A stretch of 40,755 bases of DNA. It comes from an uncultured Cyclobacteriaceae bacterium (GTDB taxonomy: Bacteria; Bacteroidota; Bacteroidia; Cytophagales; Cyclobacteriaceae). The stretch covers positions 1 to 40,755 of the forward strand of contig CALGOB010000191.1 in assembly GCA_937958005.1 (NCBI GenBank), in the 5' to 3' direction. The notes under the pieces are model-generated. The model was given only the letters and a program-made list of their open reading frames with translations. It was not told the origin of the DNA and made no database searches. Both the position numbers and the translations under genes were made by a program. This document shows, piece by piece, positions 1 through 40,755 of the stretch (positions within the stretch are counted from its first letter, which is position 1; every line of letters begins with the position of its first letter).

Positions 1-1
1 T

Positions 2-115
2 TACATGGAATCGGTTTTAAAAGGGACAGATCTTGACATCTCTCCTTATCTTATTTGGATATTAGACGAAACTTTTATTCATAAGCTAAAAGAAAATGTA
101 GTTGAGCCTGACTAA
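2..115 (+). CDS. 3' end of an unidentified gene (partial)
   Basis: An open frame runs in from the left edge of the window and ends at TAA 113-115, leaving 37 codons. The tail is mixed hydrophobic and charged (it includes SPYLIWILDE) and ends in a hydrophilic KENVVEPD. I do not recognise the family. The stop is followed within about 35 bases by a family A repeat, as for several other genes in this window. The start lies outside the window, so reality rests only on frame openness and plausible amino-acid use. Confidence 0.4.
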   Translation, partial: YMESVLKGTDLDISPYLIWILDETFIHKLKENVVEPD

Positions 116-147
116 TCCTTTTTGAAGTTATTCAAGCAAAACTTGAA

Positions 148-253
148 TACCCAAGGGGTATTAATTCCCCTGGTCGGGCATCCCGACTCTTGAGTCGATC
201 ATTAAATTATTGCCCATAGATACTCCGTACCCTTGGGTCGGGGTTGGTTCACT
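148..253 (+). repeat. Family A palindromic repeat, copy A1
   Basis: About 105 bases, sharing with copies at 642-738 and 38262-38358 (inverted) the order: ATCCC-type palindrome, ATTAATTCCCC, the hairpin CGACTCTTGAGTCG, ATTAAATTATTGCCCATAGA, then a C-rich/G-rich hairpin ending GGGGTTGGTTCA. A1 differs in the first palindrome (TACCCAAGGGGTA) and carries an extra GGTCGGGCATCC-like stretch before the central hairpin. It lies just downstream of the partial gene. No coding frame is apparent. Confidence 0.8.
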
Positions 254-393
254 CAGTTTTACTAAACAAATTGGTTCTAATAGGAATTTTGTAGGACTTA
301 TAGTTTTATTTTCTTTTTAAAAATGTTGAAAACCATCATGAAATCCTAGTTTACCTTAATGAAGGTCACCAAAGTAACCAAAGAACAATATAT

Positions 394-561
394 CAACCTC
401 GACCCAGTGCCTCTGCTGAGAAACCTAAGTCGCTCGCAGAAGGATAAAGATTACCTATGAACAATCTTAATGATCAACTCAACACATCCTCAAAGAAGCT
501 TCAGTGGCTGAGGAAGAGTCGGGTTGTCCGATGATGTGAATTAATATCCCTAAGGGATTAA
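394..561 (-). repeat. Family A repeat, diverged inverted long copy A5
   Basis: Read on the minus strand it begins TAATCCCTTAGGGATATTAA, contains GACTCTT and GATCATTAA, and ends with CTCAGCAGAGGCACTG followed by GGTCGAGGTTG. These are the same end blocks as the copy at 21401-21498, with a longer interior of about 165 bases. It is less conserved than A1-A3 and lies in opposite orientation between A1 and A2. The rest of 116-737 shows no gene, so this 622-base gap is mostly repeat. Confidence 0.6.
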
Positions 562-641
562 TAAATGCAAAAGTCAAATACTATTCTATAATAAATCAAT
601 TTCATTTGCATGCGCATAAAACCTAGTAGATTCAGTAAATT

Positions 642-738
642 TTTAATCCCTAAGGGATATTAATTCCCCGACTCTTGAGTCGATTATTAAATTATTGCCC
701 ATAGATACCCCGTACCCTTGGGTCGGGGTTGGTTCATT
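642..738 (+). repeat. Family A palindromic repeat, copy A2
   Basis: Typical family member of about 97 bases: ATCCCTAAGGGAT palindrome, CGACTCTTGAGTCG hairpin, and the CCCCG/CGGGG hairpin ending GGTTCATT. By eye it differs from the inverted copy at 38262-38358 at only two positions. Its right edge meets the stop codon (738-740) of the minus-strand SpoIIE-like gene, so the last gene of the chemosensory cluster ends at the repeat boundary. Confidence 0.85.
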
Positions 739-1568
739 TATTGGCCTGAGTCATCACAAAGATTCTCTAATCCATTGGAAAAATCAAAGCCTATCATCAA
801 TAAGTCATCCAACGCTTGATTAGGTCCCATCCAATTGGTCATTGAATTTTTAATGTAATTCTTTTGTTCTACCATGGGGAATTTACTTCCCTCCTCTATC
901 AGCTTTTTCAACCTAATGTTACCTAGTTTTTTGTTACCCGGTCCACCAATCAAATCTTTAACACCATCGCTCATTAGGTAAAAACTCGACTTATTATTTT
1001 TAAGGTCTATAATATGAGTCTTATATTCATGATAAAAATCGAATAAATCCCCTATTTGCATTCGATCAGCTTTTATCACCTTGAGTTTATGTTCTTCAGT
1101 TACTTCATAAAGGTTCATTTTTGCTCCAGCAAACTCCAACTCTTGCAATTGGAGATTTACTTTCACTATGCCAAAGCCAGCTCCAGTGGCAAGTAAAATA
1201 TTCTTTTTTGATTCAAACTTCAGTTTTATACTCTCATGAATATCCATCAATAGGCGATTAGGGAATTCATCAGCATTTCCAGCAAAGTTATCTTTTATTG
1301 CTTTAGCATATATCCTCGTCATGATACTTGCTAAATGGCCATTTCCAAAACAATTAAAAATCACTAAAAACAAACTAGATTGTTCTTTTTGAATCCAATA
1401 CCCATCTCCACCTACTTTATTTTTCGGTTTATTGATAATGAAAGAGTTAGGAATTAGTTCCTTAAAATAAGATTCATCAGGAAAAGTACCAAAGTAATTA
1501 TCTTCAGTCTCGTCCTTGATTCTTTTTCTACCAGGGGTTTCGGCATTTTTACTCACTTGATTGCGCAA
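738..1568 (-). CDS. SpoIIE/PP2C-like phosphatase with altered metal ligands
   Basis: 276 residues, predicted cytoplasmic. The SpoIIE-type PP2C order is visible: GGDGYW (residues 53-58), VIFNCFGNGH (69-78), ATGAGFGIV (127-135), AGAKM (147-151), LMSDGVKDLIGGPG (198-211) and ALDDLLMIGF (252-261). Family members normally have Asp-x-x-Gly-His-Gly in the second motif and Asp in the third. Here these are Asn72, Asn76 and Gly133, while Asp55, Asp201 and Asp254/255 remain. Catalysis is therefore doubtful, and a binding or regulatory role is possible. The start is TTG at 1566-1568, with GGAG about 12 bases upstream; an in-frame stop closes the frame further up and no early ATG exists. It is the last gene of the cluster, 9 bases after the CheX-like gene. 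Family confidence is fair; activity is unknown. Confidence 0.8.
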   Translation of the reverse strand: MRNQVSKNAETPGRKRIKDETEDNYFGTFPDESYFKELIPNSFIINKPKNKVGGDGYWIQKEQSSLFLVIFNCFGNGHLASIMTRIYAKAIKDNFAGNADEFPNRLLMDIHESIKLKFESKKNILLATGAGFGIVKVNLQLQELEFAGAKMNLYEVTEEHKLKVIKADRMQIGDLFDFYHEYKTHIIDLKNNKSSFYLMSDGVKDLIGGPGNKKLGNIRLKKLIEEGSKFPMVEQKNYIKNSMTNWMGPNQALDDLLMIGFDFSNGLENLCDDSGQ

Positions 1569-1577
1569 TTTTTATTC

Positions 1578-2045
1578 TTACTCCAAACCTACAACTACGA
1601 AAGCTTTATGCTTTTTCCATTTAAGAGGAATTACATAGATAGAAACATTCTTTGGAAATTGCAACTCTTCGGGTTTCCCCTTAAAGACTATCGGTACAGA
1701 TATCATAAAGTTTGCCCCTAGGTTTGCCCTTACATTTCCTGCAACTACATTGGAAATTTCACCTGCCATATCTAAAATATCAGCATTAGATGCGTCTTCT
1801 ATACCTAAGAAAATATTGATTAAATCTTCAAACATAGTCTTGTCGGCAGATATGTAGACAAAGCCTTTCTTACTACCAGATATTCCGATCATACCAGTGA
1901 AATCCTTTAAAACAATCTCTTCAGATTCTTTTAGATAAGGAATACCCATTTCAGAATTAACCTCGGTCAATACTTTAAAATAATTACTCACTGAGTCAAT
2001 GAATAACTTACATGTTGCCTCAAACTCCTCTTTTCTCCGTTCCAT
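1578..2045 (-). CDS. cheX: CheX-like chemotaxis phosphatase
   Basis: 155-residue single-domain protein resembling CheX/CheC phosphatases, which remove phosphate from CheY-type regulators. The helix DMAGEISNVVAGNVRANLG holds the family Glu-x-x-Asn active-site pair (Glu96, Asn99), preceded by the usual acidic residue (Asp92) and followed by a proline after IVSP-type strand residues. The length fits CheX. The gene begins at ATG 2043-2045 inside the 3' end of the upstream response-regulator gene (26-base overlap), so the two are probably translated together. The likely substrate is that regulator or another receiver of the cluster. A CheC assignment cannot be excluded, but one intact Glu-Asn site and short length favour CheX. 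Confidence 0.8.
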   Translation of the reverse strand: MERRKEEFEATCKLFIDSVSNYFKVLTEVNSEMGIPYLKESEEIVLKDFTGMIGISGSKKGFVYISADKTMFEDLINIFLGIEDASNADILDMAGEISNVVAGNVRANLGANFMISVPIVFKGKPEELQFPKNVSIYVIPLKWKKHKAFVVVGLE

Positions 2046-2415
2046 CGGATGATTTGTGTTTTAGTAATTTATCAAACGCTTTAGATAATGCCATTGAATT
2101 CACAGGTTTATATAAAAAACCTCTTGCGCCTTTGTCTAAAGCTTGTAACCCAGTTAATTTATCAGAGAGAGCGGTTATAATCATCACTTTTGCCTGAGGA
2201 TGTATCTTCATAATCTCAACTAAACAGGTAATACCATCCATTTCGGGCATTGTAATATCTAAAGTAATAATGTCCGGTTTCTTTTCTTTAACCAGTTCCA
2301 ATGCCTCTACACCAGTAGCTGCAGTCCCAACAATTTCAAGATTATAGTGACCCAAATTGCGTTCTATCGTTCTCCGCATGATAGAGGAATCATCTACTAT
2401 TAATAACTTTATCAT
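2020..2415 (-). CDS. Single-domain response regulator (CheY-like)
   Basis: 131 residues, one receiver domain. The acidic pocket is LLIVDDSS near residues 4-11, the phospho-acceptor Asp is in IITLDITMPEMDG (about residues 50-62), the switch Thr/Ser is in MIITALS, and the conserved Lys is in LYKPVN. No output domain follows; a short charged tail ends the protein. Its ATG overlaps the TGA of the NIT-type kinase (ATGA at 2412-2415), and its 3' end overlaps the CheX-like gene. It is therefore the natural phosphotransfer partner of that kinase, with the CheX-like protein as candidate phosphatase. All receiver active-site residues are present. Confidence 0.9.
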   Translation of the reverse strand: MIKLLIVDDSSIMRRTIERNLGHYNLEIVGTAATGVEALELVKEKKPDIITLDITMPEMDGITCLVEIMKIHPQAKVMIITALSDKLTGLQALDKGARGFLYKPVNSMALSKAFDKLLKHKSSDGTEKRGV

Positions 2416-5018
2416 ACTTCGTTGCTTATTTCTATATCTCCTTTCAAAGGAAATTTTATTACCATTTCAAAGAATTTTTTATGCTCAGAATTGATGGTAA
2501 ATTGTCCATCATGTTCTTCTATTATTGATTTTACAAGTCCTAGACCTTCACCCCTACCTGCATATTCATCTATTTGATTTGCAGTAGAAAAGCCACTATG
2601 AAATAACAAATCTATGATTTTATCTTTATCATTTAGTTTATGAGCTATTATCCCTTTAGAAATAGCGGATTCTTGTATTTTCTTTAGGTCAATTCCCTCA
2701 CCATCATCAAAATAAATAATAGTCATTTCATTTTCTTCTTCTTGGTCTAATGTGATAGAAATATTTCCTTTCTCTATTTTATTAAGAGCCAATCTATCAT
2801 GCCTAGGTTCAATTCCGTGTGAAAGAGAGTTCCTGATTAATTGAATCATTACATCTTTAAATGGAGTAATGTAATTATCTGGAATCACAATATTTTTGTC
2901 ATTCTCAAAATCAAAGTTAACTTCTTTGCCTATTTCCTTACTAATTCTATGTAATCCTTTTTCTAATGAGTCAATTACTAAAATATTTGAAACTACGTGT
3001 CCTGTAGTAGGGAAGTTTTTATAGATATCAGCAACTTTTCTTAGTAGTTCACTCATATAAACCAATACCTTATCTAATTCATCAATTTCAAATAATAAAG
3101 ATAAGAAATCATTTCCAGTAACATTTTTTTGTTTCATACTGGTAATAGTTTCTTCAATTTTATGGAGTTTATCAGTAACTAACTGTAAACCTATCAATGA
3201 AGCATTGCCTTTGATATTATGGATTGCCTGAAAAGTGAATGTTAACAAATCTCCCATATCATTGTCACCATTTCTTTCAAATTCTTCAGATATAGACCTC
3301 AACCCTTTACGAGAGTTAAACAAGAATCCTCTTAGTAAGGAAGGATCTATTTTTAGAATGCTTAAGAGTTGTTCGGTTTCTATTTTCTTATTTGCTTCTG
3401 CGTCCTCTATATGCTGTTGTAGCAGTACTGATTCTGTTTCATCAGATACGGTTACTAGGATATTTTGAATCTCACTATCTCTAATGACTCGTGAGAATAA
3501 AATCCGGACATACTTCGTATTGATAATCCCATCTTGATCTGTAAATATTTTAACCTGTTCTACAGGATTCAGTTGATTTACTACTTCTTCATCCATGTCT
3601 TCATTAAAGAGATGTCTCATAAACATCTCCAGCGCTTCTAAGTCTCTAGGGATAACCAGAGGCCTCATAAAGTTTGAAAAGTTTTCATTCGCGATAGACT
3701 GATTATCAAAAATCACTTCCATTGCTTTGGAGTATTGATTACTGATTTTAAAACTAGGATCTAATAAGAAGATACCTTGCTGAACATTTTCTAGTATTAC
3801 CTCAGATTGTTTATATGTATTTTCATACATTTCTGTTGCCTTATCCCTTGCTTCTTGAGTTTCTTTTTGGGATATATTGACTGTTTCTACCATTTTATTG
3901 AAAGTATTGGCATATTGACCAATCTCATCATTACTTTCAATGTCAATTTTTTGTGACAAATCACCAGATGATAACTTTCTTGTAAAGTCTTCTAGTTTTT
4001 TTACATTACCTAGTAGATTAACAGCTATTGTCCAGGTAATTAATAAGGCAATCACTCCTATTAAAATATCCAATACTAAAAAACCCCATAATCCGACCTT
4101 AGCTTTGCTTGCTATGATTTCAGTTTGTAGATGGATGGTTTCTGCTAAATAGTCTTCTACCTTCTTAAGTGAATTAATCTTACCGGTAATTACCTTATAC
4201 CAGTAATTTGGGTTTTCCTCTTGATTACTTCTTGATAATATTACTTCTCGTAACCTGACAACTTCTTCTACTTCTTTTCCTTCTACTATATTATTATAAT
4301 AACTCTCGGATTCTGAATCTGAAATTATCAAAAAGGATTTCATATAAGCTTCTTGCTCAGCTACAAGACTTGCAAATCTTCTTACCAAATCTTCCCTTCT
4401 ATCTTGTAAAGAGAAAAGCTGAGTTCCTATAGCTCTTTCTATACTTGCCAACTCTTTAGATTCTAAAAAGTAAATCATCGCATGCACCTGTTGGGTCACT
4501 TGTTTATCGCGAGTCTCTTTGATCAATTCATTAACAGCCAATAAAGCGATGGAGTTTATTTCTGCATATGCTTCTATTGCCTGATCTGTATTGATAGAAT
4601 TTCTATCTACAGCTTTTCGCAATTCTTGAAGCTTTCCAAATTGATCATTTAATTTATCGATATCTCTTCTGTGAAGCTTTAATAGGTCTTGACTATTCTT
4701 TTCCTTCAATTCGTTAAGATAGGCTGTCAGTGTACTGTCAGTACGCTTTCTTTGTGTAACTAGCTCTTCCTTAAATTTATCGATTGAAGAATTAGTTGTT
4801 AAAATACCTGAAGTGATCCCTCTTTCTTTTTGAATTTCATGAACAACGTGATTGATTTCAACTCCAAGTACAATAGCTTTATTTAGCCGGTTGGAGTCTT
4901 GGTAATCATAGTAGTGATGTTTTATTTGAAAAATATCAAAGAATATGATAATCATAATCAATGGAATGATTACGATACCAAATTTTGCTTTAATTGGAAG
5001 GTTATGTAAGCTTTTCAT
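2412..5018 (-). CDS. Membrane CheA-like kinase: NIT-HAMP-PAS-Hpt-HATPase
   Basis: 868 residues. A first membrane segment (about 12-30) is followed by an extracytoplasmic region (about 35-300) with the NIT signature EIQKERGITSG and LVTQRKRTD, a domain associated with nitrate/nitrite sensing in some proteins. A second segment (about 308-335), a HAMP region (about 336-390) and a PAS-like region (about 400-535) follow. AIHNIKGNASLIGL then gives an Hpt-type phospho-acceptor, His600. The ATPase is CheA-like: LIRNSLSHGIE (727-737), DDGEGID (771-777), HSGFST (807-812) and GRGEGLGL (821-828). The protein ends at the ATPase, so there is no CheW-like P5 domain and coupling to a receptor array is unlikely. 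It is effectively a CheA core fused to its own transmembrane sensor. ATGA coupling links it to the next regulator gene. The ligand is not known. Confidence 0.9.
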   Translation of the reverse strand: MKSLHNLPIKAKFGIVIIPLIMIIIFFDIFQIKHHYYDYQDSNRLNKAIVLGVEINHVVHEIQKERGITSGILTTNSSIDKFKEELVTQRKRTDSTLTAYLNELKEKNSQDLLKLHRRDIDKLNDQFGKLQELRKAVDRNSINTDQAIEAYAEINSIALLAVNELIKETRDKQVTQQVHAMIYFLESKELASIERAIGTQLFSLQDRREDLVRRFASLVAEQEAYMKSFLIISDSESESYYNNIVEGKEVEEVVRLREVILSRSNQEENPNYWYKVITGKINSLKKVEDYLAETIHLQTEIIASKAKVGLWGFLVLDILIGVIALLITWTIAVNLLGNVKKLEDFTRKLSSGDLSQKIDIESNDEIGQYANTFNKMVETVNISQKETQEARDKATEMYENTYKQSEVILENVQQGIFLLDPSFKISNQYSKAMEVIFDNQSIANENFSNFMRPLVIPRDLEALEMFMRHLFNEDMDEEVVNQLNPVEQVKIFTDQDGIINTKYVRILFSRVIRDSEIQNILVTVSDETESVLLQQHIEDAEANKKIETEQLLSILKIDPSLLRGFLFNSRKGLRSISEEFERNGDNDMGDLLTFTFQAIHNIKGNASLIGLQLVTDKLHKIEETITSMKQKNVTGNDFLSLLFEIDELDKVLVYMSELLRKVADIYKNFPTTGHVVSNILVIDSLEKGLHRISKEIGKEVNFDFENDKNIVIPDNYITPFKDVMIQLIRNSLSHGIEPRHDRLALNKIEKGNISITLDQEEENEMTIIYFDDGEGIDLKKIQESAISKGIIAHKLNDKDKIIDLLFHSGFSTANQIDEYAGRGEGLGLVKSIIEEHDGQFTINSEHKKFFEMVIKFPLKGDIEISNEV

Positions 5019-5088
5019 GTGATTTTTAATAACTTCATTATAACCGTTTTTAGGTTACTTAATAATTTCTAGCTGGTAAATTGTGTTA

Positions 5089-5454
5089 TTAATCCAACAT
5101 TACTTTATTAGCAATCTCTAACAGTTTATCTGCCGTGAATGGTTTTACAACATAATCTGCTGCTCCTAATGCTAACCCTTTATTTACGACTGTCTGCTGT
5201 CCTACAGCACTAATCATGATTACCTTTGAATCAAGTCCTTCTTCTCTTAATTCCTTAAGAATTTCTAGGCCCATCATATCAGGTAGTACATTGTCTAAAG
5301 TGATTAGGTCGGGTTGTAACTCTAATGATAATTCAATGGCAGATTCACCGTCTGCAGCCTCACCTACTATTTCAAAACCTTTTCCACTCAGTGCGTCCTT
5401 AATGAGGGATCTCATATAAATGGAATCATCTATTACCAGTACGCTATTACTCAT
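5089..5454 (-). CDS. cheY: CheY-type response regulator
   Basis: 121-residue receiver domain with no output domain, the usual size of CheY. VLVIDDSIYMRSLI gives the acidic pair, LITLDNVLPD the phospho-acceptor Asp near residue 54, VIMISAVG the switch Ser, and DYVVKPF the conserved Lys. The ITLD-x-x-x-PD form is common in CheY proteins of cheA/cheC-containing clusters. It starts at ATG 5452-5454, 130 bases after the CheC-like gene and 70 bases before the NIT-type kinase. It could serve CheA, the NIT kinase or both. A second CheY lies at 15749-16129, so the cluster has at least two free receivers besides the one at 2020-2415. Confidence 0.92.
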   Translation of the reverse strand: MSNSVLVIDDSIYMRSLIKDALSGKGFEIVGEAADGESAIELSLELQPDLITLDNVLPDMMGLEILKELREEGLDSKVIMISAVGQQTVVNKGLALGAADYVVKPFTADKLLEIANKVMLD

Positions 5455-5516
5455 ATTATATTTATTTTGTCGTTTTCTTAATGTTTAACCTTACTTGTTG
5501 TTGACTCTTTAGTCTA

Positions 5517-5524
5517 CAAACATA
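5517..5524 (-). promoter_or_regulatory. Possible Bacteroidota -7 promoter element
   Basis: On the minus strand this reads TATGTTTG, matching the Bacteroidota -7 consensus TAnnTTTG. It lies 63 bases upstream of the cheY start at 5454, inside the 130-base gap after the CheC-like gene, the largest gap in this half of the cluster. No clear TTTG -33 element is present at the expected spacing, so support is weak. Confidence 0.25.
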
Positions 5525-5584
5525 TTATTTAACAATCTTTTACTTATTACCCTTTATATAAATATTTTCAAATATTTACATAAG

Positions 5585-6187
5585 TTAGGATACTTCTTTG
5601 ATCTTATTCATGAACTCATCTTGCACCATCCATACAAAATGTGGCGCTATTCCAAGTTCTGATCCGCTAAAGATAGCCTTAAAGTGAATCACTGTATCAA
5701 ATACTTTCGATTCTTTCCCAAGATAGTCATTTACATCTTCAGGTTTAACCACATGTAGCGATGGCACCTGACCATATAAGTCTAACCCTAAGAAATTGGC
5801 AAACTCTGTTATCACAGCAGCTGCTACCATATTATCTATCTCAGTTAAAAAGCCCATTTTCATCATTTTAGCTTGTTCTGAATCATCGGCAAGAACTTTC
5901 TCAGGCAAACAAGCTCTATTAATTTTATCTACCTCATCAGCAGTGAAAATTAAATGACAAGAACCTTTCAAGTCACCCATCAACTCTGTTTTAAGTAAAG
6001 ATACACTACTACCGTCAAGCATGTTATACTTACTGCCTATTCCTTGTGCATCATTTCCATAATCCACTTTCTCTATATTAATAGGGCTTTGTAAAATCTG
6101 TTCCATAGAGGTCTTCGCCATGGATAAGCCACCATTAATAAGTTTGGTTGCTACTTCTATTTCATTTTCTCCTAAATTATTTAGCAT
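5585..6187 (-). CDS. CheC-like phosphatase
   Basis: 200 residues, length typical of CheC, which dephosphorylates CheY-P and can bind CheD. One active-site helix is clear: LTEIDNMVAAAV gives Glu116-x-x-Asn119, with Pro142 23 residues later as in the family signature. The N-terminal copy expected in two-site CheC proteins would lie near KLINGGLSMAKTSM; it keeps Asn19 but has Lys16 where Glu is expected, so only one site looks functional. The gene lies just downstream of cheB and cheD, the usual company of cheC. The start ATG is at 6185-6187. CheX is the alternative name; length and the N-terminal repeat-like helix favour CheC. Confidence 0.75.
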   Translation of the reverse strand: MLNNLGENEIEVATKLINGGLSMAKTSMEQILQSPINIEKVDYGNDAQGIGSKYNMLDGSSVSLLKTELMGDLKGSCHLIFTADEVDKINRACLPEKVLADDSEQAKMMKMGFLTEIDNMVAAAVITEFANFLGLDLYGQVPSLHVVKPEDVNDYLGKESKVFDTVIHFKAIFSGSELGIAPHFVWMVQDEFMNKIKEVS

Positions 6188-6256
6188 GTGTCTGATTTTT
6201 AATAATTCTTTAATTGCTTGATCATTCCGTAATTTTAATATTCAACTATTCAATTT

Positions 6257-7306
6257 TTAAATATCACTTAAGTAAGTTGCTACTTGTTTTAAATTCATAA
6301 TATGTTTTGCTGCTTCTAAATTGACGGCTTCTTTAGGCATACCAAACACAACGCTTGACTCTTCATCTTGCGCTACTGTATCCCCGCCTAAATTCTTCAT
6401 TTCTAAAAGCCCTTTAGCACCGTCCTTTCCCATTCCTGTTAACAAAACCCCAATGGCTTGATTACCTGCATACCTGGCAACAGATTTAAAAAGTACATCT
6501 ACAGAAGGCATGTGTCTATTAACCAACGGCCCACTTTTTACTTCTACTACATAAGAAGTTCCTTGCCGCTTAAGCATCATGTGTTTATCTCCTGGAGCTA
6601 TTAATGCCAACCCATTCATTACAATGTCACCATCAGTTGCTTCTTTTACTTCAATACGGCAATCCGCATTGAGTCTATCGGCAAATTGACTAGTAAACAT
6701 TTTAGGCATATGCTGTACAATAACTACTCCTGGTGAATTTTCATCAAGGTTCATCAAAACATTCTTGATTGCCTCTGTTCCACCAGTAGAAGCACCTATT
6801 GCAATCACTTTTCTTGAAGGAACTAATGGTTGATTAATTGCTTTATCAGTCTTTTTGATAGGCTTGATCTTAGCAATCTCTTTCTGATTCAGTTTCTTCA
6901 AATTCGCTCTCGCAGCAGACTTAACCACATTACATAAATAAACAGCATGTCTATCTAACTCATCTCCGTTTGTAATCTGAGGTTTGTGCATTACATCAAC
7001 TGCACCGTATTCAAGGGCTTTAAGCGCTTCATTAGTTCCTCTTTTACTTAATGTAGAAATCACAACCACAGGAATTGGATGTTGATTCATGAGTTTTTTT
7101 AAGAAGGTAATACCATCCATTTTAGGCATTTCAATATCCAAAGTAATGACGTCTGGTACAGCTTCTTTAATCTGTCTAACGGCATCATATGGATCATTGG
7201 CCATCCCCATTATTTCTAAGTCTTCATCTTTGCTCAAAACAGTCTTAAGTGACTGTCTCACTAGATTTGAATCATCAATAATCAATATTTTTATCTTACT
7301 TTTCAA
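6257..7306 (-). CDS. cheB: CheB: receptor methylesterase/deamidase
   Basis: 349 residues, standard CheB. A receiver domain (about 1-125) has IIDDSN, phospho-acceptor Asp57 in VITLDIEMPKMDG and KP near 108-109. A charged linker (about 130-163) leads to the methylesterase domain with catalytic Ser173 in IGASTGGTEAI, His199 in IVQHMP and Asp295 in LTGMGKDGAKG. It removes methyl groups from, and may deamidate, the two MCPs of this cluster. The first codon is TTG at 7304-7306, overlapping the TGA of cheD (TTGA). No ATG occurs before residue 33, which is inside the receiver fold, so TTG initiation by translational coupling is the best reading. Confidence 0.95.
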   Translation of the reverse strand: MKSKIKILIIDDSNLVRQSLKTVLSKDEDLEIMGMANDPYDAVRQIKEAVPDVITLDIEMPKMDGITFLKKLMNQHPIPVVVISTLSKRGTNEALKALEYGAVDVMHKPQITNGDELDRHAVYLCNVVKSAARANLKKLNQKEIAKIKPIKKTDKAINQPLVPSRKVIAIGASTGGTEAIKNVLMNLDENSPGVVIVQHMPKMFTSQFADRLNADCRIEVKEATDGDIVMNGLALIAPGDKHMMLKRQGTSYVVEVKSGPLVNRHMPSVDVLFKSVARYAGNQAIGVLLTGMGKDGAKGLLEMKNLGGDTVAQDEESSVVFGMPKEAVNLEAAKHIMNLKQVATYLSDI

Positions 7307-7791
7307 TCCTGAAAGATATTTTTAGAAGCTGGACGTATTAATTTCATTTTGACAACTCCTGTACTGGTATTAAATATTATTTTTCTCCCCAAAGTGCCTA
7401 AAGTACTCTCAGCCACTAACGGAATCTTATGTTCATTTAAAAATTGAGCTGCCATCTCTCTATTTCTAGCACCTATTTGCATAGTGAAATTTGATTGATT
7501 GGCTCCTCCAAACATTTTTGCCTCTATGGAGTTTTTTCTACTACCCAAACTAATCATTCGTGCCAATAACTTTTCCATGGCTATATTTCCATATTTTGCG
7601 GAAGCTAGCCCCTCTCCATTCCACAATGGCAACATAAAATGATTAATACCGCCAATATTCTTTTCTTTATCGATCAAACAAACCGAAATGCATGAACCCA
7701 AAACTGTAGTTACAATAAACGGTTTATCACTAACAAAGAAGTTAGATGGGTACAAATAATGTTGTTCTATATCTATCTTTTTCTCAATCAA
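7303..7791 (-). CDS. cheD: CheD: receptor glutamine deamidase
   Basis: 162 residues. The CheD catalytic set is present: Thr28 and Cys34 in TTVLGSC and His51 in GGINHFMLP, with the same Thr-to-Cys (6) and Cys-to-His (17) spacing as the Thermotoga enzyme. KMFGGAN follows. The enzyme deamidates glutamines in MCP methylation regions and can pair with CheC, which is encoded nearby. The frame opens with TTG at 7789-7791 overlapping the TGA of the kinase-like gene (TTGA). An in-frame TGA lies just upstream and there is no ATG before residue 53, so a TTG start is required unless another non-ATG codon is used. Confidence 0.95.
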   Translation of the reverse strand: MIEKKIDIEQHYLYPSNFFVSDKPFIVTTVLGSCISVCLIDKEKNIGGINHFMLPLWNGEGLASAKYGNIAMEKLLARMISLGSRKNSIEAKMFGGANQSNFTMQIGARNREMAAQFLNEHKIPLVAESTLGTLGRKIIFNTSTGVVKMKLIRPASKNIFQD

Positions 7792-8624
7792 AACAATTCT
7801 TCTTCATCTTCATCCTGACCAAATAAAATACCTTCATCATCATCATAAAACACCGACTCTGATTGAAACTCTCCAATAGGGGGTACAGTAACTATAAATA
7901 CTGTCCCTTTTCCTTCTTCACTATTCAAAGTAAAAGTTCCGTTTAACATACTCACTAATGAATGTACAACAGCCAATCCTAACCCATGGCCGCCAAACTC
8001 CTTTCTAGTACCGCTATCAAGTTGTTTAAACCTATCAAAAACTAAATTTAAATCAGCTTTACTGATTCCTACACCAAAGTCTACTACAGATAAAACTAAA
8101 TTATCAGATTCATCATAGGTTGATCTTACAATGACGTTCTTCTCACTTTTGCTAAACTTTAAAGCATTAGAAAGTAAATTTGAAAGTATAATAGACATTT
8201 TCTCTCTATCAGTCACAAATATCTCCTCACTTCCTACTTCTATGTCTACTGAATCTCTTAGTGCTTCTTCTTGGCCAGTTAAAGAAGTGGTAACCTCGTG
8301 AACTAATTCATTTAAATTAAATTTTGAGACATTGATTAAAGCTTGACCAGCTTCTATTTCAGCTGCCGTTAAGATATTTCTCATTTGAAAATTGAGGTTG
8401 TATATTTCTTTATATACTAGCTGAGTAATCTTAGCATTACCTCCCACATCATCAGGGTTGCCAGTTGCCACTTTTAGTAGTCCCAAAACTGAAGTCAACG
8501 GGTTATTAATCTCATTCTTTATATTGGATAGGAAATCACTCTTTACTTTTTCAGCATTGAGTAGTTTTTGATTTACTATTTGCAATTCTTCTTGCAATTT
8601 TACTATCTCGTTTAATCCTTCCAT
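7788..8624 (-). CDS. Histidine-kinase-like protein lacking the phospho-acceptor His
   Basis: About 278 residues with no membrane segment. A short coiled coil (about 5-30) leads into an H-box region reading SDFLSNIKNEINNPLTS. Alignment with the usual FLANMSHEIRTPL pattern puts Asn37 (codon AAT, 8514-8516) where the autophosphorylated His should be. The ATP-binding domain looks intact: NLLSNALKF (N box), VVDFGVGIS (G1), FKQLDSG (F box) and GGHGLGLAVV (G2), followed by an acidic tail ending DEDEEELF. Autophosphorylation in the classical way is not expected. It may bind ATP, act on another protein, or regulate CheA. I chose ATG 8622-8624, two bases after the cheR stop; a TTG two codons upstream is possible. 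It sits between cheR and cheD. Confidence 0.85.
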   Translation of the reverse strand: MEGLNEIVKLQEELQIVNQKLLNAEKVKSDFLSNIKNEINNPLTSVLGLLKVATGNPDDVGGNAKITQLVYKEIYNLNFQMRNILTAAEIEAGQALINVSKFNLNELVHEVTTSLTGQEEALRDSVDIEVGSEEIFVTDREKMSIILSNLLSNALKFSKSEKNVIVRSTYDESDNLVLSVVDFGVGISKADLNLVFDRFKQLDSGTRKEFGGHGLGLAVVHSLVSMLNGTFTLNSEEGKGTVFIVTVPPIGEFQSESVFYDDDEGILFGQDEDEEELF

Positions 8625-8626
8625 GA

Positions 8627-9490
8627 TCAAATTCTTTTATAAATTGTTGGTTTCAATTGTTCCAAAGGGACATTCTTCCCAATAATTGATTCAGAGTGTC
8701 CTAAAAAGAACAGACCTCCTACTCTTAACTTTTGACATAATTTATTGATAACTGCTTCTTGTGTTTCTTTATCAAAATAAATCAATACATTCCTACAAAA
8801 AATTATGTCAAATTCTCCTGATAAGGTATATTGATTATCCATTAAGTTCAGCCTTTGAAAGGTAGCCTTGCTTCGTAATGTAGGAATAACCCTTACTTTG
8901 TTAGCACTTCGATCTTTGCTTCTTAAAAAATACTTATCACGAAGTTCCAAAGGGACATCTTTAATCCTATCATATGCATAAACTGCAGATTTAGCTGTTT
9001 TAATTGCTTCTACAGAGATATCCGTTCCTAATATTTTATAGTCAATTTTTCTAGAAAATTCTTGCTTTGAATTATATTCCTCAAAAACCATGGCTAAAGT
9101 GTAAATTTCCTCACCTGTTGAAGAGGCAGCACTCCAAATAGAAATGTTCTTTTTATTTTTAACTTCTAAATAGGTTGGTAAAAGATGAGTTATCAAGTAA
9201 TCAAAATGAGCCGATTCTCTGAAAAAATCTGTTTTATTAGTAGATATAGCATCTATCATATTGACTATTTCAGCCTTACCTTGCTCACTAAATATTAATT
9301 CTAAATAGGTATTAAAATTTCCAACACCAGTAGCTCTCAATCTTTTCTGAAGCCTTCCTTCCACCATTACTTTTTTAACCTTGGGAAGCTTAATACCATA
9401 ATGATGAGTAACAAACGTACTTAACCGATCAAAGTCTTGATCACTTATCCGTTCCTTCTCATAAATGTTATATGGTATTTTGATATTCAC
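8627..9490 (-). CDS. cheR: CheR: receptor methyltransferase
   Basis: 287 residues. An N-terminal helical domain (about 15-85) with YGIKLPKVKKVMVEGRLQKR, the usual CheR start, leads to the SAM-dependent domain with IWSAASSTGEEIYTLAM (glycine-rich SAM loop), GTDIS, and FDIIFCRNVLIYFD near the C-terminus, all characteristic of CheR. It methylates receptor glutamates using S-adenosylmethionine and opposes CheB. The start codon is GTG (9488-9490), with no nearby ATG in frame. It is 21 bases downstream of the 642-residue MCP. No TPR extension is present. Confidence 0.95.
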   Translation of the reverse strand: MNIKIPYNIYEKERISDQDFDRLSTFVTHHYGIKLPKVKKVMVEGRLQKRLRATGVGNFNTYLELIFSEQGKAEIVNMIDAISTNKTDFFRESAHFDYLITHLLPTYLEVKNKKNISIWSAASSTGEEIYTLAMVFEEYNSKQEFSRKIDYKILGTDISVEAIKTAKSAVYAYDRIKDVPLELRDKYFLRSKDRSANKVRVIPTLRSKATFQRLNLMDNQYTLSGEFDIIFCRNVLIYFDKETQEAVINKLCQKLRVGGLFFLGHSESIIGKNVPLEQLKPTIYKRI

Positions 9491-9511
9491 TTGTGTTATT
9501 TAATTTTCTTA

Positions 9512-11440
9512 TTAAAATTTTTCGAAATCAGAATCATTCACATCACTATCTAAATCAATCTCTACACCTTTATGGAATGATTCAAACTCACTGTCTTGAG
9601 CTGTATTCGGTAATTCTTCCATTTGTGATTCATTTTGTTCTCCACTAATAGAATTAACTTCGCCTAACGAGTCATTTTCTTGTTCATTTTTATCGTTTTC
9701 GAGACTGATTTTGAAGAATGACACAATTTCTATCATTTTTAAAGCCATATCTTGAAGTTCTTGGGAACTCGCAGACATTTCTTCTGAGATAGCTGCATTT
9801 TGCTGAACAATTTGATTTAGGTTTTGAATAGCGCCATTTACCTGCTCTGCACCATTATTTTGCTCTGCACTTGCTGCACTTATATCTTTTACTAATTCCG
9901 CTGTTTTCTTAATTTCAGGAACTAGGTTGGCCAACATTTTCTTTGAAGTCTCAGCCATCTCTATACCATGACTAGATTTCTGATTAATATCTTCAGCAGC
10001 TTTTTGGCTTCTTTCTGCTAATCGCCTGATTTCACCAGCTACTACTGCAAAACCCTTACCATGTTCCCCTGCTCTTGCAGCTTCCACTGCAGCGTTAAGG
10101 GCCAATAAATTAGTCTGTCTTGAAATCTCATCTATTATAGAAATATCTTGAATAATCTCTTTCATAGATTCCAGTGTTTTTTGAACTAACATATTGCTTT
10201 CTTCAATTTCTCCAGCACCTTTAGAAGAAATTTTCTCTGTTTCCCTAGCATTGGCAGTGTTTTGGTCTATGTTAGCGGCCATCTCCTCCATGGAAGAAGA
10301 AACTTCTTCGGCTGTACTTGCTTGCTCTGAAGCTGACTCTGACATAATGTGCGAAGAAGATGTAAGTTCTGCACTTGCACTTGCTATGTGATTACTACTT
10401 GCTACTACAGTAGATACAATATCTCTAAAACGATGTATGATCCCTGTGAAATTTATCATCAGATCACCAATTTCATCTTTACTTTCATAACTTACATGGG
10501 AATTTAGATTGCCATTAGCAAATTCTGAAATCGTATTAAGAGTGATCTTAATAGATTTTGAAACTCCCCAAATTACCCAAGCAGAAATAATAATACTAAT
10601 GAAAATACCAATGAAAATCATTCCAAAAATCAACCACATTGTTCTGCTCCTACCGCTTTCACTCTTTTGATTAATAACTATTAACATCTCATCAATAGTA
10701 TTATCCATTTTATTAGACAGCGTAAATAATTCTCCACGTATTCCAGATTTATTATCTAACCCAACAGTCTTATCTATTTCTACTACTCTATTTAGCAACT
10801 GACCGTATTCATCTAATTTTTGTCTAACACTAGTACTGTTATTCCTTCGTTTCAAGTCCGCAATAGCCTCTTTGATACTTTCTAGGTAAGCTAAATCAGA
10901 GAATAGTAAGTATTTCTTTTCATTGCTAATGATGGTCAAAATATCGATTTGATTTCTTTGACTTGTTAGGTTATTTGATAATTCCTCGCAGATCTCTTGC
11001 ATTCTTCCTGTCACACCGTAATTTCCGAAACCTCGCTCATGAAATCTCTGAATGTAAACAGGTATTTTCTTATTGTAATCTAAATGCATAGATTTCAAAA
11101 GAGATAATTGTTTTGAAATTCCGTAAGAATAGGAATTTTCTAGTTCTTGGAAATTGTTAATCATTTCAACATTAGAACTCAGTTTATCTTCAAACTTTTT
11201 TAAGAATCTCTTTTGGTTATCGCCCAACGATTGTTGACTGCTTCGCATATCAATCATCATGCTATTTTTAGATTCTTTTAGTGACATTAAACTTACTTGA
11301 ACTTCTCTTAACCCTAAGCTTACATCAATTATCCCTTTTATTTTGCTGAAAGATCCAAAAACAGATAACCCGATAAGAATTAAAATAACGAATACACTGC
11401 CAGAATAAATGATTAATTTTCTTTTTATTGTTAACCTCAT
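9512..11440 (-). CDS. Methyl-accepting chemotaxis protein with large periplasmic domain
   Basis: 642 residues. The first membrane segment is about 9-30, a 235-residue helical periplasmic sensor spans about 31-267, the second segment about 268-292 and HAMP about 293-345. The signalling hairpin tip is unmistakable: [20 protein letters not shown] and [20 protein letters not shown] (residues about 438-477). The periplasmic size suggests a double four-helix bundle of HBM type, but I cannot confirm this by eye. After the signalling domain comes an acidic tail of about 65 residues (e.g. [18 protein letters not shown]) without the NWETF-like docking pentapeptide seen in enterobacteria. It presumably signals through the CheW and CheA of this cluster. 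The ligand is unknown. Confidence 0.93.
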
Positions 11441-11500
11441 TATTTTATCGTCTTTTCTAATTTGACATCATATTTATCCATGCAAAAAATCACTTATTTA

Positions 11501-12034
11501 CTAAGCTTTGCTATCTAATTGCTCTTGTTCATTGTCATTGGTATCTTGCATAAAATAGACTTCATCTATAGAAAATACCTTCTCTAAACTGACTAGCATG
11601 ATAAAATTATCATCTTTTCTAAACATGCCTTGAATATATTCTAAAGGGTATTTAGCCTCTATGGTAGGTGATGGCTGAATATGAGACTTTCCTATTTCAA
11701 TAACCTCCAATACCTGATCAACCAATGTCCCAACCTGAATTACTTCATCTTCTACTTTTATTTCAATTACGATAATACAAGTATCAATGGTATATTCAAC
11801 TGGCTCTAGTCCAAACTTAACTTTAGTGTCTATTAATGGTAATACCTTACCTCTTAGGTTGATAATTCCAGACATATAACTGGGTGATAAAGGCACGCTA
11901 GTAATATGAGGCACCTCTATTATTTCAATGACTTTTTTGACATCTAAAGCAAAAAATTCATTATCCAATTTGAATGACAAATATGAATTTACTTCTTCTA
12001 CTACTTTTTCTTCTTGGTCTCTAAAAACACTCAT
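11501..12034 (-). CDS. cheW: CheW: receptor-kinase coupling protein
   Basis: 177 residues with one CheW-like fold from about residue 14 to 160. Recognisable stretches are YLSFKLDNEFFALDVKKV, IPEV-type IEVPHITSVPLSP, SYMSGIINLRGKVLPLIDTK (the CheW hallmark) and VGTLVDQVLEVIEI. It bridges the MCPs and the P5 domain of CheA. The ends are polar, with an acidic, glutamine-rich C-terminus. It lies between the two MCP genes (60 bases after one, 64 before the other) and starts at ATG 12032-12034. Confidence 0.95.
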   Translation of the reverse strand: MSVFRDQEEKVVEEVNSYLSFKLDNEFFALDVKKVIEIIEVPHITSVPLSPSYMSGIINLRGKVLPLIDTKVKFGLEPVEYTIDTCIIVIEIKVEDEVIQVGTLVDQVLEVIEIGKSHIQPSPTIEAKYPLEYIQGMFRKDDNFIMLVSLEKVFSIDEVYFMQDTNDNEQEQLDSKA

Positions 12035-12098
12035 TTTCTTAATTACTTATTGAGATCCTTTACTAAAATAAAACCCAGTTTATATCCAAAATTATCTT

Positions 12099-13613
12099 CT
12101 AACCAATTACATTATCTACAGCGTCTACTTTAAAATAGACCAAAGATTCTATTAAGTTATTAACCTTAATTTTCAGGTTTACCGCATTTTCCGAAATCTG
12201 ATTTGAAACGCCAGCATTTTTTTGCACGATCATATTTAAGCTTTGAATAGCAGTATTGATTTGTAATGCACCGCTACTTTGTTCCACACTTGCTTCTGAA
12301 ATAGTTCGAACTAAATCAGCGTTTTGTTTTATTTGATTTACCACAGATTGTAGTAATTCACCTGAATGTGTGGCCTTATCTACACCACTAGATGATACAT
12401 CATCTATCTCATTGGCAGCAGACTGGCTTCTTTCAGCCAATTTTCTGATTTCAGCTGCCACTACGGCAAACCCCCTACCATGTTCTCCTGCTCTTGCTGC
12501 TTCAACAGCAGCATTTAATGCTAATAAGTTTGTTTGCCTGGCAATCTCACCAATAATTGAAATTTTATTAGTAATCAACTTCATTGAATCAACTGTTGTA
12601 TTTACTGCTTCATTACCTGAGACAATGTTGGTAGCTGCATTCACTGCTAAAGTTTCCGTTTCTTGAGCACAACTTTTATTCATCTCAATATTGGCTGACA
12701 TCTCCTCCATGGAAGCCGATACTTCTTCTGCTGAACTAGCCTGCTCATTCGAAGCCATTGATAATTCCTGAGATACGTCAGTTAGTTCAGTAATATTTTT
12801 TTCAATAGATGAGGTAGTTTTAGTCACATCAGCCATAATTTTTTGTAACTGTCCGGCCATTTCTTCTATCAATCGAAGTGCTTGACTAAATTCATCTTTT
12901 CCATTAGTTTTCCCAATTTTAAAAGACAGATGCCCTCCAGCTATTATTTTGATAGCCCTGTTAAGCCTGGCCATTTTTGTTACCATAGAATTAGCAACAT
13001 AATATACGATACCGCCATATATGATTGCCATTAAAATCATCCCATAGAGAGCTCCATTTCTAGTTATGGATGCATTACTAAACATGGAATCAGACTCTGA
13101 TTTCATTTTATCACCTTCTATGGTCGAAATGTGACTTAAACCTTCAAGGATTTTAGCAAAACTAAGAGTTGCATTTTTACTACTAAACAAATCAATGATT
13201 GCCCACTGTTCAAATTGATCTTCATTGGATTTCATATTCACTAGTGGGCTGACTATTTGATCTTGCCACTGTTGCTCAAAAGTGATCAAATCAGTTATTT
13301 GTTTAAAATAAATACTACTTGAATCAACTACCTGTGTTAATTTTCTAATTTTGGTTCTAAACGATTTTGCACCAGAATTTTGCGATGTCAAATAATCATT
13401 CTTTCCTGAAGTTATGTAATACAACAAATCATAACGTCTCTTGATCATCGTTTCTTTTAATTCATTGGCTTCCGTAGTCAATGATAGAGACTTATCTATT
13501 TTTACGGCAGTGTCTAACTGATTCCCCATTTTTGTAAATAGGACAAAGGTGATCAATAGCATAAAAAGAAGACCTGCTCCTGCCCCTATGTAAATACTTT
13601 GTTTAATTGTCAT
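12099..13613 (-). CDS. Methyl-accepting chemotaxis protein, CHASE3-like sensor
   Basis: 504 residues. Membrane segments lie at about 7-28 and 187-210. The periplasmic part (about 29-186) has [18 protein letters not shown], which resembles the R-x-Y-x-x-T-G pattern of CHASE3-type four-helix sensors. HAMP follows (about 211-265), then the signalling domain with [20 protein letters not shown] and [20 protein letters not shown]. The protein ends soon after the second signalling helix, with no long tail, unlike the MCP at 9512-11440. It is 51 bases downstream of cheA and probably works in the same array. The stimulus is not evident. Confidence 0.93.
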
Positions 13614-13664
13614 TAGTGTAGCTTAGTTGAAAATTGTTAATTAATTAATTACATACATATGTTT

Positions 13665-15749
13665 CTATATTATTGCTCGTTTGTACTTAAGTTCTTTTTG
13701 TTCTATTATTTTATAGGCATCTAAAACCAATGCCATAGTCCCATCTCCGAGAATAGTTGCTCCAGAGATAAATTGTTGTTCTTTGAAATATTTCCCAACT
13801 GGCTTTAGAACCGCCTGATATTCTCCTTCTATCTTGTCTACAGCTATCGCAATCTTGAGACCTCTGTTTTGAACGATAACAATGTATTCTTCTTCTCTAT
13901 CCCCGTCAAGATCGTAATTAAAAACTCTTCTCAAATCAACAAATGGCAGCTGTTCACCTTCCACCATTACTAATTGGTTAAATTTATTAACGTATTCGTT
14001 CCTGTTAATTTTATAGCACCTTTCTACCTCCATAAGGGGAACTATAAAATCAGTATTTGAAACTTTAATAAGTAAGCCATCTATAACTGATAAAGTGATA
14101 GGTAAACCTAGGGTAATCACAGTACCTCTATCTATTTCTGAATGTACTTTTATATCTCCTCTTAAGTCATGGATATTTCTTCTAACAACATCCATCCCTA
14201 CTCCTCTTCCTGAAATATCTGTTACATCTTTCGCCAATGAAAATCCAGGGGTAAATATCAAATCATAGATTTCTTCTCTGGTTAAGACGTCACTTTTGGA
14301 AATAATACCTCTTTCAATTGCTTTTTCTCTTATTTTCTCTGGATCTATCCCTTTTCCATCATCTTCTATTTCAATAAACACCTTGGTTCCTGAGTAATAG
14401 GACCTAAGCATTATGTAACCATTTTCAGGCTTTCCTTTTTTGACTCTTTCTTCTTTTGATTCTATACCATGATCTAAACTATTCCTAATCAAATGTAGTA
14501 GAGGATCACTGACATTTTCGATAACTCTTTTGTCTAGTTCTGTGTCACCACCTTCAGTCAGAAAATCTACTTCTTTTCCAAGTTGGCTTGATAGGTCTCT
14601 TAATACTCTTTGAAATCTATTAAAAAGACTTTCAACTTGGATCAGCGTCATACCAAAAGCTGTATCCCTTAACTGACGAGTTAATTTCTCAATACTTTCA
14701 GTTATAGTCTGAAGGTCATCTTCTTCCTTTTTATCAGTATAAAGAGAAAGACTGGCCTGTGTTGTTACTAATTCACTTACTAAGTTCATTAGTTCGTCTA
14801 ACTTCACAGTAGGTACCCTAATGGTAGAAGTTGCTTTTTTAATTTTAAAAGTCTCACTTACTCTATTCTTAAATGTAGGCAGTTCTTCAACAGATTCTTC
14901 AGCTGATATCTCAGTTTTATCATTTAGATTACCTTCTTCGGGTTGTAACTGTTCTACTATCTTTTTAAGATCTTCTGGGTCAATTGATCTATCGCTATAA
15001 GATCTTCCACTTATTTCTTTTATAAAAGAGTCTTGATTTAATAAATCATATTCGGCTATTTCGTTTATATCAATAATAGAATCATCCTCTACAAAAATAA
15101 ATACGTCTTTAATAGGGTCTATTCCTTTACTCTTCACAAGAAAAACATCCCAAGTAACATAGGATTTTTTTGGCTCAAAAGAGTTGTCTACAATTCTCTC
15201 GTCAAACCTAGGAAACACTCTTGCCTCTCCTAAATCTGATAACTCATCTATCAATAATAGAGGATTAGTTCCGTTTAAGAAAAGATTCTCATTAGGTTTA
15301 AATTGAATATGATAGGTTACTTTAGATTCAATGGAGTCTTTGACTATTAACAATGCCTCTTGACTCTCTACTGTATCTAATAAATTGATTACCTCATTTT
15401 TAAGTGTCTCATATTCTTCTTTGTTTGAAGTATTTTTTAATTCAGGATCTAAAACAATCTTTTTTAACAGATCTAAAGATTTAAATGTATAATCAATAAT
15501 TTGTTTGGAAAGAAGGGCTTCGCCAGATCTCACCTTATCGTAAATGGTTTCAAGGTGATGCACAAAATCTGCAACTTTAACAGATCCAAACATTCCACTG
15601 CTACCTTTCAGAGTGTGCATTGACCTAAATACATCAGCTACTAAAACATCAGAGTCTCCTGGAGATTTCTCCAAAAGCAATAAGGACTCTTCCATTTTCT
15701 TGAAAAGATCCTCAGCTTCTTCTAGGTATATATCTCTAAGGTTAGACAT
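13665..15749 (-). CDS. cheA: CheA: chemotaxis histidine kinase
   Basis: 694 residues with classical order. P1/Hpt (about 1-105) has phospho-acceptor His45 in FRSMHTLKGSSGMFG. A regulator-binding-like region and a long acidic linker (about 125-310) follow, then the dimerisation helices with LDELMNLVSELVTTQ. The ATPase has LIRNSLDHGIE, EDDGKGIDP, FTPGFS and GRGVGMDVVR. The C-terminal P5/CheW-like domain starts around TLSVIDGLLIKVSN. It autophosphorylates under MCP/CheW control and passes phosphate to CheY and CheB. Its ATG overlaps the TAA of the upstream cheY by one base (TAATG at 15749). All key residues are present, unlike the kinase-like protein at 7788-8624. Confidence 0.97.
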   Translation of the reverse strand: MSNLRDIYLEEAEDLFKKMEESLLLLEKSPGDSDVLVADVFRSMHTLKGSSGMFGSVKVADFVHHLETIYDKVRSGEALLSKQIIDYTFKSLDLLKKIVLDPELKNTSNKEEYETLKNEVINLLDTVESQEALLIVKDSIESKVTYHIQFKPNENLFLNGTNPLLLIDELSDLGEARVFPRFDERIVDNSFEPKKSYVTWDVFLVKSKGIDPIKDVFIFVEDDSIIDINEIAEYDLLNQDSFIKEISGRSYSDRSIDPEDLKKIVEQLQPEEGNLNDKTEISAEESVEELPTFKNRVSETFKIKKATSTIRVPTVKLDELMNLVSELVTTQASLSLYTDKKEEDDLQTITESIEKLTRQLRDTAFGMTLIQVESLFNRFQRVLRDLSSQLGKEVDFLTEGGDTELDKRVIENVSDPLLHLIRNSLDHGIESKEERVKKGKPENGYIMLRSYYSGTKVFIEIEDDGKGIDPEKIREKAIERGIISKSDVLTREEIYDLIFTPGFSLAKDVTDISGRGVGMDVVRRNIHDLRGDIKVHSEIDRGTVITLGLPITLSVIDGLLIKVSNTDFIVPLMEVERCYKINRNEYVNKFNQLVMVEGEQLPFVDLRRVFNYDLDGDREEEYIVIVQNRGLKIAIAVDKIEGEYQAVLKPVGKYFKEQQFISGATILGDGTMALVLDAYKIIEQKELKYKRAII

Positions 15750-16129
15750 TATCTTATGATTTTACGAACAACTTTGAGTAATTTTGCTTCTTCAAATGGT
15801 TTCACAATCCAACCGGTTACACCTGCTTTTTTAGCTTCCATTTTTTTCTCCATATTAGATTCCGTAGTCAGCATCAAAATTGGTGTATAGAGATACTTTT
15901 CGTCATTCCTAATCTCATTTATCAGTCCAAAACCATCCATTACAGGCATAAATAAATCTGTTATTACTAGTGAAACCTGATTCTCAATAGTGCGTAACAC
16001 ATCTAGTCCATCTTTTCCGTTTACACCTCTAAAAACATTATAGCCAGCATTTTCTAGGATCTTCGCGACTAGTTCCCTAATACTTTCTGAATCGTCAACT
16101 ATCAGTATAGTTTTTTTCATATCAAACAT
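15749..16129 (-). CDS. cheY: CheY-type response regulator adjoining cheA
   Basis: 126-residue receiver domain. LIVDDSESIREL supplies the acidic pair, LVITDLFMPVMDGFG the phospho-acceptor Asp (near residue 60), MLTTES the switch Thr and WIVKPFEEA the conserved Lys. This is the form found immediately upstream of cheA in many clusters and is the likely main CheA target. The annotated ATG (16127-16129) overlaps the STAS gene by 8 bases; a second ATG at 16118-16120 gives a protein three residues shorter that begins directly at MKKTILIVDD and cannot be excluded. The one-base overlap with cheA implies coupled translation. Confidence 0.93.
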   Translation of the reverse strand: MFDMKKTILIVDDSESIRELVAKILENAGYNVFRGVNGKDGLDVLRTIENQVSLVITDLFMPVMDGFGLINEIRNDEKYLYTPILMLTTESNMEKKMEAKKAGVTGWIVKPFEEAKLLKVVRKIIR

Positions 16130-16499
16130 TTTTTGGTTTGATCATTAAATTCTCAAACCCTGACCTGATAATAATTTTTTTCAGATCATCATCAAACTTA
16201 GAGTCTATAGTTACTACTTTGCCTACTTTTGCATAGTATTCTTTAATATGGTACAAAGTCTGCATAAATGGTAAGTCTAAATAATCAATTTCATCTAAAT
16301 AAAAATCTACAAAGTCAAAATCATTAAAGACTTCACCGATATTCTCCTTAAAATGAAGCGCATTATGAATACTGAGAGCACCTTTAATACTTACTCTAAC
16401 TTTCTTGATTTTCTTCCTTTTAGAAGGCTTCAAAATAACGATTAGACCTTTAAAATCTATCAAAGGATCTATGTTAACTTCATTTGCAATTAGTGACAT
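16122..16499 (-). CDS. STAS-domain protein without a phospho-acceptor Ser
   Basis: 125 residues, a single STAS-like (anti-sigma-antagonist) fold: strand VRVSIKGALSIHNALHFKEN, strand and loop DFVDFYLDEIDYLDLPFMQT, then helix LYHIKEYYAKVGK and strand VVTIDS. In phospho-regulated STAS proteins the loop reads Asp-Ser-Ser-Gly; here it is Asp75-Leu-Pro-Phe, so no phosphorylatable Ser is available. It is the first gene of the chemosensory cluster and overlaps cheY. The far end of the cluster encodes a SpoIIE/PP2C-like protein, the enzyme class that normally acts on STAS partners. The fold call is from pattern and hydrophobicity only. Confidence 0.7.
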   Translation of the reverse strand: MSLIANEVNIDPLIDFKGLIVILKPSKRKKIKKVRVSIKGALSIHNALHFKENIGEVFNDFDFVDFYLDEIDYLDLPFMQTLYHIKEYYAKVGKVVTIDSKFDDDLKKIIIRSGFENLMIKPKNV

Positions 16500-16925
16500 C
16501 TATTAATTTATAATCATTTAGAATCTATCAATTACTATCCATACTAGATGTGAGTAATTTATGAATATCTATCACACAATAACAGCAGTTTTCGACTAAA
16601 CCTAAGAATTACTGGTTTAAAAAGAATAATTATGTGATAAACAAATCAACCATTTTTTTTGTCATTTTAAGAATCAAAAGGCAATAAATTTTCATAAATC
16701 GTACAGCTAACGGTTTAGCTTTCACAATTAGTTGAAAAATTAGTTATATATACCTATTGTTTATAATAGACACAATACCTAAACAACGAAACTTAAAATC
16801 TGATTAACTCGGTAGTGCGATCACGAAACATGTCGGCTAGAATTCAAATCTAGTCAACTATGACACTTCATATGATCATATGTAAAATTAAAGCGTATGC
16901 CAATATAACAAGAATTTATTAAGTC
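16500..16925. other. Divergent intergenic region upstream of the chemosensory cluster
   Basis: This 426-base AT-rich gap separates the first minus-strand chemosensory gene from a plus-strand barrel gene, so promoters for both should lie here. I found no convincing TAnnTTTG element on either strand. A perfect palindrome lies at 16869-16882, and a weak tRNA-like stretch near 16804-16858 was rejected. Confidence 0.5.
16869..16882. promoter_or_regulatory. 14-base perfect palindrome, possible operator
   Basis: CATATGATCATATG reads identically on both strands and lies 43 bases before the ATG of the barrel gene at 16926. Position and symmetry fit a dimeric regulator site, but AT-rich palindromes also arise by chance and no second copy was seen. 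Confidence 0.3.
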
Positions 16926-17771
16926 ATGAAGAGATTTTTATTGTTTTGTTTATTGCTAGTTCCAATTACCATCTATGCACAAAGTCCTTGGGCAAGTGGA
17001 AAAGGTAAAGGTTATGGGCAAGTTTTGTACACCTCAATCCCTACTTACTCAACCTTATTTGCAGGGAATGGCAATACAATTAATACTGAGAGAGAACTAT
17101 CTGACAGAACGGTTTCGGCCTATTTAGATTTTGGGATTAATGATAAAGTTACTTTTTCATTAAATATCCCTTATGTGTTTGTAAAAAGTGGTTCACTAAC
17201 TGAAGAAACATTAAATCCGCTTACCCAAGAAGGCTCTCTTAATGGGTTAGGAAATATTTCATTGGCAGCAAAATACAGCTTTTATAAAAAAAGAAATTTT
17301 GCAGCGGGTGTCATTTTTCAAGGAGACTTGCCTACCAGATCTTTTGATAATCAAACAGGTTTAAGTACTGGAGTTGATGCATTTACCTTTATTCCGAAAC
17401 TTACTGCAGGATTGAGTAACGATGACTGGTTTGTATATGGGTATTTTGGATATGGTATAAGAACCAGTAATTATCATCATATCTTAAATTACGGAATAGA
17501 AGGTGGCTTAAAAGCAGCTGAAAATGTCAGCTTGATCCTCAACATTAATGCTATTAATAGGCTAGATAATGGAGATCCTTTAGTGGATAGCGAAACTAAT
17601 TTAGCTACTGGTTTTTATACTAGCATACAAGAATACAATGCCTTTCTGATCAAGCTATTAGTGGAAAGGATTTCTGGCAACTTGGGTGCTCTTGTTTCAT
17701 TAGGGGGTGGTTCGGGTAATTCAGTTGCTGCATCACCAGCAATAAGTATTGGTTTATTCTACAAATGGTAA
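16926..17771 (+). CDS. Secreted outer-membrane beta-barrel-like protein
   Basis: 281 residues. A signal peptide (about 1-18, ending ITIYA before QSPW) is followed by alternating amphipathic strands with many Gly/Tyr/Phe residues, such as VSAYLDFGINDKVTFSLNIP, LAAKYSFYKKRNFAAGVIF and ISIGLFYKW. The C-terminus is an aromatic residue (Trp), as in many outer-membrane barrels. About 12 strands would fit. No catalytic motif is seen, and the precise family is not recognised; it resembles the general transporter/MetA-type barrel group of Bacteroidota. It is a single gene convergent with the TPR gene at 18016-19305, with a family B element between them. Confidence 0.75.
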   Translation: MKRFLLFCLLLVPITIYAQSPWASGKGKGYGQVLYTSIPTYSTLFAGNGNTINTERELSDRTVSAYLDFGINDKVTFSLNIPYVFVKSGSLTEETLNPLTQEGSLNGLGNISLAAKYSFYKKRNFAAGVIFQGDLPTRSFDNQTGLSTGVDAFTFIPKLTAGLSNDDWFVYGYFGYGIRTSNYHHILNYGIEGGLKAAENVSLILNINAINRLDNGDPLVDSETNLATGFYTSIQEYNAFLIKLLVERISGNLGALVSLGGGSGNSVAASPAISIGLFYKW

Positions 17772-17893
17772 AAGAATGCCTTAAAACCTTATCCTATTAG
17801 CATTGCCCTGCATAGCTAAACTTAACCTAAATAATACCGCATAATAGATCCTAATTCAAGCAAGTAATATCTTCGGTCTTAAGGCACCTTTAA

Positions 17894-17981
17894 ACCCGAA
17901 TGGTGCAATAGAAATTTGATGCAAACCATAATAACAGTCATTTATGATTTTCTCTTAAAAGTCTAATGCATCATTCGGGGT
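17894..17981 (+). repeat. Family B inverted-repeat element, short copy B1
   Basis: This 88-base element is bounded by inverted ends: ACCCGAATGGTGCA on the left and TGCATCATTCGGGGT on the right. The body includes AATAGAAATTTGATGC and GATTTTCTCTTAAAAGTCTA. Apart from a handful of substitutions and one extra G, it equals the copy at 21223-21400 without that copy's central 90 bases. It lies between two convergent genes and has no coding capacity, resembling a MITE or other mobile palindromic repeat. The remaining parts of 17772-18015 show nothing else. Confidence 0.8.
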
Positions 17982-18015
17982 AAAAAAAATTAATAGTAAT
18001 TAGATATCTTTTTCA

Positions 18016-19305
18016 TCAGTTCTGTAGGTTTTCCCTTCGTTTAAGTTTTACTTCCTCATTTACCCAACAACCAACTTTAATGACATCACCTTCATTAAGT
18101 CCTTCACTGAAAATATCATTCATAGATGGAAACTGCTGAGAGGCCAATGTCATTTTATTTTTTTTCCCACTTAATTTATAGTGTTTATGTGCTGCTATGT
18201 AAATAGCCCTATCCTCTACCCTACTTATTTTTTTCATGCAACTTTTTGCTCCATCAAAATAAAGATCTCCAAGCAACGCCTCAGTCTCTTTATTACTAGA
18301 GTTAAGATTCTTTGCGGCTATTATATTTGATTTAGATAAAGCCCATTTGGATCTTCTGTGGTAATATCTGGCACAACTCATCAATGCTTGAAATTTCTTC
18401 TCATTATCAGGAGCTAGGTTAATGGAAAGGAGGTAATATTTTTCTGATTTATTAAATTCATTGCGTTTCTCATATTTGATAGCCAAAAGCCTGGCCAATG
18501 AGTAACTAGGAGATTTTTCAATCATCTTGTCAGCTGCTTCTACAAAAAACGATGATTCTTGACATTGCATATTTAACCCATAAGAAACAGCCCTCTTTAA
18601 CCAAATGGTATCTTGTTGTTGGATTTCATGTTTGTTACTTAACCAATTGTTTAAAAGCTCACAATCTAGCGAAACAGCACTAGCCATCATCTTTTTTAAA
18701 ATCAAATAGGTTTTATTACTCTTCTGATTATTGTTGTCAAACTTATTAAGTAATTGGTCGTATTGATGTAAAATTTCTATTGGACTTTTTTCTTTGTCTT
18801 GTATGGATTTGCGTCTTATCAAATCCATAGAAATAACAAATATATTTTCAGGTACATCATTACCATACAAGCTCATCACCTTTATCGCCTGATCGTTCAA
18901 CAATTGATGTTTTTCAGGGTTATTTTTTTCAACATTGTAGGCAGTCAATAATCGTCTGTAGAGCAATTCTTTGGTCTCACCATAAATTTTTAATCTTTGG
19001 TCATACAGAGATAATTTTTTCTTTAGGTAAGTTTGTTTTAATTTTTTATCATTTGTTTCATTTGCTAAAAAGTCGTAGATCTTGACCCCATTGATGTAAA
19101 TTGATTTATTGATATTGGGCGCGTTTACTAAAAGCCACTCTAGGTACTCGGTAGCTCCTTGATAGTCCTTCGTTCTCATTCTATCTGTATAATAGGCAAT
19201 ATTTCTTATGGCCATTGTACTATCTTCAGGCCATATCCAATTATCTTGAGCATTCAAAATCCCAGAGGCAGTAATCAGTAAGTATAACAGTAAACCTTTT
19301 TTCAT
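18016..19305 (-). CDS. Exported tetratricopeptide-repeat protein
   Basis: 429 residues with a signal peptide (MKKGLLLYLLITASGILNAQ). The mature part is helical and contains TPR-like pairs, including RLLAIKYEKRNEFNKSEKYY with SINLAPDNEKKFQALMSCAR, and CARYYHRRSKWALSKSNIIA with ALLGDLYFDGAKS. The N-terminal WPEDSTMAIRNIAYYTD stretch and this layout are common in exported Bacteroidota TPR proteins of unknown role. Location is probably periplasm or outer-membrane periphery. It is a single gene, divergent from the membrane protein at 19726 and convergent with the barrel gene. The C-terminus is basic (KLKRRENLQN). No enzyme motif is visible. Confidence 0.75.
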   Translation of the reverse strand: MKKGLLLYLLITASGILNAQDNWIWPEDSTMAIRNIAYYTDRMRTKDYQGATEYLEWLLVNAPNINKSIYINGVKIYDFLANETNDKKLKQTYLKKKLSLYDQRLKIYGETKELLYRRLLTAYNVEKNNPEKHQLLNDQAIKVMSLYGNDVPENIFVISMDLIRRKSIQDKEKSPIEILHQYDQLLNKFDNNNQKSNKTYLILKKMMASAVSLDCELLNNWLSNKHEIQQQDTIWLKRAVSYGLNMQCQESSFFVEAADKMIEKSPSYSLARLLAIKYEKRNEFNKSEKYYLLSINLAPDNEKKFQALMSCARYYHRRSKWALSKSNIIAAKNLNSSNKETEALLGDLYFDGAKSCMKKISRVEDRAIYIAAHKHYKLSGKKNKMTLASQQFPSMNDIFSEGLNEGDVIKVGCWVNEEVKLKRRENLQN

Positions 19306-19437
19306 AAATCAGTAAAATCTAAAATTCTAAATTGATTATTGAGTTTGTAGAAGACACAAGTTTTGATGGTTTTCAATTTTAAGGTAATAACTCAAATCTC
19401 CTTGTATCTCCAGACGATGATGATTTGGTTGCTAACC

Positions 19438-19467
19438 ATACATAGAATAGTTGATTATTCTATGTAT
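19438..19467. promoter_or_regulatory. 12-base perfect inverted repeat in a divergent promoter region
   Basis: ATACATAGAATA and TATTCTATGTAT form perfect 12-base arms around a 6-base spacer. It lies between the divergent genes at 19305 and 19726, in a 420-base AT-rich gap otherwise containing only the second inverted repeat at 19662-19690. It could be an operator or an RNA hairpin; no T-run follows, so it is not a terminator. Confidence 0.45.
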
Positions 19468-19661
19468 TGAGGAACTAGTTGCATATAAATTTTATTTGAC
19501 AGTAATACCTTTCCTAAAAATTGATTTAAACAAAATTTTATTCTCATTAATCGGTTAATATTATTCATATACATTAAGATTATTTAAGTAAAACAAAATT
19601 TTCGTTACAGCAACCTAGTGGAATTTGTTAAAATTTTATGAGCTAATCTCCTGCAAAACGT

Positions 19662-19690
19662 TTGTAAATCAACTGTAAAATGATTTACAA
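19662..19690. promoter_or_regulatory. 10-base perfect inverted repeat just upstream of the 19726 gene
   Basis: TTGTAAATCA (19662-19671) and TGATTTACAA (19681-19690) form a perfect inverted repeat with a 9-base spacer. Its right arm overlaps the first possible ATG at 19690, which argues for the second ATG (19726) as the real start. A dimeric repressor or activator site is the simplest reading. Confidence 0.45.
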
Positions 19691-19725
19691 TGTATTTCTT
19701 TGGGTTTTTTATTATAATAGCCAAA

Positions 19726-20658
19726 ATGAACGAAGCAGAAAAAATATACTTTGCTAAACTGAAAGTTAGCTTAAGCGAAAAGCTTCGGTTAGATCACCCT
19801 TTAGTTCCTGAGGATATTAAGCAATGGAAGTCTAAAGAGATCGCTTTGTTCCAAGAAGAGCTGTTAGAGAAAGTGAATGGGCGCATAAGTGAAAAATGGT
19901 TCTATACGCATATAAAATCTGAACATAAAACTTTACCGAGAATTGACATCCTTGATTTATTAAGTAGTTATTTAAATTATACCGGATGGTCCGATTTTAA
20001 AAATAATCATCGGCTCCCCATCAAAAATACAAGGAGTAACAACTTTAAAAAGTACTTAATGATAAGTGCTGGTTTCATTATTATTACTTCAGTTATTTTA
20101 ATATCTATTTCCGGCACTAGTAGTTCCTATAAAGATTATCAATTTTGTTTTGTTGATCAATATACTGGATTACCCGTAACTGACCAGCCACTTAGTATTG
20201 TCTTACTTCATAACCTACAATCACCCGCGATTATAAGAGTTGATGAGCAAGGGTGTATTAAATCTAAATCAAATAGTGAAAGCCTTAAATTCATCATTAG
20301 ATCACCTTATTACTCTTCAGATACTATCATAAGGGATTTTAGTGGTGCCAAGCTATCAGAAGTTATTGAGGTAAAACCAAATGATTATACTTTAATCATT
20401 CATTTGTTTTCCAGCGGGAAAGTCTCAGAATGGCAAGATAGGAGACAGGATTTAGATAACATGTTTCATGACAACGCAAGAATTTATCAAGTGTTTTCGC
20501 ATAGCTCCACTGCACTTGCCATTTATAATAAAGATGAGTTTATCAACAAATTAATCTTACCAACTGGTACACTTAAGAATCTAGAAATATTAGGTGCAGT
20601 CTATAAAGAAGATAAAATTTCAGTATTACGTTTTAAAAAAGGTAAAGATGAAAAATAA
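19726..20658 (+). CDS. Single-span membrane protein with cytoplasmic helical domain
   Basis: 310 residues from ATG 19726-19728; an ATG 36 bases earlier is in frame but would add a hydrophobic MYFFGFFIIIAK and overlaps an inverted repeat, so I prefer the later start. Residues 1-95 form a charged helical cytoplasmic part ending LLSSYLNYTGWSDFKNNH; the Y-x-G-W-x-D-F element occurs near the end of N-terminal domains of some Bacteroidota regulatory proteins. One membrane segment lies at about 109-130, and a beta-rich outer part of about 180 residues follows. The gene overlaps the next lipoprotein gene by 11 bases. It might be a transmembrane signalling or scaffold protein. The family is not identified. 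Confidence 0.65.
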   Translation: MNEAEKIYFAKLKVSLSEKLRLDHPLVPEDIKQWKSKEIALFQEELLEKVNGRISEKWFYTHIKSEHKTLPRIDILDLLSSYLNYTGWSDFKNNHRLPIKNTRSNNFKKYLMISAGFIIITSVILISISGTSSSYKDYQFCFVDQYTGLPVTDQPLSIVLLHNLQSPAIIRVDEQGCIKSKSNSESLKFIIRSPYYSSDTIIRDFSGAKLSEVIEVKPNDYTLIIHLFSSGKVSEWQDRRQDLDNMFHDNARIYQVFSHSSTALAIYNKDEFINKLILPTGTLKNLEILGAVYKEDKISVLRFKKGKDEK

Positions 20659-21223
20659 AATATTGATGTTAATATTTATTTGTTATAGCTGTGCAACAGT
20701 TAATCAATCTGAAGGGGATTTGATTAATCTATCTGAAGATTTGAATAAATCTTTTGAAGAATATGGAGGTTATGAATTTGCAAAAGAAGCCCTTACCACT
20801 GAATCTTTATCAGCTTATGAACTAGTTGCAATAGATCAATTTATAGAGTTTGTAGAGCAGATTAAAATAGCTGTAAATCCTTCATATGAGGTTCAATTCC
20901 AAGAAGTGGCTAAAGAAGCGGTATCCGATCAGTTGATAAAAGATAAATTACCGACCTCACTGATGAAAGGAAAAAAAGTATTAGAATTGAATCAATTCCT
21001 TACTGAACTTACCGAAATCAAAATCCAAGATAAAAAGCTTTATAAAATTGCATTTGCTTCCAATTTTACTGAAAAGAAAGATGGTGTATATGAAGGAAGA
21101 ATTGATTTTCACTTTAACGATGCACTGGAGTCGCAATCTATAGATGTTTATTTGATAAAAGTGACTAAAGACTTTGGCACTGATCGACATACCATATGGG
21201 AGATCAAGTTTGGATACTTTTAA
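20648..21223 (+). CDS. Small lipoprotein of unknown function
   Basis: 191 residues from ATG 20648-20650. This start gives a lipoprotein signal, MKNKILMLIFICYSC, with the lipobox Cys at residue 15; longer upstream frames would bury it. The mature protein is acidic with an N-terminal helix (DLINLSEDLNKSFEEYGGYE) and later beta strands (YEGRIDFHFNDALESQSIDV). No known motif was recognised. It overlaps the membrane-protein gene by 11 bases, so the two are probably co-translated and may act together at the envelope. Its TAA stop adjoins the left end of a family B element. Confidence 0.7.
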   Translation: MKNKILMLIFICYSCATVNQSEGDLINLSEDLNKSFEEYGGYEFAKEALTTESLSAYELVAIDQFIEFVEQIKIAVNPSYEVQFQEVAKEAVSDQLIKDKLPTSLMKGKKVLELNQFLTELTEIKIQDKKLYKIAFASNFTEKKDGVYEGRIDFHFNDALESQSIDVYLIKVTKDFGTDRHTIWEIKFGYF

Positions 21224-21400
21224 CCCGAATGATGCAATAGAAATTTGATGCGAACCATAACTAACAGTCATCTAGCCACTTAAATCCTAATTTCCTACTC
21301 ACCATAATGGAGACTATGTCTGCGTTGCAAATCAGAATTTAAGCAGCTATCTAACAGCCATGGATGATTTTCTCTTAAAAGTCTAATGCATCATTCGGGT
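21223..21400 (+). repeat. Family B inverted-repeat element, long copy B2
   Basis: This 178-base element has perfect 14-base inverted ends: ACCCGAATGATGCA and TGCATCATTCGGGT. Inside are two 11-base direct repeats of form CTAACAGYCAT at 21261-21271 and 21351-21361, exactly 90 bases apart. The copy at 17894-17981 has a single such sequence and is exactly 90 bases shorter. The left end overlaps the last base of the lipoprotein stop codon; the right end touches the family A copy at 21401. It has no coding capacity. Confidence 0.85.
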
Positions 21401-21498
21401 TTAATCCCTAAGGGATATGAATTCCCCTGATCAAACATTCTGACTCTTCTACGGACGCTAAAGCTTCTCAGCAGAGGCACTGATGGGGTTGGTTCATT
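21401..21498 (+). repeat. Family A repeat, variant copy A4
   Basis: It begins TTAATCCCTAAGGGATATGA and ATTCCCC, has GACTCTT at the centre, then CTTCTCAGCAGAGGCACTG, and ends GGGGTTGGTTCATT. The ends match A1-A3, while the interior (CTCAGCAGAGGCACTG) matches the long inverted copy at 394-561. It lies directly against family B copy B2 and 19 bases from the stop codon of the minus-strand gene at 21518. With B2 it fills the whole convergent gap. Confidence 0.75.
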
Positions 21499-21517
21499 AA
21501 TAGATAGTTTATATGGC

Positions 21518-22372
21518 TTATTTTGCTTTTATAAAAGCACCTATCAATGAGGTAATCGCAGTAATTAAAAAAAATATTAAACTAAAAGCAACTGCGGCAT
21601 TTAAATCAATTCCTAAATGCTCATGTCCTAGTATAAAAGTCATTTCCCTAGCTCCTATACCTCCAATAGTAAATGGTAATACTGCTACTATAGAAGAGAC
21701 TAAAAACATAGTTTGATAAGCTAAATGTTCCTTTAAGGGTATTCCTATTGATAACAAGATAAAATATGCACTGATCAATTGTAGCCCTTGGACTGCTAGT
21801 GAGTACAAACTTGTAGAAATTAAACTATTCACAAAAGAACCAAAAAACAGCTTGTTGAATAAGTAATAAATGGGATATCCAACTAATAAACCCAAATAGA
21901 TCAACCAATCATATCCATAAAGAAAAGGCAATGGCATTAAGTTTATACTAAGGATCAATAAAATTATTAGCAAAGCCATTAGGCCACTGATCCGGTCTAT
22001 CAGTGTAGCTGCGACTAGCTGCTTTACAGTAGTTTTGAATTCTTTATTCAATAAGTAGACTTTATATCCGTCACCTCCTATCCCACCAGGTAGAAATAGG
22101 TTATAAAACATGCCAATAACATAAAGCTTTAAGTTATAGGTTTCAGATAAATTTAGCCATATGGATTTAAAATATCTATTTAACCTTAAAGCAGAAACAA
22201 CCTTAGATGCACCAAAAAAAATGGTCGCAAGGAACAAATACCCATACTGAGTTTCATTTAAAATCTTTTTTGTTTGCTCTATATCGATCTTTTGATAAAC
22301 GAAATACAAGGCAAAACCAGTTAAAATGATTTTACCTGCTGTCTTAAGATACTTTTTCGTTTGTTGCTTCAC
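21518..22372 (-). CDS. Flippase-like membrane protein (LPG-synthase TM family)
   Basis: 284 residues with about 7-8 membrane segments. LPGGIGGDGYKVYLL and FTIGGIGAREM are hallmark motifs of the lysylphosphatidylglycerol synthase transmembrane/UPF0104 family, whose members are thought to move lipid-linked compounds across the inner membrane. It starts with GTG (22370-22372) inside the 3' end of the glycosyltransferase gene (29-base overlap), indicating coupling and a shared pathway, for example glycolipid or lipid-linked sugar handling. There is no aminoacyl-transfer domain, so lipid lysinylation is not implied. The exact substrate is unknown. Confidence 0.85.
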   Translation of the reverse strand: MKQQTKKYLKTAGKIILTGFALYFVYQKIDIEQTKKILNETQYGYLFLATIFFGASKVVSALRLNRYFKSIWLNLSETYNLKLYVIGMFYNLFLPGGIGGDGYKVYLLNKEFKTTVKQLVAATLIDRISGLMALLIILLILSINLMPLPFLYGYDWLIYLGLLVGYPIYYLFNKLFFGSFVNSLISTSLYSLAVQGLQLISAYFILLSIGIPLKEHLAYQTMFLVSSIVAVLPFTIGGIGAREMTFILGHEHLGIDLNAAVAFSLIFFLITAITSLIGAFIKAK

Positions 22373-23297
22373 CTACAAAAATTCGCTTGATACGGTACGT
22401 TTTTTTATTCTGTGCCTCAAAATAGGTTCTTACAATTAATTCTGCCACTAATCCTATGGTAATCAATTGGATTCCACCCAGCAGCAGGGTAATTCCTAAA
22501 ATCAAAAGAGGTCTTCCCCCTATCTCATTTCCTAAAATTTTAATAATTAATAGGTATCCTGAAATACCGATACCAGTTAAAAAAGTGAGAATTCCAGCAG
22601 TACCAAATATATGCATAGGTTTCTGCAAGTATTTTTGAAAAAACACCATTAAAACTAGATCACTCAACACTTTAAAAGTCCTACCTATACCATATTTACT
22701 TTCACCATGAATTCTAGGATGGTGGTTTACGGGCATTTCCGATAACTGGGCCCCTTGTAGTTGTGCCAATACAGGAATAAAACGATGTAATTCTCCATAA
22801 AGCCCCAAGTCTTTAGCTATATTTTTTCTGAAGACTTTAAGAGTACATCCATAATCATGTAGATAAACTCCCGTTAATCTCCTAATCATGGCATTGGCAA
22901 TCTTACTTGGCACCTTCCTTAGCAACATACCGTCTTTTCGTTTGGCACGAATCCCTGCCACCATATCTAGATCTTCCTCTTCAAGTTTCGTCACCATCGC
23001 CGGAATATCGGCAGGATCATTTTGCAAATCACCATCTAAAGTAACTATATATTCACCTATGGCCACATCTATACCTGCAGCCATGGCCGTAGTTTGTCCA
23101 TAATTCTTATTAAGCATCACTAATTTTACTCGTTCGTTGCTGTATTTCTTAATATTGCCTCGAGTATTATCAGAAGACCCATCATCTACAAATATTAGTT
23201 CATAATTCCGGCCTTGAAGCGCTGTATGTACTTGCTCAATCATGGGCTGTACATTGTCTTCTTCATTATAAACTGTTATTACCAATGATAACTCCAT
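22344..23297 (-). CDS. Membrane-anchored family 2 glycosyltransferase
   Basis: 317 residues. A GT2 (GT-A fold) domain spans about 1-225: SLVITVYNEEDNVQPMIEQV at the start, FVDDGSSDNTRG for the nucleotide, TLDGDLQNDP with the metal-binding DGD, and NHHPRIHGESKYG near the acceptor region. Two membrane segments follow (about 235-258 and 268-293). This is the polyprenyl-phosphate glycosyltransferase layout (DPM1/ArnC/GtrB-like), which moves a sugar from a nucleotide donor to a lipid carrier on the cytoplasmic face. The overlapping downstream flippase-like gene would fit export of the product. It starts at ATG 23295-23297, 18 bases after trmB. Confidence 0.9.
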   Translation of the reverse strand: MELSLVITVYNEEDNVQPMIEQVHTALQGRNYELIFVDDGSSDNTRGNIKKYSNERVKLVMLNKNYGQTTAMAAGIDVAIGEYIVTLDGDLQNDPADIPAMVTKLEEEDLDMVAGIRAKRKDGMLLRKVPSKIANAMIRRLTGVYLHDYGCTLKVFRKNIAKDLGLYGELHRFIPVLAQLQGAQLSEMPVNHHPRIHGESKYGIGRTFKVLSDLVLMVFFQKYLQKPMHIFGTAGILTFLTGIGISGYLLIIKILGNEIGGRPLLILGITLLLGGIQLITIGLVAELIVRTYFEAQNKKTYRIKRIFVGEATNEKVS

Positions 23298-23315
23298 GTG
23301 CTTGTTTTTATAAAA

Positions 23316-23969
23316 TTATGCAAACCTAAATTTCATATATTTAATATCCTCTCCTTTTTCAGTAAAAATCTTTTCATATTTAGTCTTAACCCCATAATGT
23401 TCAGACAATAACTCAGATTTATACAGGTCATGCGTATATTCTAGGTCTTTCACTTTGACTTCCCCGTCAAATAGTGAAAGTGTGTAATCGAATAAGGCCG
23501 TATTATCTGTTTTAAATTTGATCCACCCGTCATTCTTTAGCAAGGTCTTATACATCTGCATGAATCTTGGACTGGTCAACCGTCTCTTGATATCTCTATC
23601 TTTGGGTCTAGGATCAGGAAAAGTGATCCAAATTTCACTCAATTCAGAGGGCTCAAAAAATCGTTCAAGTAATAAAATTTGAGTTCTAAGAAAAGCCACA
23701 TTATCTAGGCCCTTTTCTTGTGCCACTGTGCTCCCTTTCCAAATCCTATCTCCTTTTATATCTACTCCTATAAAATTACTTTTAGCATCATTACTTGCTA
23801 ACCCTATTGTGTATTCGCCACGTCCACAACCTAATTCCAATACTAATGATTGTTCATTTCCAAAAAAGTCTGACCAATTTCCTTTAATTGTCTCAAAGAT
23901 ATCTTTGCCTTGCTCCAATACATTTCTACTTTCTCTGTTTTGGGCAAATCTTTCAAGCTTACGTCTCAC
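23316..23969 (-). CDS. trmB: TrmB: tRNA (guanine-N7-)-methyltransferase
   Basis: 217 residues. LVLELGCGRGEYTIGLA is the SAM-binding loop, FIGVDIKGDRIWKG the acidic strand, and ITFPDPRPKDRDIKRRLTSP the TrmB signature around the catalytic region. The enzyme makes m7G46 in tRNA variable loops. The start is GTG (23967-23969) overlapping the TGA of folC (GTGA), so translation is coupled. Length is normal for the family and all key motifs are intact. Confidence 0.95.
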   Translation of the reverse strand: MRRKLERFAQNRESRNVLEQGKDIFETIKGNWSDFFGNEQSLVLELGCGRGEYTIGLASNDAKSNFIGVDIKGDRIWKGSTVAQEKGLDNVAFLRTQILLLERFFEPSELSEIWITFPDPRPKDRDIKRRLTSPRFMQMYKTLLKNDGWIKFKTDNTALFDYTLSLFDGEVKVKDLEYTHDLYKSELLSEHYGVKTKYEKIFTEKGEDIKYMKFRFA

Positions 23970-25246
23970 AATGCTTCTATTTCTGCTACTACAAATGTAC
24001 TACCCCCTACAAAAACCAAATCATTATCGCTTGATTCACTAATTGCTAAATTCAAGCAATCATTTACATCTGAACAAGTGACAAAATCAAAGGATTTATC
24101 TAATGCTTCTTTTTTTAAATTATCTAGAGCCATAGCCCTTGGTATTTTGGGTTCGCAAAGATAATACTTTGCAGTTAAGGGGAGCAAATCGAATATCTTA
24201 CTAATTTCCTTGTCATTTACCATTCCCAAAACAATACGCAACTGCTTATATGAGGTATGGCTGAGTTGATACAAAATTTCATTCCAACCATCTTCATTAT
24301 GCCCTAAATCAGCTATCACTTTTGGTGAGGTCATTAATTCTTGCCACCTTCCTTTTAATCCTGTATTCCGAGCAACCAAGCTAATCCCATTTGCCAACTG
24401 GTCATTTTGAATTATAAAACCCTGTTTTCTAAGCTCTTCAACTGTCTCAATAATTGTAGGTATATTTTTCAAGTAATAATTTCCTTTAACCCCTAAGGTT
24501 AATGAAGTAAAAATCAATTGACCTTTTTTGCTAATATCTACAGGCATATGAGAACTAGTAATCACATAATCAATCGTCTGATTATTAACATTACTACGCC
24601 TTTCGTTAGCAACTTCCATGAAAACTTCTCTTATTCCTTCAGGTAAATCTTTAGGCAATACAACAGGTGTATCTTGTTTGATAATTCCTGCTTTCTCTTT
24701 CGCAATTTGTTTCAATGTATTACCTAATACATGGGCATGATCCATTCCAATGGAAGTAATAGTGGATACTAAAGGTTTGATAATGTTAGTGCTATCTAAA
24801 CGTCCGCCTAAGCCTGTTTCTATAATGGCTATATCAACTTGAGAATCTCTAAAATAGGCAAATGCCATAGCTACTGAAATTTCAAAAAAAGATGGTTTTA
24901 AATCTTCTATTAATTCCTTTTGACTACTCACAAAATCAACCACATATTCCTGTGAAATCATTTCGCCATTGAGACGTATTCTTTCCCTGTAATCTTTTAA
25001 ATGTGGAGAAGTATAAAGTCCTGTCGAATAGCCTGCTTCTTGGAGAATAGAAGCTAAAGTATGTGCTGTTGTTCCTTTACCGTTAGTTCCAGCAATGTGT
25101 ACTGATCTAAACTTATTTTGAGGGTTTCCTAAACGCTCGCATAATGCAATAATATTACTTAAATCAGCTTTATATGCTTTTTCACCCTGTTTTTGAAACA
25201 TAGGTAATTGACTATATAAATAGTCCATGACTGCTTGATAAGTCAT
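23966..25246 (-). CDS. folC: FolC: folylpolyglutamate/dihydrofolate synthase
   Basis: 426 residues, cytoplasmic Mur-ligase-family enzyme. HIAGTNGKGTTAHTLASI is the P-loop region, GLYTSPHLKDYRERI the FolC-specific substrate loop, GLGGRLDSTN and SIGMDHAHVLG further Mur-ligase motifs, and VIADLGHNEDGW the domain-linking segment. It adds glutamate to folates using ATP and may also make dihydrofolate from dihydropteroate. It lies 8 bases downstream of the TonB-like gene. No degeneration is seen. Confidence 0.95.
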   Translation of the reverse strand: MTYQAVMDYLYSQLPMFQKQGEKAYKADLSNIIALCERLGNPQNKFRSVHIAGTNGKGTTAHTLASILQEAGYSTGLYTSPHLKDYRERIRLNGEMISQEYVVDFVSSQKELIEDLKPSFFEISVAMAFAYFRDSQVDIAIIETGLGGRLDSTNIIKPLVSTITSIGMDHAHVLGNTLKQIAKEKAGIIKQDTPVVLPKDLPEGIREVFMEVANERRSNVNNQTIDYVITSSHMPVDISKKGQLIFTSLTLGVKGNYYLKNIPTIIETVEELRKQGFIIQNDQLANGISLVARNTGLKGRWQELMTSPKVIADLGHNEDGWNEILYQLSHTSYKQLRIVLGMVNDKEISKIFDLLPLTAKYYLCEPKIPRAMALDNLKKEALDKSFDFVTCSDVNDCLNLAISESSDNDLVFVGGSTFVVAEIEAL

Positions 25247-25254
25247 GTATATTC

Positions 25255-26208
25255 TTAATTTGCTTTGATAATAAAGGTAATTCTACCAGTACTAAAGGAA
25301 GCAGGCTTATAATCAGATTTTTTACTAAAAGTCAACTCTTCAACTGCCCTTCTATAAACTTGTTCTACTGCGGGTGTAACTGTTTTTTCTAGGGTTTTAA
25401 TCTCAACGATAATACCTTCATCATCTACTGTAATTTTAAAAACAATCTTACCACTTTCAATAGAAGTATCATCAGGTTCAGGTTCATCATCCCATTTCCA
25501 TCCAGAAAGTTCCAGAGAGGATCCATTACTGCTGCCTGGGTTTCCATACAATGCTTGTGCTTCTACTTTCCCATCTGGTTCTCCTTGATCTCCTTCAGTA
25601 CTTTTATCACCATTACCTGAGGAATCATTATCTTCTTCAGCATTTTCAACAGAGTTATTAGCTGCTGGCTTTTCTGATTGTGCGTTACTGTTTATCGGTT
25701 TTGCTTCTTCTACCTCTTTCTTTGGTTCCACCTTTTCAGATTTTACTTCTTCTATTGGCTTTTCTTCAGTTGGTGTTTCTGGAGCTTGAGTTGTTTCAGT
25801 AGCAGTTTCTACTACATCAGGGCTATCTGTAGCAGCTACTTCTTGATTTTGACTTTCGGCAGTTTCTACAGGTTGACTATCTTCAATTGGTGTATTTTCT
25901 ACAGGGGTTTCTTCTGTACTTTCAACATTTTCTGAAGTTGTTTCTACGGGTTCCTGAGCTTCTACTTCATCATTCTGAGTATCCTCATTTTGAGTCTCTT
26001 CAGTAGCCTGCTGGTCTACAGTGGCTTTAGGTTGCACCTTGCCATTTCCAAAATTTTGGGTACCAAAATTAATCTCTATTCCATATTCAGGGTTAGGTGG
26101 GTCAGGCACACGCCAAGCTATTAGAAAAATAACCAATAATAATAGGCTAGTGTGAATAGCAGCTGAAATAATGATTACCTTTCTTTTATTTTTCTTTTCG
26201 TATTCCAT
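25255..26208 (-). CDS. TonB/TolA-like energy transducer
   Basis: 317 residues from ATG 26206-26208, one base after the exbD stop; a TTG seven codons upstream is less likely. A short basic N-terminus and one membrane segment (about 11-32) are followed by a long low-complexity region (about 50-225) rich in Glu, Thr, Pro, Ala and Asn, acidic rather than the Lys-Pro type of classical TonB. The C-terminal domain (about 245-317; GKIVFKITVDDEGIIVEIKT and FSTGRITFIIKAN) resembles a TonB C-terminal domain. With ExbB and ExbD it should form an inner-membrane motor reaching across the periplasm. Whether it serves an outer-membrane receptor or a Tol-like role is not decidable from sequence. Confidence 0.85.
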   Translation of the reverse strand: MEYEKKNKRKVIIISAAIHTSLLLLVIFLIAWRVPDPPNPEYGIEINFGTQNFGNGKVQPKATVDQQATEETQNEDTQNDEVEAQEPVETTSENVESTEETPVENTPIEDSQPVETAESQNQEVAATDSPDVVETATETTQAPETPTEEKPIEEVKSEKVEPKKEVEEAKPINSNAQSEKPAANNSVENAEEDNDSSGNGDKSTEGDQGEPDGKVEAQALYGNPGSSNGSSLELSGWKWDDEPEPDDTSIESGKIVFKITVDDEGIIVEIKTLEKTVTPAVEQVYRRAVEELTFSKKSDYKPASFSTGRITFIIKAN

Positions 26209-26209
26209 C

Positions 26210-26599
26210 TTAGTTTGGTTTAGTTGCAATGGAAACTTTAGCTTCTAAAGAAGTTGCTATATCAGCAACAGAGATAAAATCCTGAACTGGAACGTCTTTG
26301 TCACAATGTAACACAACCAAACCTTCCTTTCCAGCAAACTCATTCCTTAAGACTATTTTGAGCCTACTTAAAGAAACTTCCTTATCGTTTACAAAAAACT
26401 TACCTTTATTGGTAATAGTAACACTCACCTTTTGTAAAACTATAGTTGAGTTTTTACTAGTTGGTAAGTTGACTGGTTGACCGGAAGGCGTTATGAATGA
26501 GGAAGTTAACATAAAAAAGATCAATAAAAGGAATACAACATCAGTCATAGACGAGGTACTAAATGCGGCTTGTACTTTATGTTTAGAACTTAAATTCAT
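26210..26599 (-). CDS. exbD: ExbD/TolR-type motor protein
   Basis: 129 residues. One membrane segment (about 18-36) begins with MTDVVFLLLIFFML, whose Asp20 is the conserved proton-pathway residue of ExbD/TolR. The periplasmic domain follows, with VNLPTSKN and VSVTITNKGKFFVNDKEVSL as in the family. The ATG overlaps the TGA of exbB (ATGA). It pairs with ExbB to convert proton flow into motion of the TonB-like protein encoded directly downstream. Confidence 0.93.
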   Translation of the reverse strand: MNLSSKHKVQAAFSTSSMTDVVFLLLIFFMLTSSFITPSGQPVNLPTSKNSTIVLQKVSVTITNKGKFFVNDKEVSLSRLKIVLRNEFAGKEGLVVLHCDKDVPVQDFISVADIATSLEAKVSIATKPN

Positions 26600-27285
26600 T
26601 TCTGAGGTTCTTGTAATAAATCGATAAATTCAACAGAATTAAATTCCATATTATGGATAACTTTCTGTACCCTAGCTACCAAAAAATTATAACCAAGATA
26701 AGCTAAGATACCTACAAAAAGACCCGCTGCTGTAGTAACCATTGCTTCATAAATACCTCCTGAAAGCAATTTAGGACTAACTGCCCCTTCTTCTTGAGCT
26801 ATAGCTATAAAAGCTGAGATCATCCCTGTTACTGTCCCTAAAAAGCCAATCATAGGTGCAGCTCCAGAAATAGTAGCTAATAGGCTGAGGTTTTTTTCAA
26901 GCCTATAAACTTCTATTTTACCAATATTCTCAATTGAAACTTCTATATTTTTCAAAGGACTACCTATTCTAGACAATCCTTTTTCTATCATTCTTGCAAT
27001 AGGTGTATTCGTTTGCTGACAGAATAACCTGGCTCCGTTAATATCCCCATTGATTACCTTATTCCTAATTTCATCTTTAAAGCTCTCTGGAGTTCCTCCG
27101 GCACTTCTGATATGTGACAGTCTTTCAAAAAAGATATAAACAGCCAATATCCACAAAAGCAATATTGGCACCATCATATATCCTCCATTTAATAGAAGAT
27201 CTAAAATGGATATGGACTCTACTAACTCTTCTTCAGCTCCAATGCCAGAAGGGTCAATTTGCATAAACAAGGCAATTTTATTCAT
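26596..27285 (-). CDS. exbB: ExbB/TolQ-type proton channel
   Basis: 229 residues with three membrane segments (about 35-53, 130-155 and 175-200). SGAAPMIGFLGTVTGMISAF and EAMVTTAAGLFVGILAYLGY are the MotA/TolQ/ExbB family motifs, with the conserved Thr residues lining the channel. The loop between segments 1 and 2 is cytoplasmic, as in the family. It starts at ATG 27283-27285 (a second ATG seven codons in is possible), 56 bases after the SPOR-protein gene. It is the first gene of the exbB-exbD-TonB-like-folC-trmB run. Confidence 0.93.
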   Translation of the reverse strand: MNKIALFMQIDPSGIGAEEELVESISILDLLLNGGYMMVPILLLWILAVYIFFERLSHIRSAGGTPESFKDEIRNKVINGDINGARLFCQQTNTPIARMIEKGLSRIGSPLKNIEVSIENIGKIEVYRLEKNLSLLATISGAAPMIGFLGTVTGMISAFIAIAQEEGAVSPKLLSGGIYEAMVTTAAGLFVGILAYLGYNFLVARVQKVIHNMEFNSVEFIDLLQEPQK

Positions 27286-27341
27286 ATGTACCTTAACGAA
27301 TAATTTATGGAATAATTACATTTAGTATTCATTAATTACAA

Positions 27342-28628
27342 CTAATATCTAAGTGCCCAAACGTCATCGCCAAATTCGTCTTTATAATCATCTAGGTAAC
27401 TAGCTGCACCTTCAAAAGTGTCAAATTCTGCAATACCAACTCTTGTATACAATGACTTTCCAAAAGGAGGAATTACATAAGGACTTTTACCTTGCGCTGC
27501 CAATTCATTAGCATAGTCTAAAGCTAGGTCTCCATCAATAAGGCTGCCAACAATGATATATGCTTTATTTCTACTCTCCGTTAAGGTAGAAACAGTACCA
27601 GCTGCTACAGAATTAGCTGTAGCGACAGGCCTATTACTAGTAGATCCTTTTCCTGCAGCTTCATTTGTGGTATTATTGTTCGCTGAATCTTCACTTGAGG
27701 TCTGCCCGGTATTACCATTACCTGAACCTGAAGTACCTTCTGATGTAGCAGTAATTTCAGGGTCTGTTATTTCAACTTTCTTTGGTTCTGGTTCAGCGTT
27801 CTTTCTCCGTGACTTTTTATTTTCAACAGTTGCTTTTTTACTACTAGCATCATCACCATCAAAAATACCACCAACCCAGAACAATACTAAGGCCAAAATA
27901 AATACTGCACTTATACCAATAATTAAATATGGGGTAAATGCTTTACTTTTACCTTCAGCCTCGTCACCAGCATAAGCATATGCATTCTCTCCAGTTTCAT
28001 CAATATCTGCAAAATCGTCATCCTCAAAATCAGCTAATCCTTCATCGTTATCGCTCCCATCAAAGACCATCCCCATATCATCTCCTCCATCTAATGAAAA
28101 ATCATCATCCAAGTCTGATTCATTCGCTTCTTCCAAGACACCACCTATGTCTAAATCATCTGTTTCATCATCACCTAATCCCAATACACCTTCTAGTTCA
28201 TCTCCTGATTCAAGACTTAAGTCATCATCCAAATCTGACTCATCTGCTGGTTCTAAAATACCTTCTAATTCAACATTGTCAGTTTCTAATACCAAATCAT
28301 CTTCATCATCCAACAAATCATCACTATCAAGATCCGCACTGATATCACTTAAGTCATTAGAATCATCATCATCAAATGAATCAATTGCATCAAAATCAAC
28401 AGAATCCAGATCTACTGAATCTAAATCCATAGATACATCATCTAAACTTCCTGTGGATTCTTCTGCCTCATCTAAAGCAAAATCCATAATTCCTTCTGTG
28501 TCATCATCAGAATCTAGTTCATCATCTAACTCGTCATATTCCAAATCTGGTAAACCAAAATCATCTTCATCAAATAAGTTATCGTCGTTTTCTTCTGGTT
28601 CCTCGTTATCGAAATTATCCTTTGCCAT
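27342..28628 (-). CDS. SPOR-domain membrane protein with very acidic cytoplasmic half
   Basis: 428 residues. Residues 1-225 are extremely Asp/Glu/Ser-rich and contain an imperfect 40-residue repeat (ILEPADESDLDDDLSLESGD near 124-143, VLEEANESDLDDDFSLDGGD near 164-183). One membrane segment lies at about 232-255. A periplasmic linker rich in Ser/Thr/Asn leads to a SPOR-like domain (about 350-428; AYIIVGSLIDGDLALDYANE and SLYTRVGIAEFDTFEGAASY). SPOR domains bind glycan strands lacking stem peptides at division sites. Orientation puts the acidic half in the cytoplasm, perhaps as a docking or charge-based scaffold. The gene lies between the barrel gene and exbB, suggesting a link with that motor. 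Confidence 0.85.
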   Translation of the reverse strand: MAKDNFDNEEPEENDDNLFDEDDFGLPDLEYDELDDELDSDDDTEGIMDFALDEAEESTGSLDDVSMDLDSVDLDSVDFDAIDSFDDDDSNDLSDISADLDSDDLLDDEDDLVLETDNVELEGILEPADESDLDDDLSLESGDELEGVLGLGDDETDDLDIGGVLEEANESDLDDDFSLDGGDDMGMVFDGSDNDEGLADFEDDDFADIDETGENAYAYAGDEAEGKSKAFTPYLIIGISAVFILALVLFWVGGIFDGDDASSKKATVENKKSRRKNAEPEPKKVEITDPEITATSEGTSGSGNGNTGQTSSEDSANNNTTNEAAGKGSTSNRPVATANSVAAGTVSTLTESRNKAYIIVGSLIDGDLALDYANELAAQGKSPYVIPPFGKSLYTRVGIAEFDTFEGAASYLDDYKDEFGDDVWALRY

Positions 28629-28746
28629 AAGTTATAATTGGTTTACTTCAACTGCCGAAAATAACACAAAAGTTACCTATGCACGAAGTTTATTGTATTT
28701 TTTTATCTTAAAGTTATAAAAATAAGTGGATATTTAGTAAAATTAA

Positions 28747-30417
28747 TCAGAATGAATACGTAAATCCTGCACTTACTTGCAATCCTCTACCTTGGTAATT
28801 TAAATACCGCTCATAGTTTTCTCCAATGATATTATTTAAATTCAGATAAATTCCAGCTCTATCCGATAGGATATACTTGCTCTGCAAATTAAGTAACACG
28901 GTAGCCTCTAAAGTTTCTTGTTCACCTGTTTGTAAATTGATTCCTTCAATACCAGATAATATATTGAATGAAGGTGAAAGAATTACCTTATCAAAAATAT
29001 TGTATTTGGCAGTGATGTCAAATTCCAATGTAGGTTTATGCCAAGCTTCAGCTAAAACATCTGTGTCATAACCATAAAAATTGGATTCCAATTGAACGCT
29101 TGCTTTCTCAAAGAATGAATAAGCAACACTAGCGGAAAATTTAAATACTGAAACGTTGTCATAAAGTATATCAAATCTTGTACTATCATTTAATCCATTT
29201 GCAAAAAAGGATTGATTATTAATACTACCTGCTGAAAAACTAACACTTGCACTAATCTTATCATTAACTTTTCCATTTACTCCCCCATAAAACTCTAATT
29301 TATTACTTGCATTGACTAGTGCTTGCCGAGGCCCTACCCAAGGGTTCTCACTGGAAAGGTTATTAAATGAAGTAAAGCTTTTTCCTCCCGTAATCCCTCC
29401 ATAAACATCAAATGTTTCGGATATAGGAAATCTTACATGTACATGAGGGAAAACAGAAGATTTCTTATTAGTGCTGAGCGTATCATTATCTAGTGCTACT
29501 TGAAATCCTAAAGTAAGGTAAACGCCTGAAATCTTTCTTTCGTAAGTTGGTTTAAACAACAGTAAGTTTCTATTGATACTTGTTGAATCCTCATATTGTG
29601 ATAATGTACCTTCTACTTCTAGTCCAATTACACTTTCTTCATCTAACTTATAGCTAAAACCTCCATCCAAGTTGAAATTATTTTCGGATGCCTGAAAAGT
29701 ATTCTTAAAAGAAGCAAAGCCTGTTTCAATCTGATACCTGAGCGGGCTATTCTGGTTTGTTCCAAAAAAACCAAGATTGACATTAAACCGGTCAAACTGT
29801 TGTCTAATACTGTCTTGATTAGGTGGTGTATCTGATAGCTGATAACCATAGAAATGATTAATGGCGTTCTTGTATCCAATGGAGGCATATGAGGTTGTTT
29901 TTTTGCCAAAAATCTTACCAAACACTTCTACATCCGTATTACCAGAAGCACTATTCTCATCATCTACAGCTCCTTTTCCAAAAGAATAATGATTAAAATT
30001 TAAACCATAACTATATAACTTATCTCTTTTACTTGCTAATGCAAGATCTACATACGGGGAGCTAAAATTCCCATAACCTAAGGTAATTTTGTTTCCATAC
30101 AATTTCGTAATAGGTTGCTTTGGGATTTTTTGCAACTTGATATTGGGTAGTTTTACATTAGGTGTAAAATCAAAAGATTTCACTCTGTAAGAAATACTAC
30201 CACTACCAATTTCACTTTTCTCTTCCTTAATCGGCTTAAAAAATCGGTTTGCTTTTGGTAATTCAAGCGGCTTATTCTTATCTATGATAAACTGAGCGGC
30301 ATCTATTTCACCATCAGGATTCCATTTAGGATCGTTTTCTGTTTCTTGTGCTGCCAATAGACAACTATTGGAAAGGATTACTACAATTATTAATATTTTT
30401 TTGATCAGCCTAGTCAT
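28747..30417 (-). CDS. Outer-membrane beta-barrel protein
   Basis: 556 residues. A signal peptide (about 1-22, ending CLLAAQE) and a soluble N-terminal part of about 90 residues precede a long series of amphipathic strands such as ITLGYGNFSSPYVDLALASK, VFKFSASVAYSFFEKASVQL and LQVSAGFTYSF. The C-terminus is Phe, as expected for BAM-dependent barrels. About 20 strands are possible, similar to a TonB-dependent receptor barrel, but no clear plug domain or TonB box is visible. It overlaps the TPR gene by 8 bases, so the two form a pair. The substrate is not known. Confidence 0.8.
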   Translation of the reverse strand: MTRLIKKILIIVVILSNSCLLAAQETENDPKWNPDGEIDAAQFIIDKNKPLELPKANRFFKPIKEEKSEIGSGSISYRVKSFDFTPNVKLPNIKLQKIPKQPITKLYGNKITLGYGNFSSPYVDLALASKRDKLYSYGLNFNHYSFGKGAVDDENSASGNTDVEVFGKIFGKKTTSYASIGYKNAINHFYGYQLSDTPPNQDSIRQQFDRFNVNLGFFGTNQNSPLRYQIETGFASFKNTFQASENNFNLDGGFSYKLDEESVIGLEVEGTLSQYEDSTSINRNLLLFKPTYERKISGVYLTLGFQVALDNDTLSTNKKSSVFPHVHVRFPISETFDVYGGITGGKSFTSFNNLSSENPWVGPRQALVNASNKLEFYGGVNGKVNDKISASVSFSAGSINNQSFFANGLNDSTRFDILYDNVSVFKFSASVAYSFFEKASVQLESNFYGYDTDVLAEAWHKPTLEFDITAKYNIFDKVILSPSFNILSGIEGINLQTGEQETLEATVLLNLQSKYILSDRAGIYLNLNNIIGENYERYLNYQGRGLQVSAGFTYSF

Positions 30418-33400
30418 TGTTATTTTCCTCTACGTTATTTAATGAATCAATCAAAATGGTAGAATCTTTAGGAATGATGACTTCCTTTTCTTTTTCCTCT
30501 AATTCTGATAGCTTTTGCCTTGCTTGTACCACTAATAACTGATCTTCAGCTTTTTCAATAATGGAATTAAGAGTAGCTTTAGCTTGGAACAATTCGTCCA
30601 ATGCCAAATAATTGTCAGCAATTAATAAAAATGATTTACCCAACCATTCATCAAACTGGGCAAACTGTTTGTTCAAATTAAACAATGTCTGAAGGGATGT
30701 TTTATATTTCTTAGTCACATAATAAAGTTTCCCAAGCTCATAATTTGCTTCAGCTGCTGTTTCATCTTTTACCCCATTGACCAAGTCTAAATAAATGTCT
30801 TCTGCTGTGGGGTAGTCTTTATTGGTTACAGATATTTTCCCTGATACTAGCTGGGCTTTGTTTTTTAAGTCTGAAGACAATTTTTTCTGCTCAGTAATCT
30901 TATTAACATATAACAAAGTTGAATCGTAATTTTTTTGATCAAAAAATACGGACATAATTCCTTCCCATGCGTTTCCTAATTCCCTCCTATTCCTTGCCTT
31001 ATTCTCAAGTTGTTTAAAGAAATACAATGCTTCTTCATATTCTTCTTCATCAGTAAGTATTGTCCCCAACCTATCCAAAGATCTTCTTTGATAAGTATTT
31101 TGATCATCAGCTACTACCTTTCTTAAATAAGGAATAGCCTCTATTTCATCCCCAGAACGATAATAGCTATCTGCAATGTAATAATCAGCTTCACTTAAAG
31201 ATGCACTGTTATTGTATTTATCTTGAAAGGTCTTAAAAGCTGAAATTGCTTGCTCATATAGCTGTTTGAAATAAAATGATTTAGCCGCTTCAAACTCTAC
31301 TTTCTCTAAACTTTCATCGTCTGGATTAGCTTGTTGAAACTTTGCTAAATAATTATTGAACTCATCCAAATCACCAGTATTGGTAGAGACTTCTTGTAAT
31401 CCGATTAAAGCATCATTGGCTTTTGGGTGAGTCACATATTGATCTAGTACATACTTATAATCATTAGCACTTTTCTTAAACTGTTGTAAATTTGAATAAG
31501 CAAGTGCTCTTTTGATCAATGCAATAGGAATTAAGCTACTTTGTTTTCTGTTATCAATTAAAGAACTAAATCCTTCTATTGCTGTCAGGTAATCACCATC
31601 TTCAAATGAAACTTCTGCTTTTTGTAAAATTGCGTTATCAACGTAACCAGAGCTTGGATAACCTTCAATTACTTTTTGGTAATAGTCCTTGGCAGTTTCA
31701 TTATTTGATTGCAAGGCATTTACTACCCCCAATTGAAAAAAAACATAATCCTTTTTGCTGTTACCACCTTCTAAAAGACTTTCGTAGGTCTTAACTGCAG
31801 TACGGTAATCCTTAGTCACATAAAAACAATCTGCTAATCTTAACCTAGCATCATCAATGTAATAGTCATTACCGTTACTCCCTGCAGGGATTCTCGATAA
31901 ATATGATTTAAAGTTTGCCAATGCATTCGTATAGTCTTTGGTATTATAATAGGCATAGCCAAGCCCATATCTTGCTTTTACATGGTACACAGCAGAATTA
32001 GAACTAGTAGCTGTTACATAGAGAGAAGATTTATAAGCTTTAATTGCCTCTTTGTACAGTTTGCCAATACTATATGCCTCACCCATCCAAAAATGAGCTG
32101 ATATAGTTCTCTCATTGGATTTTTTGTGTTTTAGGGATTTTTCAAAGTACTTAACAGAGCTGGAAAATTTTCTATTGTTGAATTCTTCAGTGCCTTTTAG
32201 GTAGGTCACCTCTTGATAAGTAGTTTTTAGGTCTTCAGATAGGCTTGATAGAGATTCAATATATGAAATAGCAATATCATAATTTGAGGTGCTTAAAAAT
32301 GCTTTGGTCAAGAATTCTTTAGACTCGTTACTGTAAGATCCGTCGGGGTATTCATCATTGTATTTTTTAAGATGCCCTATACTTTCTCCGAAATTTCCAA
32401 GATCAAAATCCACTTTAGCCAATTGGTACAAAGATTCCTCTTTGATTATTGGTTTTTCTGATTTCAGGGCTTCAGAGAAAGCTGCTTTAGCGTAAGCTTT
32501 ATTTTCTGTTTCAATATAGAGTTTTCCTAAATAGTAGGAACTGTAGGCTCCTACCTCAGTTTCATCCAAGGCAGAAAATTTATACTTTTCAATTGCTTTT
32601 TCATTTTGATCAAGTTTACGATAAGTTTCTGCCATATTAAAAAATATGTCCGTAGATGCTCTATTTCTAGTTTTTAGAAGCCCTTTTTCGTAATAGATAA
32701 TGGCATCTTTATACTCTTCCTTATTAAAATGAGCATTTGCTCTTATAAAATAAAGCTCTGGGTTTTTATCCATTACCTCAGGGCTTAACCCTCTTACAAA
32801 AGCGATTGCTTCTCTGAAATTATTGTTTCTGAAATAGATATTTCCAATCATCAAAGCTGCCGATCTGCCAAAACGTTCATCTTGTGATGCTGTTAGCAAA
32901 GCAGTAAGTGCTGTAGTTAAATCATCATCTTGATAAGCTAGATAACCCTTATAATAATTGGCTGCAAGAAAGTGTTCGCAAGTAGGATCGGTTACCTGAC
33001 TAAATGAAGATTTTGCATTCTCAAAATCCTTTCTGTTTAAATAAGAATATCCCAGTTTGAAATTCAGGTCACATGCCAAGCTAGCCTGATTTTTAGATTG
33101 TTCAAAATTGGAAATTGCTTTTTGATATTTACCGTTTTGATAATAATAATCACCAATGGTGTAGCGTGCCGTAGAAGATTTAGAGTGTAAGGGAAAATCA
33201 CTGATAAAATTTTCCATTAAATATTCCCCATCATTATGGTATAATTTGATTGCACAGATAGCCCTGTAATATTGTGCATCTCCTAAATATTTTCTATTGG
33301 ATGTACCAGCAATATATTTTTCAAACGATTGACGAGCTAGGTTATAATGTTTGTCGTCATACTGGTTAAGACCCACTTGATAATAATTTACATTTGATAG

Positions 33401-33475
33401 TGAGTTTGAAGATGGCTGAGCAAACATGTTGAATGCTTGTGCTAGAGCCATGAAAGTAAGTAGTATGTATTTCAC
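30410..33475 (-). CDS. Large exported tetratricopeptide-repeat protein
   Basis: 1021 residues from GTG (33473-33475). The signal peptide is MKYILLTFMALAQAFNMFAQ. Almost the entire mature chain consists of TPR units, many with clear signatures (e.g. ARYTIGDYYYQNGKYQKAIS, ARYGLGYAYYNTKDYTNALA, ADYYIADSYYRSGDEIEAIP), perhaps 20-25 repeats. The spacing resembles BamD/CpoB (YbgF)-type periplasmic TPRs. The C-terminus is acidic and Asn-rich. It overlaps the barrel gene and is followed by the SPOR/ExbB/ExbD/TonB-like set, so a periplasmic scaffold for that envelope machine is a reasonable inference. It is 30 bases downstream of holA. Confidence 0.85.
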   Translation of the reverse strand: MKYILLTFMALAQAFNMFAQPSSNSLSNVNYYQVGLNQYDDKHYNLARQSFEKYIAGTSNRKYLGDAQYYRAICAIKLYHNDGEYLMENFISDFPLHSKSSTARYTIGDYYYQNGKYQKAISNFEQSKNQASLACDLNFKLGYSYLNRKDFENAKSSFSQVTDPTCEHFLAANYYKGYLAYQDDDLTTALTALLTASQDERFGRSAALMIGNIYFRNNNFREAIAFVRGLSPEVMDKNPELYFIRANAHFNKEEYKDAIIYYEKGLLKTRNRASTDIFFNMAETYRKLDQNEKAIEKYKFSALDETEVGAYSSYYLGKLYIETENKAYAKAAFSEALKSEKPIIKEESLYQLAKVDFDLGNFGESIGHLKKYNDEYPDGSYSNESKEFLTKAFLSTSNYDIAISYIESLSSLSEDLKTTYQEVTYLKGTEEFNNRKFSSSVKYFEKSLKHKKSNERTISAHFWMGEAYSIGKLYKEAIKAYKSSLYVTATSSNSAVYHVKARYGLGYAYYNTKDYTNALANFKSYLSRIPAGSNGNDYYIDDARLRLADCFYVTKDYRTAVKTYESLLEGGNSKKDYVFFQLGVVNALQSNNETAKDYYQKVIEGYPSSGYVDNAILQKAEVSFEDGDYLTAIEGFSSLIDNRKQSSLIPIALIKRALAYSNLQQFKKSANDYKYVLDQYVTHPKANDALIGLQEVSTNTGDLDEFNNYLAKFQQANPDDESLEKVEFEAAKSFYFKQLYEQAISAFKTFQDKYNNSASLSEADYYIADSYYRSGDEIEAIPYLRKVVADDQNTYQRRSLDRLGTILTDEEEYEEALYFFKQLENKARNRRELGNAWEGIMSVFFDQKNYDSTLLYVNKITEQKKLSSDLKNKAQLVSGKISVTNKDYPTAEDIYLDLVNGVKDETAAEANYELGKLYYVTKKYKTSLQTLFNLNKQFAQFDEWLGKSFLLIADNYLALDELFQAKATLNSIIEKAEDQLLVVQARQKLSELEEKEKEVIIPKDSTILIDSLNNVEENNND

Positions 33476-33505
33476 CTTTTATTTTTTTCTATAACGGCAA
33501 TTTTG

Positions 33506-34543
33506 TTAATGCAGTATTTTAAAGACTAACTCTTTGATCATAGACCCTTCTGATTGATTCCCACTAGCCCCTACCCCTTTCAATTTCATATCTGCATCTC
33601 TAACGAAAGATAAATTATTGATGACTTTTTGCAAGGGATAGTTTCTTATTGCAGTTAAATATTCATTGACAAAATATGGATTTACCCCAATGGCAGAAGC
33701 TATCTCATTGTTATTTGCTTGTCCATTTTTCATCAGTACTCCGTGCACAAGTAACAGCTTATTAAAATATGCAAATAAATTAAATATGATTAAAATAGAA
33801 GGGTTATTTTTTGGATTTGCATCAAAATAGTTTATTATCTGATTTGCTTTCAAAACCTGTTTAAAGGACAATGCTTTTTGTAATTCAAAGACATTGTACT
33901 CTTTACTAATTCCAATATACTTACTAACCTGATGATCCTCAATCTTAATTTTTTCTGAGAAATTGGTTAAAAGCTTATCTATTTCATTGGTAATTCTGGT
34001 CAGGTTGTTGCCAATAGAATCTGCAATCATTTGGGTGGCTTTGGGTGTAACTTCAAATGCTTTCTCAGCAAAATAGCTTTTCACAAAATCAGGGATTTGA
34101 TTGTCGTATAGTTTTTTCGTAACTAAATTGACACTTTCAGCATCTATTAACTTTCCTATTTTTTTTCTTTTATCAACTGTCTTATACTTGTAACAAAACA
34201 CCAAGATGGTGGAAGGTTGAGGATTTTGAAAATAATTTACTAACAATGCACCTCCTTTCTCGCTATTAAAATCCTTGATTTCCTGCGCTTCTTTCACAAT
34301 GACCACCTGCCTTTCCGACATCATCGGAAATCGCCTTGCATTATTTATTACTGCACTTACATCTGCATCTTTCCCATAAATAACAACTTGGTTAAACCCT
34401 TTTTGAGATTCCTCTAGAGCATGTTCTTCTATGAAATCAGAAATTCTGTCAATAAAATATGTTTCATCACCTTGTAAGAAATAAATAGGTGCAAACTGTT
34501 TTTTCTTTAATTGACTTAATATTGAATCAAAATTGACTGCCAT
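33506..34543 (-). CDS. holA: HolA: DNA polymerase III delta subunit
   Basis: 345 residues. The clamp-loader delta pattern is present: PIYFLQGDETYFIDRISDFI at the N-terminus, INNARRFPMMSERQVVIVKE, LVFCYKYKTVDKRKKIGKLI, LTRITNEIDKLLTNF and VFELQKALSFKQVLKANQII. Delta opens the beta sliding clamp during loading. The normal length supports a complete gene. It starts at ATG 34541-34543 and probably leads the minus-strand run down to 21518, with only short gaps between genes. Confidence 0.93.
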   Translation of the reverse strand: MAVNFDSILSQLKKKQFAPIYFLQGDETYFIDRISDFIEEHALEESQKGFNQVVIYGKDADVSAVINNARRFPMMSERQVVIVKEAQEIKDFNSEKGGALLVNYFQNPQPSTILVFCYKYKTVDKRKKIGKLIDAESVNLVTKKLYDNQIPDFVKSYFAEKAFEVTPKATQMIADSIGNNLTRITNEIDKLLTNFSEKIKIEDHQVSKYIGISKEYNVFELQKALSFKQVLKANQIINYFDANPKNNPSILIIFNLFAYFNKLLLVHGVLMKNGQANNNEIASAIGVNPYFVNEYLTAIRNYPLQKVINNLSFVRDADMKLKGVGASGNQSEGSMIKELVFKILH

Positions 34544-35030
34544 TTCATTTATAAGTTCTTGAAGGTAAAGTTAACCTTCCCAAGTTGAAATACCAGAATT
34601 TACAAGGATTTTGATCTAATACAAGCAACCTTAAAGTTGTATTAAGCGGATAAACCTAATAGAAAAGAATTTTAAACACAATATCAGATTTATGAAGTTT
34701 TATAAAACCCTTTTTGAAAATTTGGCAGAGAAGTTTTTTAGAGAAAAAATCAACAAAGTGGTCTATATATTAAAACAATAGAATATTATCAAATGATAAG
34801 ATTAATCTTGTTTTATTTCATTTGGTAAAACATGAGTAAGAAAGTTTAACAATTCTAAGATAATATATCCACACATTAAGCAACCATTTAGTTATTTAAA
34901 CAGTTCATTGCTCAAAATTTACACTTTCATCAATATGAACGGAATAAATTTTTTGCACTTTTCTAACAATAAAAATAATCATTTTTATTTACTCTTTACA
35001 TTAACTAACTTTGTAATACAATAATATACT
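34544..35030. other. AT-rich divergent intergenic region
   Basis: This 487-base gap lies between holA (minus) and the small plus-strand gene at 35031, and must hold promoters in both directions. The only element I can point to is TAACTTTG at 35006-35013. A short AAGATTAATCTT palindrome near 34797 is unremarkable in such AT-rich DNA. No ORF or RNA gene is evident. Confidence 0.5.
35006..35013 (+). promoter_or_regulatory. Possible Bacteroidota -7 promoter element
   Basis: TAACTTTG matches the Bacteroidota -7 consensus TAnnTTTG and lies 17 bases before the ATG of the small gene at 35031, implying a very short leader. The upstream region is T-rich, but no exact TTTG -33 element is present at the usual spacing. 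Confidence 0.35.
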
Positions 35031-35240
35031 ATGTATTTAATTTGGTATAACCCAGATAGAGAGATTTACGAAAAAGGAAGTGAAGATGATTATCAACGAA
35101 TCAAGGCTTCTAGCTTTAATTCAAACGGTTTTAATGTTTTGTATGAGTTTAACGGTTCCTCAAAACAGATAGCCACAAAAATCTTAAATTCTCTTAATAT
35201 TGCGAGAGAAAGTGAAAATACAGAATCCCCTAGATACTAG
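35031..35240 (+). CDS. Small conserved-looking protein of unknown function
   Basis: 69 residues beginning MYLIWYNPDREIYEKG, with FNVLYEFNGSSKQIATKILN in the middle and a polar tail (SENTESPRY). There is no signal peptide or membrane segment, so it is probably cytoplasmic. A -7-like promoter element sits just upstream and a terminator-shaped hairpin just downstream, which supports it as a real, short transcription unit. The function is not recognised. Confidence 0.65.
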   Translation: MYLIWYNPDREIYEKGSEDDYQRIKASSFNSNGFNVLYEFNGSSKQIATKILNSLNIARESENTESPRY

Positions 35241-35270
35241 ACTTCATTTACTAAAGACTTTTATATATTA

Positions 35271-35299
35271 GCCTCATGAAATTCATAAGGCTTTTTTTT
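35271..35299 (+). terminator. Terminator-shaped hairpin containing the start codon of the next gene
   Basis: GCCTCATGA and TCATAAGGC pair with one C-A mismatch around a 3-base loop (35271-35291), followed by eight T residues (35292-35299). This is the form of an intrinsic terminator for the small gene ending at 35240. The ATG of the lipoprotein gene (35276-35278) lies in the stem, and the T-run encodes its residues 6-8. It may therefore end the upstream transcript, hide the start codon, or attenuate readthrough. Confidence 0.6.
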
Positions 35300-35818
35300 A
35301 TTCTCTATACTTTCACTTTTATTTCTTGTAACAGTCACAAGGTAGTCTCATTTAATAATCCCTCCTATGCAAATAGGGTTTATCAAACATACAAGATTAT
35401 TACCATCCCTGATAAAGAAGTTTCAAATAAAGAAAGTTCAATACATAAAAAAGTATCAGTAGCTATTCATCAAGAATTAACTGGCCTTAACATGAAATCG
35501 CTTGATAGAAATAGTGAACTTGTTGTAAGGTATGAATTCAGAAGCATGGAACGAGATGACTCAAGAGTTATTAGAAATAGTCGCACAAGTAGGTTCAACA
35601 ATTTAAATAATAATTTCAATCCCAATTATGCAAATATCAGTAAGCGTAGCATTACGGAGTCTATTTTACTTGTTGATGTATTTGATAGAAAAACAAAAAA
35701 ACTAGTCTGGCAGGCAAGTATAGATTTGAATGTCTCTAATAAAAAATACGAAAATATAGATATCCTATTAACGAAAGCCGTTTCTGCATTATTTCAAACT
35801 TATCAAGCTAAAGACTAA
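35276..35818 (+). CDS. DUF4136-type lipoprotein
   Basis: 180 residues. The lipoprotein signal peptide MKFIRLFFILYTFTFISC has its lipobox Cys at residue 18. The mature part follows the DUF4136 pattern: early YKIITIPD, IHKKVSVAIHQELTGLNMKS, then NSELVVRYEF, an Arg/Asn-rich variable loop, ESILLVDVFDRKTKKLVWQA with the typical D-x-x-x-x-K-L-V-W strand, and a C-terminal helix. Its role is unknown; members are envelope lipoproteins. The ATG at 35276 is needed for the signal peptide (no other Met before residue 73), although it lies inside a terminator-like hairpin and has no visible Shine-Dalgarno sequence. nhaC follows after 5 bases. Confidence 0.8.
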   Translation: MKFIRLFFILYTFTFISCNSHKVVSFNNPSYANRVYQTYKIITIPDKEVSNKESSIHKKVSVAIHQELTGLNMKSLDRNSELVVRYEFRSMERDDSRVIRNSRTSRFNNLNNNFNPNYANISKRSITESILLVDVFDRKTKKLVWQASIDLNVSNKKYENIDILLTKAVSALFQTYQAKD

Positions 35819-35823
35819 TTACT

Positions 35824-37362
35824 ATGGATCATTTTGGATTTCTATCTGTCATTCCTCCAATCATTGCTATCGCCCTTGCTATTAGAACGAAACAAGTCTA
35901 TGTCTCACTGATATTTGGGATATTTATTGGTTGGTTTTTCTTAGTAAACTACGAGAACAATAAAGCTTTCTACGATTCATTTCACTCTACAAATGATTTC
36001 ATTAAAGACTTTGCTCATATTAAAACATTACTTTTCAGTCTACCGGGAAGTTTTATACAAGCAATATTTAGTACAATTAACGCATTTGTAGCTGTTTTTA
36101 GTGATGTTGGAAATACAAGAACAGTCATTTTTACTTTGCTAGTCGGTTCGTTAATCACCCTTATTCAAAAATCGGGAGGAGTTACCGGTTTTATTCAAAA
36201 AATGACTTCTATCATTGAAAGATTAGAATCAAAAAAAGGAATTAAAGGGACTAAACTTGTACAATTATTAGCAGCTATTAGTGGTCTATTAATTTTCGTA
36301 GAATCCAATATCTCAATACTTACTGTAGGAACCATATTTTCCCCACTGTTTGAAAGGCTAAATCTCAGTAAAGAGAAACTAGCCTACATAGTAGATTCCA
36401 GTTCTGCTCCTGCATGTATCTTGATTCCATTTAATGCCTGGGGTGCCTATGTCATGGGATTACTCATTCAAAATGGGCTAGAGAATCCATTTCAACTCTT
36501 GTTCAGTTCTATCATTTTTAATTTCTATCCTATTTTTGCCTTGACATTTCTCTTTACTATTATCATAAGAGGCAAGGACTATGGCCCTATGAAAAAAGCT
36601 CAAGAATTAGCTAATTCTCAAAAGCAGGTAAACCCAGAGGTAAATACAGGCCTGGGTTCAAAAGGGAATTATTTAAACATGGTAATCCCTATTCTTGTTT
36701 TAGTGGTCATGATGCCTGCCATGTTATTCTATACAGGTCACAAAGATCTATACGAATCCACAGGTATGCTCAACATCTTTTTTGAAGCAATTGGTAATGG
36801 GTCTGGCTCCGCTTCAGTCCTCTATTCTGTGATTTTTGCCATGTTAGTGGCCATTATTATTTATGCCTTACAAGGTGTCACCCCTATATTAAAGTCTATG
36901 GAACATGCCATATCAGGAATGTCTGATATGGTTTCTCTTGCTTTACTGATGGTACTAGCGTTTTCACTTGGTAGTTTATGCAAACAACTGGGGACAGGCA
37001 TTTATGTATCGGAAGTTACCAGTACTTGGCTATCACCTGGGCTAGTTCCGTTCATCTTATTTATCACAAGCTGCTTTATTGCCTTTTCAACAGGTACATC
37101 TTGGGGTACATTTGCGATCATGATTGCTATTGCAGTTCCTATGGCAGAGCAAATGGATGCCCATTTATACATGTCTATTGCTGCAGTTTTAGGAGGCGGT
37201 GTATTTGGTGATCATTGCTCTCCTATTTCAGATACAACTATAATTTCTTCTATTGCCTCAGGCAGTGATCATGTATCTCACGTTAGAACTCAATTACCTT
37301 ATGCAATAGTACCTGGTACATTGGCTGCATTATTTTACTTGGTATTGGGCTTTATCATTTAA
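35824..37362 (+). CDS. nhaC: NhaC-family Na+/H+ antiporter
   Basis: 512 residues, strongly hydrophobic with about 11-12 membrane segments and a cytoplasmic loop near 255-285. GGVFGDHCSPISDTTIISS and FSTGTSWGTFAIMIAI near the C-terminus, and IVDSSSAPACILIPFNAWG in the middle, are signatures of the NhaC group of the ion transporter superfamily. It probably exchanges sodium for protons; other substrates are known in related families, so specificity is inferred. The final 33 bases overlap the end of the convergent Spy-like gene on the other strand. Confidence 0.9.
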   Translation: MDHFGFLSVIPPIIAIALAIRTKQVYVSLIFGIFIGWFFLVNYENNKAFYDSFHSTNDFIKDFAHIKTLLFSLPGSFIQAIFSTINAFVAVFSDVGNTRTVIFTLLVGSLITLIQKSGGVTGFIQKMTSIIERLESKKGIKGTKLVQLLAAISGLLIFVESNISILTVGTIFSPLFERLNLSKEKLAYIVDSSSAPACILIPFNAWGAYVMGLLIQNGLENPFQLLFSSIIFNFYPIFALTFLFTIIIRGKDYGPMKKAQELANSQKQVNPEVNTGLGSKGNYLNMVIPILVLVVMMPAMLFYTGHKDLYESTGMLNIFFEAIGNGSGSASVLYSVIFAMLVAIIIYALQGVTPILKSMEHAISGMSDMVSLALLMVLAFSLGSLCKQLGTGIYVSEVTSTWLSPGLVPFILFITSCFIAFSTGTSWGTFAIMIAIAVPMAEQMDAHLYMSIAAVLGGGVFGDHCSPISDTTIISSIASGSDHVSHVRTQLPYAIVPGTLAALFYLVLGFII

Positions 37363-38238
37363 TAGAATAACGACTACCCCATTTTCACCTTCTTTACCAT
37401 ACTTTTTTGCATTTTCACCTTTATAAACTTCTATGGAAATTATATCATCAGCCTTAATTTCAGTCAGCCAATTATTAGTAGCTCCATTAAAACGAGTTGT
37501 TTTTCCTTTATGAATCACAACATATAATGGATCACCTGAATTAGGCTTTGAATTCTTCAAGGCGATATACCCAGGTTTATAGTCTAATTCCTCTTTCATG
37601 GTAAGGGTAATCAGGTTTCTATTAGAATAAATTACTTTATCTATGGTTACATCAACATTATTCTTTACCTCTATTTTATCAATTTTATCAAAATTGATTT
37701 GATTAATTTCTTCCTCTGTGATGAAAAAAGCTGAACTGTTTTTATATTTAATCTTATAAATCGGCTTGACTACTTTTAGTCTATTGCTCAAATATATCCC
37801 TGGACTTACTGTTGTAGTGAGTTTATCAGCTCTCCCTATAAGTCTCAATTGGTTTCTTTGGGTTTCAGTTAGTATTTTCTTAGAATAAAGAATAAATTTT
37901 AATCTATTAAGTTTTATTTCTTTTTCGGCCTGTAAGGTTTTATTAAATATGGCAATTGTCTCTTCATCAGGTTTTTCTGATTCTATTGATTCTTTTAATT
38001 GCAAAAGTCCTTCTTGATAAACTGACAGTTTTTGCTTTATATCAAATGGGCTATCATCTTTGAACTGCTTTATTTTATTCAATTGGTCTTGTGTTAGTCC
38101 TATTGAATCCCTGTATTTTAACAAAAGAGAATAATCAATCAGTTCACTCTCAATGTATTTTTCATAACCTAAGGGATTTTGCGCACTGGTATTTTGACAC
38201 ATCAATAAAATAACGGCCAATATCATTACTATTTTCAT
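37330..38238 (-). CDS. Exported Spy/CpxP-like protein with TonB-plug-like tail
   Basis: 302 residues with a signal peptide (about 1-19, MKIVMILAVILLMCQNTSAQ). The first half is helical and has two LTxxQ motifs, LTQDQ (48-52) and LTETQ (123-127), the spacing expected of Spy/CpxP periplasmic stress proteins. The second half ends with PLYVVIHKGK (237-246) and ADDIISIEVYKGENAKKYG followed by ENGVVVI (263-291), strongly like the plug-domain ending of SusC/TonB receptors. No barrel follows. This domain pairing is unusual. It lies downstream of an ECF sigma factor and anti-sigma-like gene, so a sensor or effector role in that circuit is likely. Tail-to-tail overlap with nhaC is 33 bases. Confidence 0.75.
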   Translation of the reverse strand: MKIVMILAVILLMCQNTSAQNPLGYEKYIESELIDYSLLLKYRDSIGLTQDQLNKIKQFKDDSPFDIKQKLSVYQEGLLQLKESIESEKPDEETIAIFNKTLQAEKEIKLNRLKFILYSKKILTETQRNQLRLIGRADKLTTTVSPGIYLSNRLKVVKPIYKIKYKNSSAFFITEEEINQINFDKIDKIEVKNNVDVTIDKVIYSNRNLITLTMKEELDYKPGYIALKNSKPNSGDPLYVVIHKGKTTRFNGATNNWLTEIKADDIISIEVYKGENAKKYGKEGENGVVVILLNDKAQYQVK

Positions 38239-38261
38239 ATCTTTTTAATTCTTATTTTATA

Positions 38262-38358
38262 AATGAACCAACCCCGACCCGAGGGTACGGGGTATCTATG
38301 GGCAATAATTTAATGATCGACTCAAGAGTCGGGGAATTAATATCCCTTAGGGATTAAA
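38262..38358 (-). repeat. Family A palindromic repeat, copy A3, overlapping a coding end
   Basis: This inverted copy is nearly identical to A2 (642-738), with two differences seen by eye. On the minus strand it starts TTTAATCCCTAAGGGATATT and ends GGGGTTGGTTCATTT. Its first 20 bases encode the last six residues (LIPKGY) and stop codon of the anti-sigma-like protein; the rest fills the gap to the Spy-like gene start at 38238. It therefore lies inside a probable operon rather than at its end. Confidence 0.85.
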
Positions 38359-38648
38359 TCATTGGTAGCAGAACTCCATGACATTATAGATTCAATTTCT
38401 TGTTCTAGGTCATCTATCTCAGTATTGCTTAAAACCTTCTTCTCTTTTGATTCAAAAGTATTATTCAATACCAAAAAGGCACATATTATAACTGTTATCA
38501 CAGCAGCCACACTTAAGAAATAATACTTCCCTTTTCTATTCTTCTTAGGAGTAGATAAGTTTTCAATAGTTGGCATCTCTACTTTTTGATCATGTTCTTT
38601 CATCTGATCAAAAAAATCTTTGATTAACTGATCATTTGGTTTTGACAT
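38337..38648 (-). CDS. Membrane anti-sigma-like protein
   Basis: 103 residues. The cytoplasmic N-terminus is charged (MSKPNDQLIKDFFDQMKEHD), with a membrane segment at about 42-62 and a short periplasmic tail of about 40 residues. The size, single span and 17-base overlap with the 3' end of the ECF sigma gene fit an anti-sigma factor, but no zinc-binding motif (HxxxCxxC) is seen, so the call rests on context. The last six residues and stop come from a family A repeat, implying that the original C-terminus was replaced or extended when the repeat arrived. Confidence 0.65.
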   Translation of the reverse strand: MSKPNDQLIKDFFDQMKEHDQKVEMPTIENLSTPKKNRKGKYYFLSVAAVITVIICAFLVLNNTFESKEKKVLSNTEIDDLEQEIESIMSWSSATNDLIPKGY

Positions 38649-39135
38649 ATACTGCTTGCTTTTCTTGTTCTAAAATTTTCCTTAATTTCTTTTTACCTCT
38701 ATCATAATGCGTCCTAGCTGTGCCAATACTGACACCCATTACTTCTGCTGCTGCTTCAAGTGTATAATCATGATAAAAAACCAAAAGAAGAACTTGTGTT
38801 TGCTTATCTGTAAGCTGTTTTAGTGTATTTGCATAATAATCAATATCTAAATGGGATTCATTATCATTAACTGTCACATTGTGAACCATTTCTAGTGATT
38901 CAACCTTTTTGTTTCTTCTAAAATAGTCTAATGCTGTATATTTAATAACAGAAAACAACCAAGTTTTTAAAGAAGATTTTCCACTAAACTTTGCCTTACC
39001 TGTCAACACCTTTAAATAAACAGATTGAAGTACATCTTTAGCTTCTTCTTCAGAATTACTCATACATTGCCTAGACCACAGATAAGCATCTCGGTGATGA
39101 TTTGCATAAATTTCCTCCAAAAGCTCTTTACTCAT
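38632..39135 (-). CDS. ECF-family RNA polymerase sigma factor
   Basis: 167 residues, two-domain sigma70 of the ECF type. Region 2 holds AYLWSRQCMSNSEEEAKDVL and SVYLKVLTG, with the DNA-melting part SSLKTWLFSVIKYTALDYFR. Region 4 holds LTDKQTQVLLLVFYHDYTLE, AAEVMGVSIGTARTHYDRGK as helix-turn-helix. It directs RNA polymerase to a stress or envelope regulon, presumably held in check by the overlapping membrane protein. It starts at ATG 39133-39135. The 237-base gap upstream should hold its promoter, possibly autoregulated; no clear element was found. Confidence 0.93.
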   Translation of the reverse strand: MSKELLEEIYANHHRDAYLWSRQCMSNSEEEAKDVLQSVYLKVLTGKAKFSGKSSLKTWLFSVIKYTALDYFRRNKKVESLEMVHNVTVNDNESHLDIDYYANTLKQLTDKQTQVLLLVFYHDYTLEAAAEVMGVSIGTARTHYDRGKKKLRKILEQEKQAVYVKTK

Positions 39136-39372
39136 ATATTCTATTTGTCGAACCTTTCTATAATCTATATGACAGTCAATTAAATTTTCTATAATTTATT
39201 TAAAAAGAGCAGTTTATAAATAGCATCATCTAATAATAGCATAGCATCATCTTCAAATTTAAGTTGTTCATCGAACTAATTATTTATTTATCTAATTAAA
39301 TATTAATTTAGGAATATAAAGTTTCACTATTCAGTGATTTCAACTGCTATTTTCAACTAATTAACAAAAGCT

Positions 39373-39954
39373 ATGGTAAACAAGAGAAAAATAATTTTAA
39401 CAGTCGCCTTAATACTTCTTGCATTTGCAATCAATTTGGGTGTAGGATTCAATAAATCAAGTCAAAGGGTTGTCAATACAACTTCCAAAGAAGTTTTAGA
39501 AGAAATCAAGCCTAAAGTACAATTAGTCTCTACCAGTTATGAATCGCCAACTATTAAAGTTGCAAACAATAGAAAGGCATATATACCTATAAAAACTAGT
39601 AAGAAGATTTCTCATAATCCTGTCCAAAAAGCTGAACCAAAAACCTCTACTTACAGATTACCTATCAGTAAGGCAAATGCTAGCAAGTACGTTAAACTAG
39701 CAAGTTTTGAACCCGTTTTAAAAGGTACTAACTGCAACAATGGTGGTTACAGAATTGATGAAGGTTATGACGTAAATAAAAATGAAAAACTAGATTTAGA
39801 AGAGATTGTCACAACAAAATTTGTTTGCGAAGATTTTGTCGCTGAGAAATTAGCCAGTATAAATCCCAAAAAACGTGATTTTTTCAAAGTAGATGTCTTG
39901 TCTGATTTAAATCATAATGGGAAAATTGATGGAAGTGAATCTAATAAAAAATAA
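39373..39954 (+). CDS. Membrane-anchored protein with Ca-loop-like motifs
   Basis: 193 residues. A basic N-terminus and one hydrophobic segment (about 5-25) form a signal anchor or uncleaved signal. A Ser/Lys/Thr-rich stretch to about residue 115 follows. Cys121 and Cys152 then frame a module, NCNNGGYRIDEGYDVNKNEK with LDLEEIVTTKFVC, in which DVNKNEKLDLEE resembles an EF-hand-like calcium loop. A second loop, DLNHNGKIDGSE (178-189), matches D-x-N-x-N-G-x-I-D. The Cys-GG...DxNxNGxLdxxE...C module recurs in extracellular Bacteroidota proteins. It is divergent from the ECF sigma gene and followed by a terminator. The function is unknown. Confidence 0.75.
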   Translation: MVNKRKIILTVALILLAFAINLGVGFNKSSQRVVNTTSKEVLEEIKPKVQLVSTSYESPTIKVANNRKAYIPIKTSKKISHNPVQKAEPKTSTYRLPISKANASKYVKLASFEPVLKGTNCNNGGYRIDEGYDVNKNEKLDLEEIVTTKFVCEDFVAEKLASINPKKRDFFKVDVLSDLNHNGKIDGSESNKK

Positions 39955-39995
39955 AATTTTCAGATTTCTCAATAGTTATTAAGTAAAATGGTGAT

Positions 39996-40025
39996 AGGTA
40001 GTCCAAAGTCGGGCTGCCTTTTTTT
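39996..40025 (+). terminator. Intrinsic terminator after the Ca-loop protein gene
   Basis: AGGTAGTCC (39996-40004) pairs along nine positions, two of them G-U, with GGGCTGCCT (40011-40019) around a 6-base loop, and seven T residues follow (40019-40025). It lies 41 bases after the TAA of the gene at 39373-39954. Nothing was recognised from here to 40258. Confidence 0.85.
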
Positions 40026-40258
40026 GTGTAACCGCTTATTTTCTTCCTACTTGACAACATCAAGATCAAAGAATCTACCTCCCCTTTGATCAGACATTAT
40101 TCCGGTTGATAGTTAGTGTCCGTCCGAATTCTATGGGTCTGAAAATGGTTTGTGAATACTCTTAGTTTTGATATGAATTTAATAAGTTAGTTGTACCCCG
40201 TTTAATTGACAGGTCTACTGACTAACTCTGTAATTCAACGATCTTTGGCAAAATGATG

Positions 40259-40638
40259 CTATTTTTCTATTCTTTGTGCATAGCTATCCTGTTGAACTAC
40301 CCTGCCAATTTTATGCAGGTTGTATGCGATCACTGCTAAACCCACATATTTGTTAAAAGCTACCTTCGAACGTTCCATGCACCTGTTCAACCCACGGTGC
40401 TCCAATTCATTGATATTCGATTCAATCGCATGATGCTGGTGCTTTAATTTGACAAACTTCTTATCTTTTTCCTGAGCATTTCCTCCGCCTTTTTACTCAG
40501 GTCAGGCATCGTATATAACCGTTGAAGGCCTAAAAGCAAATCTGCTATGTGATTACTGCGACCTTTATTGACGGGAATACGAACTGCTTCTATTGGAAGT
40601 GAGTTAAGTTCTAGTACTTGTGAAAATCCTGATCCCAT
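40259..40638 (-). pseudogene. Internally deleted, frameshifted ISNCY-type transposase
   Basis: Two fragments abut. Codons from ATG 40636-40638 to about 40460 read like the N-terminus of ISNCY-family transposases (SQVLELNSLPIEAVRIPVNK, then LLLGLQRLYTMPDLS). The frame ends at 40444. A frame shifted by one base, open from about 40480, encodes KKFVKLKHQHHAIESNINEL, then EHRGLNRC and GLAVIAYNLHKIGRVV, stopping at 40259-40261; this resembles the transposase C-terminus, with the final catalytic Glu in AIESNI. Some 300 residues of the middle, with the first two catalytic acids, are absent. The frame switch falls in an A-rich run near 40460-40470. No terminal repeats could be fixed. Family recall is by motif only. 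Confidence 0.75.
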
Positions 40639-40755
40639 ACGCCGAGTTTTGACTAAATTTAATAATAAAATCGCCTATTGAGACTAAAAAATACAGCCAA
40701 CCGAAAAAATCTCATTTCTAGCCTTATGGCTTCAAAATCAAACATTTTTTAAATA

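Follow-up and report, generated by a model that had tools for sequence, protein, structure and literature searches.

According to a 2025 paper (PMC12204202), no tol-pal loci are identifiable in Bacteroidetes, and PorE/CHU_0125 is proposed there to tether the outer membrane to the wall in these bacteria. In Cytophaga, loss of CHU_0125 affects outer-membrane integrity, according to another study (PMC5891637). The 2025 paper also describes PVC-group systems in which a TPR gene lies next to tolQ- and tolR-like genes and the transducer is anchored by a transmembrane (TM) helix, both of which recall the locus examined here; in contrast, the PVC-group transducer is a vWA protein and two tolR-like genes are present. 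No vWA family was matched by Pfam in the operon of our window, i.e., the whole stretch of 40,755 nucleotides from an uncultured Cyclobacteriaceae bacterium that was analysed.

Six genes follow one another on the minus strand of the window, encoding a TPR protein (30410-33475, 1021 aa), a barrel (28747-30417, 556 aa), a SPOR protein (27342-28628, 428 aa), ExbB (26596-27285, 229 aa), ExbD (26210-26599, 129 aa), and a TonB/TolA-like protein (25255-26208, ATG at 26208, 317 aa). The TPR and barrel genes overlap by 8 bases and the exbB and exbD genes by 4 bases, and the gaps are 118 bases between barrel and SPOR, 56 between SPOR and ExbB, and 1 between ExbD and the TonB-like gene. After a further 8 bases comes folC (23966-25246, minus strand; TIGR01499, 357 bits), a housekeeping neighbour just downstream of the TonB-like gene, and holA (33506-34543) is located upstream of the TPR gene. 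The coordinates thus bear out the closely spaced colinear run from TPR to folC claimed in the preliminary description, with folC itself just outside 25255-33475. Pfam directly names ExbB, ExbD, TPR, folC, and holA in the window, gives no match for the SPOR protein or the barrel, and returns only two sub-threshold, unrelated matches for the TonB-like protein. The identities of the latter three are confirmed through relatives, namely by PF05036 in the SPOR homologues, a 22-strand model of the barrel, and the fold of the TonB-like end domain. Cross-genus profiles, for which the only sources were loci of Pontibacter, Hymenobacter, Rufibacter, and genera close to them (51-52 members per profile), matched the window proteins at 806 bits (TPR), 359 (barrel), 44 (SPOR), 332 (ExbB), 158 (ExbD), and 207 (TonB), and none of the reversed-peptide decoys matched these profiles at E up to 1.

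The gene set resembles Tol-Pal in its ExbB/ExbD-type proton motor, its transducer with an SxxxH helix and a TonB/TolA-type end domain, and its periplasmic TPR protein. However, its locus lacks TolB and Pal and includes a barrel without a plug as well as a SPOR protein, the latter with an HU domain in part of the phylum. Family-model scans named neither TolB nor Pal from holA to folC in the window, in agreement with the preliminary description, which had seen neither; beside 26 other ExbB loci there was also no match to either, in a screen whose single-sequence phmmer query, E. coli TolB, could miss a distant TolB. Elsewhere in the genome, 23 OmpA-domain matches were found, one of them of the Pal-like CHU_0125 type. 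Such PorE/CHU_0125-type lipoproteins stand outside the gene set and are candidate partners of it.

We give a probability of roughly 0.47 to the reading that the six genes encode one proton-driven trans-envelope machine, Tol-like yet not Tol-Pal, which probably acts at the division site. In the complex that we infer, ExbB and ExbD would form a proton-driven motor moving the TonB/TolA-like rod across the periplasm, and the end domain of the rod would bind the flexible N-terminal tail of a plugless barrel derived from TonB-dependent transporters. The TPR protein would dock on the periplasmic face of the barrel, and the SPOR protein would anchor this assembly to the peptidoglycan of the septum and, where it carries an HU domain as in part of the phylum, may contact the nucleoid as well. 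A pull on the barrel, acting alongside Pal-like proteins of the CHU_0125/PorE type from other loci, could then draw the outer membrane inward at division.

The motor belongs to an ExbB class of its own. The window ExbB matches Pfam MotA_ExbB (ExbD matches Pfam ExbD), and in a tree of 27 rows of this class and 30 others, the class is separated from the Ton sets of exbB-exbD-exbD type (SH-aLRT 89, a split that was not starred). Against solved chains, the ExbB profile matched TolQ at 81 bits over positions 25-228 of 234, ahead of ExbB at 60 bits over the core. The NCBIfam TolQ model scored the window protein at 88.7 bits, below its cut-off of 221, and the narrower name TolQ is therefore withheld. 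In the tree, E. coli TolQ and ExbB group together on long branches, apart from the class of the set, and because of this long-branch pairing the tree leaves the relative nearness of the class to TolQ and ExbB unsettled.

The TonB-like protein is modelled as a TM helix with an S-x-x-x-H motif (26113-26193, minus strand; residues 6-32), a disordered linker, and a TonB/TolA-type C-terminal domain (25258-25527, minus strand; residues 228-317) with a pLDDT of about 95. The end-domain fold gave a VIA Z of 9.0 to TonB and 7.8 to TolA, so the model appears a little nearer to TonB, although the two are not told apart. Of 23 transducers, 20 have an [ST]xxxH motif close to the N-terminus, in favour of the Tol-like reading. 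Otherwise, sequence places the transducers weakly: TonB_C matches 2 of 23, and the transducer profile matched solved chains in the linker only.

The gene association is phylum-wide. In 38 further families, the TPR gene adjoins the barrel gene in 29, making this the most widespread pair; barrel adjoins SPOR in 27 and SPOR adjoins ExbB in 16. Where other classes gave weak C-terminal barrel matches, these can be ordinary transporters and were relied on only beside TPR, SPOR, or ExbB. The parts of the set stay together though their combinations differ between families. The SPOR gene sits directly beside a TonB-like gene without ExbBD in five families; the order TPR-barrel-SPOR-TonB is found in f14, f22, f24, f27, and f49, and no ExbB of the class was seen in the genomes of these five. 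One family (f38) has exbB-exbD-tonB upstream of TPR-barrel, and folC adjoins tonB in f2, f4, and f10. ExbBD are missing from some Cytophagales loci (L134, L137, L175), TPR is the sole member in the fetched locus of f47, and the fetched loci of f36 and f40 hold no member. Conserved gene order, which the preliminary description had named as its check, is thus found in many families, and a lack of synteny is refuted. Its idea of a Tol-like counterpart is strengthened by the SPOR partner, by HU-SPOR fusions in relatives, and by the separate ExbB class, and it is weakened by the lack of a recognised TonB-like gene behind ExbD in 7 of the 16 SPOR-ExbB families (f13, f18, f25, f29, f35, f39, and f44).

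The TPR protein is large and periplasmic, with a signal peptide (by eye) that lacks a cysteine, and Pfam TPR models match it. With its profile (A6), 41 of the 43 family representatives gave matches at E ≤ 1e-20, and 36 reached 360 bits or more. The TolPal-YbgF model scored it at 216 bits; orthology to CpoB was nonetheless rejected, since this score arises from ten repeat stretches.

In alginate and cellulose export, TPR-barrel pairs act as conduits. An unlikely but still appreciable alternative is a motor-powered conduit for export or outer-membrane biogenesis, in which an open barrel and the TPR protein pass lipid, polysaccharide, or wall fragments. The wide distribution of the TPR-barrel pair, its occurrence without ExbBD nearby, and the missing plug are consistent with such a conduit, as are two genes that follow folC and trmB in the window, one for a family 2 glycosyltransferase (22344-23297) and one of the LPG_synthase_TM type (21518-22372). 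However, this glycosyltransferase lies beside the set in only 1/20 loci of the family, 4/80 named loci, and 0/70 loci of other families, and the LPG_synthase_TM gene in 1/20, 0/80, and 0/70 of the same loci, in a screen that outside the window covered these two synthase neighbours only. The glycosyltransferase in the window was set aside as a sign of polysaccharide export, because this neighbour is not conserved. The barrel is moreover of transporter type, and a conduit leaves SPOR and HU unexplained.

The SPOR protein would link the set to division. In the window, it consists of an acidic N-terminus (100 D/E, 3 K/R), one TM helix at the hydropathy maximum (27870-27926, minus strand; residues 235-253), a linker, and a SPOR domain (27345-27575, minus strand; about residues 352-428), the last aligned by eye with the C-terminal ends of homologues within a profile match over 237-429. 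Of 27 homologues, all but the window protein (26) contained PF05036, as did 30 of 34 proteins of the phylum set. In 12 of the 27 relatives from Cytophagales, SPOR is joined in one protein to HU/CCDC81 domains, which bind DNA; the window version has an acidic tail. Neither the window SPOR protein nor its genome contains HU-CCDC81, a domain that the preliminary description had not seen either. The phylum set has 17/34 such fusions, a fraction that we do not use as an estimate because 13 of 33 relatives were fetched through HU matches. HU-CCDC81-SPOR proteins were reportedly described by Burroughs and others in 2017. The same domain pair occupies the SPOR slot in relatives of the window, unlike the window protein itself, and no report linking it to TPR, barrel, ExbBD, and TonB was found among the PubMed Central matches listed.

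By its domain, the SPOR protein is only suggestive of a septal role, and a general motor for outer-membrane homeostasis untied to division, working for example along the whole cell, is improbable to nearly the same degree as the conduit. It would share the same motor logic, the genome encodes the Pal-like CHU_0125 protein, and the septal site of the set is one that we infer. The frequent adjacency of SPOR to the barrel argues against it, as do the nearest solved relatives of the SPOR profile, which are the division proteins FtsN (best) and DedD (next).

The barrel connects the proposed division machine to the Ton system, with which the set shares its motor, a TonB-type end domain, 22 barrel strands, and, in many families, a TonB-box-like tail motif. 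The AlphaFold2 model (mean pLDDT 77) has 22 main strands at residues 110-555; its nearest folds are TonB-dependent transporters, and the sequence profile also matches the C-terminal strands of transporters. Unlike in the Ton system, the barrel is plugless, TPR and SPOR are its regular partners, and in the window's family there is mostly one per genome. The Pfam Plug model matched 0/28 barrels at E up to 0.01 and 0/30 at E up to 0.001, and the same model found 36 plugs in the genome of the window. The disordered periplasmic tail (30091-30348, minus strand; residues 24-109, ~86 residues, pLDDT <50 for residues 22-106) carries a conserved motif (30244-30312, minus strand; residues 36-58) that aligns with the TonB-box-like motif of other families. 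A strict pattern for this motif matched the tails of 18/34 families compared with 4.0 ± 1.9 in shuffles, a count in which the match of f33 is off the aligned motif and from which f39 was dropped as mis-called. It did not match the tails of f1-f11, the window's included. Among transporters in the genome of the window, the strict pattern matched 8/15, a soft comparison since some matches lie away from the true TonB box. An extended pattern (P2) was dropped, as its 3/34 was near the shuffles (85/1000 as high).

Uptake of a single nutrient by an ordinary Ton system is a poor account of the locus, despite the transporter fold, the Pfam transporter-barrel matches (2/30 members), and the TonB-box-like motif of many tails. 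The barrel occurs in 59/60 genomes of the window's family, with a single match in 56 of those 59, SPOR is its constant partner, and the same genome holds those 36 plug-bearing transporters and an additional exbB set containing two exbD-like genes (by eye and in the tree). The preliminary description had held that a plug and a TonB box would mark the barrel as a plain transporter; no plug was found, and the motif is present in many families and, by the strict pattern, absent from the tail in the window. A TonB-box-like motif with the plug absent favours energised coupling over a plain transporter. A part in type IX secretion or gliding is very improbable, because the 83 bits of the TPR protein on the PorW/SprE model fall below its 250-bit cut-off and look like shared TPR repeats, and the scanned proteins of the window yielded no T9SS family.

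In its broadest form, our reading is more tentative: the set may be a division machine not yet described, present across the phylum in place of Tol-Pal, with a motor that pulls a plugless barrel through a former TonB box, SPOR as the tie to the septal wall, and HU, in part of the phylum, as the tie to the chromosome. No description of the gene set was found among the matches listed in open-licence PubMed Central, a search of titles and the starts of abstracts with preprints outside its scope. The set joins the otherwise separate subjects of Ton-type motors, SPOR division proteins, and HU-CCDC81 proteins, and a barrel that keeps a TonB-box-like motif without a plug would represent an uncommon way of reusing a transporter. 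The question addressed is how Bacteroidota constrict the outer membrane without tol-pal, for which the gene set provides a concrete, testable candidate for the missing energised part.

The six minus-strand genes at 25255-33475, in the order TPR, barrel, SPOR, ExbB, ExbD and TonB-like and flanked by holA upstream and folC downstream, are best explained as a proton-driven trans-envelope machine, Tol-like in its working and probably septal, with a probability of a little under one half (about 0.47). Pfam and NCBIfam called ExbB, ExbD, TPR, folC and holA directly. Pfam gave no match on the window's SPOR protein and barrel and just two on its TonB-like protein, both sub-threshold and to unrelated families; therefore, these three were checked through relatives. 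Profiles restricted to other genera (Pontibacter, Hymenobacter, Rufibacter and kin) recovered all six window proteins (SPOR at 44 bits, the rest at 158 to 806), and no decoy scored at E ≤ 1. The colinear content given in the preliminary description, folC included, is borne out by domain calls, relatives, models and profiles. Behind folC-trmB, the window also carries genes for a family 2 glycosyltransferase and an LPG_synthase_TM protein (21518-23297), rarely beside the set in relatives. A chemotaxis-type cluster at 2412-15749 encodes two proteins with MCP domains, a CheA-type protein and a NIT-HAMP protein that also has a histidine-kinase ATPase domain.

The barrel is, by sequence and predicted structure, of the transporter type without a plug. 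Its model, built on 28 sequences (mean pLDDT 77), predicts a signal-peptide helix, a tail of ~86 residues at pLDDT <50 and, starting at residue 110, 22 main strands. Among solved structures, BtuB, FrpB, FhuA and further TonB-dependent transporters are closest in fold, the sequence profile matches chiefly the C-terminal strands of such transporters, and the Pfam transporter-barrel model matches 2 of 30 members. Unlike a TonB-dependent transporter, the barrel shows no detectable plug: Pfam Plug was found in 0/28 and 0/30 members, whereas the same model found 36 in the window genome as a positive control. A plain transporter, which in the preliminary description a conserved plug and TonB box would have indicated, is unlikely; a rival reading takes the set, with this plugless barrel, as an export conduit. 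Many families of the phylum sample (f-numbers) carry a tail-start motif, such as LPDFVITG (f16), LPEFIVTG (f24) or PREVEIRG (f13), close to the pre-plug segments LDQFIVTG and LDDVVITG of the window genome's own transporters. The pattern [DE][VIFTYALMS]x[VIL]x[GA], chosen after looking, occurred in 18/34 family tails against 4.0 ± 1.9 (maximum 11) in 1000 shuffles, with the f33 match lying off the aligned motif and f39 dropped as mis-called. It had no match in f1 to f11, window included; the aligned tail motif in the window's kin is GEIEDAExVIEKxRxIELPxAxR. A TonB box in the barrel tail is a lead, not a finding.

In its model, the TonB-like protein has a transmembrane helix, then a linker predicted as disordered, and lastly an end domain with a pLDDT of about 95, whose top structural matches (VIA) are TonB end domains (Z 9.0), then TolA (Z 7.8). 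Foldseek on the protein also ranks TonB domains first, but no E-value is at or under 0.001. Sequence evidence alone is weak, with TonB_C in 2/23 TonB-like proteins and a TonB chain, matched outside the end domain, as the sole hit of the profile among solved chains.

The set's ExbB proteins appear to form a class of their own. A quick tree of 57 rows placed 27 set-class ExbBs, including copies apart from TPR-barrel, and 30 others on opposite sides of a branch with SH-aLRT 89 (not starred); the TolQ and ExbB of E. coli pair with each other on long branches. Against solved chains, the ExbB profile matches TolQ best (81 bits), then ExbB (60 bits). The window genome has four MotA_ExbB matches, one of them, at L002, beside what by eye are two ExbD-like genes, and 26 further phylum ExbB loci likewise have two exbD-like genes beside each exbB. 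Phmmer with E. coli sequences found neither TolB nor Pal at those 26 loci, in stretches of ~14-19 kb for most. At another locus of the window genome (L003), a short ExbB-like gene precedes a small one whose product has a single hydrophobic stretch and by eye resembles a MotB-type partner.

SPOR (PF05036) was found in 26/27 homologues of the SPOR protein, the window's own being the exception; in the latter, the stretch ahead of the transmembrane helix counts 100 acidic residues and 3 basic ones. Among solved chains, the SPOR profile has weak matches (E 1e-4 to 5e-3) to FtsN, DedD, DotF and a sporulation amidase. Among 27 Cytophagales SPOR proteins from loci found via the barrel, HU-CCDC81_bac_2 occurs in 12 and HU-CCDC81_bac_1 in 11; the HU-CCDC81_bac_2 model matches nothing in the window genome. 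In the phylum set (n = 34), SPOR matched 30 and HU-CCDC81_bac_2 17, a share inflated because 13/33 relatives were obtained via HU matches. A 2017 study reportedly assigned bacterial HU-CCDC81 proteins a predicted role in chromosome partition. A short motif, [FY]-G-L-P, recurs at the N-terminus of many HU-less SPOR proteins (window 27342-28628; several of loci L105-L168) and is possibly a binding site.

Within the window's family, the barrel is present in 59/60 genomes; in 20 loci fetched from these 59, barrel, SPOR, ExbB, ExbD and TonB are colinear in all, with TPR alongside in 18. The complete holA-to-folC order occurs in 50 of the 80 named Cytophagales loci taken as the best from 177, a set not independent of the family loci, as at least 8 apparently come from family genomes. 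Named loci of at least 18 kb (n = 68) contain barrel and SPOR in 68, TPR in 67, TonB in 66 and ExbB with ExbD in 63. TPR-barrel-SPOR is kept without ExbB/ExbD at five Cytophagales loci, with TonB in L134, L137 (Sporocytophaga) and L175 (Siphonobacter) and alone as seen in L173 and L178.

Gene order is also conserved in many families across Bacteroidota, a point that the preliminary description had proposed to check. The barrel profile matched 200/296 phylum genomes, among them 60 of the 61 from other orders of the same class; many matches beyond the class are weak and partial. Among single representatives of 43 families (f37, f41-f43, f45, f46 and f48 unrepresented), 41 were hit by the TPR profile at E ≤ 1e-20, of which 36 reached at least 360 bits, and the ExbB profile found some match, of either class, in 43. 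Profiles for the six genes and for folC and holA were run over neighbourhoods in f1 and 38 further families (f12, f15, f17 and f28 left out), at loci chosen via barrel, via TPR or ExbB, and 20 via HU matches. Counting same-strand neighbours with gaps <600 bases, TPR-barrel was adjacent in 29 of the 38 further families, barrel-SPOR in 27, ExbB-ExbD of the set's class in 24 (25 with f7, from the reverse listing), SPOR-ExbB in 16, ExbD-TonB in 15 and SPOR-TonB without ExbBD in 5. TPR and barrel share one locus at a larger gap in f7 and f32; the f8 representative's TPR locus was unfetched, the pair being present in two other f8 genomes. TPR alone was seen in f47, and none of the set in the fetched loci of f36 and f40 (ExbB loci only). 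TPR-barrel lies apart from the motor genes in f3, f5-f7 and f9-f11, TPR apart from barrel-SPOR-exbB-exbD-tonB in f21, f23 and f50, and exbB-exbD-tonB upstream of TPR-barrel in f38. That these parts recur together in several layouts speaks for a shared function. One genome (G187; L255, L264) has two TPR-barrel sets, exbB-exbD-tonB following one and SPOR the other.

Profiles found no TonB-like gene in 7 of the 16 SPOR-ExbB families (f13, f18, f25, f29, f35, f39, f44), and none of the open frames after ExbD there looked TonB-like, by a crude test in GC-rich DNA; in f9, such a frame missed by the profile resembles a TonB-type protein. These seven families slightly lower confidence both in the Tol-like machine and in a phylum-wide division machine replacing Tol-Pal, in which the motor would pull the plugless barrel while SPOR would tie the machine to the septal wall and, in part of the phylum, HU would tie it to the chromosome. 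The latter reading is less likely than not; a motor not tied to division is a further rival.

Folds and gene set rest on profiles, models and synteny, from which we infer the complex, its contacts and its septal site. In the Tol-like machine, proton flow through ExbB-ExbD would move the TonB-like transducer, whose end domain would pair with the barrel tail, and the TPR and SPOR proteins would anchor barrel and motor to one another and to the septal wall. The proposed Tol counterpart survives as a putative Tol-like working but not as membership of Tol-Pal, since TolB and Pal are not in the locus. The window genome has 23 OmpA-domain matches, among them one CHU_0125-type protein that scores 810 bits where the cut-off is 620. 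CHU_0125 is described as a TPR-PD40-OmpA protein required for outer-membrane integrity in Cytophaga hutchinsonii (PMC5891637). In PMC12204202, which reports no identifiable tol-pal loci in Bacteroidetes, Pal-like lipoproteins of the PorE/CHU_0125 type are a proposed tether between outer membrane and wall; alongside such proteins, the gene set could supply the energised half.
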